Source: Bryobacterales bacterium (GTDB taxonomy: Bacteria > Acidobacteriota > Terriglobia > Bryobacterales > Bryobacteraceae). Taken from it: a stretch of 46,744 nucleotides of DNA. The notes under the pieces are model-generated. The model was not told the DNA's origin and ran no database searches. It worked only from the letters and a program-made list of their open reading frames with translations. Made by a program: the position numbers and the translations under genes. This document shows, one piece after another, positions 1-46,744 of this stretch. Location: positions 1-46,744 of the forward strand of contig PMTR01000027.1 of NCBI GenBank assembly GCA_003167255.1. Direction: 5' to 3'. The stretch's first letter is position 1. Each line of letters opens with the position of its first letter.

Positions 1-1038
1 GTGTTTGGCGGGACTGGCGGCGGCGGGCCGATCCCTGGCGGCGCGGCGGGCGGTTGGGGCACTCCTCCGTTCCTGCCGCAAGGCGGGGGTGGCGGCGGCG
101 TCCCGATGGGTGGTGGCGGCGGTGCTGCTGCGGCGGGTGGTGGCGGCGGCGTCACGTCGAAGGCTGGCGTCGGCATCCTCGCCAACCTCAAGCAGAGCAT
201 CTCCGGCTGGAAGGACATGCTCACCAACCTCGGCAACATCGGCTACAAACCCGAACGGTGGAAGATTGACGAGATTGGCGGCGATCCGTACAAAGTCGCG
301 GACGCGAAGGGCATCGGCGGGATGAAGGGCGGCGCGATGCTGGCGGCTGGCGCGATGCTCGCGATGGACGGACTCCGGCGCGGCGGCAAGCTCGGGGTCG
401 CGGAGACGACCGGAGGCGGCGCGCTCATCGGCGCGAAGTTCGGCGGTCCCTTGGGCGCGGCCATCGGAGCGATTGCCGGGTTCGCGGCGGGGATGGTGCG
501 GCTGTTCATCAAAGGCGCGGTCGAGAAGGCCCGCCAGAAGATCAAGGATCTGTACGGAGTCGATATCCCCGACAAGGGCGTCCTCCAGCAGATCGTGGAC
601 ACCGCGAAGCAATCGTACGGCGGCAACCTCGACATGGCCATCCGGACGCAGCAGATCCGCGATCTGATCCAGTTGTACGCCATGAGCACGGGGCAGGCGA
701 CCAAGGGGATGCCCGCCACGGTCCACCCGCTCGATCTGGTCCAGAAGGGCGGGTCGCTCTACCAGTCTCCGGGTTACTCGAACGGGACCGCGCTCCCTGG
801 CATGGGCGGTCTGCCGACGCTCGACAGCATTGGCGGCGGCGTGGCTTCCGGCGCGGGGCCGGTGGTCATTCAACTCGACGGACCCGCCACCACGAGCCTC
901 CTGCGTGGCGAGGCGGTGAACGCCATCGCAAGCAATCCGCGCGTCGTCGCGGGCGCGTCCCTGAGTGCGGCGAAGTCCAACGCTGGCCGACGCGAGTTGA
1001 CCAGCCTCCAACTCAGCCCCGGCCTGGTGACTTCGTAA
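1..1038 (+). CDS. Phage tail tape-measure protein, C-terminal part (5' partial)
   Basis: The frame is open from the first base, so the true start probably lies upstream; 345 residues are visible. The first ~55 are almost pure Gly/Ala/Pro low complexity. A hydrophobic Gly/Ala-rich stretch follows (about residues 105-165), then a basic helical segment and a tail with polar, Ser/Gly-rich sequence. Hydrophobic Gly/Ala segments late in the chain, followed directly by minor-tail genes, are typical of tape-measure proteins, which set tail length and are ejected with the DNA. No lytic domain is visible in this part. The stop codon overlaps the ATG of the next gene (TAATG), as in a tail operon. The family call rests on composition and position, not on a recognised motif. 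Confidence 0.6.
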   Translation: MFGGTGGGGPIPGGAAGGWGTPPFLPQGGGGGGVPMGGGGGAAAAGGGGGVTSKAGVGILANLKQSISGWKDMLTNLGNIGYKPERWKIDEIGGDPYKVADAKGIGGMKGGAMLAAGAMLAMDGLRRGGKLGVAETTGGGALIGAKFGGPLGAAIGAIAGFAAGMVRLFIKGAVEKARQKIKDLYGVDIPDKGVLQQIVDTAKQSYGGNLDMAIRTQQIRDLIQLYAMSTGQATKGMPATVHPLDLVQKGGSLYQSPGYSNGTALPGMGGLPTLDSIGGGVASGAGPVVIQLDGPATTSLLRGEAVNAIASNPRVVAGASLSAAKSNAGRRELTSLQLSPGLVTS

Positions 1039-1439
1039 TGCCCGGTTCCATTGCAAACGCCGCGCCGACCACGGTGCTACCCAACAGCCTGTCCCGCGCG
1101 TTCACCCACACGCGCGAGTACCCGGTCATCGACAACGAGTACCGGAACGGCGAGTCCCAACGGTCGGCGCAGGCGGCGACCAGCCGCAAGAAGTGGAACC
1201 TCACCAAGCGCCTGACGCCCGCGCAGTTGGCGGCGCTTCGGACGTTCTACGATGCCCGCAACGGCGCCCACGAACCGTTCTACTTTTACGACCCGTACGA
1301 GACGAACCCGAAGTTCTCGTACGACCCGACCGGCGTGGCGGTGACCGGCAGGTACGTCGTCCGGTTCAACACCGACTGGAGCCAGTCCGCGACGCCTGGC
1401 AGGTCGGACGTGCAGATCGAACTGATCGAACTCGCTTAG
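1038..1439 (+). CDS. Minor tail protein, lambda M-like
   Basis: This 133-residue protein has the small tail-tip layout of the lambda gpM / DUF2460 kind: a basic segment (KKWNLTKRLTPAQ), a helix that reads like LAALRTFYDARNG, an aromatic loop (EPFYFYDPYET) and a final beta strand (VQIELIELA). The same pattern occurs in the first ~130 residues of the giant tail-tip protein starting at 5287, so the two are probably paralogous. Such proteins link the end of the tail tube to the tip complex. The start overlaps the previous stop by one base, implying coupled translation. The fold assignment is from pattern recognition only. Confidence 0.6.
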   Translation: MPGSIANAAPTTVLPNSLSRAFTHTREYPVIDNEYRNGESQRSAQAATSRKKWNLTKRLTPAQLAALRTFYDARNGAHEPFYFYDPYETNPKFSYDPTGVAVTGRYVVRFNTDWSQSATPGRSDVQIELIELA

Positions 1440-1448
1440 GAGAAACCC

Positions 1449-1844
1449 ATGCCAGGAAAGTCGCGGTCCCACACCGATGCTGTGCTCAACGTCCTGCGCG
1501 GCACGGATCTGACGGGAGTCGCGCCGTACGTCGGTCTGTTCTCCGCAGCGCCCGCCGACGACAACTCTGCGGGCACCGAACTGGCTGGCGACGGTTACGC
1601 GCGCCAAGCCATCACGTTCGGTGCGCCCGCGACCGACGCAGGCAACGTCCGGAAGGTCGCCAACGCGAACCTCATCCAGTTCGGCCCCGCGCTCGTGGAC
1701 TGGTCGCAGGCTGTGGCGTTCGGCGTGTTCGCGTCCCTCGCGGGCGCGCTCCTGTATTGGGACACCCTGCCGACTCCCAAGACTGTGCAGCAGGACGATT
1801 ATGGCCAGTTTGGCGTCGGCACGCTCCTGGTGAAGGAGGACTGA
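1449..1844 (+). CDS. Phage tail fibre-type protein (Gp80-like)
   Basis: 131 residues with the recurrent pattern of a widespread small phage tail protein: an N-terminal ADAVLN-like helix, then VGLFSAAP, GTELAGDGYARQAITFGAP, a mid-chain WSQAVAFGVF and a C-terminal LLYWDTL...GQFGVGTLLV. Proteins with this pattern are annotated as tail fibre or Gp80-like components in many siphophages; their exact role is not established. AGGAG at 1437-1441 lies 7 bases before the ATG. It sits between the M-like gene and a putative fibre protein in one uninterrupted tail operon. Confidence 0.6.
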   Translation: MPGKSRSHTDAVLNVLRGTDLTGVAPYVGLFSAAPADDNSAGTELAGDGYARQAITFGAPATDAGNVRKVANANLIQFGPALVDWSQAVAFGVFASLAGALLYWDTLPTPKTVQQDDYGQFGVGTLLVKED

Positions 1845-1848
1845 GGCG

Positions 1849-3054
1849 ATGGCCGACAACATCAACATCAAGGATTCGTCCAATGCCGTGATTCCGGTCG
1901 CGACCGAAGATATCGGTGGCGGGGTGGAAGTACAACGCGTAAAGCTGATGCTTGGCGCTCACGGGCAGGACGGAGGCGATGTCGCGGGCCCGAATCCGCT
2001 TCCCGTAGAGGTTCAAAACACCACGGACACGGACAGCCCCGTGTGGGGGAACCAGGGGCCGCTCACGCAGGACGCGCGGGAGCAATCCAATTACGATTCG
2101 GTAAATCCGCTTCTCACGAGAGATACGCACCTCGGTCGTGTTTTGGGCCAGGACCTCCTCGTGAATCCTTCCACCAAGAGGTTGCAGGTCGAGAGTGCGC
2201 CGGTCGCGGATAACAACGTGTTCGGGTTCCTGCCGGCGCTGAACACGGATTTGACCGTCGTCCTCAACGGGGCGACCACACTGCTCCTTCAACTCACCGG
2301 CACCTGGGCCGGTACGGTATCGTTCGAGGCCACCCCGGACTCCCAGAACTGGTACGCCGTGTATGGCCAGCGTCCCGATGTGGTGACGACGATGGTTGTG
2401 AACACAACGGTGGTCGGCGTCTGGGTTTTCTCCGTTGGCGGGTTCCGGGCATTCCGCGCCAGATTCAGTGCGTACACTTCAGGCGTCGTGAAGGCGATGG
2501 CCGCGACTTCCGTCAACGGCAGATTTGCAACCACGGTGACCGTGAACGGAACGGTTGGCGTCACGGGCTTCACTGTTCGAACCACTGGCTCTGAGCTGCT
2601 GACGTCGGATTCCGGAGTTGTCCAGTTACAGAACGCCCTCGTGGAGCCGACGCCGTGGAACCCCAGGTGGGCTTTTTACGTGTACGGCGATGCGGTCACA
2701 TGGAACGGACAGGTGTACCAGTGCATCGTTCCGACAACTGGAGTTAGTCCACCTCCTTATCCGAACAACGCCACCTATTGGCAGGTTGATCAGCGCCAGA
2801 ACAAGTCCCTGGTGACCAGCAGTTACGTGTCTCCTCCTGCTGCTGCCAGACTCCGCGTCGAAATCGACCTGGATGCGTACCAGTACAGGCTGGCGGAATC
2901 GTTGTTGGCGGCAAAGCAGCAGCAGGAGGTATCGGATCTGCTGTTTCAGGAGCGCCACTTGCTCCTGATGCAGGGGATGTCGGGCTTGTACGGGGCCAAT
3001 TTCGCTATGGGCGCGAGCGGTATGTCCGCTTACGCCATCGAAGAATTCAGATAA
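1849..3054 (+). CDS. Phage structural protein with carbohydrate-binding-like segment
   Basis: This 401-residue protein is probably a tail or appendage protein. The N-terminal half is beta-rich and Thr/Val-rich. Around residues 270-310 it carries WAFYVYGDAVTWNGQVYQC followed by P-rich sequence and YWQV, which resembles the chitin-binding type 3 / CBM5-12 module (aromatic W...Y..GD.V...G..Y.C......P......W). A C-terminal helical, Gln/Glu/Leu-rich segment (about 335-375) may trimerise it. GGAGGA at 1835-1840 is a strong ribosome site for the ATG at 1849, and the previous stop is 4 bases upstream. A glycan-binding role at the host surface is inferred from the module. Confidence 0.5.
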   Translation: MADNINIKDSSNAVIPVATEDIGGGVEVQRVKLMLGAHGQDGGDVAGPNPLPVEVQNTTDTDSPVWGNQGPLTQDAREQSNYDSVNPLLTRDTHLGRVLGQDLLVNPSTKRLQVESAPVADNNVFGFLPALNTDLTVVLNGATTLLLQLTGTWAGTVSFEATPDSQNWYAVYGQRPDVVTTMVVNTTVVGVWVFSVGGFRAFRARFSAYTSGVVKAMAATSVNGRFATTVTVNGTVGVTGFTVRTTGSELLTSDSGVVQLQNALVEPTPWNPRWAFYVYGDAVTWNGQVYQCIVPTTGVSPPPYPNNATYWQVDQRQNKSLVTSSYVSPPAAARLRVEIDLDAYQYRLAESLLAAKQQQEVSDLLFQERHLLLMQGMSGLYGANFAMGASGMSAYAIEEFR

Positions 3055-3066
3055 GGAGAGAGGAAC

Positions 3067-3723
3067 ATGCTCGCAGAGATTCGCGCAGGTCAAACGCAGT
3101 TGTCAGACGGAACCATCGCTCCGGCCCGCGCCACCCGTATGGGCGGCATCGTCGTGGGAGACGGGCAGGGGCGCTACTACGAACAGGCCGCGAGGGGAAA
3201 CATCTTTTCGCTCATCCTGACGGCCTGGTCCACCACCATCGCCGCCGGCAACATCGTGGGCGCGGCCGCCGCAGCCTCCACGCAGTTCGCCCTGTGGAAC
3301 CCCAGTGGCTCCGGCAAGAACCTGTCGCTGCTGAAGTTCCAGGTGTGGGCGATCTCGGGCACGCCCCCGGTCCCTCCGGTGATCCATAGCTTCTGCACGG
3401 CGCCGACGATTGCGACTTCGGTGGTGACACCGATCGCCTGCAACAACGTGGGAATGGCGGCGGCTTCGGTGGCTCGCGCACTGACCTCCGCGGCCGGAGC
3501 CGCTCTTACCGGCAACAGCATCCTGCAATACTTGCGGGCGGCGGATCTTGGAATCGGCGCCGGTGCGATGGTTCCGGCGAACCTGTTCGAACCGAAGTTG
3601 ACCGAATACATCGACGGCGACATCGTGCTGCCTCCTGGCACGTGCTGGGTTCCGACCTGGATGGGGGCTGGCACGACGTTCCTGGGTGGGTATTCGATCA
3701 CTTGGGAAGAGATCCCGCAGTAG
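3067..3723 (+). CDS. Hypothetical phage structural protein
   Basis: 218 residues, Ala/Gly/Thr/Pro-rich and predicted mostly beta, with no catalytic motif I can recognise. Sequence such as FALWNPSGSGKNLSLLKFQVW and a closing GGYSITWEEIPQ is typical of small decoration or tail-spike-associated beta proteins in phage operons. AAGGAGAGAGGA at 3053-3064 gives a very strong ribosome site just before the ATG. It follows the putative glycan-binding protein by 12 bases and precedes a repeat protein. Function unknown; involvement in virion structure is inferred from context. Confidence 0.5.
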   Translation: MLAEIRAGQTQLSDGTIAPARATRMGGIVVGDGQGRYYEQAARGNIFSLILTAWSTTIAAGNIVGAAAAASTQFALWNPSGSGKNLSLLKFQVWAISGTPPVPPVIHSFCTAPTIATSVVTPIACNNVGMAAASVARALTSAAGAALTGNSILQYLRAADLGIGAGAMVPANLFEPKLTEYIDGDIVLPPGTCWVPTWMGAGTTFLGGYSITWEEIPQ

Positions 3724-3740
3724 CTTCGCGGGCATGACCC

Positions 3741-4210
3741 ATGTCGCTGCTTCTGCTGCTCCGGACTCAGGCACGCACGATCCACGCGCTTACGGGCGTG
3801 GCGTCCGGCCAGGGCGTCGGTGCTGCTCGTCTCGCGGTCCTCCGGCGCATGGCCAGTGCCGCCAGTGGCCAAGGAACCACCACCGGGCGACTGGCGCGCG
3901 TCGTCCCGGTGTCTGGCCTGGCTGCCGGCGGCGGGACCATCTCCGGTACGCTCCGGGTGGCCCGTGCCCTGCGCGGGATCGCGATGGCGTCCGGTACGGT
4001 CGCCGCGCGCCTGGCAGTCGTCCGGAGGCTGGCCGGAATTGCCGCAGGATCGGCCACCTTTGGCGCACAGTTGGCCCGTGTGCGCCCGTTGGCTGGAGAG
4101 GCGTCCGGTTCGTCCACTGTCCTCGGGCGCGCGTCCTGCGTGCGCTCGTTGGCGGGCGTGGCCGCAGGCTGGTCGCGCGTCTTCGGCTTCATGCTGTTGA
4201 CGGGAGGGAC
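3741..4210 (+). repeat. In-frame ~60-66 bp degenerate tandem repeats
   Basis: Each unit encodes a 20-22 residue repeat of the host protein. The recurring DNA words are variants of GTCCGGAGGCTGGCCGGA and GGCGTGGCCGCAGG. Units are diverged in sequence but constant in length, as in a repeat under protein-level selection rather than a recent microsatellite expansion. Confidence 0.5.
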
Positions 4211-4373
4211 GCCAGCCGGCCGCACGTTGCGGGTCCGAAGGGATGCGCGGATGTTCCGGCCCACCCGCGAAGACCGGCGCCACACGGTACGGCGAGAGGC
4301 GCGCGTCCTCGTGCCAGCCGCAGAGGACCGGACCATCCACCCGCAAATTGAAGACCGGAGCATCGACGCATGA
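3741..4373 (+). CDS. Tandem-repeat protein of the tail operon
   Basis: 210 residues. Residues ~15-155 are made of about six or seven imperfect units of 20-22 residues with the consensus LxGxAxGxGTxxGxLxxVRxL (for example LAGIAAGSATFGAQLARVRP and RGIAMASGTVAARLAVVRRL). The last 55 residues are Arg-rich and lack the repeat. Each unit has a Gly/Ala-rich turn followed by a strand or short helix ending in basic residues, suggesting a solenoid or fibre shaft. No enzymatic motif is visible. The stop overlaps the next start (ATGA), so it is translated with the tail operon. No strong ribosome site precedes the ATG at 3741. Function unknown. Confidence 0.5.
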   Translation: MSLLLLLRTQARTIHALTGVASGQGVGAARLAVLRRMASAASGQGTTTGRLARVVPVSGLAAGGGTISGTLRVARALRGIAMASGTVAARLAVVRRLAGIAAGSATFGAQLARVRPLAGEASGSSTVLGRASCVRSLAGVAAGWSRVFGFMLLTGGTPAGRTLRVRRDARMFRPTREDRRHTVRREARVLVPAAEDRTIHPQIEDRSIDA

Positions 4374-4639
4374 CGTTCACGAAAGACCCGGATGCGGTAC
4401 TCGACTATTCGGTTGATTGGTTCCTGTGGCTGGCGGGCGACCAGATTTCCTCGAGCGAGTGGATCTTGGAGCAGGGCGCGACCATCGAGAAGATGACCGA
4501 CACGTTCACCACCAGTAGAACGGTGGTCTGGTTAGGCGGTGGCGACAAAGGCGTCACCTACCTCGTGACCAACCGAATTGTGACCGTTGGCGGCAGGACG
4601 GACGACCGGACTATCTCCGTCAAAGTGGAGGATCGCTAA
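4370..4639 (+). CDS. Phage fibre-tail adaptor-like protein
   Basis: 89 residues reading as a compact Ig-like beta domain: DYSVDWFLWLAGDQISSSEWILEQG, then VVWLGGGDKGVTYLVTNRI and a final RTDDRTISVKVEDR. The pattern DY..DW..WL.GD.I..S.W ... T.VWL.GG..G..Y.VTNRI.T..GR.D.R....V is very common in tail operons of siphophages, often annotated as a fibre-tail adaptor or as hypothetical. It probably joins fibre proteins to the tail. Its start overlaps the previous gene by 4 bases (ATGA) and its stop overlaps the next start (TAATG). Confidence 0.6.
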   Translation: MTFTKDPDAVLDYSVDWFLWLAGDQISSSEWILEQGATIEKMTDTFTTSRTVVWLGGGDKGVTYLVTNRIVTVGGRTDDRTISVKVEDR

Positions 4640-4956
4640 TGCTGTTTCTCAAAAGTGACGTCCGGATCACCGGGATGCGCCCGGAGATCCTCCTCGCGGC
4701 GGTTGCCGCGATGCGGGTGTACGAGACGGCGGGGCACGACTTCATGATCACGGCCTGCGTGGACGGCAAGCACATGACTGGCTCGCTCCACTATGCGGGC
4801 GCGGCCATCGATGTCCGGACGCGCGACATCGCGCCCGCCGACGTGCAGAAGCTCATCGCGCAGATCAAGACGTGCCTGGGCGGCGACTTCGACGTGCTGC
4901 TCGAAGTCGACCACGTCCACATCGAGTTCCAACCCAAGCAGGCTCTCGGGGTTTAG
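4639..4956 (+). CDS. M15-like D-Ala-D-Ala carboxypeptidase / endolysin-type peptidase
   Basis: This small, 105-residue protein has the zinc-peptidase signatures of the VanY/M15 superfamily: SLHYAGAAID (His51 and Asp58, the SxHxxGxAxD pattern) and EVDHVHIEF near the C-terminus (Glu89, His94). These would supply the metal ligands and general base. It lacks a signal peptide, an SH3 domain or other binding domain. In a tail operon such a protein either serves as lysin or, more likely given its position among tail genes, helps local cell-wall penetration. It is short compared with bacterial VanY (about 200+ residues) but in the normal range for phage M15 proteins. Confidence 0.65.
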   Translation: MLFLKSDVRITGMRPEILLAAVAAMRVYETAGHDFMITACVDGKHMTGSLHYAGAAIDVRTRDIAPADVQKLIAQIKTCLGGDFDVLLEVDHVHIEFQPKQALGV

Positions 4957-5252
4957 TGAGCGGTACCGGATCGTTCTGGGGAGTGCGATCCGGTCTTCGC
5001 CCCCTGGATCAGTCTGTCAAGCAACGATTTGAGGCGCTCGCCGTCCTCAGCCCGCATGATGAAGCAGTCCCAGTGGCCGTACTTGCACTTGTAGCCGAAC
5101 ACATACTTGAGTGCGATCCACACGCGCTTGAACACGTTCTGGTATTGGTTCAAGAACACGCTCGTGTACAACTCGTTGTCGTCCGGATCGTACCCGAATT
5201 TCAGCGTGTGCTCATCGCTGTGGCAGGCGCACTCGAAGAATTCCGTCGTCAT
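4953..5252 (-). CDS. Hypothetical phage protein on the opposite strand
   Basis: 99 residues, the only gene on the minus strand within the tail region. It has an unusual mix of Cys, His, Tyr and Trp: FECACHSDEHTLKFGYDPDD, ELYTSVFLNQY, RVWIALKYVFGYKCKYGHWDCF. The CxC...H and KCKYGHWDC segments suggest a metal site. Codon use is less GC-rich than the flanking tail genes. I recall similar short proteins (C.C.S.EH...F..D...ELY....LN.Y....R.W.A.KYVFGY) in other phage genomes, without known function. The frame stays open upstream to 5300 (overlapping the + gene) and beyond; the ATG at 5252 is chosen because it avoids that overlap. It overlaps the M15 stop by 4 bases, tail to tail. Confidence 0.6.
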   Translation of the reverse strand: MTTEFFECACHSDEHTLKFGYDPDDNELYTSVFLNQYQNVFKRVWIALKYVFGYKCKYGHWDCFIMRAEDGERLKSLLDRLIQGAKTGSHSPERSGTAH

Positions 5253-5286
5253 CTGTAACCACAATTCTAAGCCTCTGAGTTGATCA

Positions 5287-8200
5287 ATGTCTGACACCAT
5301 CGGCAACGTCACCGTTCCGGAGATCGCTGCCTCCGGCACGTTCCCCATCGTGCCCGAGTACCCGTACGGGCGCGCGAGCAAACTGGACGTGGCGATCCAC
5401 CAGTTCGGGTCGGGCAACGCGAAGATCGAGCAACGCTTCCTCCTGGGGACGGGCGCGCGGCGGTTCACCGTGCGGCGCTCGTGGATGAACGACACCCAGC
5501 GCATCGCGCTCCGGAACTTTTGGGAATCGAAGTATGGGCCGTACGGCGCGTTCACCTACAACGCGCCCAACGACGACGGCAACGGGACGACCGCAATCAC
5601 CTGCCGGTTTGAGAACGAGCCTTTGTCCTGGGCGATGGTCGCGGACTGGATCTGCTCTATCGGCGTGACGCTGGTCGAGATCCCCGCCGCGACTCCGGCC
5701 TACACGCTCAACTCGACCGTTACCCGCTTCCCATCGGATGGCCTCAAGACCGCTCTGCTCTTGCAGGTCCAGCAGGTCGTACCGCTCATCAAGATCCAGC
5801 CTCTCGAAGGTGGGTATCCCGCGATCTATCTCTCCGACCGGCGTTGCACGGTGGGCGGGCAACTCTACCAGGCGCGGCTGATCGACTTCGACGGCATCTC
5901 GCAGGGCATGGGCAACGAGTCCGACGACGCCTCGTTCACGTTCGGAAACGCCGACCGGGTGATGCGCGACCTCGCCAACGACGTGGACATGTACCGGGCG
6001 ACGATCGCCTTCTCCCTGTTCCACGTGGGCACGGGCGTCAAGGTCGATCTCTGGAAGGGCGATATCGTCAACTGGTCCTGCGATGCTGGCCCGGAGTTCA
6101 AGGTCACCGGGTCCGATGGCCTGTACGAGTTGAACCTGCCATACCCGACGCGCAAAATCTCGCGCACCTGCTGGAAGGCGTTCAACTCGCAGGCGTGCCC
6201 CTACGCCGACCACGGCGCGATGGATCTGGTTCATTTCCCCGACGCCGCCGCCAACTCCTGCGACAAGAATTACGACACGCCGAACGGGTGCCTCGCGCAC
6301 GGGATGAAGCGTTATTACGGCGGCATTATCGCCGTGCCGCAGGGCGTCCGGATCAAGGACAACTCGACCGGCGTGTGGGGCTTTGGCCGGTCCATGCTCA
6401 CCAGCGTGTCGCTGGTAGCGGATTCGATTTACGACCAAGTTCTCGCGGAGGTGTACACGGACACCGAGATGCCGGTCAACTGCAAGGTGGCGGCTGGCCG
6501 CGACGAGAGCGACTTCTACGAGGCGTTGGGCATAGTGGGCGAAGGCCCGCTCGTGGCGTACACGCCGACTCATTACGAGGACAAGGACGGCGACGGCAAC
6601 GCAGAGACGCTGGTGGGCCACACGCTCGACGGGCAGGCGCACCACGGCTTTCCCAAGAACGATCTCGGCCTCCGGACGGTCCTGGGCACCGATCCGGCCG
6701 GCGCGGGCGACTTCTTCTCGCTCGACCAGTCGGGCAACCTGACGGGCGGCGACTTCCGGAAGGTGTACTCCGGCAACTCGACGCTCCTGGACAACTTCGC
6801 GGCGGGCACGGCGTTCATCGTGATCCGCAGGTCGGACGCGAAGGGCCTCCAACTCTCCAGCCCCGGCGACCACGCGATGATCGCGACCGTCGCGCAGGGT
6901 TTGAGCGGGTGGGTGTGGACCAGTCCCGGCGTGCGCGTGTACGGGCCGTGCATGGTGAACCCGGTGTGGATCGCGGTCAACATGGTCTTCCGTGCGCGCG
7001 GCCTCCGGCTTGGCGCGGACGCGACGACCGCACAGTTGAACGCCGCCGAAGCATTGTTCGACGTTCAGGCAGCGATCGACGCCGCCGCGATTTGCAACGA
7101 CTCCGTTACCAAGATGGTCGGCGTCGGCACGGAGGCGCAGTTCGCGTTCCGCGGCACGCTCCAGGAGGAGAAGCCTCTGCGGGACTGGCTCCAGGAAGTG
7201 CTGATGAACTGCCTTGGCTATTACACGTTCTCGTTCGGGAAGCTTCGGATCGGTATCCGCGAGAACAGCAGCGTGGTCGAAGCGTTCACGGAGGGCAACA
7301 TCCTGTTCCGCACCCTACAACTGGCTCCGGCCAAGCCGTCCTTCAACCACCTGACGGCCAACTTCGCGGACCAGGACTTCGCCTTCGTGAACAACAGCGT
7401 GGCGGTATACGACATCGACCATGCCTCCTACATCGGCGGCGGCGCGGGTCCGATGTACCTGAAGTCGAGCGTCAACCTCTCCGGGACGTCCACCAAGAGT
7501 CAAGCCGCGCGAATCGTCAGCACCCGGCTGCGCGAGGAGTTGGGCGGGACCAGCGCAGCTGAGTGGAAAGCCGCCCGCCAGATCGGGTTCAAGACCACGG
7601 TGCTCGCGCTCAACACCGAGCCGGGGATGGTCTGCTCGGTGACCCATCCGGACATGCCCGGTGGCGCCGGGGAGTTCCGCGCCGCCTCCTGGAAGCTCAA
7701 CAAGGACTTCTCCATCGACGTGCAAGGCCGCACGACCACGGACTCGATGTACGACCTCGTGATGGGACCGAAACCCGCCGACGTGGAACCGACGCCCGTG
7801 CCGGAGGAGATCCTGTACGACACCGGGGTGCCCGGAATGGTCCTTGGCACGACGAAGCTCTCCGACTATGGGACGTTCGTGCTGGACGAGATGGAGGTGG
7901 AACCGGACGACGCCGGGAACATGAACATCGTCTCCGCGCACGAGATCGCCATGATGCTCTATTACGTGGACGAGCTGACGGTCGATCTGTGGGCCAGCAT
8001 CGACGCCGCAATCGACAAGGACACCGATCCGGTTACGGTGGCTTGCACGGTGAACCCGGCCACGGCGCGCGTGTTCCGGGTGGGCGACTTCGTGATGTTC
8101 AACGACGAGGCGAAGAGTCCGGACGTTGGGTATCGCCGGTCGTACGAGTGCGCGCAGATCATCGGGCCCGGTGGCGAGGGCGACGTGGTGCCGACCGGCA

Positions 8201-9147
8201 GCTTCCAGTTGGCGAGGCGTTGGGCCGACGACACGCGCCCGGACTTCGCGTGCTTCGAAACGCTCCGGACGCCGCACGAGAAGGGCATCCGGTTCTTCAA
8301 GCTCGACAGCAAGACGTTCACGTTCAGCGTCAAGAAGGGCTTCTTCCGGACGCCCGGCCTTCCGGCGCGGATCGAGGCGAAGCTCCCCACAGCCTGCGTC
8401 GTCGTGGCAGTCGTCGGCGTGGCCAACAACTTCGGGTACGGCACGTTCAGGACGTTCCCGCTGGGCCACCACAGCGAGCCTTTCATGCCTGGCGACCGGA
8501 CGTGCAACGGCGGCGCGTACACGTTCCAGATCCCCGGCGCGCTCGCGGTCGCGGACACGGTGGTCATTCCGATGCGGGTGCAGGATAGCGCGTCGATCCG
8601 GTGCATCTATGCGTACGTCCAGGTGCCGACCACGGACGGCCAGAGCGCGTATCGCGTGAAGGTGTCGCGCGACGACGGCGCGACGTGGGAACTGCTGGAG
8701 TACATGGGAATCGCGCAGAAGCTCCCCGATGGCTACAAGAACACCTATGACTGGCTTGTGGACGGCGGGTACGGCAAGCCCGCCACGCGCCGCCTGCCGT
8801 ACAACGACTTCGGCATTTTCATCATCCAGGACGTGGCACTGGGCGTGGGCCCGCAGACCGTCAACACGGCTTCGTACGGCGCTAACCGGCTGGGCTTCGA
8901 CATGGGCGAGTTCGTCCACATCAACCTCGGCCAAGCAGACGAGGAGTATGTCCAGGTGCTCGCCGCCGACCAGAACGCGCAGACGTTCGACGCGATCTTC
9001 ACGAAGAGCCACAGCATCGGCGCCACCGTGCGTCCGACCATCTGGCCGACTCCGATCCTCAACGAGGGCGACAGCCTCGCGTTCGATATCCTCGCGGTCG
9101 CGACTCCGGACCCCGGCAGCGATCTCACCGTGGTGATCCAAACCTAA
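5287..9147 (+). CDS. Giant tail-tip protein: M-like, L-like (Fe-S) and J-like hub parts fused
   Basis: 1286 residues. Residues ~1-130 resemble a lambda gpM-like domain (RFTVRRSWMNDTQRIALRNF...YGAFTYNAPNDD). About 140-360 match the DUF2163/gpL type: LYQARLIDFDGISQGMGNES, then four cysteines at 295, 304, 325 and 335 in the spacing used by tail-tip L proteins to hold an iron-sulfur cluster (RTCWKAFNSQACPY, SCDK, GCLAHG). About 555-660 carry the hub pattern of gpJ-like proteins (MVNPVWIAVNMVF...LRDWLQEVLMNCLGYYTFSFGKLRIGI). The rest is beta-rich and probably forms the tip and host-recognition region. In lambda these are separate proteins M, L and J. No strong ribosome site precedes the ATG. Domain calls are from motif reading. 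Confidence 0.7.
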   Translation: MSDTIGNVTVPEIAASGTFPIVPEYPYGRASKLDVAIHQFGSGNAKIEQRFLLGTGARRFTVRRSWMNDTQRIALRNFWESKYGPYGAFTYNAPNDDGNGTTAITCRFENEPLSWAMVADWICSIGVTLVEIPAATPAYTLNSTVTRFPSDGLKTALLLQVQQVVPLIKIQPLEGGYPAIYLSDRRCTVGGQLYQARLIDFDGISQGMGNESDDASFTFGNADRVMRDLANDVDMYRATIAFSLFHVGTGVKVDLWKGDIVNWSCDAGPEFKVTGSDGLYELNLPYPTRKISRTCWKAFNSQACPYADHGAMDLVHFPDAAANSCDKNYDTPNGCLAHGMKRYYGGIIAVPQGVRIKDNSTGVWGFGRSMLTSVSLVADSIYDQVLAEVYTDTEMPVNCKVAAGRDESDFYEALGIVGEGPLVAYTPTHYEDKDGDGNAETLVGHTLDGQAHHGFPKNDLGLRTVLGTDPAGAGDFFSLDQSGNLTGGDFRKVYSGNSTLLDNFAAGTAFIVIRRSDAKGLQLSSPGDHAMIATVAQGLSGWVWTSPGVRVYGPCMVNPVWIAVNMVFRARGLRLGADATTAQLNAAEALFDVQAAIDAAAICNDSVTKMVGVGTEAQFAFRGTLQEEKPLRDWLQEVLMNCLGYYTFSFGKLRIGIRENSSVVEAFTEGNILFRTLQLAPAKPSFNHLTANFADQDFAFVNNSVAVYDIDHASYIGGGAGPMYLKSSVNLSGTSTKSQAARIVSTRLREELGGTSAAEWKAARQIGFKTTVLALNTEPGMVCSVTHPDMPGGAGEFRAASWKLNKDFSIDVQGRTTTDSMYDLVMGPKPADVEPTPVPEEILYDTGVPGMVLGTTKLSDYGTFVLDEMEVEPDDAGNMNIVSAHEIAMMLYYVDELTVDLWASIDAAIDKDTDPVTVACTVNPATARVFRVGDFVMFNDEAKSPDVGYRRSYECAQIIGPGGEGDVVPTGSFQLARRWADDTRPDFACFETLRTPHEKGIRFFKLDSKTFTFSVKKGFFRTPGLPARIEAKLPTACVVVAVVGVANNFGYGTFRTFPLGHHSEPFMPGDRTCNGGAYTFQIPGALAVADTVVIPMRVQDSASIRCIYAYVQVPTTDGQSAYRVKVSRDDGATWELLEYMGIAQKLPDGYKNTYDWLVDGGYGKPATRRLPYNDFGIFIIQDVALGVGPQTVNTASYGANRLGFDMGEFVHINLGQADEEYVQVLAADQNAQTFDAIFTKSHSIGATVRPTIWPTPILNEGDSLAFDILAVATPDPGSDLTVVIQT

Positions 9148-12100
9148 ATGGCTGGCGAACCGCTTACCATCTTCGATCCGCGCCGCAACTTCCAGTTGCA
9201 GGGCTTCACCGGTCGCGGCGCGACGACCACGATCCACGATGCATCCGCGACTGGTGTGTCCGTCTCCGGCATCTTCCAAGCCGCAGAGGACTTCGCTGTG
9301 CTCGGGTTTTACAACGCGTACGATTACTTCAACCACCTGCGCCAGAAACACCTGCCGCGGACGGACCTCTCCGGCCTGGTGCTGGAGTTCGATATCGAGT
9401 ACGACCACGCGCTCGACGGCGCGATGCGCCTCGACGCCGCCAAGTACCCGTCCGTCTCGTGGGACTCGATGACCTTCGTCTGCGGCAAGGGCGGCGATGG
9501 CGAGCTCCGCGAGGTGAAGCTCCTCTCATACGCCACGGTGGTGTCCGGAGGCGAGACGCCCGCCAGTGTGAGCGTCGAGGCGTCGGGCACTCAGCCGGAG
9601 TTGGGCGCCGACCACATCGCGGTTACGTTCCGCGACACGGTTTACGATTGCATCCCGTGGGGCAAGCTCTACCAACTGCCCAAGTCGCTCTCCTCGCCCA
9701 ACGGCACCATAGACCTGTGGCCCTCCGATCTCGACCCGGCGACCGGCGAGTTGGAGTTGAAGGTCGGGGACACGGTGTACTTCACGTACGACCCGCTCTA
9801 TCCTGCTGACCCGCCGTACCAGTTGGAAGAGATCTGCCACGTCAGTGCCATCGATCCTGTCTACAAGAACCGGGTGACGTTCGACAACACGCTGCCACAC
9901 GGCGGGGAGACGATCTGCCGGTCGTACACGCCGGGACCGTTCAACATCGTCGCGGCATCGAACGACACGTTGACGTTCATCATCGACCGTACCAGCATTT
10001 ACATCGGCCTCACGGCGGGCGCGGCGCAGACCGTGGATCAGGTCGCCGCCGATATCAACACTGCGGTCGGCGCGGCGGGCCTGGACGCCACTGCTGACAC
10101 CGTGGACGGGTGCGTGCGGATCACTTCCACGAAGCCCATTGGCTCCGGCGAGCTCGTAGCGTACGGCGGCACCGGCCTGGTCACCATCGGGTTCCCGCCC
10201 GGAACGTACGCGGGTGCCGGTCCTCAGTGGCACGTCCACGGACTCGCCACCGCAGCCACGGCGATCCAGAACCTCGCGGACACGATCAACGGTAATCCGA
10301 AGAACTGCTCGGTCACCGGACCCGACCAGTCCAGCGTCATTCAGGCGACTGCCTCCGGCAAGACGCTCACCATCGCGTTCAAGACCAGCCCGCCGCCCGC
10401 GACGGCGATGGGCAAGTTGGGCAACGGCGAGATCCTCACCGTTCGGTCCTGGCACGGAACGGTCCCGGTAGACGCGAGGGACGCCTCGTACGATGCGTCG
10501 AAGGACGTGCAAGGCGTGACGTTCGGCGCGAACCGCAGCATCCGGTTCTCTGGCGGCGATAACGACACCAAGTACCACATCAGCCTCCCGCTGGGCGCGT
10601 TGACCGACAAGAGCAGCGAGGCGGTCCCCACCGTGGACTGCCGGAAGATGTACATGGTGTTCGCGCCACGATTCGAGATCGTGGAGGAGGCGCTGGAGGA
10701 CGGCTGCTTCCTGACCGCAGGCGTGGGACCGGGCGACACGACCTGGAGCGTAGGTAGCGGCGCGGCGTTGACGGGCGGGCGGTACTTCATCGGAGACGAC
10801 ACGACCGAGGAGCGCGTCCTGCTCGTGGCGGGCGGCGCGTCCAGCATCCACGTTCAGCGTGGGCACGAGTCCTCGACGCCTGCCTCTTGGCCTGCGGCCA
10901 CCCGGATGAAGAAGCTCCCGCCGATCTCCGGCTTCCAGTCCGACGTGGAGTGGGGCGCGACCATCTCGAACATCGCTGTTACGGGCGATGCAAGCCTCAA
11001 GGTGGGCGGGGATTCAGCGCGGATCGAGGAGTCCGACAAGCGGTGCCAGTACACCGGCTATTGGGAGGAGTACAAGTACGGCGCGGCGGGCTGGCCCTCG
11101 CAGTGGTGGAGCAAGGGGCACGCGCGGCGCACCGGCCCGAACGATCTCGCGGACGTGCGCGCGGTCACGATCCAGTACTCTGCCACGGAGGAGCACGAGC
11201 TCTACCTCGGCACGTTCCTGTACACGGACTGCGGCAAGGTCGGAGTCACCGTGGACGGCGTGGCGCCCGCCGAATCGCCCCTCGATCTGTACCTCAACGA
11301 GTACGGCGGCACCACGGCGAGCGTGAAGATCGCATCCGCAGTCCCGGCAGGGAACCACATCGTCGTCCTGACCGCCCTGTTCGAATGCAACGCCGACAGC
11401 ACCGGGTACTACTTTTACTTCGATTACCTGTGGCCGCTCGTGCCGCAGGACGTTCCGGACCCGCAGAAGGAGTATCCGGACGTGTCGCTGGCCATCGACT
11501 TCGACACCGACCACGGGTACAAGAAGCCCCCGGCCTGGCACCTGTGGCATCTCCAGAAGCTCGGGTTCAACGGCCACGCCGACGTGTACATGGGCGTCTT
11601 CTGGAACAACAAGCGGAGGCGCGTGGGCGCGAGCTATCCCTACGCGACCATCGAGTACGCGTTGGGCGATGGCGTAGGAGCGCCGCAGGCTGGCGAGGTC
11701 GTCTCGATCAGGGTGTCCGGATCGGCTATGAACCACACCGTCCTGTCGGGCGAGTCCTTGCAGGATATCGCCAGCGGGATGCGCGTGCTGATCAACCAAT
11801 TCTCCGGCGTGTGGGCCGACGATAACTACGGGACCAGCACAACCCTCCGCATCCAGTCCAAGGCTCCGTCCTGGTCGTTCCCCGGCCTGGCGGTGCCGGA
11901 TGGCAAGGCGAGGCTCCAGAGCGCGGCGGAACCGTTCGCGATCACGGCGGGGGCCAACGACGCGCTCCAGTTCACCATTGGCGGCGAAGGGGGCGCCGTG
12001 GTGGCTGTGACGCTGACTGCTGGCGCGGCGCAGACCGCTACGCAGGTAGCGGCAGATATTCAGGCGGCGTTCGATGCGGCTGGCGCTCCGGGCGGCGCGC

Positions 12101-13356
12101 AGGCCAGTGACGGCGTGGTGCTCGTGTGGTCCACCAGGCAGATCGACACCAACGACGTGCCCAATAGCGCGTGGATAACGCTCAGCATGTACGGGACTGC
12201 GTACGCCGCCTCGATCCTGGCCACGGTAACGGACCACCTGGGCGACGTTGGCGCGGAGGGCGATTGGGAACTGATCGACTCCGTGTCGCCGGTCATGACG
12301 GAGGGCGCACGGAAGTGGATTCGCGACCTCGCCAGCCAGTTCGCGGCGGCGGGTATCCTGGCGTCGTTCGCGTTCTCGATGGAGGTCTATAACCCTCCCG
12401 CCGCGATGCGCGCCAAGTACCTGTCGCTCGCGGGCGGCGTGGTCGCTCCCGGCCAGGACGTGTTCCTCAACGTGCCCTCGCACCAGATGCACTTCGGCAC
12501 GCGCGTGCGGAACTACCTCAAGCAGATGTACAAGGAGTGCGCCGACGAGATCGCGGCGGCTGGCCTTCCAGTCGTGCTCCAGTTTGGTGAGACGCAGTGG
12601 TGGTATTTCGACAACCGCCTGGCCGACGCGCAGGGCGGGATGCCGTTCTATGACCAGGAGACAATCGATGCGTTCGCGGCGGCGAAGGGTCACCAGATTT
12701 GGCCGTTCACTTCCAACACGGATGATCCGGCTGGCGATCCGGCGCATCCGAACGTGAGCGCGGATTTCCTTCGCGACCGGATCTGGTCGTATTGCCAGGA
12801 CGTGATCTCGTACGTCCGCGCGTCCCATCCGGCCGCGCTGTTCGAGTGCCTGTGGCCTCTCGACGCGAACCAGGGGAAGCCTGGCGTCGGCACCTACCGG
12901 AGGCTGCTGATGCACGTCAACCTGCCGCGCGAGTGGCAGAACTCCTCCTATGGCATCAAGTACTTCCGGTGCGAGGGTTTCGACTATGACATCTGGCAGA
13001 AGAACGCGACGTTGATGGGCCAGACCATTCGCTTCGCGGCACAGACGCTGGGGCGGCCGGCGGGCGAATGCATGTACCTCGCGGGACTGTACGGCCCTCC
13101 CGACCCGCCGATGGCGCAGGCGTACGGCGTCTGGTTGCAGTCTCCGTTCTACTCTATGTCCTTCTGGGCGTTCGATCAGTTCTGTCTCAACAGCAGGCCG
13201 ATCCCTCTGGAGGTGTGGGTGCAGTCCGTGTCGGCGGCGTACCACAAGCCGCGCGCCGCCCGTGCCGCGGAGGTCGCTCGCGTGGTGGAAATCGTCGCGC
13301 CCGCTAGCGGCGCACTCAACCGGTTCAAGTTGAACGAGAGGAAGCTCAATGGCTAA
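9148..13356 (+). CDS. Large tail protein with TIM-barrel-like domain (non-contractile tail sheath type)
   Basis: 1402 residues starting directly after the previous stop (TAA then ATG, no spacer). The N-terminus (PLTIFDPRRNFQLQGFTGRG) is typical of tail proteins named non-contractile tail sheath / TIM-barrel proteins. Two copies of a ~70-residue module, NDTLTF...GLTAGAAQTVDQVAADI, lie at residues ~265-330 and ~930-1000; weaker relatives lie between. The C-terminal ~330 residues have a glycosidase-like TIM-barrel look (ASFAFSMEVYNPP, VVLQFGETQWWYFDN, CLWPLDANQGKPG, MSFWAFDQFCL). Whether it cleaves glycans is unknown: acidic residues in strand-end positions (GETQWW) are compatible but not proof. 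The stop overlaps the next gene by 8 bases. Confidence 0.6.
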   Translation: MAGEPLTIFDPRRNFQLQGFTGRGATTTIHDASATGVSVSGIFQAAEDFAVLGFYNAYDYFNHLRQKHLPRTDLSGLVLEFDIEYDHALDGAMRLDAAKYPSVSWDSMTFVCGKGGDGELREVKLLSYATVVSGGETPASVSVEASGTQPELGADHIAVTFRDTVYDCIPWGKLYQLPKSLSSPNGTIDLWPSDLDPATGELELKVGDTVYFTYDPLYPADPPYQLEEICHVSAIDPVYKNRVTFDNTLPHGGETICRSYTPGPFNIVAASNDTLTFIIDRTSIYIGLTAGAAQTVDQVAADINTAVGAAGLDATADTVDGCVRITSTKPIGSGELVAYGGTGLVTIGFPPGTYAGAGPQWHVHGLATAATAIQNLADTINGNPKNCSVTGPDQSSVIQATASGKTLTIAFKTSPPPATAMGKLGNGEILTVRSWHGTVPVDARDASYDASKDVQGVTFGANRSIRFSGGDNDTKYHISLPLGALTDKSSEAVPTVDCRKMYMVFAPRFEIVEEALEDGCFLTAGVGPGDTTWSVGSGAALTGGRYFIGDDTTEERVLLVAGGASSIHVQRGHESSTPASWPAATRMKKLPPISGFQSDVEWGATISNIAVTGDASLKVGGDSARIEESDKRCQYTGYWEEYKYGAAGWPSQWWSKGHARRTGPNDLADVRAVTIQYSATEEHELYLGTFLYTDCGKVGVTVDGVAPAESPLDLYLNEYGGTTASVKIASAVPAGNHIVVLTALFECNADSTGYYFYFDYLWPLVPQDVPDPQKEYPDVSLAIDFDTDHGYKKPPAWHLWHLQKLGFNGHADVYMGVFWNNKRRRVGASYPYATIEYALGDGVGAPQAGEVVSIRVSGSAMNHTVLSGESLQDIASGMRVLINQFSGVWADDNYGTSTTLRIQSKAPSWSFPGLAVPDGKARLQSAAEPFAITAGANDALQFTIGGEGGAVVAVTLTAGAAQTATQVAADIQAAFDAAGAPGGAQASDGVVLVWSTRQIDTNDVPNSAWITLSMYGTAYAASILATVTDHLGDVGAEGDWELIDSVSPVMTEGARKWIRDLASQFAAAGILASFAFSMEVYNPPAAMRAKYLSLAGGVVAPGQDVFLNVPSHQMHFGTRVRNYLKQMYKECADEIAAAGLPVVLQFGETQWWYFDNRLADAQGGMPFYDQETIDAFAAAKGHQIWPFTSNTDDPAGDPAHPNVSADFLRDRIWSYCQDVISYVRASHPAALFECLWPLDANQGKPGVGTYRRLLMHVNLPREWQNSSYGIKYFRCEGFDYDIWQKNATLMGQTIRFAAQTLGRPAGECMYLAGLYGPPDPPMAQAYGVWLQSPFYSMSFWAFDQFCLNSRPIPLEVWVQSVSAAYHKPRAARAAEVARVVEIVAPASGALNRFKLNERKLNG

Positions 13357-15718
13357 CTATCCCGGCGCAATCGACAGCGCCGCCAGCCTCTACTCGCCGG
13401 TCGATGCGTCCTCCGCGAAGCCCCTGGAGACGACGACCACGAGCGCGGTCCTGGCTGGCGACTCCACGATCAACGTGGCGTCCACCACCGGAGGCTTTGC
13501 CGCCACGTGCGGCATCCTCTCGCTTGACGACGAACTGATCGTGTACACCGGCAAGACGGGGGCGCAGTTCACCGGGTGCCAGCGTGGAGCGTTCGGCACC
13601 GCTGCCGCAGGCCACGGCAGCGGCGTGGCAGTGAAGGCGAACATGGTCGCAGGCTTCATTACCGCGCTCCAGTCGGCGGTACTGGCCATCGAGAACGAGA
13701 TCGGCACGACAGCGGCGCGCAACTATGTCCGGAAGGACGGAGCGGTCACAGTCACCGGCCTCAAGACTTTCCAGGACGGCGCGGAGTTCGGCGCGGGCAC
13801 GAAGTCGAGCACCGGCCTGGTGCGCCTGCCCAACGCTGGCGCGGTCAAGTGGAGGAAGCAGGACAACTCCGGCGACCTCGGCATCGCCTTGAACGCGAGC
13901 AACCACCTCGCGATGGACGCCATCATCGACTTCGCGGCTGGCCAGACGTTCGGCGCGAGCACCGTTCCGGACGCGACCACGATCGCCAAGGGCATCGTCC
14001 AAATTGACGCGGTAGGCGGGATTAGTGTCGCGGCGGGCGTCATCTCGCTCTCTGTATCCGGAGTCGGGCCTGGCACCTACACCAAGGTGACAGTGGACTC
14101 CTGGGGCCGCGCAACGGCTGGCACGACGCTCTCTGCTGGCGACCTGCCCAGCCACACGCACACAGCCTCCGATATCGTTTCCGGCGCGCTCCCGTTCAAG
14201 ATCCAGAAGGCGGGATCGGCCATCGGAACGCGCCGCGGGCTGAATCTGATCGAGGGTGCCAACATCACCCTGACGGTCGCGGACGATTCCGCCAACGACC
14301 GCGTGAACGTCACGGTGGCAGCGGCAAGCGGCGCCACCCACAACCTCCTGTCAGCGACGCATCCGGACACGGCGGCCGCCACGCCGGTCCTGGGCGATGT
14401 GATCGCGGCGAACGGGACGCCAGCCTGGGCTCGCCTGGCGGGGAACATCACCGCGACCCGGAAGTTCCTGCGGCAGACCGGCACCGGCGCGGTGTCCGCA
14501 CTTCCGACCTGGGACACTCTTCTGGCCGGCGACATCCCGTCGCACACCCACGCCGAGTCGGACGTCACCAGTCTGGCAACCGATCTGACGAATCGCCCGG
14601 TCAAAGGCGGCGCGTGGGCCGTTTCGAAGACGGCGGTCATCAACTCCTCCGGCCAACTGGACGGCGCGGCTGGCACTGTCACGGACTGCGTGCTCGTGAA
14701 CGGAACCAGCGTGGCCAAAGCGAATGCGGCCCACACCCACGCCGCCACGGATATCGTCAGTGGCACCCTCGATAACGCGCGCACTTCGGGAACGGCCAGC
14801 GCGACGGCGAGCACACTGGTTTTGCGCGACGGCTCCGGCGGTGCTTCCTTCGCTTACGTGGCGGCGAACAATCAGTGGGCGTACCTCGACTCCCACTTCC
14901 AGTCACTCGAATCCGGCGCCTATCAGACGGTGGGCGGACCCTTCGAGAACATGGCGAAGTACTCCGAGGATTTCACAGTCGCCACCTGGGACAAGAACGG
15001 CGGCTCCTGCTCAGTCACGGCGAATGCCATCGCCGCGCCGGATGGCAACACGACCGCGGACACCATCACGGCAGTGACCGCGACGCCGATCATCCAGCAA
15101 CAGGTGGCTGGCCTCGTCTCCGGGGGCCAGTACACGTTCTACGTCTGGGGCAAGATCGCGTCTGGAACGAAGCAGGTGTCCATCGCCATCGTGGACAACG
15201 CATACGCCGGCTACCTCGCGGGCCCCGCGAGCATCACGCTCACGACGTCTTGGCAGCGATTCAAGATCACCGGTACACTGGCGGGCGGGCAGACCGGCCT
15301 TTGGATCGTCGTGCGCCAGTTCGCCGGCAACGGCGACAACTGGACCGCCGGTGCCATCTACCTGTGGGGCGGGTGCCTGCAACAGGGCAACGATCCGAAG
15401 AACGGGTACGCCCGCACCTGGGCGTCGCAGGCGGGATTCACCGCGGCCGGAATCGCGTGCGGCGCGACAGTGATCGCCGCCAAGGACACCGCGGAGTCGC
15501 CGCTTCGGATCTATGGTCCCGGATCGAATCTCGCGGATCACCGTCTGATCGAGGTCACCGGCACCGGCGAACTCATCATCGCGGGCGGTACCGGCAACGG
15601 TTACCGCCTGGCGGAATTGATGGGCGCCACAAATCCCTCCGGCTGGTCCGGCGTGCTGAAGGTGAAGAACCCCGCCGGAGCCACGGCGGGCTACATCCTG
15701 TTGTATTCCAACCCTTAA
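13349..15718 (+). CDS. Tail fibre protein with C-terminal carbohydrate-binding-like module
   Basis: 789 residues, rich in Ala, Thr, Gly and Ser. The N-terminal ~110 residues read as an attachment domain (YPGAIDSAASLYSPVDASSAKPLETT ... LSLDDELIVYTGK ... GCQRGAFGTAAAGH). The shaft contains repeated LPSHTHTASDIVSG / IPSHTHAESDV / NAAHTHAATDIVSG motifs, typical of trimeric fibre shafts. Residues ~530-690 (ENMAKYSEDFTVATWDKNGGSCSV ... YTFYVWGKIASG ... AIYLWGGCLQQG) resemble the jelly-roll carbohydrate-binding module common in phage fibres. It overlaps the upstream gene by 8 bases. It is probably the main receptor-binding fibre; specificity cannot be read. Confidence 0.75.
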   Translation: MANYPGAIDSAASLYSPVDASSAKPLETTTTSAVLAGDSTINVASTTGGFAATCGILSLDDELIVYTGKTGAQFTGCQRGAFGTAAAGHGSGVAVKANMVAGFITALQSAVLAIENEIGTTAARNYVRKDGAVTVTGLKTFQDGAEFGAGTKSSTGLVRLPNAGAVKWRKQDNSGDLGIALNASNHLAMDAIIDFAAGQTFGASTVPDATTIAKGIVQIDAVGGISVAAGVISLSVSGVGPGTYTKVTVDSWGRATAGTTLSAGDLPSHTHTASDIVSGALPFKIQKAGSAIGTRRGLNLIEGANITLTVADDSANDRVNVTVAAASGATHNLLSATHPDTAAATPVLGDVIAANGTPAWARLAGNITATRKFLRQTGTGAVSALPTWDTLLAGDIPSHTHAESDVTSLATDLTNRPVKGGAWAVSKTAVINSSGQLDGAAGTVTDCVLVNGTSVAKANAAHTHAATDIVSGTLDNARTSGTASATASTLVLRDGSGGASFAYVAANNQWAYLDSHFQSLESGAYQTVGGPFENMAKYSEDFTVATWDKNGGSCSVTANAIAAPDGNTTADTITAVTATPIIQQQVAGLVSGGQYTFYVWGKIASGTKQVSIAIVDNAYAGYLAGPASITLTTSWQRFKITGTLAGGQTGLWIVVRQFAGNGDNWTAGAIYLWGGCLQQGNDPKNGYARTWASQAGFTAAGIACGATVIAAKDTAESPLRIYGPGSNLADHRLIEVTGTGELIIAGGTGNGYRLAELMGATNPSGWSGVLKVKNPAGATAGYILLYSNP

Positions 15719-15738
15719 TCCCTGAAAGGACTAACCGA

Positions 15739-16086
15739 ATGAAACTGACACTGGACCACACGCAGCGTCTGAACCTGCACGCCCTCCTGGGTGCTCAGAG
15801 GGCTGACGTGGGCGCTATTCGCGCGATCTGGGGGGTGCAGGACAAGATCGCACTTGACGCGCAAGAAGAGAAAACACTGGCGGTCACACGCGAAATTACG
15901 AATGGGATGGAGCGGGTCGTTTGGAATCCGGCGCTCTCGATTCCAGCCCGCGAGTTCGAATTGACCGACGCGGAGGTAACCCGTCTCAAAGCGACACTCG
16001 CAACCTGGGATTCGTATGCTGCTGGAGGGGACCGCCGCTGGCTCGAACCTCTCCTCGACGCCCTGTTCTCGGCGGCCACTGCATAG
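15739..16086 (+). CDS. Small phage protein downstream of the tail fibre
   Basis: 115 residues beginning MKLTLDHTQRLNLHALLGAQ, with VWNPALSIPAREFELTDAEVTRLKATLATWDSY near the middle and RRWLEPLLDALF at the end. It is mostly helical, charged and soluble. Proteins with this pattern recur directly after tail-fibre genes in many phages, function unknown; a fibre chaperone is possible by position. AAAGGA at 15725-15730 is the ribosome site for the ATG. A decayed copy of part of this gene lies about 150 bases downstream. Confidence 0.65.
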   Translation: MKLTLDHTQRLNLHALLGAQRADVGAIRAIWGVQDKIALDAQEEKTLAVTREITNGMERVVWNPALSIPAREFELTDAEVTRLKATLATWDSYAAGGDRRWLEPLLDALFSAATA

Positions 16087-16098
16087 CGGTAGACGCGC

Positions 16099-16160
16099 GG
16101 GGGAGTTCGAATTCACGGATATCCAGGTCGCCAGGATTAAGGCCGTAGGCGCCGTTCGCG
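16099..16160 (+). pseudogene. Decayed partial copy of the preceding small phage gene
   Basis: The stretch from 16103 reads GEFEFTDIQVARIKAVGAV in one frame, matching REFELTDAEVTRLKATLA of the intact gene, and shares the 11-base word GAGTTCGAATT with 15952-15962. The two copies are offset by 151 bases. No start or upstream half is present and similarity fades after about 50 bases. It looks like the remnant of a tandem duplication or of a second prophage's right end. Confidence 0.5.
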
Positions 16161-16193
16161 CAGTTGGCACTTCGGACAACCCGAGTTGCCTAC

Positions 16194-16202
16194 TGCTACA
16201 AT
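16194..16202 (+). promoter_or_regulatory. Possible extended -10 promoter for the vWA operon
   Basis: TGCTACAAT fits an extended -10 element (TGnTAnAAT-like) with no convincing -35 box. It lies about 50 bases before a perfect inverted repeat and about 90 before the first start codon. Supported only by sequence similarity. Confidence 0.3.
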
Positions 16203-16251
16203 CTTCTGCGGCTCTTGCGTGCAGTGTTCGATTGTGATGAACTAGGGTCGA

Positions 16252-16270
16252 GATTTCGGATGCCGAAATC
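16252..16270 (+). promoter_or_regulatory. Perfect inverted repeat just upstream of the vWA ribosome site
   Basis: GATTTCGG and CCGAAATC form an 8-bp stem with a 3-base loop (ATG). The Shine-Dalgarno AAGGAG starts at 16273, 2 bases after the repeat. As DNA it could be an operator; as RNA it could form a hairpin next to the ribosome site and influence translation. Confidence 0.45.
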
Positions 16271-16290
16271 TTAAGGAGAATCCGCGCCAA

Positions 16291-18657
16291 ATGCTCGGCG
16301 AAACGACGGCTACCACCGTGGTCAGGTTGCCCTCTGCCCAATGCCGGCGGCTATTCGCCGGCCGAAGGAATCCACCCGCCCGCGGGCGGGTGGTCCTCTT
16401 TGTCCTAGCTGTGCTTCTTCTGTTTCTCGCCGCTTGTTCTAGGCAGGGCAATTCTCCGGCACAAGGCCAGGTCAGTTACGGTGCGAATCGGGAACTTCGG
16501 ACAACAGCTTGGGAATCGGAACTTCCGGCTGACGTCGTACTTGCGATAGATCAATCTGGCAGCATGAGTTCGGGTTCGGCTCCGACAGACCCCAGCGGCT
16601 TGCGAGTGGAAGGCAGTAGATCGTTTCTGGAGTTCATTGCGAATCGTAGTAATCCAGACTCGGCAAACCGTTTTGGATTGGTCAACTTCGGCACAGATGC
16701 GCCCGTCGCATCTGCGGTGCCCTTGACGCGAATTTCTTCGGTTGACGATCCAGCGGTTTCGCAACTACGAAATAGACTCAAGGCCTTGAGGATGGGCGAC
16801 ACAAATTTCACCGCCGCTCTAAAGAGGGCAATGGATCTGCTCCGTGCGGGTGGTTCGCTTCAGGAAAACCGCAACAGGGCGATCGTTATCTTCACCGACG
16901 GCGATCCGGATGATCCACGGAAGTTGCGGATGGAGAAATATTTCGACGAGATTCGCGACTATTATCAGACGGAACTCCGTCCGGCGCATGTTGCGCTGTT
17001 CGTGGTCGGGATCGACAGTGTGGGAAAACGCTGGACACCAACTGCTGCGCACTGGCGAAGCATTGCAGGCGACGATCACGTTTTTACGACGCCTGATATG
17101 GACTCGCTTAAAGCGCACTTTAACCGAATTGTTCAGAGGGTGTGGCACCTGCCCGAAGTGGAATCAGTGCGGGTTGCATCTGGGAAGAACAGTGACTTCA
17201 CCGTTGAACCATATCTCGAGGCAGTGGAGTTTCACGTCTTCCCTGGCAAGGACGGCCTGTCGCTCAGAATCAATCGCGCGGATGGAAGCATCGTGCATCC
17301 AGGCACCGATCCTGACGCTCCGCCTGTCAAGAAGTTGAGCACGTTTGATCGGATCGTCGTGAAGGATCCGAAGCCAGGCTTGTGGGGCTATCAAGTCGTC
17401 GGAGGCTCCGGCTCAGTCGAAGTGCTTCGCAACCCCATCCCTCTTCGACTGCAACTTATCAGTCCTTCGCGAATTCACCCTCAGGGGAAGCCTATGCACC
17501 TTGTGGCCGAATTTCGACGCCTTGATGGAAGCCCCGTACCATCAGACCGCGACTATCCCTTGGCACTTTCTGCCGAAGTACGGGACCCTTCTGGACGTGT
17601 CACGCCGGTAAAGTTCGGGCTCGACCGCGGCCAGAAAGGGATTTATCAGGCCGAACCAGATGTTAAGGAAACGGGCGCCCTCGGCGAGTATCGCGCGGTG
17701 CTGAAGGTAAGCGGCGGGGACAAATACCGCAGTAAGCAGGACGTGAGTATCGAAGTCCGCGCATTCCCATATCTTGCGATTCAAGAGCCGCAAACCTGGG
17801 CTGTATACTCTCTCGCGGATCGAATTCCGATCCGGGCGCAATTGATGCAGGCCGGCAAACCAATAGTATCGGCGACTGTGTTCTCGAACCATGCCGATCA
17901 ACTCGTGATCGCCCAAACTACGCGGACTCCAGACGGACAACGCGGACCGGCTGTGTGGCTCCAAGCGTCGTCCGACGATCCGTCGCGATTCGAAGGCTCG
18001 GCGCCAGTGCCAAAAGCCGTCGAAGGTCGATATGAGGTTGTACTCAAGGTGGCGCCGGAGGAAGAACAGAAGGCTGCTATTGCGGACCAAACCGTCCTTT
18101 CCGTCACGATGCGGCAACCAGTGTGGCGCAAGTACCTCCCATGGGCTATCACAGCCGTCATCGTCTTCCTGGCGCTAGGCGCTTGGGATCGACGGCGGCG
18201 CGTCAAGGCGTTGCGGTTTTCGTTCTATTACTGGACGGAAGAGATGTCCGCACCGGACGTAGTGGTGTTCCGCAGCAAGGCCGAGATGACAGAACTCGGG
18301 CGAGCCCCCGTACGGGTCATCCGCATTGGCAAGACGCGCCACGTGCATATCGAGGGTTTGAGTGGGACGACATTCCTCGCTCCCGATGGCCGCGACCGGG
18401 CACCCTTCGATGCATTTGAGAATGGAACGGTAGTCGTTAGGCCCAACGCGGGCCGCCCATTTGCCATGAACTATGGCTTGGGTCAGTCAATTTCGAAGCC
18501 GGCTGTTTTTGACAGTGATGATGGTTTGAATAACGCCAATCCAGCGAACGAGACCGGGTGGGAAGCAGAGCCGGGTGCGGGTTCACCAGTAACGCCGCCA
18601 TCGAAACAGGGTAAGGGTCCTGCGGGCGGCGGCGATGATTTCAAGTGGGATGTCTAA
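16291..18657 (+). CDS. Membrane-anchored von Willebrand factor A domain protein
   Basis: 788 residues from the ATG at 16291, which has AAGGAG 12 bases upstream. A second possible start is GTG 16390, which would begin directly with the hydrophobic segment VLFVLAVLLLFLAAC; Cys49 in LAAC looks like a lipobox, so export as a lipoprotein is likely with either start. The vWA domain (about 80-290) has a full MIDAS set: DQSGS (Asp87, Ser89, Ser91), GDTNF (Thr171) and FTDGD (Asp203). Residues ~300-600 are beta-rich, Ig-like. A second transmembrane helix lies at ~615-634, followed by RRRR and a ~150-residue cytoplasmic part ending in a Gly/Pro-rich tail. So the sensor part is outside and a domain faces the tubulin-like partner encoded next, whose chosen start is 16 bases beyond this stop. 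Confidence 0.8.
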   Translation: MLGETTATTVVRLPSAQCRRLFAGRRNPPARGRVVLFVLAVLLLFLAACSRQGNSPAQGQVSYGANRELRTTAWESELPADVVLAIDQSGSMSSGSAPTDPSGLRVEGSRSFLEFIANRSNPDSANRFGLVNFGTDAPVASAVPLTRISSVDDPAVSQLRNRLKALRMGDTNFTAALKRAMDLLRAGGSLQENRNRAIVIFTDGDPDDPRKLRMEKYFDEIRDYYQTELRPAHVALFVVGIDSVGKRWTPTAAHWRSIAGDDHVFTTPDMDSLKAHFNRIVQRVWHLPEVESVRVASGKNSDFTVEPYLEAVEFHVFPGKDGLSLRINRADGSIVHPGTDPDAPPVKKLSTFDRIVVKDPKPGLWGYQVVGGSGSVEVLRNPIPLRLQLISPSRIHPQGKPMHLVAEFRRLDGSPVPSDRDYPLALSAEVRDPSGRVTPVKFGLDRGQKGIYQAEPDVKETGALGEYRAVLKVSGGDKYRSKQDVSIEVRAFPYLAIQEPQTWAVYSLADRIPIRAQLMQAGKPIVSATVFSNHADQLVIAQTTRTPDGQRGPAVWLQASSDDPSRFEGSAPVPKAVEGRYEVVLKVAPEEEQKAAIADQTVLSVTMRQPVWRKYLPWAITAVIVFLALGAWDRRRRVKALRFSFYYWTEEMSAPDVVVFRSKAEMTELGRAPVRVIRIGKTRHVHIEGLSGTTFLAPDGRDRAPFDAFENGTVVVRPNAGRPFAMNYGLGQSISKPAVFDSDDGLNNANPANETGWEAEPGAGSPVTPPSKQGKGPAGGGDDFKWDV
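16343..16393 (+). promoter_or_regulatory. Two adjacent GC-rich hairpins over the start region of the vWA gene
   Basis: The first hairpin is GCCGGCG / CGCCGGC (16343-16349 and 16356-16362, loop GCTATT). The second, 16372-16393, is a perfect 22-bp palindrome with arms CCACCCGCCCG and CGGGCGGGTGG, followed by TCCTCTTT. The alternative GTG start of the vWA gene (16390-16392) lies inside the second arm. A terminator- or attenuator-like role, or sequestration of that start, is possible. Confidence 0.4.
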
Positions 18658-18673
18658 CGGGGGATACTTTCAT

Positions 18674-21600
18674 ATGCCAGCCGACAACAATCAAGATGGA
18701 AACCAGGCCACTGGCCTTCAAAGGGCACTGGTCATCGGTTTGGGCGGCAGTGGTGCCGAAGTTATCATGCGAGTGCGCCGCCACCTCGCCGATCATTTCG
18801 GATCGCTGAAGAACATCCCCGTAATTCGGTTCTTGTATATTGACACGAATCCAGAATGGTTTCAGAGAAACGCGTCCGAAATCGAGAAGGATATCCAACT
18901 CGACACGAGCGAAATGGTCGATGCGCAGATCCCCGATGCCACGAACTTGTACCGTGGTATTCAGAACCGCGAGTATGACAATTACGAGTGGTTCTCGATT
19001 GACCGTCTTCAGAGCCATACCAATGTGCTCAACGGAGCAGGCACAATTCGCCAACTCGGGCGATTATGTTTCTGGAAGCACTACACGTCCATCCGGGACA
19101 AGGCGTCGGCGTTACTATCGGAGCTGAACAAGGGTGCCCATAATCAGTTCATGCAGGAACAACACGGCATCAGCATGCTCCCGGGCATTAACATCCATAT
19201 AGCGGCAGGGTTGGCCGGTGGCACGGGATCGGGCATGTTTCTCGACGCCGCCTACCTGGCTCGCCACCTCGCCGGACTACTCACAATTCAGGGCGGATGC
19301 CAGACCGTCGGTTATCTGTTCATGCCGGATTCCTTCGTTGGTCTTCCGGCAACGAATCCACTTCCAAACGGCTATGCGGCGTTGCGCGAGTTGAACTACT
19401 ACTCTTACTCATATGCGCCCACAAATACCCTGGCGTCTCTATTTGGACAGCCGCGGTGGTCGGCGATGTACACCGATAAGCCTTCGGATCATGTTGAGTC
19501 CACTGCGCCGCCGTTCGACTGTTGTTATCTCTTGTCGCGATCGAACAAAAACGTCCAACTCGAAAAAGAAGATGTCTTCGCGATGGTCGCGCGCTCGCTG
19601 TTCCAGGAGTTCACTTACGATTTCTCGCGCCTGAAGCGATCGATGCGGTCCAACATCGTTCAAAACATACATGCAAACGACGGCGAGGACTCTCCGGCAC
19701 GTTTCATGAGCTTCGGGCAGTCAGCAATTCTTTTTCCGCGAAACGAGGTGGAACGCCTCCTTCAATCCCGGCTCGCGCTTCTTGCAGCCAGGCTGTGGGC
19801 TGAGAGTGTTGGCGAACTCGCGAACAGCATCGGCGGCAAGCCAGACGCTACTGCGGATGAGAAGCAGCAGGCCGAAAATGCTGTGTCGTCGTTAAATTCC
19901 AAGGCTGAGGACGGCAACTTTATCATCGCTGTTCGCGCCTACCTCAACCGGCAATTCGTGTCTGCGCACGGGCTCAAGTCGACCGATGTGCTTGCTGCCG
20001 TGCTGAAAGAGAACAACGAGAGGCTAACGGATGTCCCATACGAACTTGCTGAATCAGTAAAGCAGCGCTGGACTAAGGAAGAATGGGACTACGAGAGGTA
20101 CGTCGGCGAAGTTACCGCCACCTGGGAGCGTTGGAAATCGGATTTCCTTGACGAAGGCCCGGATCCAATGAAGTGGGGCCCACAGATCCGAAAACTCGAC
20201 ACAAACCGGGCCCGCGTTTTGGCCCGTTACCGCGACGTGCTCTACTCTCAAATGATGATGTTGTTCGACGATGCCCAGAAGTATGGCCCCGCCTTCGCGC
20301 TCTGCGCTACCCGCCAACTTCGCGGTGCGCTGTCACAGATCAAGACCAAGCTTCTGAGCGAAGCGAATGATGCCGTGCAAATTGCCACCCAACTTGGCGA
20401 TGTGTATATTTCTAATAAGGCCGCCGGTTCCAGCGGGGGAAGCCTTACCGATAGCATCATCAACCCGCGAATCACGGAGGAGTTGGGCAAACTACAGAAA
20501 ACAACCAAGGCCTTCCTGCTGCACAAACGCGATCGCGTTAACGAAGCCGCCTATTCTTATCTGCGGTTTTGTTGCCATTGGTGTCGCGCCCGAGTCGAGG
20601 AGCGCGCCCGCCGGCTGGGCGCCGAGATCATGGACGCGCTGGATAGCACCCTCCAAGATATCGACCGCCGGATCTGTGAGCAGGCGCGAAAACTCGCCAA
20701 ACTACAGCTCAAGTTGATGCGATTAAACCGCGAGCTGAACGAAAAAGCGGCGAAGACGCAGACGATCGGCAAACTCCTGTACAACAAGGATCTCCTCGAT
20801 ACGCTCGAAGCCAAGCTAAAACTCAAGCAAGGCGACCGGTACGACCCCGCCCATATCGCGGACACCGCTCTGCGTGCACTTGGGAAAACGCTACGCGATA
20901 TCAGTGAGGAAGAGATCCCGAAGCTTATGGATAAGCTTATGGAGGAGGCGAAGGCAGCCATAGGGAGCCTGGATGAGTCTGGCGCGTCGGGCACTGATTT
21001 TGCGGCGTACGACCTGTTGGCTGCGCTCTATCCCTCTGATCGCGAGATAACGGACGTTCTGATCCGAGCTATTTCCGACGGTGCGCCGTTCGTGCAGTTT
21101 TCGCCGAACGCGACGGGCACGACGTGGGACGAAGGGAACGATCTGAAGACGACCTCGGGCGTCGCCCTCCACGGCGTGAGGGCCAAGCCGGACGACGACC
21201 CCGATCCCGAACGGGCGCGCGTTCACCAGTCCATTCTCCGCGCATGGCCGAACGCCCAGCCCGGTTTCTACGATACTGCCGATAGTAGTCAAATCTCGTT
21301 CTTTCAAGAGTGCGGCGGTTATCCCTTGCGCGCCATAGCAGGCATGGAGAAGATGCGTGAGTCGTACATGCAACAACTTTCCGATGACAACGCCGCGCCG
21401 CTGCACATCTTTAAGAACGAATGGGCGGTGCTGCTGCCGGACCTTTTCCCACCCAAGCAGAGACTAGACCGTGCGCTGATCGCGAAGACAGCAGGCATAT
21501 GTCTCGGCATTATTTCGACTAAGATGGTCGATCATGGCGGACACGCAGTCCAGATGTTCGTATTCGAGGAGATCAATACGACCACCGGGAAGCCGAAGAT

Positions 21601-21898
21601 CACCCGCCTTCATGAGGAGGATCGTGGCATCTTCACGAAGTTTTTGAACGAGCCCGAACTCATTGATCGAGTCGCGAAGGCTATTGCCGCGAAAATTAAG
21701 GGGGCCGATGCTGCGACGCGCCGAATCTACGCCAAGCAGCTCGTCGCACATCTTGACGACCTTGAGGCGTCGATCGCGAAGTCGCTTGACACTTCGATCG
21801 ATCCACAAACCTCTCCAGCCTACGTCGATGAGGAGCGTCGGATTACTCGGTTTATGGAAGAACACGGGTTATCAATCGCCGATCCCGTTTCAATCTGA
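18674..21898 (+). CDS. Large tubulin/FtsZ-like GTPase-fold protein (Tubulin_2 type)
   Basis: 1074 residues from ATG 18674, chosen because GGGGGA (18659-18664) is well spaced; in-frame ATGs at 18635 and 18650 overlap the vWA gene. The N-terminus has LVIGLGGSGAEVI (residues 19-31), the phosphate-binding first loop of tubulin-like proteins, and residues 177-188 read AAGLAGGTGSGM, the tubulin/FtsZ GGTGSG signature. The nucleotide-binding fold fills about the first 350-400 residues. A long helical, coiled-coil-prone part follows (about 640-790, LQLKLMRLNRELNEKAAK) and then a C-terminal region without a recognised domain. It is about three times FtsZ length, as in the poorly studied Tubulin_2 family. 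Polymerisation and function are unknown; pairing with a vWA protein suggests a membrane-linked complex. Confidence 0.8.
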   Translation: MPADNNQDGNQATGLQRALVIGLGGSGAEVIMRVRRHLADHFGSLKNIPVIRFLYIDTNPEWFQRNASEIEKDIQLDTSEMVDAQIPDATNLYRGIQNREYDNYEWFSIDRLQSHTNVLNGAGTIRQLGRLCFWKHYTSIRDKASALLSELNKGAHNQFMQEQHGISMLPGINIHIAAGLAGGTGSGMFLDAAYLARHLAGLLTIQGGCQTVGYLFMPDSFVGLPATNPLPNGYAALRELNYYSYSYAPTNTLASLFGQPRWSAMYTDKPSDHVESTAPPFDCCYLLSRSNKNVQLEKEDVFAMVARSLFQEFTYDFSRLKRSMRSNIVQNIHANDGEDSPARFMSFGQSAILFPRNEVERLLQSRLALLAARLWAESVGELANSIGGKPDATADEKQQAENAVSSLNSKAEDGNFIIAVRAYLNRQFVSAHGLKSTDVLAAVLKENNERLTDVPYELAESVKQRWTKEEWDYERYVGEVTATWERWKSDFLDEGPDPMKWGPQIRKLDTNRARVLARYRDVLYSQMMMLFDDAQKYGPAFALCATRQLRGALSQIKTKLLSEANDAVQIATQLGDVYISNKAAGSSGGSLTDSIINPRITEELGKLQKTTKAFLLHKRDRVNEAAYSYLRFCCHWCRARVEERARRLGAEIMDALDSTLQDIDRRICEQARKLAKLQLKLMRLNRELNEKAAKTQTIGKLLYNKDLLDTLEAKLKLKQGDRYDPAHIADTALRALGKTLRDISEEEIPKLMDKLMEEAKAAIGSLDESGASGTDFAAYDLLAALYPSDREITDVLIRAISDGAPFVQFSPNATGTTWDEGNDLKTTSGVALHGVRAKPDDDPDPERARVHQSILRAWPNAQPGFYDTADSSQISFFQECGGYPLRAIAGMEKMRESYMQQLSDDNAAPLHIFKNEWAVLLPDLFPPKQRLDRALIAKTAGICLGIISTKMVDHGGHAVQMFVFEEINTTTGKPKITRLHEEDRGIFTKFLNEPELIDRVAKAIAAKIKGADAATRRIYAKQLVAHLDDLEASIAKSLDTSIDPQTSPAYVDEERRITRFMEEHGLSIADPVSI

Positions 21899-21939
21899 AG
21901 GTTCTTGGGCGGATTTGGTAAGGGGCCCACGTCAATTGC

Positions 21940-23316
21940 ATGAGAGCGTCACGATTCAATATCGTCGTCCAAGCCCCGAGCAGAGGTGACGTGATTGTCT
22001 TCAACTCCTTGCGGGGGGCGCTCACGTGTTGGACGACGGAAGAGTACCGTGGGGCAGTCGCGAAGTTTCTTGCGGGTTCTTGCCCGTCTGCTTCCGACGA
22101 CATAGAACAGCAGCTCTTGGATAGCCTGCACGAAAGCGGATACGTAATTGCCGACGATTTAGATGAACTGGAGGTCGTGAGGCAGCGAAAGCATCTCGGT
22201 ATGACGGACGAGAACAGATTGGATGTCATTGTGATGCCCAATATGTTCTGCAATTTTCGATGTCCCTATTGTTATGAAGAGCATCGGCCGGGAGCGCTGA
22301 TGACAGATGAAATAGAAAGCCGAGTAATCCAGTTTCTAGACCGGGCAGTGCCAGGGTTTAAGGTACTCTTGTTGAGCTGGTTTGGCGGAGAACCGCTGCT
22401 AAACTACCCCCGCATTCTTACCATCACCGAAGCAGCCAAGCGTGCCTGCGAACGGAATGGTGTCGCATTGATCACACACCTCACGACAAACGGCTACTTA
22501 CTGACGCAAGACGTGGCGCAAGACCTTGTCAACTGCGGGATACATAATTACCAAATCACTGTCGATGGGCCCCCTGCGATACATGACCGTACGCGAGTGC
22601 TAAGATCTGGTGCGGGAACGTTTGCAACGATCTTCCAGAACATCCACGACTTGGTCAGAGCAGACTCCCGCGTGCGGGTGTCCCTTCGAGTCAATTTCAA
22701 TCACACCAACCTCGACTCAATTCCGGAACTCCTCGCCCTGATTGCGCCGGATGTCAGGCCGGCCTTGCGTGTCGTTTTCGAGCCGATTTTTGGGCAGACT
22801 TGCTGGAGCGCTACTGCGAATTTGACCACAAATGCGATTTCGTCTCGCACCGCGGCGTTCTATGAGATTGCACGGACTTTGGGGTATGACATCGTCCTTG
22901 GGGGTTTGCCGGTGGGGCAGTTGATTTACTGCTATGCGGAGCGCAAGAACCAGTACATCATTAATTACAACGCGGATATCTTCAAGTGCAGCGTGGGAAG
23001 CTTTGCGACAGAAGATCGATTCGGATTTCTGACCGATGATGGTAGCGTTGTTCAGGACGAAATACGTTTGAACCAGTGGTTTGGTATGGAGAGCATTGCG
23101 GAACAGTGCCAAGCGTGCGCCGTTCTTCCCCTGTGCATGGGGGGCTGTAGGAAGGCGAGGAGTGAATCGGGCGCGACTGGAACATTTTGTAAACTCGTCC
23201 CTACGAATGCATCTTACACGTTGAAGAGTATTGCGTTCGGCACGTTTGAGAGCGAACTGGCCAGTTTGTGCGGGCCGCCTGAGATAGGAGAAAAGGACCA
23301 CACCTTATGCGAGTGA
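21940..23316 (+). CDS. Radical SAM / SPASM peptide-modifying enzyme
   Basis: 458 residues. The first ~88 residues (NIVVQAPSRGDVIVFNSLRGAL...LLDSLHESGYVIADD) look like the small N-terminal recognition region of radical SAM peptide maturases. The radical SAM core has CNFRCPYC (Cys104, 108, 111) for the SAM-binding cluster and WFGGEPLL (149-152). A C-terminal SPASM domain shows seven cysteines (331, 350, 390, 393, 399, 403, 417) for auxiliary Fe-S clusters, with CQACAVLPLCMGGC. Enzymes of this build install thioether or other crosslinks in ribosomal peptides or activate sulfatases. A 45-residue Cys-rich peptide starts 10 bases before this gene's stop and is the obvious substrate. It follows the tubulin-like gene by 41 bases on the same strand. 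Confidence 0.85.
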   Translation: MRASRFNIVVQAPSRGDVIVFNSLRGALTCWTTEEYRGAVAKFLAGSCPSASDDIEQQLLDSLHESGYVIADDLDELEVVRQRKHLGMTDENRLDVIVMPNMFCNFRCPYCYEEHRPGALMTDEIESRVIQFLDRAVPGFKVLLLSWFGGEPLLNYPRILTITEAAKRACERNGVALITHLTTNGYLLTQDVAQDLVNCGIHNYQITVDGPPAIHDRTRVLRSGAGTFATIFQNIHDLVRADSRVRVSLRVNFNHTNLDSIPELLALIAPDVRPALRVVFEPIFGQTCWSATANLTTNAISSRTAAFYEIARTLGYDIVLGGLPVGQLIYCYAERKNQYIINYNADIFKCSVGSFATEDRFGFLTDDGSVVQDEIRLNQWFGMESIAEQCQACAVLPLCMGGCRKARSESGATGTFCKLVPTNASYTLKSIAFGTFESELASLCGPPEIGEKDHTLCE

Positions 23317-23444
23317 TCTTGAAGCCGAAGAAAGAATCAGAGATACGTGCGACTGTTGATCGCAAGACGAGCAGCGAAGAAATCGTTAAGGAGATGACCA
23401 CTAAGGCGCAGTGTTGCGTCGATCATCTTTGTGGCTGTAAATGA
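23307..23444 (+). CDS. Candidate RiPP precursor peptide, Cys-rich C-terminus
   Basis: This 45-residue ORF starts MRVILKPKKESEIRATVD and ends AQCCVDHLCGCK. The first ~33 residues are charged and leader-like (with SSEEIVKEM); the last ten hold four cysteines in the pattern CC-x4-C-x-C, a plausible modified core. AAAAGGA at 23291-23297 gives a ribosome site 9 bases from the ATG. The ORF overlaps the end of the radical SAM/SPASM gene by 10 bases, so translation is probably coupled. Length, Cys-rich end and position fit substrates of thioether-forming maturases (sactipeptide/ranthipeptide type), but the linkage, cleavage site and activity cannot be read from sequence. No transporter or peptidase gene is adjacent. 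Confidence 0.7.
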   Translation: MRVILKPKKESEIRATVDRKTSSEEIVKEMTTKAQCCVDHLCGCK

Positions 23445-23690
23445 TAGCCTGAGTGCCCTAGATCCAGATCTGCTTCGCGCGGAACCGAGGTCGCGAGTCG
23501 GGTCAAAGGGGTGGTGTTGTCCATCCCGCCTTCTGCTCAGACATTTGGTTCTGCGCCGGCACGCCGACCATGAAGGGGCCCCGCTCCTGCAGAAGCGGTG
23601 TGCCACGTCCCCGATTGTTCTTGTCATTTCGCTGCCGCTTTCATGGGCGGCACGCCCTCGCACCCGTCAACCGACCCGTGATCCGTCCCC

Positions 23691-23716
23691 GCATGTTGTC
23701 GCATGTTCGCATGTTC
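23691..23716 (+). repeat. Three clustered GCATGTT words
   Basis: GCATGTT occurs at 23691, 23701 and 23709 (spacing 10 and 8 bases), about 25-50 bases before the possible -10 box. It may be a regulator-binding array for the desaturase, but the word is short and chance is not excluded. Confidence 0.3.
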
Positions 23717-23736
23717 AGTGCCCAACTGCTTCCGTC

Positions 23737-23745
23737 TGGTATACT
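23737..23745 (+). promoter_or_regulatory. Possible extended -10 promoter for the desaturase
   Basis: TGGTATACT fits an extended -10 box (TGnTATAAT-like). No good -35 is visible. It lies about 107 bases before the GTG start of the desaturase. Confidence 0.3.
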
Positions 23746-23851
23746 TGAGTGGTTTCGGAGTGGGAGATCCGCGCTGAGACGCCACTTCCAGGGCTCCTGG
23801 GCGCCATATCAGCCGAGCCAACCTAGAGCACCGCGAACAGGCGGAGAAGCA

Positions 23852-24697
23852 GTGAGCAGCGACCAAACCAAGTTTCCGAACCGCCAACGGCTACGCTGGC
23901 GGGCCACTATCGCTCTCGGACTTTTTCACGCCGGAGCAGTTGCTGCCATATTCGCCTTTAGCTGGCGGAATTTCGCCATCGCCGTGTTCCTTCATTGGGT
24001 TGCGACTGGAGTGGGGATCAGCATGGGCTACCATCGGCTGCATACGCACCGTTCCTACAGGGTGCCGCGGGCGCTTGAGTATTTCTTTGCGGTTTGCGGC
24101 ACATTTGCACTTGAAGGGGGGCCGATTTTTTGGGCAGCCACCCACCGCCTCCATCATCAGCGATCCGATCAGCCCGGCGATCCGCACTCGCCCCGCGATG
24201 GTGCTTGGTGGTCCCACATGGGCTGGATCATTCTCGGTGACCACAGCGACAACAGAATGATCTCCAAGTACGCTCCCGACTTAGCGAAGATCCGTTTCTA
24301 CGTGTGGCTGAACCAATTTCACTGGCTTCCGATTACCGTTCTCGCTGTGCTGCTGCTTTTGTTAGGCGGAGTTTCGCTGGTGCTGTGGGCCATCGCATTT
24401 CGCGTCGTGCTGGGCCACCATGCCACGTGGCTGGTTAATTCCGCCACTCACATGTGGGGCACGCGCCGGTTCGCTACCCGCGATGACTCCCGCAACACCT
24501 GGTGGGTTGCGCTCATCACTTTTGGCGAGGGCTGGCACAACAACCACCATGCACACCCGACTTCGGCGCGTCACGGATTGGCGTGGTATGAGTTTGACCA
24601 GTCCTGGATTCAGATCAGAATACTGAAGTTACTGGGCCTGGCGAAATCGATCCATACCGTGACCGTCGACAGCGCGCTCGCCGAACAGGAGGTATAG
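23852..24697 (+). CDS. Membrane acyl-CoA (delta-9 type) fatty-acid desaturase
   Basis: 281 residues from GTG 23852, with GGAG at 23842-23845; this start matches the short hydrophilic N-terminus of the family. The three histidine boxes that hold the di-iron centre are present: HRLHTH (61-66), HRLHH (98-102) and HNNHH (229-233). Hydrophobic pairs lie at ~18-55, ~74-95 and ~160-200, giving the usual four-TM membrane topology. The enzyme inserts a cis double bond in acyl-CoA or phospholipid-bound acyl chains using O2 and an electron donor. A donor (ferredoxin or rubredoxin) is not encoded nearby. It lies between the peptide-maturase operon and a B12-type radical SAM gene. Confidence 0.9.
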   Translation: MSSDQTKFPNRQRLRWRATIALGLFHAGAVAAIFAFSWRNFAIAVFLHWVATGVGISMGYHRLHTHRSYRVPRALEYFFAVCGTFALEGGPIFWAATHRLHHQRSDQPGDPHSPRDGAWWSHMGWIILGDHSDNRMISKYAPDLAKIRFYVWLNQFHWLPITVLAVLLLLLGGVSLVLWAIAFRVVLGHHATWLVNSATHMWGTRRFATRDDSRNTWWVALITFGEGWHNNHHAHPTSARHGLAWYEFDQSWIQIRILKLLGLAKSIHTVTVDSALAEQEV

Positions 24698-24952
24698 TAC
24701 TCATTGGAGTGTCTTAGTGGTCTCCATCTCCCGATGGTCGATGGCGCGGTTTTCGCGGCTTCAGGTGCCGTGTTACCTGTGGCGCCTCCGTGCGTTCTGC
24801 CCTCCATCCACACCGAAAGGTACTCGGACCAGCCGTTGTCGCCTCCTTCACGGTCCGCTCTGCATTCATCTTACGTTCTGTCGAACACCATGCGGCGGCG
24901 AGCTCCAGCCAACTTCGCGAGTTACGCAGAGTCCCGATAGGAGGGCCTTACG

Positions 24953-26914
24953 ATGAGGCAACGGCCGGTACTCCATGTTTTTCTCATCAAGCCCTCCAAA
25001 TACGACGATGATGGCTTTGTCATTCGGCACTGGCGAGGTGTTTTACCCAGCAACACTCTGGCTTGCCTGAACGGTCTCACCGAAGACGTTCGGCGCCGGG
25101 GCCTTCTTGGTGAAGTGGAACTCAGAGTACATCTGATAGATGAGGCGGTGGACAAACTCCCGCTCGGCAGGATTGCCAGCCTAAACCGAACATCTGGAAG
25201 CCGGGTCGTGGTGTGCTTGGTGGGGGTCCAGACAAATCAGTTCTGCCGAGCAGCAGATATCGCATTGCGCCTTCGACAAGAACACATCACCGTTATTATT
25301 GGTGGTTTCCACGTAAGCGGTATGTTGGCGTTGTTTCAGACCATACCGCCAGAGGTCCAGCAACTGGTAGACGCGGGCGTCAGTGTCGTGGCTGGGGAAG
25401 TCGAGCACCGCTGGGCGGAGATACTCCGCGACGCTTATGAAGGGAACCTGAAATCGATATATCGGTTCATGAACGAACTTCCCGATCTCTCAGACGTACC
25501 AGTTCCCCTCATGACCACGGATTACCTACGTAAGTTCGTCTCCTCTAACTTTGGCACAATCGATTGCGGTCGAGGCTGTCCGTTCAGCTGTTCCTTCTGC
25601 ACTATCATTAACGTCCAGGGGCGCAAGGGCCGGCACCGATCTCCCGAGTCAATTGCGGCCGCCATTCGTCACAACTACCTGAAGCATGGTATCAGCTTCT
25701 ACTTCTTTACAGACGATGATTTTGCCCGTAATTCGGCATGGGAGCAGATATTCGAAGAACTGATCAGCATGCGAGAGCGAGATGGAATGCGGATCAGGTT
25801 CATGATGCAAGTGGACGCCCCTTCGTCTAAGATTCCTGGCTTTGTCGAGAAAGCGGCTCGCGCAGGTTGTAGAACCGTCTTCATTGGCATCGAAAGCCTA
25901 AACCCCAGGAACCTCAAAGAGACCGGTAAGGCTCAGAACCGGATAGAGGAATACAGGAGCCTCATCGACGTCTGGCACAGCGCGGGAGTTAGCACACACG
26001 CAAGTTATATCATTGGGTTTCCGCACGACACCGAGGAAAGCGTGAGGGATGACTTGACGAGGTTAATGGCTGAGGTTCGGCCCCAGCGGGCGTCGTTCTT
26101 TATGTTGATGCCCCTCCCCGGATCGCAGGACCACAAGAGCATGGTGGAAGCCGGTGTTTGCATGGCCTCGGACTACAACTCCTTCGACTCCTCTCACGAG
26201 ACACTCTCCCATGCACACCTGAAGGATGGGGCATGGACCCGCACCTACCAAGAGGCTTGGAACCGCTTTTACAGTTTCGAGAACATGAAGGCCATATTGT
26301 CTCAAGCCCGCCCAGACAACTACTGGGACATCTTCAGGTACTTCTACTGGTACAAGAACTCCATCCGTAACGAGGCCATGCACCCGATGCTCACCGGTTT
26401 CTTCCGGATTAAGGATCGGGTAACCCGACGGTCGGGATTCCCCCTCGAGGGGCGTTTCACGCATATACGCCGCCGCATCCCCGAGATCTACAGATATGTG
26501 CGCGATGCCATCGGTCTGACGCTCGAAATGGAGGAACTGTGGCTCCAGACTCGAAGACGCAACGAAACCGAGCGTCGACTGCTGGAGGAGTTTGGCAAGA
26601 TGCGGGCCGAACTTGGCCATGGCCTGAGGATCTCAGAACTGCGAGCGGCTTACGCTAGGGCCAAACTGCACATACCGTCGATCGAAATTCCCTCCCGCCT
26701 CAGCTTGTTTAAGGACAAGGTGTCGATCCTTCGCGTGAACCCGTTCCTCCACACGCGTCACGACCTGACAGCATTTTGGCGCGGCGTACGCGGCCACTTG
26801 TCCCAGAGACGGATCACAACTCTCCTAAGAGTCGACCGCTTGGTGCTAAATGGGTTCCGAGAGATCCGTCTTGCTGTCGGGTTCCTCGTTGCCCTAACCA
26901 CTGCGCGGGGTTAG
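24953..26914 (+). CDS. B12-binding-type radical SAM protein
   Basis: 653 residues with a strong ribosome site (AGGAGG, 24940-24945). Residues ~1-190 have the layout of a cobalamin-binding Rossmann domain (VVVCLVGVQTNQFC ... ITVIIGGFHVSG ... AGVSVVAGEVEHRWAEIL), although no DxHxxG motif is seen. The radical SAM core has CPFSCSFC (Cys209, 213, 216). FTDDDFARN, IGIESLNP and MPLPGSQDHKSM follow as in B12-radical SAM enzymes of lipid, hopanoid or natural-product modification. The last ~200 residues are helical and basic. Substrate unknown: next to a desaturase, a lipid is one guess; near the peptide system, a second peptide modification is another. It faces the patatin gene. Confidence 0.8.
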   Translation: MRQRPVLHVFLIKPSKYDDDGFVIRHWRGVLPSNTLACLNGLTEDVRRRGLLGEVELRVHLIDEAVDKLPLGRIASLNRTSGSRVVVCLVGVQTNQFCRAADIALRLRQEHITVIIGGFHVSGMLALFQTIPPEVQQLVDAGVSVVAGEVEHRWAEILRDAYEGNLKSIYRFMNELPDLSDVPVPLMTTDYLRKFVSSNFGTIDCGRGCPFSCSFCTIINVQGRKGRHRSPESIAAAIRHNYLKHGISFYFFTDDDFARNSAWEQIFEELISMRERDGMRIRFMMQVDAPSSKIPGFVEKAARAGCRTVFIGIESLNPRNLKETGKAQNRIEEYRSLIDVWHSAGVSTHASYIIGFPHDTEESVRDDLTRLMAEVRPQRASFFMLMPLPGSQDHKSMVEAGVCMASDYNSFDSSHETLSHAHLKDGAWTRTYQEAWNRFYSFENMKAILSQARPDNYWDIFRYFYWYKNSIRNEAMHPMLTGFFRIKDRVTRRSGFPLEGRFTHIRRRIPEIYRYVRDAIGLTLEMEELWLQTRRRNETERRLLEEFGKMRAELGHGLRISELRAAYARAKLHIPSIEIPSRLSLFKDKVSILRVNPFLHTRHDLTAFWRGVRGHLSQRRITTLLRVDRLVLNGFREIRLAVGFLVALTTARG

Positions 26915-27008
26915 GCACAATCCCCTCGCTCCATCATCCGAACGCGCGCGTGACTTGCGGTTTAGACAGCCGCAACGAACCAACGAATGCAACCCCGTAT
27001 CATAGCAG

Positions 27009-28013
27009 CTACGCAGTCACCTGCACTTCGGTGCTGCGGACACGCCCGTCAAATATAGCCAATATCTTCTCCGTCCCCGAATCAGCAAACCGCTTGATCT
27101 CGCCAGCGTCCCTTGTGAACAAGGGCATCTCATAGTCCGGACAAACCAGACTAACATTGGCTCCGACAAAACACTCACCGGAGTGCATGGACCTCAATCT
27201 TCTATTGTGGTCTTCATTCTTGTCGAAAAACGCGGTTCGAAACTCCGTTGAAAACGATCGGAGGAACAACTTAAAAAACATCTTCTGGAAAAACGAGAAT
27301 GGGTCTTTGAAGTTCGCGAATGGCCGATTCATGATGATCAGAAGATCAGTTGGTTTGAACGTCGTCATGACCTCAGGGACCGCCAATGACAAAGAGACGT
27401 CACCGTCGACGAATCCCCCTTGCTCCACATAAGTCACCTTGTTATAAAAGGCGGGCAAGGACATTGATCCTTTTAGAGTTGCCACCATGTCGGTCATTAA
27501 CTTGGCATTGATGAGTTCCCCCTTTCCATGAATGTTGGTCGACCCGACATAAAACTCGGATCGCGACCGCCTGACAGCCTCCACATCGAGCTTCTTCGCC
27601 GAATCCCGGATCATATGTTCGATGAAGTCCAAATCTGCAATCCTCCATATTCGCGCTGGACTCAAAAACTTCGGACTTATCATCTCCTTAAGGTAAATTG
27701 ACATGCCCACAGCGGTTTGACCGCTCAAGAAATAGGCTACGTTGGCAGCACCGGCGGACACGCCAACCGCCACATCGAAAACGTCCTTGAATCCCAGTTG
27801 ACTCAGTCCAACTAGTACCCCCCCCCCAAACGCACCCCTAAGACCCCCACCACAAGAAAGAACGACCAGCCTTGAGTCAGAGTGCCCGGCATCGCCCGTC
27901 GCGATAAGTCGTAACTTCTCACGCATGCGGTTAACCAACACGCTCTCCCGCGTCATAAGTACTTCCATGCTATTGCTCCCGTTCGGCCCGTAGCTATCTA
28001 ACCGCGTCCCCAT
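27009..28013 (-). CDS. Patatin-like phospholipase
   Basis: 334 residues from the ATG at 28013, which follows the kinase stop by one base (TAGTATG) with GGAG 6 bases upstream. In-frame starts at 28028 and 28046 would overlap the kinase. Patatin signatures are complete: oxyanion loop CGGGLRG (54-60), nucleophile elbow GVSAG (Ser86 in this numbering), SMSLPAFY and the catalytic Asp203 in FVDGD. Patatins hydrolyse acyl esters of phospholipids; in bacteria they act as secreted toxins, housekeeping lipases or membrane-attacking effectors of immune systems. No signal peptide is visible. The codons for Phe-Gly-Gly-Gly-Val include a run of ten G. Transcribed with the kinase. Confidence 0.85.
   Translation of the reverse strand: MGTRLDSYGPNGSNSMEVLMTRESVLVNRMREKLRLIATGDAGHSDSRLVVLSCGGGLRGAFGGGVLVGLSQLGFKDVFDVAVGVSAGAANVAYFLSGQTAVGMSIYLKEMISPKFLSPARIWRIADLDFIEHMIRDSAKKLDVEAVRRSRSEFYVGSTNIHGKGELINAKLMTDMVATLKGSMSLPAFYNKVTYVEQGGFVDGDVSLSLAVPEVMTTFKPTDLLIIMNRPFANFKDPFSFFQKMFFKLFLRSFSTEFRTAFFDKNEDHNRRLRSMHSGECFVGANVSLVCPDYEMPLFTRDAGEIKRFADSGTEKILAIFDGRVRSTEVQVTA
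27818..27827 (-). repeat. Ten-base G homopolymer inside the patatin gene
   Basis: Ten consecutive C on the + strand (G on the coding strand) span three Gly codons and the first base of a Val codon, about 60 bases before the catalytic serine codon. One slipped base would frameshift the enzyme before its nucleophile. Confidence 0.8.
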
Positions 28014-28014
28014 A

Positions 28015-30033
28015 CTACGCTCCGACATGCGCAACCGCAACTTCACCGGCCCTCCGCTTTACTCCATCTGATTTCATCACCGCTTTGTCCAGCCTCCTGA
28101 CGCTAAACACGATTCGCGCGAACGCCGTCCGGAGTTGCGGCGGTTTTTGCCAGCAGTGAATACGGTAGATCACCCCGAGATTCACGAACACTCCCGCGAA
28201 AACCGCGTATAGCCACTCGTCCTTCGCAAGGCCCTTGGCGATGCAAATTCCCACAACAAGTAGACTGACGGAGTAGATAAAAATACCCTTGTACCAGCGG
28301 CCGAACTCGGACAAAGCGTCATCAATATACGGCGACGACGGCACTTTTAGTCTCTCAAACTTCTCGGCCACTTCGCCCCGCGCTAGTTGGAAAAACTTGT
28401 ACGTCGTACGATTGACTGCAAAAACCACAAAAAGCCCGAAGCTGGCACAAAAGGCCCAGGCTTTGGGATCAAAGAGCAGACCATAGATCAACGGGAAGAA
28501 TCCAAGAATGGGCAAGCTGCGCATTGCGCGTTCTGCGACCCTCGCCTTCTGTCGGAGATCCGTTTTTTCAAGATACGATAGGGTGATGAGCCCAAAGATC
28601 TCGCTATAGTACCGCGAAAAGATCAAGGCAAATGTCAGTGCCATGAGTCGCCCAGGTGTGAATCCGTTGATGATGCCGAATGCGCCGTCCCAGAACGGAA
28701 GGGGCGGGCCTGCGACGCACCAATGGCAGAATCGTGTATTGACGAACTTCCAGCCGGTCAAAACAATAAGAAACATGACTATAAAATGGAGAATTTGTGC
28801 CGCGAAACGCCACTTTAGGACCCAGAGGAGCGGAGGTTTATCACAATCTTGGATGCAGTCTCGGTAGTTATCATGCGCCTCTGTGACAGGCCTCCAAGTG
28901 AAGTTGCTATTGAATATCTCAAAAAGGATATTGATGAACGACGTCTCGACCAGTTTGGTCTTCTTGTGGATCTTAACCGCATGAGAGACCGACTTTGAAA
29001 GTTGGGGAAACGGATCGCTGGTGGCGTTCTCTATCTGGAGCAGGCGGTGATTGGGGTTGTTGGCTATCATGTCCTCAGCATCGGCGGCGATATGCGGGAA
29101 GGCGACCCAAACCTCATCCAGCGGGCCGGCGGCTTCGGGGCCAGACAGCGGCGCATGGGCCAACATTTCCAGGAGAATCATGCCGAGAGAATATACATCA
29201 GAAAGGGAGTCGCCGTCTGCGCCTTCTCGGAGTTCCGGCGGCACAAAGGCGCTGGCCCGCGCGACGTTGTCGCCATTCCCGAGGTGGGTTAGCAACAGGG
29301 AGTTGGCGCCAAAGTCGATCAGATTGACAGTCTTCGATCGACCAGGCTTACCGTCGACAATGATGTTGTCCGGGGACAGGTCCAGGTGGTGTATCGGCGG
29401 TTTGTGCTTAGAACACGCTATCAAGGCATCGCAAAGACTATCAACGATATCGTCTATTTCAGAAAGGAACAATGGCAACTTCTCGGGGCTGGCACGCAGT
29501 GGCCGGAGATCCTCGATCATATACTGAGTCAAGGTTTTTCCTTCGAGAAACGCCATGAAGATCCATTTTGCGTGAGACTTGATGACTTCCGGACAATGCG
29601 ATCCGAGGTCCCCAAAGTTGTCATAGTAGGCGGCGGTTGCATCCGAGATGCTCGTCACATCCCAGAACCACGGCTTGATGATCTTCAGCGCATGACGCCC
29701 TGATCGTAGAATAATGGATGTCGTACCAGGGCTGTGGTACTGGAGGTTAGTGATCTTCGCGAGGACATCTTGATGCACGGCGCATTCAGCAAACAAGGTC
29801 TGTTGAACTGGGGGTTTGAGATAGTGGTTTGGGGACGGCAGGTCTGGAAGTTGCTTCCGTATCAAAGGTTCGGCGGTTGCGCAAAGCAGAAACAGCCCCG
29901 CGATTCCTTTGGTGCCAGCCGGAATCTGATTCGAATCCCAAAGATCCGCGGCGTGTTGGACATCCGAAACCTTCGGGCCAGTCGGATCAGTCAGCGCCTT
30001 GCGAATGCTTGCGGCATCATCTAGTGCGATCAT
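28015..30033 (-). CDS. Ser/Thr protein kinase with multi-spanning membrane C-terminus
   Basis: 672 residues; GAGGAG lies 4 bases before the ATG. Residues ~95-300 form a protein-kinase fold: HALKII (Lys117), HLDLSPDN (His216, Asp218, Asn223), IDFGAN (Asp240), FVPPEL in place of APE, and DVYSLGMILLEM (Asp279). The catalytic loop has Ser220 where most kinases have Lys, as in some atypical or small-molecule kinases. The last ~250 residues hold about five or six membrane helices (near 425-445, 460-490, 520-565, 595-615, 622-640). No extracytoplasmic sensor such as PASTA is present. It is the first gene of a two-gene operon with the patatin, which may be its target or partner. Confidence 0.8.
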   Translation of the reverse strand: MIALDDAASIRKALTDPTGPKVSDVQHAADLWDSNQIPAGTKGIAGLFLLCATAEPLIRKQLPDLPSPNHYLKPPVQQTLFAECAVHQDVLAKITNLQYHSPGTTSIILRSGRHALKIIKPWFWDVTSISDATAAYYDNFGDLGSHCPEVIKSHAKWIFMAFLEGKTLTQYMIEDLRPLRASPEKLPLFLSEIDDIVDSLCDALIACSKHKPPIHHLDLSPDNIIVDGKPGRSKTVNLIDFGANSLLLTHLGNGDNVARASAFVPPELREGADGDSLSDVYSLGMILLEMLAHAPLSGPEAAGPLDEVWVAFPHIAADAEDMIANNPNHRLLQIENATSDPFPQLSKSVSHAVKIHKKTKLVETSFINILFEIFNSNFTWRPVTEAHDNYRDCIQDCDKPPLLWVLKWRFAAQILHFIVMFLIVLTGWKFVNTRFCHWCVAGPPLPFWDGAFGIINGFTPGRLMALTFALIFSRYYSEIFGLITLSYLEKTDLRQKARVAERAMRSLPILGFFPLIYGLLFDPKAWAFCASFGLFVVFAVNRTTYKFFQLARGEVAEKFERLKVPSSPYIDDALSEFGRWYKGIFIYSVSLLVVGICIAKGLAKDEWLYAVFAGVFVNLGVIYRIHCWQKPPQLRTAFARIVFSVRRLDKAVMKSDGVKRRAGEVAVAHVGA

Positions 30034-30062
30034 AGCGCTCCTCAGCTTCTATGGGACGTTAG

Positions 30063-30767
30063 TCAGTGCGAGTGAGCCAGTGCAGCGATTTGGCCACGAA
30101 GTTGGTTTGTTACAGTTCTCGGATCGAGGCCCTCGGTCGACGTGGGCTCGCCAAGGTAGACGTCGACCGTGCCACCAATTATCAGGGTGGACTTTCCCGG
30201 GAGTGCCGCGCGAACACCTTCGATGCGCACTGGGATCAACGGGCGTCCCGAGGCGATCGCGAGAAAAGCCGGATCATCTCGGAACTTGGTGGCTTCGTCA
30301 GTCGAGCGATGGGCTTCAGGAAAAACGATAAGGGACCGCGGGTCGTTCGGAAGGGACTCCGCCGCCTCTTCAAGAGTGCGGCGTTCTTCGGCTTCGTTCG
30401 CCCGCCTGATTGCAATTTGGCCGGTTCTGTAGAGGAAAAGTTCAAGAACCGGAATGAACCTGTATTTAACTAGGAAGCAAAGGTCGAGGGGAATGGCGGC
30501 AATCAGAATTGGTGCGTCCAAAAGGCTGACGTGATTGGCAGCGAAAATGTAGGGACCGCCTGTGGGAAGTGCGTCAAATCCATTGAGGCGAACTCGGACG
30601 CGACAAATCCACAGAATCCATCGGGCCCACAGCTTGAACAGCCTTCGCTGCATCTGAATGCCGTCCTCAGTCGCGGTAAGCAGCGCCCCAGACACCAAGA
30701 AGGCAGTGGCCAGGAGGCACAGCGGGATACTGTAGATGAGCGAGCGGAACTGTCGTAGGGCCGTCAT
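30063..30767 (-). CDS. PlsC-type 1-acyl-glycerol-3-phosphate acyltransferase
   Basis: 234 residues from ATG 30767 (an ATG at 30791 is also possible). The acyltransferase motif I NHVSLLD (His79, Asp84) is intact. Motif III reads FPEAHRS instead of the usual FPEGTRS, changing Gly-Thr to Ala-His. An N-terminal hydrophobic helix (~8-32) anchors it to the membrane. It would acylate lysophosphatidate or a related acceptor. It lies upstream of the kinase gene on the same strand with a ~30-base gap, so it may be co-transcribed with the kinase and patatin, pairing an acylating and a deacylating enzyme. The changed motif may mean a different acceptor or weaker activity. Confidence 0.8.
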   Translation of the reverse strand: MTALRQFRSLIYSIPLCLLATAFLVSGALLTATEDGIQMQRRLFKLWARWILWICRVRVRLNGFDALPTGGPYIFAANHVSLLDAPILIAAIPLDLCFLVKYRFIPVLELFLYRTGQIAIRRANEAEERRTLEEAAESLPNDPRSLIVFPEAHRSTDEATKFRDDPAFLAIASGRPLIPVRIEGVRAALPGKSTLIIGGTVDVYLGEPTSTEGLDPRTVTNQLRGQIAALAHSH

Positions 30768-30999
30768 GACAACTACGGACGATTCTAGCAAAGCGCTCTG
30801 TTTTGTGCGCAGTGCGGTGCCGGGGATGCAGGAGACGGCGTTGGCGTGTGTCGGAGTCTACCGCGCGCTTGGCGTTCTGCACCGGAGGGAAGGAGAACCT
30901 GGAACGGTGGTCGTGGACGGTCTCCACCAGCGGAGCGGCACGATGCTGCCATTGCATGATGGCATGACGCTTGGCCGGCCAGGCTTGCGAACTCAACGG

Positions 31000-31542
31000 T
31001 TACGAGTGTTGGGTGAGGCGCTGGAAGGTTAACCACGCGTAGTGGATGCCGCTCCAAACTGTCCCTACTCCCGCCAACCAGATTGCGGGCAGCACCAGCC
31101 AGGTGATTGGGGAGTTCGGCCATGCTTTGGCGGCGAGGACAACTCCGGCGGTAGAAATTTGCACAATCGTGCACAACTTGCCCCACCGTGACGGAGGGAA
31201 GTCGCGTATGTTTTTCCAGAGCCTTGCCGATATGGCGACGACCACAATAATCGCATCACGTGCGAGGACTAGCGACACAAGCCACCAGGGCACAACCCCC
31301 CGCAATCCAAGAGCAACGTAGCCCAATACGACGAGCGGCTTGTCCGCAATCGGATCAAGGTACGCTCCCAGCTTTGAACGCCAATCGAAGCGCCGCGCAA
31401 GCCAGCCGTCCAGGCCATCTGTCGCACCCGCAACAGCGCCCAACAGAAAAGCCGCTTGGTACTCCGACCGCATGATAAGGAGCACGACAAACGGCGTCAG
31501 GATGATCCGAAGGATCGACAGTATATTGGGTAGATGTCGCAA
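31000..31542 (-). CDS. pgsA: CDP-alcohol phosphatidyltransferase, PgsA type
   Basis: 180 residues, all membrane-embedded. The CDP-alcohol signature D-x2-D-G-x2-A-R-x8-G-x3-D-x3-D is complete (Asp42, Asp45, Gly46, Ala49, Arg50, Gly59, Asp63, Asp67). Together with the N-terminus LPNILSILRIILTP, this is typical of phosphatidylglycerophosphate synthase, which makes PGP from CDP-diacylglycerol and glycerol-3-phosphate. Length matches PgsA (about 180). A second enzyme of the family with another alcohol acceptor cannot be excluded. It lies between two PlsC-type genes, on the same strand as the upstream half of the lipid cluster. The ~230 bases to the next gene downstream show no gene. Confidence 0.8.
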   Translation of the reverse strand: MRHLPNILSILRIILTPFVVLLIMRSEYQAAFLLGAVAGATDGLDGWLARRFDWRSKLGAYLDPIADKPLVVLGYVALGLRGVVPWWLVSLVLARDAIIVVVAISARLWKNIRDFPPSRWGKLCTIVQISTAGVVLAAKAWPNSPITWLVLPAIWLAGVGTVWSGIHYAWLTFQRLTQHS

Positions 31543-31777
31543 ATGTCATATTAGCAACGCACATGGCCCCCCGCCTAGACCCTAGAGGGGGATGGTCGAG
31601 GAAGTCGTGGAATGGAAGTGGTGGAAGGAGGAGCGGAGAGCGGATCGTTGTAGGAGCGCAGCGTGCTCGGCGGTGTTATTCTGTAGAGTTCGCCTGGATT
31701 CCCTACTTCGATGGTCTTTAGGTCTTGATCCGAGCTCTGTGCGAAGACGCGGTGATTCCATTAGCCGAATAGTTCAG

Positions 31778-32518
31778 ATGACCCGCTTGCTTCGATCCGC
31801 TTGGATTTGGGCTGCGACTGCAGCTCTCGTTGTGCTTTGGGCCCCGCTGCTGGGCGCGATAAGGCTACTCGACGTCGAGCCCCGCCGACTGCGAACCGGG
31901 CGCTGGTTCCGCAGGCTTGGGCGTGTCATTGCGAAGGTCAATCCCTGGCGAATCCACATTTCCGGCTTCGAGAATCTGAACGCGAACCAGGTTTACGTCA
32001 TCGTAAGCAATCATCAGTCCATGGCTGACATCCCGGTGATTGCCCATTTGAAGCTGGATACAAAATGGCTCGCCAAGGCGGAGTTGTTCCGGTTGCCTTT
32101 GGTGGGCTGGATGCTCCGCATGGCGGGAGACGTGCCAATCGAGCGATCCGACCGGCGCAAGGGCGCGAAGGCGATGTTGCAGTGTGCGCGATATCTGCGC
32201 CAGCGATGTTCGGTCGTTTTTTTTCCAGAAGGAACCCGGTCGCCCGATGGGAAGGTTCTGCCCTTCAACGAGGGCCCATTCCAGTTGGCTATTCGTGAGC
32301 AAGTCCCAATATTACCGCTTGTGGTGGAAGGTTCCGGAGCGGCCCTGCCGCGAAATTCGTGGATCTTCGGAAGTACCCAGGATATCCATCTACGGATACT
32401 AGAGGCCGTTTCCGTTGACGGTTGGAACATAAAACAAGTTCCGGCACTGCGAGACGCAGTTCGCCAGAGAATCGTGGACGAGTTGGCACGGCTGCGCGGA
32501 ACTGATCGAGGATCTTGA
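31778..32518 (+). CDS. plsC: 1-acyl-sn-glycerol-3-phosphate acyltransferase (PlsC)
   Basis: 246 residues from ATG 31778; the frame is open further upstream, but that extension is Trp/Arg-rich and unlike PlsC. An N-terminal membrane helix (~8-30) is followed by NHQSMAD (78-84), the catalytic motif I, then VPIERSDRR (119-127), FFPEGTRSPDG (148-158) and a late PILPLVVEGSG, all canonical. It makes phosphatidate from lysophosphatidate at the inner membrane. It is divergent from pgsA with ~235 bases between, likely holding both promoters. It is the orthodox copy compared with the variant PlsC at 30063-30767. Confidence 0.9.
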   Translation: MTRLLRSAWIWAATAALVVLWAPLLGAIRLLDVEPRRLRTGRWFRRLGRVIAKVNPWRIHISGFENLNANQVYVIVSNHQSMADIPVIAHLKLDTKWLAKAELFRLPLVGWMLRMAGDVPIERSDRRKGAKAMLQCARYLRQRCSVVFFPEGTRSPDGKVLPFNEGPFQLAIREQVPILPLVVEGSGAALPRNSWIFGSTQDIHLRILEAVSVDGWNIKQVPALRDAVRQRIVDELARLRGTDRGS

Positions 32519-32956
32519 CCCTTTTGTGCTCTGCCTCCGAGAATAGCTTGGACCCAGCAGCGATGAGGCCTGCTTTTGCCGGCTGGTTTTCTTGCCGGAC
32601 GGTGTGGCGGACCGTGGCTGGATCGTTCGCAGCCTATCAACACGAGGTCACCATTCAGAAGCTTTGCATTGAGTTTCCGGCGGTTGTCTCTTTCGCCCAA
32701 GATCAGACATTCAGCCGAAACTCTCTTGGTCGCTCCGTGTTGGCTTGACCGGCTTCGCATAGGCATTGTGGACTAGGACCGGATGCTCTTCGTGGGTCCG
32801 TACCAATCCTGACTGGTCACGCTCTTTTGACGCTAAAGTGCCCGTCAACTTCCCCTCTCTCGTCGCCACCTATTCGCCCTGTGTTTTCAATACTTTGCGC
32901 CCGGAGAGGTCGTTTTATACCGGGCTTTTTGGGGAGCCAACTCCAGTGGAGGAATC
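32519..32956. other. 438-bp intergenic stretch between plsC and mazF
   Basis: The two flanking genes converge here. I see no convincing coding region on either strand. The only clear structure is a terminator-like hairpin at 32899-32930. Confidence 0.5.
32899..32930 (+). terminator. Terminator-like hairpin
   Basis: GCCCGG (32899-32904) pairs with CCGGGC (32920-32925) and is followed by TTTTT. The 15-base loop is long, so strength is uncertain. It would end + strand transcription from plsC before the oppositely oriented mazEF. Confidence 0.45.
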
Positions 32957-33274
32957 TCATTCCGCGAATACCTCGTGCAGCGTCCTCAACGTGGCGGTGA
33001 GCGTCTTTGCCGAGACTACTCCCAGTTTCTTCGCCAGCCGGGTCTTGTCCACGGCTCGAACCTGATCGAGCAGGATCAAACCCCTCCGGCCACCATGAAT
33101 GACGCCGATCCGAAACGGTGCCTCGCGACCCGCCGTAGTCATGGGTGCGACAAGTACTGTGCGCAGATGATCGTGCATTTCGGCCGGGGACACTACCACA
33201 CACGGGCGCGTCTTCCTGATTTCACTCCCGACACTAGGATCAAGATTCACGAGCCAAATCTCTCCACGCGTCAC
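32957..33274 (-). CDS. mazF: MazF/PemK family endoribonuclease toxin
   Basis: 105 residues beginning MTRGEIWLVNLDPSVGSEIRK, the characteristic MazF N-terminus, followed by TRPCVVVSP, VAPMTTAGREAPFRI and LILLDQVRAVDKTRL. MazF toxins cleave mRNA at short sequences and are held inactive by MazE. Its start overlaps the mazE stop by 4 bases (ATGA), the usual coupled order antitoxin then toxin. Length is normal. It may stabilise the accessory region that ends here. Confidence 0.9.
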   Translation of the reverse strand: MTRGEIWLVNLDPSVGSEIRKTRPCVVVSPAEMHDHLRTVLVAPMTTAGREAPFRIGVIHGGRRGLILLDQVRAVDKTRLAKKLGVVSAKTLTATLRTLHEVFAE

Positions 33275-33534
33275 CAGACCAACTCCGAATCCTCCGCATT
33301 ACCAAATTCACCCATCACGAGTTCGTCGTCACCAGCCTCGGCGATTCTCCTGGCGGCCTCGGCCCAACCGGTGCGCGCCGGACTCGCGGGCCTGCGCAAC
33401 ACAAGTGCACCATCCTCGATCGTCATTTCCGCCCCCTCCTTGCTGTCCAGACCCAGTTGCGCAAGTACCGGTTTGGGGATGACAATTCCCTGGGAGTTGC
33501 CTATCCGTCGAATGCCTACGTGTACAGCCCGCAT
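33271..33534 (-). CDS. mazE: MazE-type antitoxin (AbrB/SpoVT fold)
   Basis: 87 residues from ATG 33534. The N-terminal half (IRRIGNSQGIVIPKPVLAQLGL ... IEDGALVLRRP) is the swapped-hairpin DNA-binding domain of MazE/AbrB proteins. The acidic C-terminus (AEAGDDELVMGEFGNAEDSELVW) is the expected disordered toxin-binding arm. The frame is open upstream to 33630, but that extension is unlike the family. A palindrome directly upstream is a likely autoregulatory site. Confidence 0.9.
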   Translation of the reverse strand: MRAVHVGIRRIGNSQGIVIPKPVLAQLGLDSKEGAEMTIEDGALVLRRPASPARTGWAEAARRIAEAGDDELVMGEFGNAEDSELVW

Positions 33535-33538
33535 TGTG

Positions 33539-33551
33539 ATAACAATGTTAT
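33539..33551. promoter_or_regulatory. Palindrome upstream of mazE, probable MazE(F) operator
   Basis: ATAACAATGTTAT is a perfect 13-base odd palindrome ending 4 bases before the mazE start codon. MazE-type antitoxins usually bind palindromes overlapping their own promoter, so autoregulation is likely. AT-rich in an otherwise GC-rich stretch. Confidence 0.5.
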
Positions 33552-33765
33552 TCCGGCGCGCTTGGCGTGTCAAGCAGGCGCAGTTCGAAACGCGTCCACG
33601 ATGGGGAGTCAAAACGTGCACTGATTCCAAAGGCGGGAATTGGTAGCAGTCCCCGTTTTGCGGCGGAGGAATCAGGGCGTGCCAGGGGGCCCCGCCGCTG
33701 GCGTCCCGCGGTTTTTACACGTCGGTAGCGACTTTCCGCCTGTCTGTCAGCCCGATTCCCGTCGG

Positions 33766-34209
33766 ATGGGCGACAATAGCGGAATGCTTCCCGAGGCGCA
33801 TGGCCGGTCGGCGGAACGTCCGGTTCTGATTGTGGAAGATTCGGAAAACAGCGCGGCGATGCTGGAAATCGCGCTGTCGTCGATCCCTGCCGTCACCCTC
33901 TTGATGGCTAGCTCGGCGGTGGAGGCCTGGCGCATCCTCAGCGGCGGCACGGCCATCCAAGCCGTCGTCACCGATTTGAACATGCCCCGCATGGATGGCT
34001 TCGAGCTCATCCGCCGCATGCGGCAGGACCGCCGCCTGGCTGGCATGCCCATCGTGGTGGTCAGCGCCGATACCGACCCCGGCACGCCCGAGCGCATCGC
34101 ACAGTTGGGCATCAGCGCCTTTTTTGCAAAACCTTTTTCACCCGCCGAGGTCCGGCGGAAACTGGAGCAACTTCTCGATGCGATCCCCCAGGATGCTACC
34201 ACCCGGTAG
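33766..34209 (+). CDS. Single-domain response regulator (CheY-like)
   Basis: 147 residues from ATG 33766; ATG 33784 is also possible. One receiver domain: acidic pair Glu24-Asp25 (VLIVEDS), phosphoacceptor Asp70 (VVTDLNMPRMDG), Ser100 (VVVSAD) and Lys122 (FFAKPFSP). There is no output domain, so it acts through protein contacts or as a phosphate relay. The following porin-like gene starts inside its 3' end, and a sensor kinase lies at the end of the same overlapping operon, making that kinase the likely partner. No strong ribosome site is visible. Confidence 0.85.
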   Translation: MGDNSGMLPEAHGRSAERPVLIVEDSENSAAMLEIALSSIPAVTLLMASSAVEAWRILSGGTAIQAVVTDLNMPRMDGFELIRRMRQDRRLAGMPIVVVSADTDPGTPERIAQLGISAFFAKPFSPAEVRRKLEQLLDAIPQDATTR

Positions 34210-35575
34210 GCTCTGCACCTTTGCGCTGCTGGCGGCGCCGTTCTTGTTGGCCGCGCAGTCATCGCCGGAAATCGCCGGCATCGTGGCCAGGCTGGACCGG
34301 CTGGAACAGGAAAACCGCGCCCTCTCCGAACAGGTTCGCGATTTGCGCGCTTCGCTCGCCGCGGCTCGCGCTCCGCAGGCCGCCCCGGCCCCCGCCGTCG
34401 CGGGCGATGCCGCCGCCCCCGCTGCCGTCCAGGCCACGCCCGAAGAGCGCCTCGACATCCAGGAGCGCCGCATCGACGAGCAGGCCCAGACCAAAGTCGA
34501 GGCCTCGCAGCGCTTCCCCATCCGCCTCACTGGCATGGCGCTGTTCAACACTTTCCTCGATTCGGCCCATAGCGGCGGCGTCGACTATCCCACAGTGGCT
34601 GCCCCGTCGGCCGGCGCCGGCCACGCTGGCGCCACCATGCGCCAGACCCTCCTCGGCCTGGAATTCCGCGGCCCTCGCTCTTTCTGGGGTGGCACCGTGC
34701 ACGGCTCCGTCTACATGGATTTCTACCAGGGAGCCGCCCCGCTCGACGAGTGGCTCCGCCTCCGCACCGGCGCCATCCAGATCGATTGGCAAACCCGCAG
34801 CGTCATGGCCGGAGTCGATAAACCCATCTTCAATCCGCGCGAACCCAATTCGCTGGCGCAGGTGGGCGTGGCTCCGCTCACGGGCGCCGGCAATCTCTGG
34901 CTCTGGCTGCCGCAGGTTCGCTTCGAACAGGATTTCGCTTTCTCACCCTCCACCGGCCTGCGCGCGCGCGTCGGAGTGGTCGAAACCCGTGAGGTCAACC
35001 CCTACGGCCCGCCGCCGGCCAACAGCCAGGTGGAACCCGTGCGCCCCTCGCTCGAAGGCCGCTTCGAGGCTTACCACAACCTCGACGCCGAGCGCCGCCT
35101 GGAGGTCTCCGTCGGTTTCCATACCAGCACGACTCATGACTCCGGTCTCTCCGTGCCGTCCCAACTGGTCTCGGCCGATTGGTTTTTCAATCCATGGAAA
35201 CGCCTCGAATTCTCCGGCGCCTTCTTTTCCGGAGAGAACGTGGCCAGCCTCGGAACCGGCGCCGTCAACCAGGGCTATTACGTCCAGGGCCGTTACGCCG
35301 AAGCCATCAACACCCTCGGCGGCTGGGGCCAGTTCACCATCCATGCCGCCCCCCGCCTGGATTTCCACGTCTTCACCGGCCAGCAGGATTACGAAGATCA
35401 ACAGTTGAAGCAGGGTAGTGTAGGTAAGAATCTCATGTTCGGCGGCAATCTCTATTTCCGCGTCGCCCCTAACGTTCTTCTGGGGCCGGAAGTGTCTCAG
35501 TTGCGCACGTTCTATCTCGGGCTTGGAACCCGTATCAACAATCATTATGATCTGGCGTTGGCTTATCTTTTTTAG
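34178..35575 (+). CDS. Outer-membrane porin-like beta-barrel protein
   Basis: 465 residues from ATG 34178 (GGAG about 10 bases upstream; ATG 34193 is the alternative). A signal peptide (LCTFALLAAPFLLAAQ) is followed by a coiled coil (IAGIVARLDRLEQENRALSEQVRDL), an Ala/Pro linker and ~350 residues with alternating hydrophobic beta strands. The chain ends in DLALAYLF, with the C-terminal aromatic typical of outer-membrane barrels. The layout resembles trimeric porins with an N-terminal periplasmic coiled coil. Substrate is not readable. It overlaps the response-regulator gene by 32 bases and is followed by a cupredoxin-like gene whose start lies inside its 3' end. Confidence 0.7.
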   Translation: MRSPRMLPPGRLCTFALLAAPFLLAAQSSPEIAGIVARLDRLEQENRALSEQVRDLRASLAAARAPQAAPAPAVAGDAAAPAAVQATPEERLDIQERRIDEQAQTKVEASQRFPIRLTGMALFNTFLDSAHSGGVDYPTVAAPSAGAGHAGATMRQTLLGLEFRGPRSFWGGTVHGSVYMDFYQGAAPLDEWLRLRTGAIQIDWQTRSVMAGVDKPIFNPREPNSLAQVGVAPLTGAGNLWLWLPQVRFEQDFAFSPSTGLRARVGVVETREVNPYGPPPANSQVEPVRPSLEGRFEAYHNLDAERRLEVSVGFHTSTTHDSGLSVPSQLVSADWFFNPWKRLEFSGAFFSGENVASLGTGAVNQGYYVQGRYAEAINTLGGWGQFTIHAAPRLDFHVFTGQQDYEDQQLKQGSVGKNLMFGGNLYFRVAPNVLLGPEVSQLRTFYLGLGTRINNHYDLALAYLF

Positions 35576-36263
35576 CGCGTTGCCGTGGGTCGCCTATCCG
35601 CCCACGGCCGGCGCAGCGGACCTCAAAGGCCAAGTGGAGATCACCAACTCCCGCGAGGAGGTGGTCCGCCGCAACAAGGACTATTCCGGCGTCGTGGTCT
35701 GGCTCGTGCCCGTCGATCCGGCTCAGCCCGCGCCGATCGTCCCGCGCCACGTGGAGATGGTCCAGAAGGACAAGACCTTCACTCCCCACGTGGTCGCCAT
35801 TCCCGTCGGGGGCACGGTCGATTTTCCCAACCAGGACCCGGTCTTCCACAACGCCTTCTCCAATTTCGCCGGCCAGCCTTTCGATGTGGGCTATTACCAG
35901 CCGGGTACTACCCGGTCCGTCACTTTCAAACATGCCGGCGTCGTCCGCGTCTTCTGCCAGATTCATCCGCTGATGAGCGCCATCATCGCCGTGCTGGCCA
36001 CGCCCTGGTTTGCCGTCACGCCCACCGCCGGCAGGTTCACCATCGCCGGCGTCCCGCCCGGCGATTACCACCTGCGCCTGTTTCATGAGCGCGCCCTGCC
36101 CGAGAATCTCGAGTTCCTGGAGCGCACCATCTCCGTGCCACCGGCCGGCCTCACGTTGCCGCTCATCTCCATTTCCGAAACCGGCTACATCCCGGCTCCT
36201 CACATGGATAAATACGGCAAGCCCTATCCGCCGGCCGGCTATGGCGGAGGTACCGGCCAGTGA
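35547..36263 (+). CDS. Secreted cupredoxin-like (plastocyanin-fold) protein
   Basis: 238 residues from ATG 35547. A signal peptide (IWRWLIFFSALPWVAYPPTAGA) is followed by a beta domain with a type-1 copper ligand set: His101 (DPVFHNAF) and Cys137, His140, Met143 in FCQIHPLM. VGGTVDFPNQDPVFHNAFS is typical of plastocyanin-like domains that bind copper. The C-terminal ~80 residues (TAGRFTIAGVPPGDYHLRLFHE) form a carboxypeptidase-regulatory-like beta sandwich. It probably shuttles electrons or binds copper in the periplasm. It lies between the porin-like and histidine-kinase genes and overlaps both. Confidence 0.8.
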   Translation: MIWRWLIFFSALPWVAYPPTAGAADLKGQVEITNSREEVVRRNKDYSGVVVWLVPVDPAQPAPIVPRHVEMVQKDKTFTPHVVAIPVGGTVDFPNQDPVFHNAFSNFAGQPFDVGYYQPGTTRSVTFKHAGVVRVFCQIHPLMSAIIAVLATPWFAVTPTAGRFTIAGVPPGDYHLRLFHERALPENLEFLERTISVPPAGLTLPLISISETGYIPAPHMDKYGKPYPPAGYGGGTGQ

Positions 36264-38023
36264 GGTTACGATTCTCCCGCCTGTCGCTGCTGGCCAAGAT
36301 CCTGCTCTCCACCAGCGTCGCCATCACCATCCTGTTCGCCTTCACCGGCGAGATCGTCCTCCACAGCATCAGCCGGACCATGGCCGACAGCCTGCAACAG
36401 GAACTCCGCACCAGCTTCCAGACCTACACCTCGCTCTGGAACGCCCAGTCCGATCTGCTCTCCACCGTCAGCCGCATCATCAGCAATACCTCCGATGTCC
36501 GCGGCCTCATCAGCACCGGCGACCGCGCCACCATCGAAGACGCCGCCGGCGAGCTATGGTCGAAATTCGTCCCCGCCGAGGCCTTCTTCCTGGTCACCGA
36601 CCCTCCCGGCCGCATCATCGCCTCGCTCGGCGCGCGCACCAGTCTCACCCTCCCCAGGGAGTTCATGCAATCTGCCGCGGAGCGTTTCCCCAATCAGGCC
36701 GCGGGCTTCTTCGTCCAGGAGGGTGACCTCTACCAGCTCTCCGTCACCCCCATCTACGTGCAGTCCTCGGGCCGCGATCAGGCCCTCATCAATGTGCTGG
36801 TTGCCGGCTATCGCGTGGACGCCCTGGTGGCCGGCCGCCTCAAGGATTCCACCGGTGGCAGCGATTTCCTGTTTCAGCCCCTCGGCAGCTCCAAAGTGGT
36901 TTCCACTCTGAATCCCCGCGCCACGTCGGTGGTCAACCGCAACATCTCGACCGCCGGCGCGGAGCTGGTCAGCGACGGCGTCTCCGAGTACGCCTGGTCC
37001 AGCACGCCGCTCAAGGATATTTCCGGCCGGCCGGTCGCCGAGCTCCGGATCCTCCGCAGCTTTGAAGATGCGCGCGGCCGCATCGCCGCCCTCTACACCC
37101 GAATCGTCTTGCTCTGGCTGGTCGCCGTGACCGCCGGCTTCTGCTTGACATACGTGCTGGCGCGCCGCATCGTCGAACCCGTGAAGCAACTCGATCGCGC
37201 CGCCGCTGAAGTGGCCCGCCAGAATTACGCCATCGAGGTGGAAGTCAAGAGCGAGGACGAAATGGGACGCCTCGCCCGCACGTTCAACAACATGTGCGCC
37301 TCCATCCGCCAGGCCCGCGAAGACCTCATTCGCCAGGAACGCATCTCCACCATCGGCCGTCTCTCCAGCTCCATCGTCCACGACCTTCGCAATCCCCTGG
37401 CGGCTATTTACGGCGGCGCCGAGATGCTGGTGGATGCCGACCTGCCTCCTTCCCACGTCCAGCGTCTCGCCCGTAACATCTACCGCGCGTCCCGCCGCAT
37501 CCAGGAATTGCTGCAGGACCTGCTCGACGTCTCGCGCGGCAGCCGCGGCGCCGCCGAAATGTGCCGCCTCAGGGAAGTGGCTTCGGCCGCTTGCGATTCG
37601 GTAGCCGGCATCGCCCAGTCCCAGGCCGTCGAGATCACTCTCTCCATCGCCCCCGATATCGAATTGCCCGTGGAGCGCAGCCGCATCGAGCGAGCCTTCA
37701 TCAACCTGCTCGCCAACGCGCTGGAAGCCATGCCGGATGGCGGCTCGATCGAGATCTCCGCCGAGCTCGACGGCGAATCCGCGGTGGTCCACGTTTCCGA
37801 TAACGGGCCCGGCATCGCGCCCGAAATCCGCTCGCAACTTTTCCAGCCCTTCGTCACCGCCGGAAAGCGCAACGGCCTCGGCCTCGGCCTGGCGCTTTCC
37901 CGCCAGACCGTCATCGAGCACGGCGGCGACATGTGGGTGGATTCCCAGCCCGGCCGCGGCGCCCGTTTCAGCTTCCGGCTGCCCGGCGCGAGGGCGACGC
38001 AGGCGCAAGCGCAGCACGTGTAG
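36260..38023 (+). CDS. Membrane sensor histidine kinase
   Basis: 587 residues from GTG 36260, overlapping the previous stop by 4 bases (GTGA). TM helix 1 at ~10-32, a periplasmic sensor of ~240 residues (double-Cache-like: ATIEDAAGELWSKFVPAEAFFLVTDPPGRIIAS), TM helix 2 at ~277-298, then HAMP (RRIVEPVKQLDRAAAEVA), a HisKA segment with SSIVHDLRNPLAAI (His374) and a HATPase domain (NLLANALEAMPDGG, VSDNGPGI, GLGLGLALSRQTVIEHGG). It would phosphorylate the receiver protein encoded at the head of the operon. The sensed signal may involve copper or the redox state reported by the cupredoxin; this is inferred from linkage only. Confidence 0.9.
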   Translation: MRLRFSRLSLLAKILLSTSVAITILFAFTGEIVLHSISRTMADSLQQELRTSFQTYTSLWNAQSDLLSTVSRIISNTSDVRGLISTGDRATIEDAAGELWSKFVPAEAFFLVTDPPGRIIASLGARTSLTLPREFMQSAAERFPNQAAGFFVQEGDLYQLSVTPIYVQSSGRDQALINVLVAGYRVDALVAGRLKDSTGGSDFLFQPLGSSKVVSTLNPRATSVVNRNISTAGAELVSDGVSEYAWSSTPLKDISGRPVAELRILRSFEDARGRIAALYTRIVLLWLVAVTAGFCLTYVLARRIVEPVKQLDRAAAEVARQNYAIEVEVKSEDEMGRLARTFNNMCASIRQAREDLIRQERISTIGRLSSSIVHDLRNPLAAIYGGAEMLVDADLPPSHVQRLARNIYRASRRIQELLQDLLDVSRGSRGAAEMCRLREVASAACDSVAGIAQSQAVEITLSIAPDIELPVERSRIERAFINLLANALEAMPDGGSIEISAELDGESAVVHVSDNGPGIAPEIRSQLFQPFVTAGKRNGLGLGLALSRQTVIEHGGDMWVDSQPGRGARFSFRLPGARATQAQAQHV

Positions 38024-38026
38024 CTT

Positions 38027-38156
38027 GCTGAAAAAAGCCAAATCATTGCTGGCCGCCGATGAACACAGATAAACACGGATAGAAAAGAATTGGTTTATCG
38101 GCGTTCATCGGTGTTCATCGGCGGCTAAATATGCTTTTTTCGGACTTTTTCAGCAG
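38027..38156. repeat. ~130-bp inverted-repeat element (MITE/REP-like)
   Basis: The outer ends match as GCTGAAAAA (38027-38035) and TTTTTCAGC (38146-38154). An inner perfect 15-bp inverted repeat, GCCGCCGATGAACAC, lies at 38052-38066 against 38111-38125. The words CGATGAACACAG and CGGTGTTCATCGG belong to an interspersed repeat type common in soil bacteria. It sits right after the kinase stop and could fold into a long hairpin that also ends transcription. No ORF inside. Confidence 0.7.
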
Positions 38157-38204
38157 CCTCATGTATTGCTTGCACCTGTGCGATAATCTTACTGGAGTCT
38201 TACC

Positions 38205-38471
38205 ATGGAAACCACCAGGCTCTCCACCAAGGGCCAGATTGTCCTGCCGAAGAGCGTGCGGGATGCCCATGCCTGGGGACCGGGCACGGAGTTTGCCGTC
38301 GAAGAGACCCGCGAGGGTATTCTGCTGCGCCCTGCCCGGCTTTTTCCCAGGACCACGCTAGACCAGGTGGTTGGCTGCCTGCGTTATAAAGGCAAGGCCA
38401 AGACGCTCAAAGAGATGGAAGACGGTATCCGTATCGGAGTGATGGAGCGGCATGACCGCGGTCGATACTAA
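38205..38471 (+). CDS. vapB: VapB-type antitoxin (AbrB/SpoVT fold)
   Basis: 88 residues: METTRLSTKGQIVLPKSVRDAHAW is the AbrB-like swapped-hairpin DNA-binding domain. The C-terminal part (LDQVVGCLRYKGKAKTLKEMEDGI) is the toxin-binding helix. The gene overlaps the downstream PIN toxin by 20 bases, the usual antitoxin-first order. It starts ~50 bases after the inverted-repeat element. Confidence 0.9.
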   Translation: METTRLSTKGQIVLPKSVRDAHAWGPGTEFAVEETREGILLRPARLFPRTTLDQVVGCLRYKGKAKTLKEMEDGIRIGVMERHDRGRY

Positions 38472-38853
38472 CATCGTCGTCCGGCTCGTGACCGGAGACG
38501 ATCCTAAACAAACTCACGCGGCCCGGTCGTTGCTCGCCGACGGTCCGGTGTGGATCGCAAAGACCGTATTGCTGGAGACGCGGTGGGTCCTGCGTTACCT
38601 CTATGGATACGAAGAGACGGCGATCCGCGACGCCTTCACGGAGTTGTTGGGCCTGGAAAACGTGCACACCGAGGACGAAGCCTCCGTTGCGGCCGCCCTT
38701 GCGCTGATTGCCCACGGACTCGATTTCGCCGATGCCCTGCATTTGAGCAGCCGGCCCGCCGGCGCCGCGTTTGTATCCTTCGACCGGTCCTTCGTCCGTT
38801 GTGCGAATCGCGCCGGCGCTTCCAAAGTTTCCGTCCCGCAGATGCTACGCTGA
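38452..38853 (+). CDS. vapC: VapC-type PIN-domain ribonuclease toxin
   Basis: 133 residues. The four PIN-domain acidic residues are visible: Asp5 (VDTNIVVRLV), Glu42 (VLLETRWVLR), Asp94 (DFADALHL) and Asp111 (SFDRSF). VapC toxins cleave tRNA or rRNA with Mg2+ and are neutralised by VapB. The TTG start of the following transporter lies 4 bases after its stop, so read-through expression of the transporter is possible. Confidence 0.9.
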   Translation: MTAVDTNIVVRLVTGDDPKQTHAARSLLADGPVWIAKTVLLETRWVLRYLYGYEETAIRDAFTELLGLENVHTEDEASVAAALALIAHGLDFADALHLSSRPAGAAFVSFDRSFVRCANRAGASKVSVPQMLR

Positions 38854-38857
38854 ACTC

Positions 38858-39805
38858 TTGACGCGCCACCCACTTTTCAAGCCCTACCTCGCGTTAATCG
38901 CCGTCTGTTTTTTCTGGGGAACCACCTACCTCGGCATTCGCATGTCGCTCGAATCCTTCCCTCCGCTCGAGCTGGTGTGCGTGCGATATCTGATTTCCGG
39001 GTCCATCCTCCTGCTCTTCGCCAAGGCGCGCGGCATCTATCTGCCTCGCGGACGCGAGCTCGCGGCGGCCTGTTTCAGCGGCTTCCTCACGTTGGGTGTC
39101 GGCAACGGCGCGCTGGTTTTTTCCGAGGTCCTGATCCCCAGCGGGATCGCCGGCCTTATCGTTACCATCTCCCCGTTCTGGATGGTCGGCGTGGAAGCCT
39201 TGCTGCCCGGCGGAGAGCGTCTGCATGGGCCCACTATCGGTGGCATGGCCGTGGGCTTGCTCGGTGCCGGCCTGTTGTTCATGCCGGATGCCAGCGCGCA
39301 CTCGATCGACCGCAACCTGCTCAACGGCTTCCTGCTGCTGCAAATCGGCATGGCAGGCTGGTCGTTCGGCTCCATTTACCAGCGGCGCAACGCCGGCCGC
39401 GCCCACCCCGTAATCGCCGGCGGCGTGCAGCAACTGGCCGCCGGAGTGATCCTGCTGCCCTTCGTGCTCGCCATTCCGCAGGCGCCCGTTCACTGGAGTT
39501 CGCGCGGTGTTCTGGCGCTCCTCTACCTGGTGTGTTTCGGCTCCATCGTGGGGTACAGCGCCTTCGTCTACGCCATGGACCGGCTGCCCGTCGCCGTTGT
39601 TTCGCTCTATTCCTACATCAATGCCGTGGTGGCCGTCGTGTTGGGCTGGCTGGTTTACCGCGAGCGTTTCGGCGTCAACGAAGTTTTCGCCATGCTCGTC
39701 ATTTTCGCCGGCGTGGCCCTCGTCAAGCGCTACTCGCACCGCGCGGGTTTTGTAGGACAGGCCTCCCGGCCTGTCAACGACCGGCCAGGAGGCCGGTCCC
39801 ACTAG
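38858..39805 (+). CDS. EamA/DMT-family transporter with repeat-derived C-terminus
   Basis: 315 residues from TTG 38858, chosen because it directly precedes the first membrane segment (PYLALIAVCFFWGTTYLGIRM); no ATG is available nearby. Ten hydrophobic helices in two EamA repeats follow (first repeat ~1-135, second ~150-295). Drug/metabolite transporters of this type export amino acids, nucleobases or other small molecules; substrate unknown. The last ~19 residues (GFVGQASRPVNDRPGGRSH) are encoded by a GC-rich interspersed repeat rather than family sequence. It overlaps the convergent zinc-ribbon gene by 4 bases. Confidence 0.85.
   Translation: MTRHPLFKPYLALIAVCFFWGTTYLGIRMSLESFPPLELVCVRYLISGSILLLFAKARGIYLPRGRELAAACFSGFLTLGVGNGALVFSEVLIPSGIAGLIVTISPFWMVGVEALLPGGERLHGPTIGGMAVGLLGAGLLFMPDASAHSIDRNLLNGFLLLQIGMAGWSFGSIYQRRNAGRAHPVIAGGVQQLAAGVILLPFVLAIPQAPVHWSSRGVLALLYLVCFGSIVGYSAFVYAMDRLPVAVVSLYSYINAVVAVVLGWLVYRERFGVNEVFAMLVIFAGVALVKRYSHRAGFVGQASRPVNDRPGGRSH
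39747..39801. repeat. REP-like repeat with two hairpins inside the transporter 3' end
   Basis: Two adjacent hairpins, GACAGGCC...GGCCTGTC and GACCGGCC...GGCCGGTC, form the typical 'bacterial interspersed' repeat with words like GGACAGGCCTCCCGGCCTGTC split over arms. It encodes the last residues of the transporter and lies between two convergent genes, where it could act as a bidirectional terminator. Confidence 0.7.
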
Positions 39806-40449
39806 CTTCGTCCCACCAACTTCGCGCCCAGCGCGCCGCCCGCCATGCTCAGGCACGTGACGAACACGAACAGGAACGCCAGCGCAAATAGAACCAGCAT
39901 CACCATGCCTTGGGTCGTCTGGATCAGATGCGTCATCTGCGCCACCATGGTCGGGTCGTGCGCGGGCCAGTTCTTCATCTGTTCCAGCATGGTGGTGCCC
40001 AGCTTTCCCGAAAGCGCGTCCGGAATCAGCGTGGCCGCGAAGACGATGGCCGCAAATCCGTACGTCAGCAGGCCCGTGATCCAGCCGATCTTCACGCCCG
40101 CGCTCACATCCAGCCGCGTGCCCGTCTTCCGGCAGTACAGGAACACCGCGAAGAACCCGGCCGCCGGCCAATTCAAAATCGGTACCAGGAAATTCAGCAA
40201 CGTAGCGCCCACCGCCGCCATCAGCGCAATCCGCACCGCGATCGGGTTCCGGAAGTTCAGCGGCAGCGGCGCTGGCCGCGGCTCTACCGGCGGCGCCGGC
40301 AGCGGAGCCGCATCGGTCGCCACGGGGGGCGGCGCGAAGACGTTCCGTTCGATCTCCGGAGTTTCAATCTCCCGTTGTGGCTTTCCGCACTTGTGGCAAA
40401 ACAGAGAGTCCGGTGGGAGTTGCGCGCCGCAGGTACAGATGTCCGCCAT
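39802..40449 (-). CDS. Zinc-ribbon membrane protein, function unknown
   Basis: 215 residues. The N-terminus MADICTCGAQLPPDSLFCHKCGK is a four-Cys zinc ribbon (Cys5, 7, 18, 21). A Pro/Ala linker (~25-65) leads to four hydrophobic helices (about 70-92, 95-110, 122-145, 180-205). Zinc-ribbon-plus-TM proteins of this kind are common in Acidobacteriota and related phyla, without known function. It ends convergently against the transporter, overlapping by 4 bases. Confidence 0.7.
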   Translation of the reverse strand: MADICTCGAQLPPDSLFCHKCGKPQREIETPEIERNVFAPPPVATDAAPLPAPPVEPRPAPLPLNFRNPIAVRIALMAAVGATLLNFLVPILNWPAAGFFAVFLYCRKTGTRLDVSAGVKIGWITGLLTYGFAAIVFAATLIPDALSGKLGTTMLEQMKNWPAHDPTMVAQMTHLIQTTQGMVMLVLFALAFLFVFVTCLSMAGGALGAKLVGRS

Positions 40450-40539
40450 GGTCCACTTTCAGTGTGGCGCACCGTGCACACGGAAGCAACTGCTCTGGTA
40501 GTGCCTGAAATCTGCGTTGAAGGGAGGTTTAGATGTTTT

Positions 40540-41094
40540 CTAGCTCCCGTGGCACTTTTTGTACTTCTTTCCGCTGCCGCATGGACATGGATCATTTCTT
40601 CCGACTTTGGGAACGGCAGCCTTCTTGATCGCTTCAATCTCACCTACAAAATCAATCTGCTGCCGAGATGGGAAGCAGAATGAGAAGGTTGTCGTGCCGC
40701 CGTAATGGGTCACAGCAAAGTCGCCAAGACCAAGGATATCCATACCAATGAGTGCATCAACGCCACCAGGGAGGACCATTTTTGCTGCCGCTATCATGGG
40801 GAACATCGCCCTGTTGGGAAGTTCGATATTGACCAAGTGACTGGTTGTAATAATTTCTCCACCGCCAACTCCCACTTTTCTTGCTCCGATTGATGGAAGT
40901 TGAAAGTCCGCAACGATCCTAGGGGAAATGGCGCAGTGTGTTGCTCCAGTATCGTAGAGGGCGGTGTATTTTTTCCCTTGGGGCTGTGGGTCTGTCGGAA
41001 GGAACGCGGGGAATATTTCAACTTCACTGGTGAGCCTGAGAGATCTTCCCTGGTATTTTACCGTGAAGGCTACATGGATAGGCCCAGGAGTCAT
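40540..41094 (-). CDS. Retropepsin-like aspartic protease fused to a SEC-C zinc motif
   Basis: 184 residues. The active-site motif [13 protein letters not shown] (Asp48-Thr-Gly) and [15 protein letters not shown] later in the chain are typical of single-domain retroviral-type aspartic proteases, which work as dimers. The C-terminal 20 residues read [20 protein letters not shown], a complete SEC-C motif (Cys170, 172, 181, His182) known from SecA and many small proteins. No signal peptide, so it is cytoplasmic. It starts 4 bases inside the upstream small gene and is transcribed with it. The fusion suggests a protease guided by a zinc motif to a ribosome- or nucleic-acid-associated target; this is inference. 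Confidence 0.8.
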
Positions 41095-41348
41095 GCAAGA
41101 ATGCTGTAGGCGGGACTGTACAACGTCAGCGTGTAGCTATCAGAGTCTGGTGAGCAAGGCTGCAAAGTGAAGGTTCCCGGCGCATACGTTTTCACGGCTA
41201 CGACATAGGCATCATTCATGGAATCGAAGGCCCCAATGAGCTTCTGATCTACAATCAGCAAGACCTTGCCGTTATATTTTGCAGAAAGTTCCTGTTGGTT
41301 CGCGATGTACCAGTCAAGGTTTTTCTTGAGAGGCTCGGGAACATTCAT
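41091..41348 (-). CDS. Small DUF5678-like protein coupled to the retropepsin gene
   Basis: 85 residues from ATG 41348, chosen because AAAGGA lies about 8 bases upstream; in-frame ATGs at 41366 and 41444 are less likely. The pattern [56 protein letters not shown] matches the short DUF5678-like family (L..Q.EL...Y.GK...I.....IG..DS...AY..A.....PG.F..Q.C), function unknown. Its stop overlaps the protease start by 4 bases, so the two are co-translated and may be a substrate/partner and protease pair. Confidence 0.7.
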
Positions 41349-41909
41349 CGCGGCATCCTTTGGCATACAAGTGATCCATCGGGTGTTCTTGGGTTTAGAA
41401 ATATACATCAAACACCCTAAACAAATCAATACCACGATGCGCAAAGCATTGCAAGCGTTAAGGTTAGTTATCCAAAAACAACGCCGGTGGGAAATGTTTC
41501 AGCCTATAAGTTCCGTCAGATCCCAAACGTGGTCCGTCAGGTTCGATTCCATGGCCGGAGTGACGCGCAGCGTTTTGTGAATCCGGCAGAAGTTGTAGTA
41601 CGCGAAGTGCAGGCAGTACGCAGCTGGCGGCCGGCTAGAACTCGGCAATACCTCTGCCTCCGAAATTCTAGGGACGACAAACGAGCGCTCTGGTGGCCTC
41701 AAGGAGACGACAGCAACAATGAGATCTGGCGTCTGACAGTGCCAGTCGAGTCAGAGGGATTGCCGCTATGGACCCTGAACATCCGCGTGGAATGGCAGCG
41801 TGGATCAAGTGTCGTCGCTCTACGTGAGGACTGATGCCCACCCGAGCACCCCCAGATTTAGCGCGCCTATCGCCTTTCCTTCGGCCGGCCGGAGGGGTAC
41901 GATTGAGGC
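41349..41909. other. ~560-bp region of gene debris between two small operons
   Basis: No intact gene. It contains a transposase C-terminal remnant on the minus strand (41499-41618). On the + strand a frame ending at 41834 reads NNEIWRLTVPVESEGLPLWTLNIRVEW, which could be the tail of a pilin- or PilV-like protein, but it lacks a start and is not secure. The rest is without recognisable structure. Confidence 0.5.
41499..41618 (-). pseudogene. Transposase remnant (IS1-like C-terminus)
   Basis: The frame reads YCLHFAYYNFCRIHKTLRVTPAM followed by TDHVWDLTELI and a stop. The phrase HFA.YN.CR.H.TLR.TPAM......DHVW...EL is the C-terminal signature of IS1-related transposases common in these bacteria. 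Nothing resembling the catalytic DDE part is present and no inverted ends were found, so only the tail of an old insertion survives. Confidence 0.7.
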
Positions 41910-42422
41910 ATGCTTGAGACAACCCGACGTTGCATCGCCCTCGGTTGCGCCCTGACGATTGCCGCGTACAGCCTGCTCGCTGCTGACATCCCCAAACCCC
42001 TTAAGACCAGATTCGTGGTTGGTGATCCGGTCTGGCGCGAACTTCCGATGCGTGAAGACTTGCAGCCACAGTATGAAAAATGCTGGCAGACAGCGGTCAG
42101 TACTATTTTGGAGAACCACTTTGATATCGCGACGATGGACAAGGACTCGGGCTACATCCGTACAACCGACAACACCGGCGTGGTTGTGCTTAACGGGAAT
42201 TGGCTCTATAAGGTGCAGGTGAGCGTAAAATTCGTCTACACACCAGCCGATGCCAATGCGAAACCCCCAGTGCCAGCGAGTGTCCAAAAAGTCCGTCTCC
42301 AGGTGGCCGGGGAGATTGCCCAGACGAATAGGGGCAGCCTCAAATCCTATTTTCGCGGCTACGATCAGGTTGTTCTACAAAATCTTTTCCAGGACCTTCA
42401 AGCCAAGCTCGGCCCGCGCTGA
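41910..42422 (+). CDS. Secreted protein of unknown function
   Basis: 170 residues. An N-terminal signal peptide (RCIALGCALTIAAYSLLAAD) is followed by a compact domain: YEKCWQTAVSTILENHFDIATMDKDSGYIRTTDNTG, VSVKFVYTPAD, KVRLQVAGEI and LKSYFRGYDQVVLQNLFQDLQAKLG. The pattern of a Trp in an early helix and a conserved DxxSGYIxT turn resembles periplasmic lipoprotein-like domains that occur near outer-membrane systems, but I do not recognise the family with certainty. No lipobox Cys is placed correctly (Cys12 precedes the hydrophobic core end). Confidence 0.6.
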   Translation: MLETTRRCIALGCALTIAAYSLLAADIPKPLKTRFVVGDPVWRELPMREDLQPQYEKCWQTAVSTILENHFDIATMDKDSGYIRTTDNTGVVVLNGNWLYKVQVSVKFVYTPADANAKPPVPASVQKVRLQVAGEIAQTNRGSLKSYFRGYDQVVLQNLFQDLQAKLGPR

Positions 42423-42533
42423 GACTATCGCAATTTGCACTCGACGCACATTCCAAGCACTGCCCAGCACTGCCCTGCTCTGCTTGACAGCGGGTTCGGG
42501 GCAAGCTAAAGCATGCCCCACAGGGAAGCACAC

Positions 42534-43508
42534 TCAGTGAAACCGTACCTTAACGTCCGGTTTGTTCTCCAGACGCGTGGTGTCGATGAAGCGCACGCGC
42601 GCCGGAGTTGAGGTCATCACGATGGCCTGCGTGTGCACGCCGTCTCCGGTGAAGCGCACGCCCTGCAGCAGGTTGCCGTCCGTCACCCCGCACGCGGCGA
42701 ACACCAGGCCGTGCCCCGGAGCCAGTTCGCGCGTCGTGTAGATCTTGTTGACGTCGCGGATGCCCATGCTCTGCATGCGCTCTTTCTGCGCGTCGTCCTT
42801 CACCACCAGGCGTCCCAGGATCTCGCCGTTCAGGCAGCGCAACGCGGCCGCCGTCAGCACGCCTTCCGGCGCGCCGCCCGATCCCATCACCGCATGGACT
42901 CCCGTTCCCGCCACCGCCGCGCCGATTCCCGCCGAAAGATCGCCATCCGAAATCAGCCGGATGCGCGCCCCCGCTTCGCGAATATCCGCGATCAACTGGG
43001 CGTGCCGCGGCCGGTCCAGCACCACCACCACCAGGTCGTCCACTCCGCGTTGCAGCCGCCGCGCGATGGCCTTGAGGTTGTGCTTCACCGGCGCTTCCAG
43101 GTCCACCGACCCCTTAGCCGCCGGTCCCACCACAATCTTCTCCATGTAGCAATCCGGAGCGTGCAGCAGGCCACCCCGTTCGGAGGCCGCCAGCACCGTG
43201 ATCGATCCCGCGCCGCCCGTCGCGCACAGGTTGGTTCCCTCCAGCGGATCCACCGCGATATCCACCGTGATGGGCGCGCCCGCCGAACCCGTCCCGACTT
43301 TCTCGCCGATGTACAGCATCGGCGCCTCGTCGCGTTCTCCCTCGCCAATCACGATGGTGCCGTCGATCGCCAGAGTATCCATCGACCGGCGCATCGACTC
43401 TACTGCCGCATGGTCCGCCGCTTTGGCGTCACCCATTCCCATCGTGCGCGCGGAGGCGATGGCCGCCTCTTCCACCACGCGAAGCATTTCAAGCGAGAGA
43501 TCGAACAT
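42534..43508 (-). CDS. glpX: Class II fructose-1,6-bisphosphatase
   Basis: 324 residues, normal length for GlpX. Signatures: [31 protein letters not shown] (metal-binding Asp/Glu in DPLEGT), LDRPRH and [15 protein letters not shown]. It hydrolyses fructose-1,6-bisphosphate to fructose-6-phosphate in gluconeogenesis. The start codon is only 16 bases from the divergent start of the dehydrogenase gene, so each promoter must lie within the other gene or be shared. Ends ~110 bases from the + strand gene it converges with. Confidence 0.95.
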
Positions 43509-43524
43509 GTGGTAGCTTTCTCAA

Positions 43525-44496
43525 ATGGACAATAACACAGTCCTCGTGCTGGCGAATGCGGCCGACCCCCTACTGAAGAAACTGGCGGCCCTTCCCGAGG
43601 AAACCTCCATCGCCGCCGGCGACACCGCCGAAGCCTTCGCGCGCACGGCCGCCCACGCCGGCGTGCTCTTCAACTGGTCGGAGTCCGGATCGCTGTTCCG
43701 CGAAGTCTTCACCATGTGCCCCCAACTCCGCTGGGTGCATTCGCGCGCCGCCGGCCTCGACAACCTCCTCTTTCCGGAACTCATCGAAAGCCCCGTGCCG
43801 CTCACTAACGGTTCCGGCGTCTTCAGCCCGCCGCTCGGCGAATTCGTGCTCGGCGCCATGCTCTATTTCGCTCAGGATTTCCGGCGCCTCATCCGCTGCC
43901 AGGCCGCGCGAGTTTGGGAGACTCGCGACATTGAAGAAATCTCCGGCCGCACCGTGGGCATCGTCGGCTACGGCGATATCGGCCGCGCCGTCTCGACCCG
44001 CGCCCACGCTCTGGGCATGCACGTTCTCGCCTTACGCCGCACCGGCCCGCCCTTGTCCGGCGTTGACCCGTTGATCGACCAATTCTACGGCCCCGCCACC
44101 CGCCTGGAGATGATTGCCCGCTGCGATTACGTGGTGGTCTCCGCGCCCCTCACCCCGGAGACTCGCGGTCTGATCGGCGCCGCCGAATTCGCCGCCATGC
44201 AGCCGCACACCGTGGTCATCAACGTGGGCCGCGGCCCGGTCATCGATGAGTCCGCTTTGGCGGATGCGCTGGCTGCCAATCGCATCCGCGGCGCGGCCCT
44301 CGACGTCTTCGACACCGAGCCCTTGCCCGAAGGTCATCCCTTCTACGCCCTGGAAAACGTGCTGCTCTCGCCACACTGTGCCGATCACACGCCGGATTGG
44401 CTGGAACGCGCGATGCAATTCTTCCTGGAGCAATTCGAGCGTTTCCGCAAAGGCGAAACTTTGCTCAACGTGGTTGACAAGCACCGCGGGTATTGA
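43525..44496 (+). CDS. D-2-hydroxyacid dehydrogenase
   Basis: 323 residues. The NAD-binding Rossmann motif GYGDIG is at 148-153. Catalytic residues typical of the family are visible: Arg236 (NVGRGPVIDE), Glu265 (DTEPLPEGHPFY) and His284 (SPHCAD). The protein oxidises or reduces a 2-hydroxy/2-keto acid; the loops resemble the glyoxylate/hydroxypyruvate reductase-like group more than 3-phosphoglycerate dehydrogenase, since no ACT domain follows. It is divergent from glpX with a 16-base gap and convergent with the TIGR03067-like gene. Confidence 0.9.
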   Translation: MDNNTVLVLANAADPLLKKLAALPEETSIAAGDTAEAFARTAAHAGVLFNWSESGSLFREVFTMCPQLRWVHSRAAGLDNLLFPELIESPVPLTNGSGVFSPPLGEFVLGAMLYFAQDFRRLIRCQAARVWETRDIEEISGRTVGIVGYGDIGRAVSTRAHALGMHVLALRRTGPPLSGVDPLIDQFYGPATRLEMIARCDYVVVSAPLTPETRGLIGAAEFAAMQPHTVVINVGRGPVIDESALADALAANRIRGAALDVFDTEPLPEGHPFYALENVLLSPHCADHTPDWLERAMQFFLEQFERFRKGETLLNVVDKHRGY

Positions 44497-44525
44497 ACGC
44501 AAGGGTTGCGCCCGAAAGCGCTCCC

Positions 44526-45335
44526 TTACGGTCGCGGCTCGGATCGGAGCCGCCGGCTCCATTCCGATACCGTCCTGCCGTCACCGGGTGTTGCCGTGAA
44601 ATCCCCCGGCCGGGGCTGACCGGCGGCGGCAAGCGAGGTCCGCAGCCGCTCGCCATCCACTTCGTAGATGCCCAACTGGTTGGTGTCCAGGTAGTCGATG
44701 GCGCGGGGAGTGCCGGCGCGATTCACCGTGAACCGGCTCTTCATGTAGACCTGATCGAAAACGAACATGGTTGTTTGGCTGCCGCCAAAGACGCGCCTGG
44801 CGCTGGCGCAAATCTTGGCATCCATCGGCTTGCCGTCCTGAAAGCAAGAGAGCATGAACCACTCGCCTTCCAGTTCGGCTACAGGTTCCCCGGCTGGTTG
44901 TACTTGCTTCGGGGCGGCGCCGTCCAAGGCTCGGGTCAGCGTCTCCAGGGCATGACCGGTCCCCGGCGCGGCGGCGAACCGGGTGGGACGCTTCACGCCA
45001 GCGAGGCCGATACAGATCTTCCAGGTGTCTCCATCCAGTTCGTAAATGCCGAGCGAAGTCGCTCCCTTGTGGGGGCCCTTGTGAAACTTCACGTCGAAGG
45101 TTTTGGGCTTGCTGGTGGCATCCACCACCACGGTTCCCGCATATTCGGCGCCCATGGAGAGGCTGGTGAAGTTGTTTCCCTCGATGACGATGCTGGCGCT
45201 GCCGGGCGGGATTTTCTGCCCGTCCATTTCAAACGCGATCATCTGCCACGTGCCTTGCAGCTTCTCAAGATCGGATTTGGCCACAATTTCTACATATTCT
45301 AGAAAATCGGCCGGGTTGTCAACAGGTTCCTGCAT
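44526..45335 (-). CDS. Protein with two TIGR03067-like domains
   Basis: 269 residues from ATG 45335. Two copies of the same domain: residues ~22-135 (DLEKLQGTWQMIAFEMDGQ ... LGIYELDGDTWKICIGLAG ... RFAAAPGTGHALETLTRA) and ~152-260 (ELEGEWFMLSCFQDGK ... LGIYEVDGERLRTSLAA ... DFTATPGDGRTVSEWSR). The pattern L.G.W......DG......-...Y.......L-IYE.DGD....C.A....-RP..F....G matches TIGR03067, described mostly in Planctomycetes and also seen in Acidobacteriota. Function unknown; no signal peptide. The frame is open for a further ~590 bases upstream, overlapping aroA antisense, which is taken as chance. Confidence 0.75.
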   Translation of the reverse strand: MQEPVDNPADFLEYVEIVAKSDLEKLQGTWQMIAFEMDGQKIPPGSASIVIEGNNFTSLSMGAEYAGTVVVDATSKPKTFDVKFHKGPHKGATSLGIYELDGDTWKICIGLAGVKRPTRFAAAPGTGHALETLTRALDGAAPKQVQPAGEPVAELEGEWFMLSCFQDGKPMDAKICASARRVFGGSQTTMFVFDQVYMKSRFTVNRAGTPRAIDYLDTNQLGIYEVDGERLRTSLAAAGQPRPGDFTATPGDGRTVSEWSRRLRSEPRP

Positions 45336-45373
45336 GCGGCCGAGGGCTGGTGGATAGAATAAAGATTCACTCC

Positions 45374-46657
45374 ATGCAAAAACGTATCTCCCCCGCTTTG
45401 GCGATTTCCGGCGAGATTTCACTGCCTGGCGACAAATCCATCTCGCACCGCTACGCCATGATCGCTTCGATCGCGGAAGGTGCAACCCGCATTCGGAATT
45501 ACTCCACCGGCGCGGATTGCCATTCCACCCTAAGCTGCGTGCGCGCGCTGGGCATTGAGGTGGAAGGCGCGGGCACGGAGTTCGTGATTCAGGGCCGCGG
45601 CCTGGATGGTTTGCGGAAGCCGGCGGGGGATCTGGATGCGGGCAACTCCGGCTCGACCATTCGCATGCTCTCGGGCATCCTGGCGGCGCAGCCATTCGGC
45701 ACACGCATTTTTGGCGACGAATCGCTTTCGCGGCGGCCCATGCAGCGCATTCTGGCGCCGCTCGAGCGAATGGGCGCGCGGATCCGAGCGCGCGACGGCA
45801 AGTTTCCGCCGCTCGAGATTCAGGGCGGGGAATTGCGGCCCATCGATTACACGCTTCCGGTCGCGAGCGCGCAGGTGAAGACGTGCGTGCTGTTCGCGGG
45901 CTTGTTTGCGGAAGGCGAGACATCGGTCACGGAGCCGGTGCGCTCGCGCGATCATACCGAATTGGCGCTGCGCGAATTTGGCGCGGAAGTGACGGTGGTG
46001 CGCCAAAGGATCACGCTGCGCGGCCGGCCCAAGCTGACGGGGCGCGAACTGGCGGTGCCCAGCGATCTTTCGTCGGCCGCGTTCTTCATCGTGGCGGCAC
46101 TGCTGGCGCCGGGCTCGAAGCTGTCGATTACCGGTGTGGGCTTGAACCCCACGCGGTCGGCGCTGCTCGACTTCCTGGTGGGGATGGGCGCCCGCATTCG
46201 CGTTCCCAACCTGGAAAGCAGCCACGGCGAACTGGTGGGCGACCTGCTGGTAGAGCATTCCGAGCTGCGCGGCGGGGTGATCGATGGAGCGCTCACCGCG
46301 GCGCTGATCGATGAGATCCCGGTGCTGGCGGTGCTGGGCGCGGCGACCGAAGAAGGTCTCACTGTGAGGGACGCCTCCGAGCTGCGCATCAAGGAGACCG
46401 ACCGCATCCGCACCGTCATCGACAACCTGCGGCGCATGGGCGTGGAGGCGGAAGAATTGCCGGACGGTATGGTGATTCCCGGCCGCCAGAAGTTTCACGC
46501 GGCGGAATTCGATTCGTGCGGCGACCACCGCATTGCGATGGCGTTTGCCGTGGCGGCCCTGCGCGGGGACGGGGAATCGGTCATTGTGGGAGCGGAAGCG
46601 GCGTCGGTGTCGTTCCCGGAGTTTTGGGAGACGCTGTCAGCCTGCGCGTCGGGCTGA
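45374..46657 (+). CDS. aroA: 3-phosphoshikimate 1-carboxyvinyltransferase (EPSP synthase)
   Basis: 427 residues from ATG 45374, the usual length. Signatures: LPGDKSISHRY (the PEP/shikimate-phosphate site), GNSGSTIRMLSG, SLSRRPMQR, SAQVKTCVLFAGL, DLSSAAFFI, IDEIPVLAVLGA, ELRIKETDRI and CGDHRIAMAFA. It transfers enolpyruvate from PEP to shikimate-3-phosphate in aromatic amino-acid synthesis. The sequence around GNSGSTIRM resembles class II (glyphosate-tolerant type) enzymes. It is divergent from the TIGR03067-like gene with a 38-base gap, and a further gene starts 84 bases downstream. Confidence 0.95.
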   Translation: MQKRISPALAISGEISLPGDKSISHRYAMIASIAEGATRIRNYSTGADCHSTLSCVRALGIEVEGAGTEFVIQGRGLDGLRKPAGDLDAGNSGSTIRMLSGILAAQPFGTRIFGDESLSRRPMQRILAPLERMGARIRARDGKFPPLEIQGGELRPIDYTLPVASAQVKTCVLFAGLFAEGETSVTEPVRSRDHTELALREFGAEVTVVRQRITLRGRPKLTGRELAVPSDLSSAAFFIVAALLAPGSKLSITGVGLNPTRSALLDFLVGMGARIRVPNLESSHGELVGDLLVEHSELRGGVIDGALTAALIDEIPVLAVLGAATEEGLTVRDASELRIKETDRIRTVIDNLRRMGVEAEELPDGMVIPGRQKFHAAEFDSCGDHRIAMAFAVAALRGDGESVIVGAEAASVSFPEFWETLSACASG

Positions 46658-46666
46658 AGGTGGAAC

Positions 46667-46692
46667 AGACGATCGGTTTGTGTCGTCTGTTG
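46667..46692 (+). other. Short hairpin after aroA
   Basis: CAGACGA and TCGTCTG flank a 10-base loop a few bases after the aroA stop. There is no T-run, so it is at most a weak terminator or mRNA 3' structure. Confidence 0.3.
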
Positions 46693-46741
46693 CAGTGGGC
46701 CTGCGGCCCGCGAAATTTCACGAAAAAGTGGGGGAGCCTGG

Positions 46742-46744
46742 ATG
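46742..46744 (+). CDS. Start of the next gene (only the first codon in the window)
   Basis: The last three bases are ATG, preceded by GGGGGAG at 46731-46737 with 4 bases of spacing, a strong ribosome site. The gene itself lies outside the window, so its product cannot be named. Confidence 0.4.

Follow-up and report, generated by a model that had tools for sequence, protein, structure and literature searches.

A putative minimal radical-SAM RiPP cassette near a phage tail module in a Bryobacterales bacterium

Known radical-SAM peptide systems and the layout of the cassette

PapB and other ranthipeptide maturases, as well as the SCIFF maturase (PDB 5wgg), are SPASM radical-SAM enzymes that make cysteine thioethers. 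In the Clo7bot locus L170, several tandem precursors with longer cores and cysteines along the peptide are found near an ABC transporter. The CefA precursor of L169 is long and built of Cys repeats. In the window, by which we mean the whole stretch of 46,744 nucleotides analysed here, a radical SAM/SPASM gene is instead followed by a single precursor with a nine-residue C-terminal core. The features of this cassette are as follows.

21940-23316, + strand: gene of a radical SAM/SPASM peptide maturase (putative), 458 aa, an open reading frame with a Pfam match; stop TGA at 23314-23316
23291-23297, + strand: AAAAGGA, ribosome-binding site of the peptide gene by direct reading, 9 nt ahead of the ATG
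23307-23444, + strand: precursor peptide gene, 45 aa (MRVILKPKKESEIRATVDRKTSSEEIVKEMTTKAQCCVDHLCGCK); ATG at 23307, stop at 23442-23444
23307-23327, + strand: leader motif M-R-V-I-L-K-P, which fits M-x-[FVWY]-[IL]-x-x-P of Clo7bot/CefA-like precursors
23412-23438, + strand: core CCVDHLCGC (CC-x4-C-x-C), the same in both known copies with silent changes only

The first-pass annotation had described a SPASM enzyme with seven auxiliary-cluster cysteines and, starting 10 bases before its stop, a small ORF with its own ribosome site and a C-terminal CC-x4-C-x-C core that it did not assign to a named RiPP class. Upon rechecking, the 3' end of the maturase gene and the peptide ORF were found to share exactly 10 bases, the ribosome site was located, the peptide was read to end in QCCVDHLCGCK, and no NCBIfam, Pfam or PHROG model matched it. 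The maturase has a Radical_SAM match (PF04055, 64 bits) and the CX3CX2C motif as C104-x3-C108-x2-C111. All seven SPASM-type cysteines (C331/350/390/393/399/403/417) were also identified, by eye, from the pattern characteristic of the domain. Judged by the motif and the seven-Cys pattern, the protein is a SPASM-domain radical SAM peptide maturase. A leader-binding PqqD-like (RRE) domain had no Pfam match in it at E<=1, and an AlphaFold2 model built from two alignment rows reached a pLDDT of 39. The nearest solved structure by sequence was 5wgg_A, 'Radical SAM domain protein', which we take to be CteB, a SCIFF maturase. The only PADLOC match of the cassette was a weak one to viperins, through the radical-SAM domain.

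Compared with NCBIfam, the maturase matched 67 families at E<=10, and every one of the best 25 of the 67 was below its cut-off. The best match was the Clo7bot maturase/CtpM (TIGR04334; 201.1 bits versus a cut-off of 600, aligned across residues 3-413 of 458), followed by TIGR04463 (197.1 versus 525), CefB NF038107 (194.1 versus 600) and the geopeptide maturase TIGR04280 (187.4 versus 400, across residues 2-407, a likeness at the maturase level only); the PapB family gave 103.7 bits versus 340. The four best matches are all maturases of Cys-rich precursors, and they align over most of the window maturase. The CC-x4-C-x-C core also departs from the cysteine at every fifth position by which CefB systems are recognised, and the ranthipeptide Cys-X3-Asp/Glu motif is absent from the window peptide, which has only C-x-D and C-x2-D. 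A maximum-likelihood tree was built from 41 rows, with a midpoint root that serves only as a drawing aid. In it, the window maturase and its one close homologue (see below) formed an isolated pair (support 100/100) on a stem of 1.25; the pair falls outside the clade of 17 rows (98/99) to which the Clo7bot and TIGR04463 rows belong. By these comparisons, the cassette is a putative new lineage that would work like the Clo7bot/CefA-type systems but stands outside every named family tested. Among the literature matches listed, from which subscription journals are mostly missing so that silence is no proof of absence, SPASM, TIGR04463, TIGR04334, TIGR04280, Clo7bot and geopeptide were not mentioned.

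The start of the window peptide, MRVILKPKK, resembles that of the Clo7bot precursor, and both fit M-x-[FVWY]-[IL]-x-x-P, a motif that we formulated after seeing the precursors. It is found at the starts of the annotated Clo7bot (MKFIKKPARKF, L170) and CefA (MQYLVQPL, L169) precursors and of unannotated ORFs in L013 (MQFIIEPIK), L023 (MKWLVEPL and MDWIIEPI) and L027 (MEWIENPID). Our regular-expression scan of L009-L040, L057, L058 and L169-L177 also gave chance-looking matches, on other strands among them, and many distant maturases in these loci had no visible adjacent Cys-rich small ORF. Some distant superfamily maturases do adjoin Cys-rich small ORFs, a few of them with a similar N-terminal motif. 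Within the bacterial family of the window, genome G622 has a 51-aa peptide ending in CCTPSNNCSCCNQN at 50 bases downstream of a maturase with 30% identity, and genome G002 (L058 726-1249) has two tandem downstream Cys-rich peptides with the common leader MSDFLITELDDRYE and different ends, possibly a candidate RiPP with a conserved leader and a variable core. Within the class, G737 (L204 2850-3029) has a 59-aa peptide, ending in CGCNGRCYCPCA, upstream of a maturase with 29% identity.

The second copy and the conservation of the pair

The sole close homologue in everything searched is on the IMG/VR contig IMGVR_UViG_3300043540_000937 (3300043540_000937), hereafter the viral contig, to which the loci L041, L042, L051 and L110 all belong. 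Counting the window itself, we identified three maturase matches among 61 relatives (E<=1e-20), three among 257 genomes of the order (E<=1e-40), four among 399 genomes of the class, and 38 among 396 genomes of the phylum, where the others had at most 35% identity; there was no other close homologue in any of these overlapping samples or in two further scans of genome contigs. Viral contigs were also scanned by pattern, and the viral contig alone was recovered. In IMG/VR, KAQCCVD occurred in 3 stretches and CCVDxxCGC in 18, among which tblastn detected the peptide or the maturase only in the same contig. Annotated phages and plasmids had only distant maturases (below 60% identity in 63/63 and 138/138 records, and at most 32% among the matches listed) and no match to the peptide. 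Only two copies of the cassette are thus far known, and the second comes from a viral collection.

The maturase of the viral contig has 63% identity to that of the window, and all ten cysteines of the radical-SAM motif (three) and the SPASM type (seven) are unchanged. Its peptide also has 45 residues, with 76% identity and the same end, KAQCCVDHLCGCK, and is preceded by AAGGAG at a position equivalent to AAAAGGA in the window. The peptide gene starts 25 bases past the maturase stop; thus, the 10-base overlap is not kept. Between the two peptide genes there are 7, 5 and 23 substitutions at codon positions 1, 2 and 3, corresponding to a pN of 0.125 versus a pS of 0.76, at which silent sites are saturated. 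The last 13 codons have 10 silent and no replacement changes, leaving 13/13 residues identical. This pattern indicates strong purifying selection, strongest in the Cys core. Because the peptide is conserved in the viral contig with an identical C-terminus despite the silent changes, the 45-aa ORF is, as judged from the two sequences, a real gene. The maturase and peptide genes, adjacent and co-oriented in both copies, are co-conserved as a pair, with the core as the most constrained part.

The first-pass annotation had read the locus as the layout of a ribosomal peptide natural product and expected, next to homologous maturases, a peptide with a variable leader but a constant Cys pattern. The co-conservation in the viral contig supports this layout: in the only close homologue (1/1), a peptide with an identical Cys pattern follows the maturase directly. 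A freely variable leader was not borne out, as the whole peptide is 76% identical between the two copies. A short conserved precursor with a putative leader and core beside a modifying enzyme is what would be expected for a RiPP cassette. No promoter match was found at either copy, and terminator matches showed no clear excess at either. When the window genome was searched for a further CC-x4-C-x-C peptide, the pattern occurred at 64 places, the window's own included; four of the 63 others were read. The most similar of the four, CCVDSGCGC at C32:33928, lies antisense within a DEAD-box helicase-like ORF and was rejected, as were the other three, which were not peptide-like.

Phage tail modules and their cargo slots

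Upstream of the cassette, the window contains a tail module and two further large genes.

5287-9147, + strand: putative tail protein A gene, Phage-tail_3 below cut-off; 70% identical in the viral contig (L051)
9148-13356, + strand: tail protein B gene, non-contractile tail sheath TIM-barrel above cut-off; 48% identical in L051
13349-15718, + strand: tail fibre-like protein gene, CBM_4_9; 67% identical in L051
15739-16086, + strand: small post-fibre gene, the last recognised gene of the module, matched in chromosomal tail loci
16291-18657, + strand: VWA-domain protein gene (PF00092, 2e-14), overlapping the Tubulin_2 gene
18635-21898, + strand: Tubulin_2-like protein gene, 1087 aa (PF13809, 7e-66), ending 41 bases ahead of the maturase start

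The three large tail-module proteins of the window (5287-15718) are homologous to the three around the cassette in the viral contig (L051/L110). We use the tail label because B has a TIM-barrel sheath match and the fibre a baseplate match, together with DUF2460 and tape-measure/endolysin matches in the viral contig (L041). When compared with 50,697 phage records, tail proteins A and B matched none. In IMG/VR, 126 stretches were confirmed to encode a relative of tail protein A, and 80 of them were kept; 60 of the 257 order genomes also have one at E<=1e-20, fragments included. Of 20 chromosomal tail loci, 12 had a match to the small post-fibre gene (query residues 7-115), with 59-74% identity in ten and 30-33% in two. 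The tail module also occurs a second time in the window genome (L203, G000:C140), with 95% identity in the best tail B segment and without the cassette.

In the viral contig, tail genes A and B are separated by an insert with the maturase and peptide genes, which lie on the other strand (L110). Both sides of this A/B junction are visible in 48 of the 80 viral loci; the genes abut (<60 bp) in nine, and the other 39 carry 162-3792 bp. The cargo forms 27 clusters unrelated by tblastx, one of which is this RiPP cassette; besides the viral contig, none of the 80 loci had the maturase or the peptide. The junction seems to be a general cargo site of the tail family. We scanned ORFs, picked by eye, in 18 of the 26 other cargo clusters, and clear defence or toxin-antitoxin matches were found in six of the 18: BrnT, HicA, a Schlafen AlbA_2 protein, which counts as conflict-related, and the following three.

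L084, 13855-15405: CBASS cyclase, SMODS-like (PADLOC cyclase match, 2e-123), with Cap15
L075, 10668-11354: Peptidase_U49, the Lit phage-exclusion family
L107, 12577-14274: GmrSD

In the remaining 12, the matches were to NYN, a LinB-like nucleotidyltransferase, a ParA-like ATPase, MerR or HEAT repeats, or they were weak or absent. No Pfam match was obtained for the occupants of L061, L068, L077 and L096 and no PADLOC match for those of L101 and L116; these could be unknown conflict genes. Two chromosomal A/B loci were examined, of which L151 has a TIR_2 protein and L152 only a TPR match.

In the window, the A/B junction is empty, and the maturase-peptide pair lies past the fibre, behind the VWA and Tubulin_2 genes and at a distance of 5.9 kb from the last gene recognised as part of the tail module. 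This slot is less well bounded than that of the viral contig. The VWA and Tubulin_2 genes were rejected as required parts of the cassette, since the viral contig carries the cassette without both. They are possibly co-transcribed with the maturase gene and may be a system of their own. Relatives of the Tubulin_2 protein were found at E<=1e-20 in 6 of the 257 order genomes, the window's included; the five other loci are about 27-34% identical and had no maturase or VWA match in their short flanks, and PADLOC gave no match for the window protein. None of the 20 chromosomal tail loci contained a homologue of the maturase, the peptide, VWA or Tubulin_2. Two genes downstream of the peptide, separated by a fatty-acid desaturase gene, a second radical SAM protein is encoded at 24953-26914, for which the best 25 of 32 NCBIfam matches, PhpK, HpnJ and lipid B12-rSAM included, were all below cut-off.

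Defence genes also occur past the fibre elsewhere. The BREX genes BrxL, PglZ and PglX (L199 11901-19893) and PsyrT/PsyrA (L196 10712-14119) directly follow the tail module, and the post-fibre ORFs include a ThsB-like TIR in L200 and, in L197, a mad2 match that covers only part of the protein; these four loci were picked by eye. In a less biased comparison, 17 of the 20 loci were used (L198, L201 and L202 having been excluded beforehand), and the two longest ORFs within 4 kb past the module were set against those at 17 arbitrary control places from genomes of the same set. PADLOC matches below 1e-50 were present in 3/17 loci versus 0/17 controls (one-sided Fisher, about 0.11). At 1e-15 there were 44 families versus 3 in the controls; among the matches listed for the best 25 of the 44, many came from a single PsyrT protein and one was of the DpdE/ZorD type. 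The enrichment of defence genes in this second slot is weak and suggestive only. By eye, many post-fibre neighbours resemble ordinary chromosomal genes, and the slot may therefore be just the edge of the element. No repeat shared by the junctions of both copies was seen by eye that might represent an insertion scar.

The phage tail modules at which the two copies of the cassette are found are homologous, and one copy occupies a slot that holds unrelated cargo elsewhere. A variable slot within a conserved module, as expected for phage accessory cargo, was found for one copy of the two, that of the viral contig (L041/L110). The phage setting of this copy is partly given by construction, because it was found in a viral collection; this does not apply to the tail family. 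We consider it likely, with a probability of about 0.72, that the locus is a minimal radical-SAM RiPP cassette, made of one SPASM maturase and a 45-aa precursor, that serves as accessory cargo of tailed phages or prophages. The pairing of the two genes as a real cassette of a new lineage has strong support, and there is good support for reading it as phage cargo that would travel with this tail family.

Possible chemistry and roles of the peptide

The N-terminal MRVILKP of the peptide would be the leader docked by the maturase, which would use 5'-deoxyadenosyl radical chemistry together with two auxiliary Fe-S clusters. One or more crosslinks might thereby join cysteines of QCCVDHLCGCK to carbons nearby, presumably as thioethers with the loss of 2 H per link. 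PapB is described as accepting Cys-Xn-Asp with n=0-6 (PMC9413430). This tolerance makes a link from C36 or C37 to D39 a chemically reasonable guess, although still a guess. Since no exporter or leader protease, and likewise no immunity gene, was seen beside either copy, the modified peptide probably stays and acts inside the cell.

An intracellular product could serve in phage-host conflict, in the defence of the lysogen, in superinfection exclusion or in an addiction role. This proposal, which we hold tentatively, is based on co-location, because CBASS, Lit-like, GmrSD, BrnT and HicA genes are found in the slots as well, as are BREX and PsyrTA in some genomes. A comparable idea has been put forward for lanthipeptides of Streptomyces located in defence islands, for which intracellular action against phages was proposed and protection was reported (PMC12360287); another study reports lanthipeptide clusters near defence genes (PMC12715929). 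The Streptomyces peptides, like the one proposed here, would be RiPPs acting intracellularly against phages, but they depend on another enzyme class and chemistry, and the protection reported there is only inferred here (PMC12360287). The more specific proposition, that this is the first radical-SAM/SPASM RiPP of phage-host conflict, in which an intracellular crosslinked nine-residue Cys core of a temperate phage family shields the lysogen or kills infected cells, seems rather unlikely at present.

Other functions were considered. The four cysteines of the C-terminus, possibly with the histidine, could bind a metal or an Fe-S cluster, modified or not, and give the lysogen metal tolerance. CCVDHLCGC is a plausible ligand set, and a MerR-family regulator in another A/B cargo (L091) suggests that metal genes may enter the slot; with neither a metal transporter nor a metal regulator seen beside either copy, and with a full SPASM maturase next door and a shared leader motif that point to modification, we regard metal handling as improbable. 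We give a similarly low probability to a secreted bacteriocin, a crosslinked peptide exported against competitors as a phage-carried fitness gene. Many radical-SAM RiPPs are antimicrobial, and an ABC transporter is located near the maturase in two related loci (L170 and L173), but no transporter, protease or immunity gene was seen in the insert of the viral contig or next to the window pair. The phage-associated location of both copies, and a core that is invariant while the leader drifts, as for a ligand, could also fit a phage signal or lysogeny-control peptide that feeds into the choice between lysis and lysogeny or shuts down host functions. Such a role has little likelihood, given that no adjacent receptor or regulator was seen in the viral contig and that the site is a variable cargo slot, not a regulatory region. 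That the ORF is a chance or vestigial frame, with the maturase substrate elsewhere, might be suspected from its shortness, the missing family match and the overlap with the maturase end, but is highly improbable for 45 codons conserved at saturated silent sites, with an unchanged core and a ribosome site of their own in both copies.

The cassette, as putative cargo of this tail family, links radical-SAM peptide chemistry with phage accessory and defence cargo, two fields that have barely been in contact. With two genes in about 1.5 kb and a very short conserved core, both its chemistry and its biology could be tested on one plasmid. The tail-gene slot could also be searched in these bacteria for conflict genes as yet unknown.
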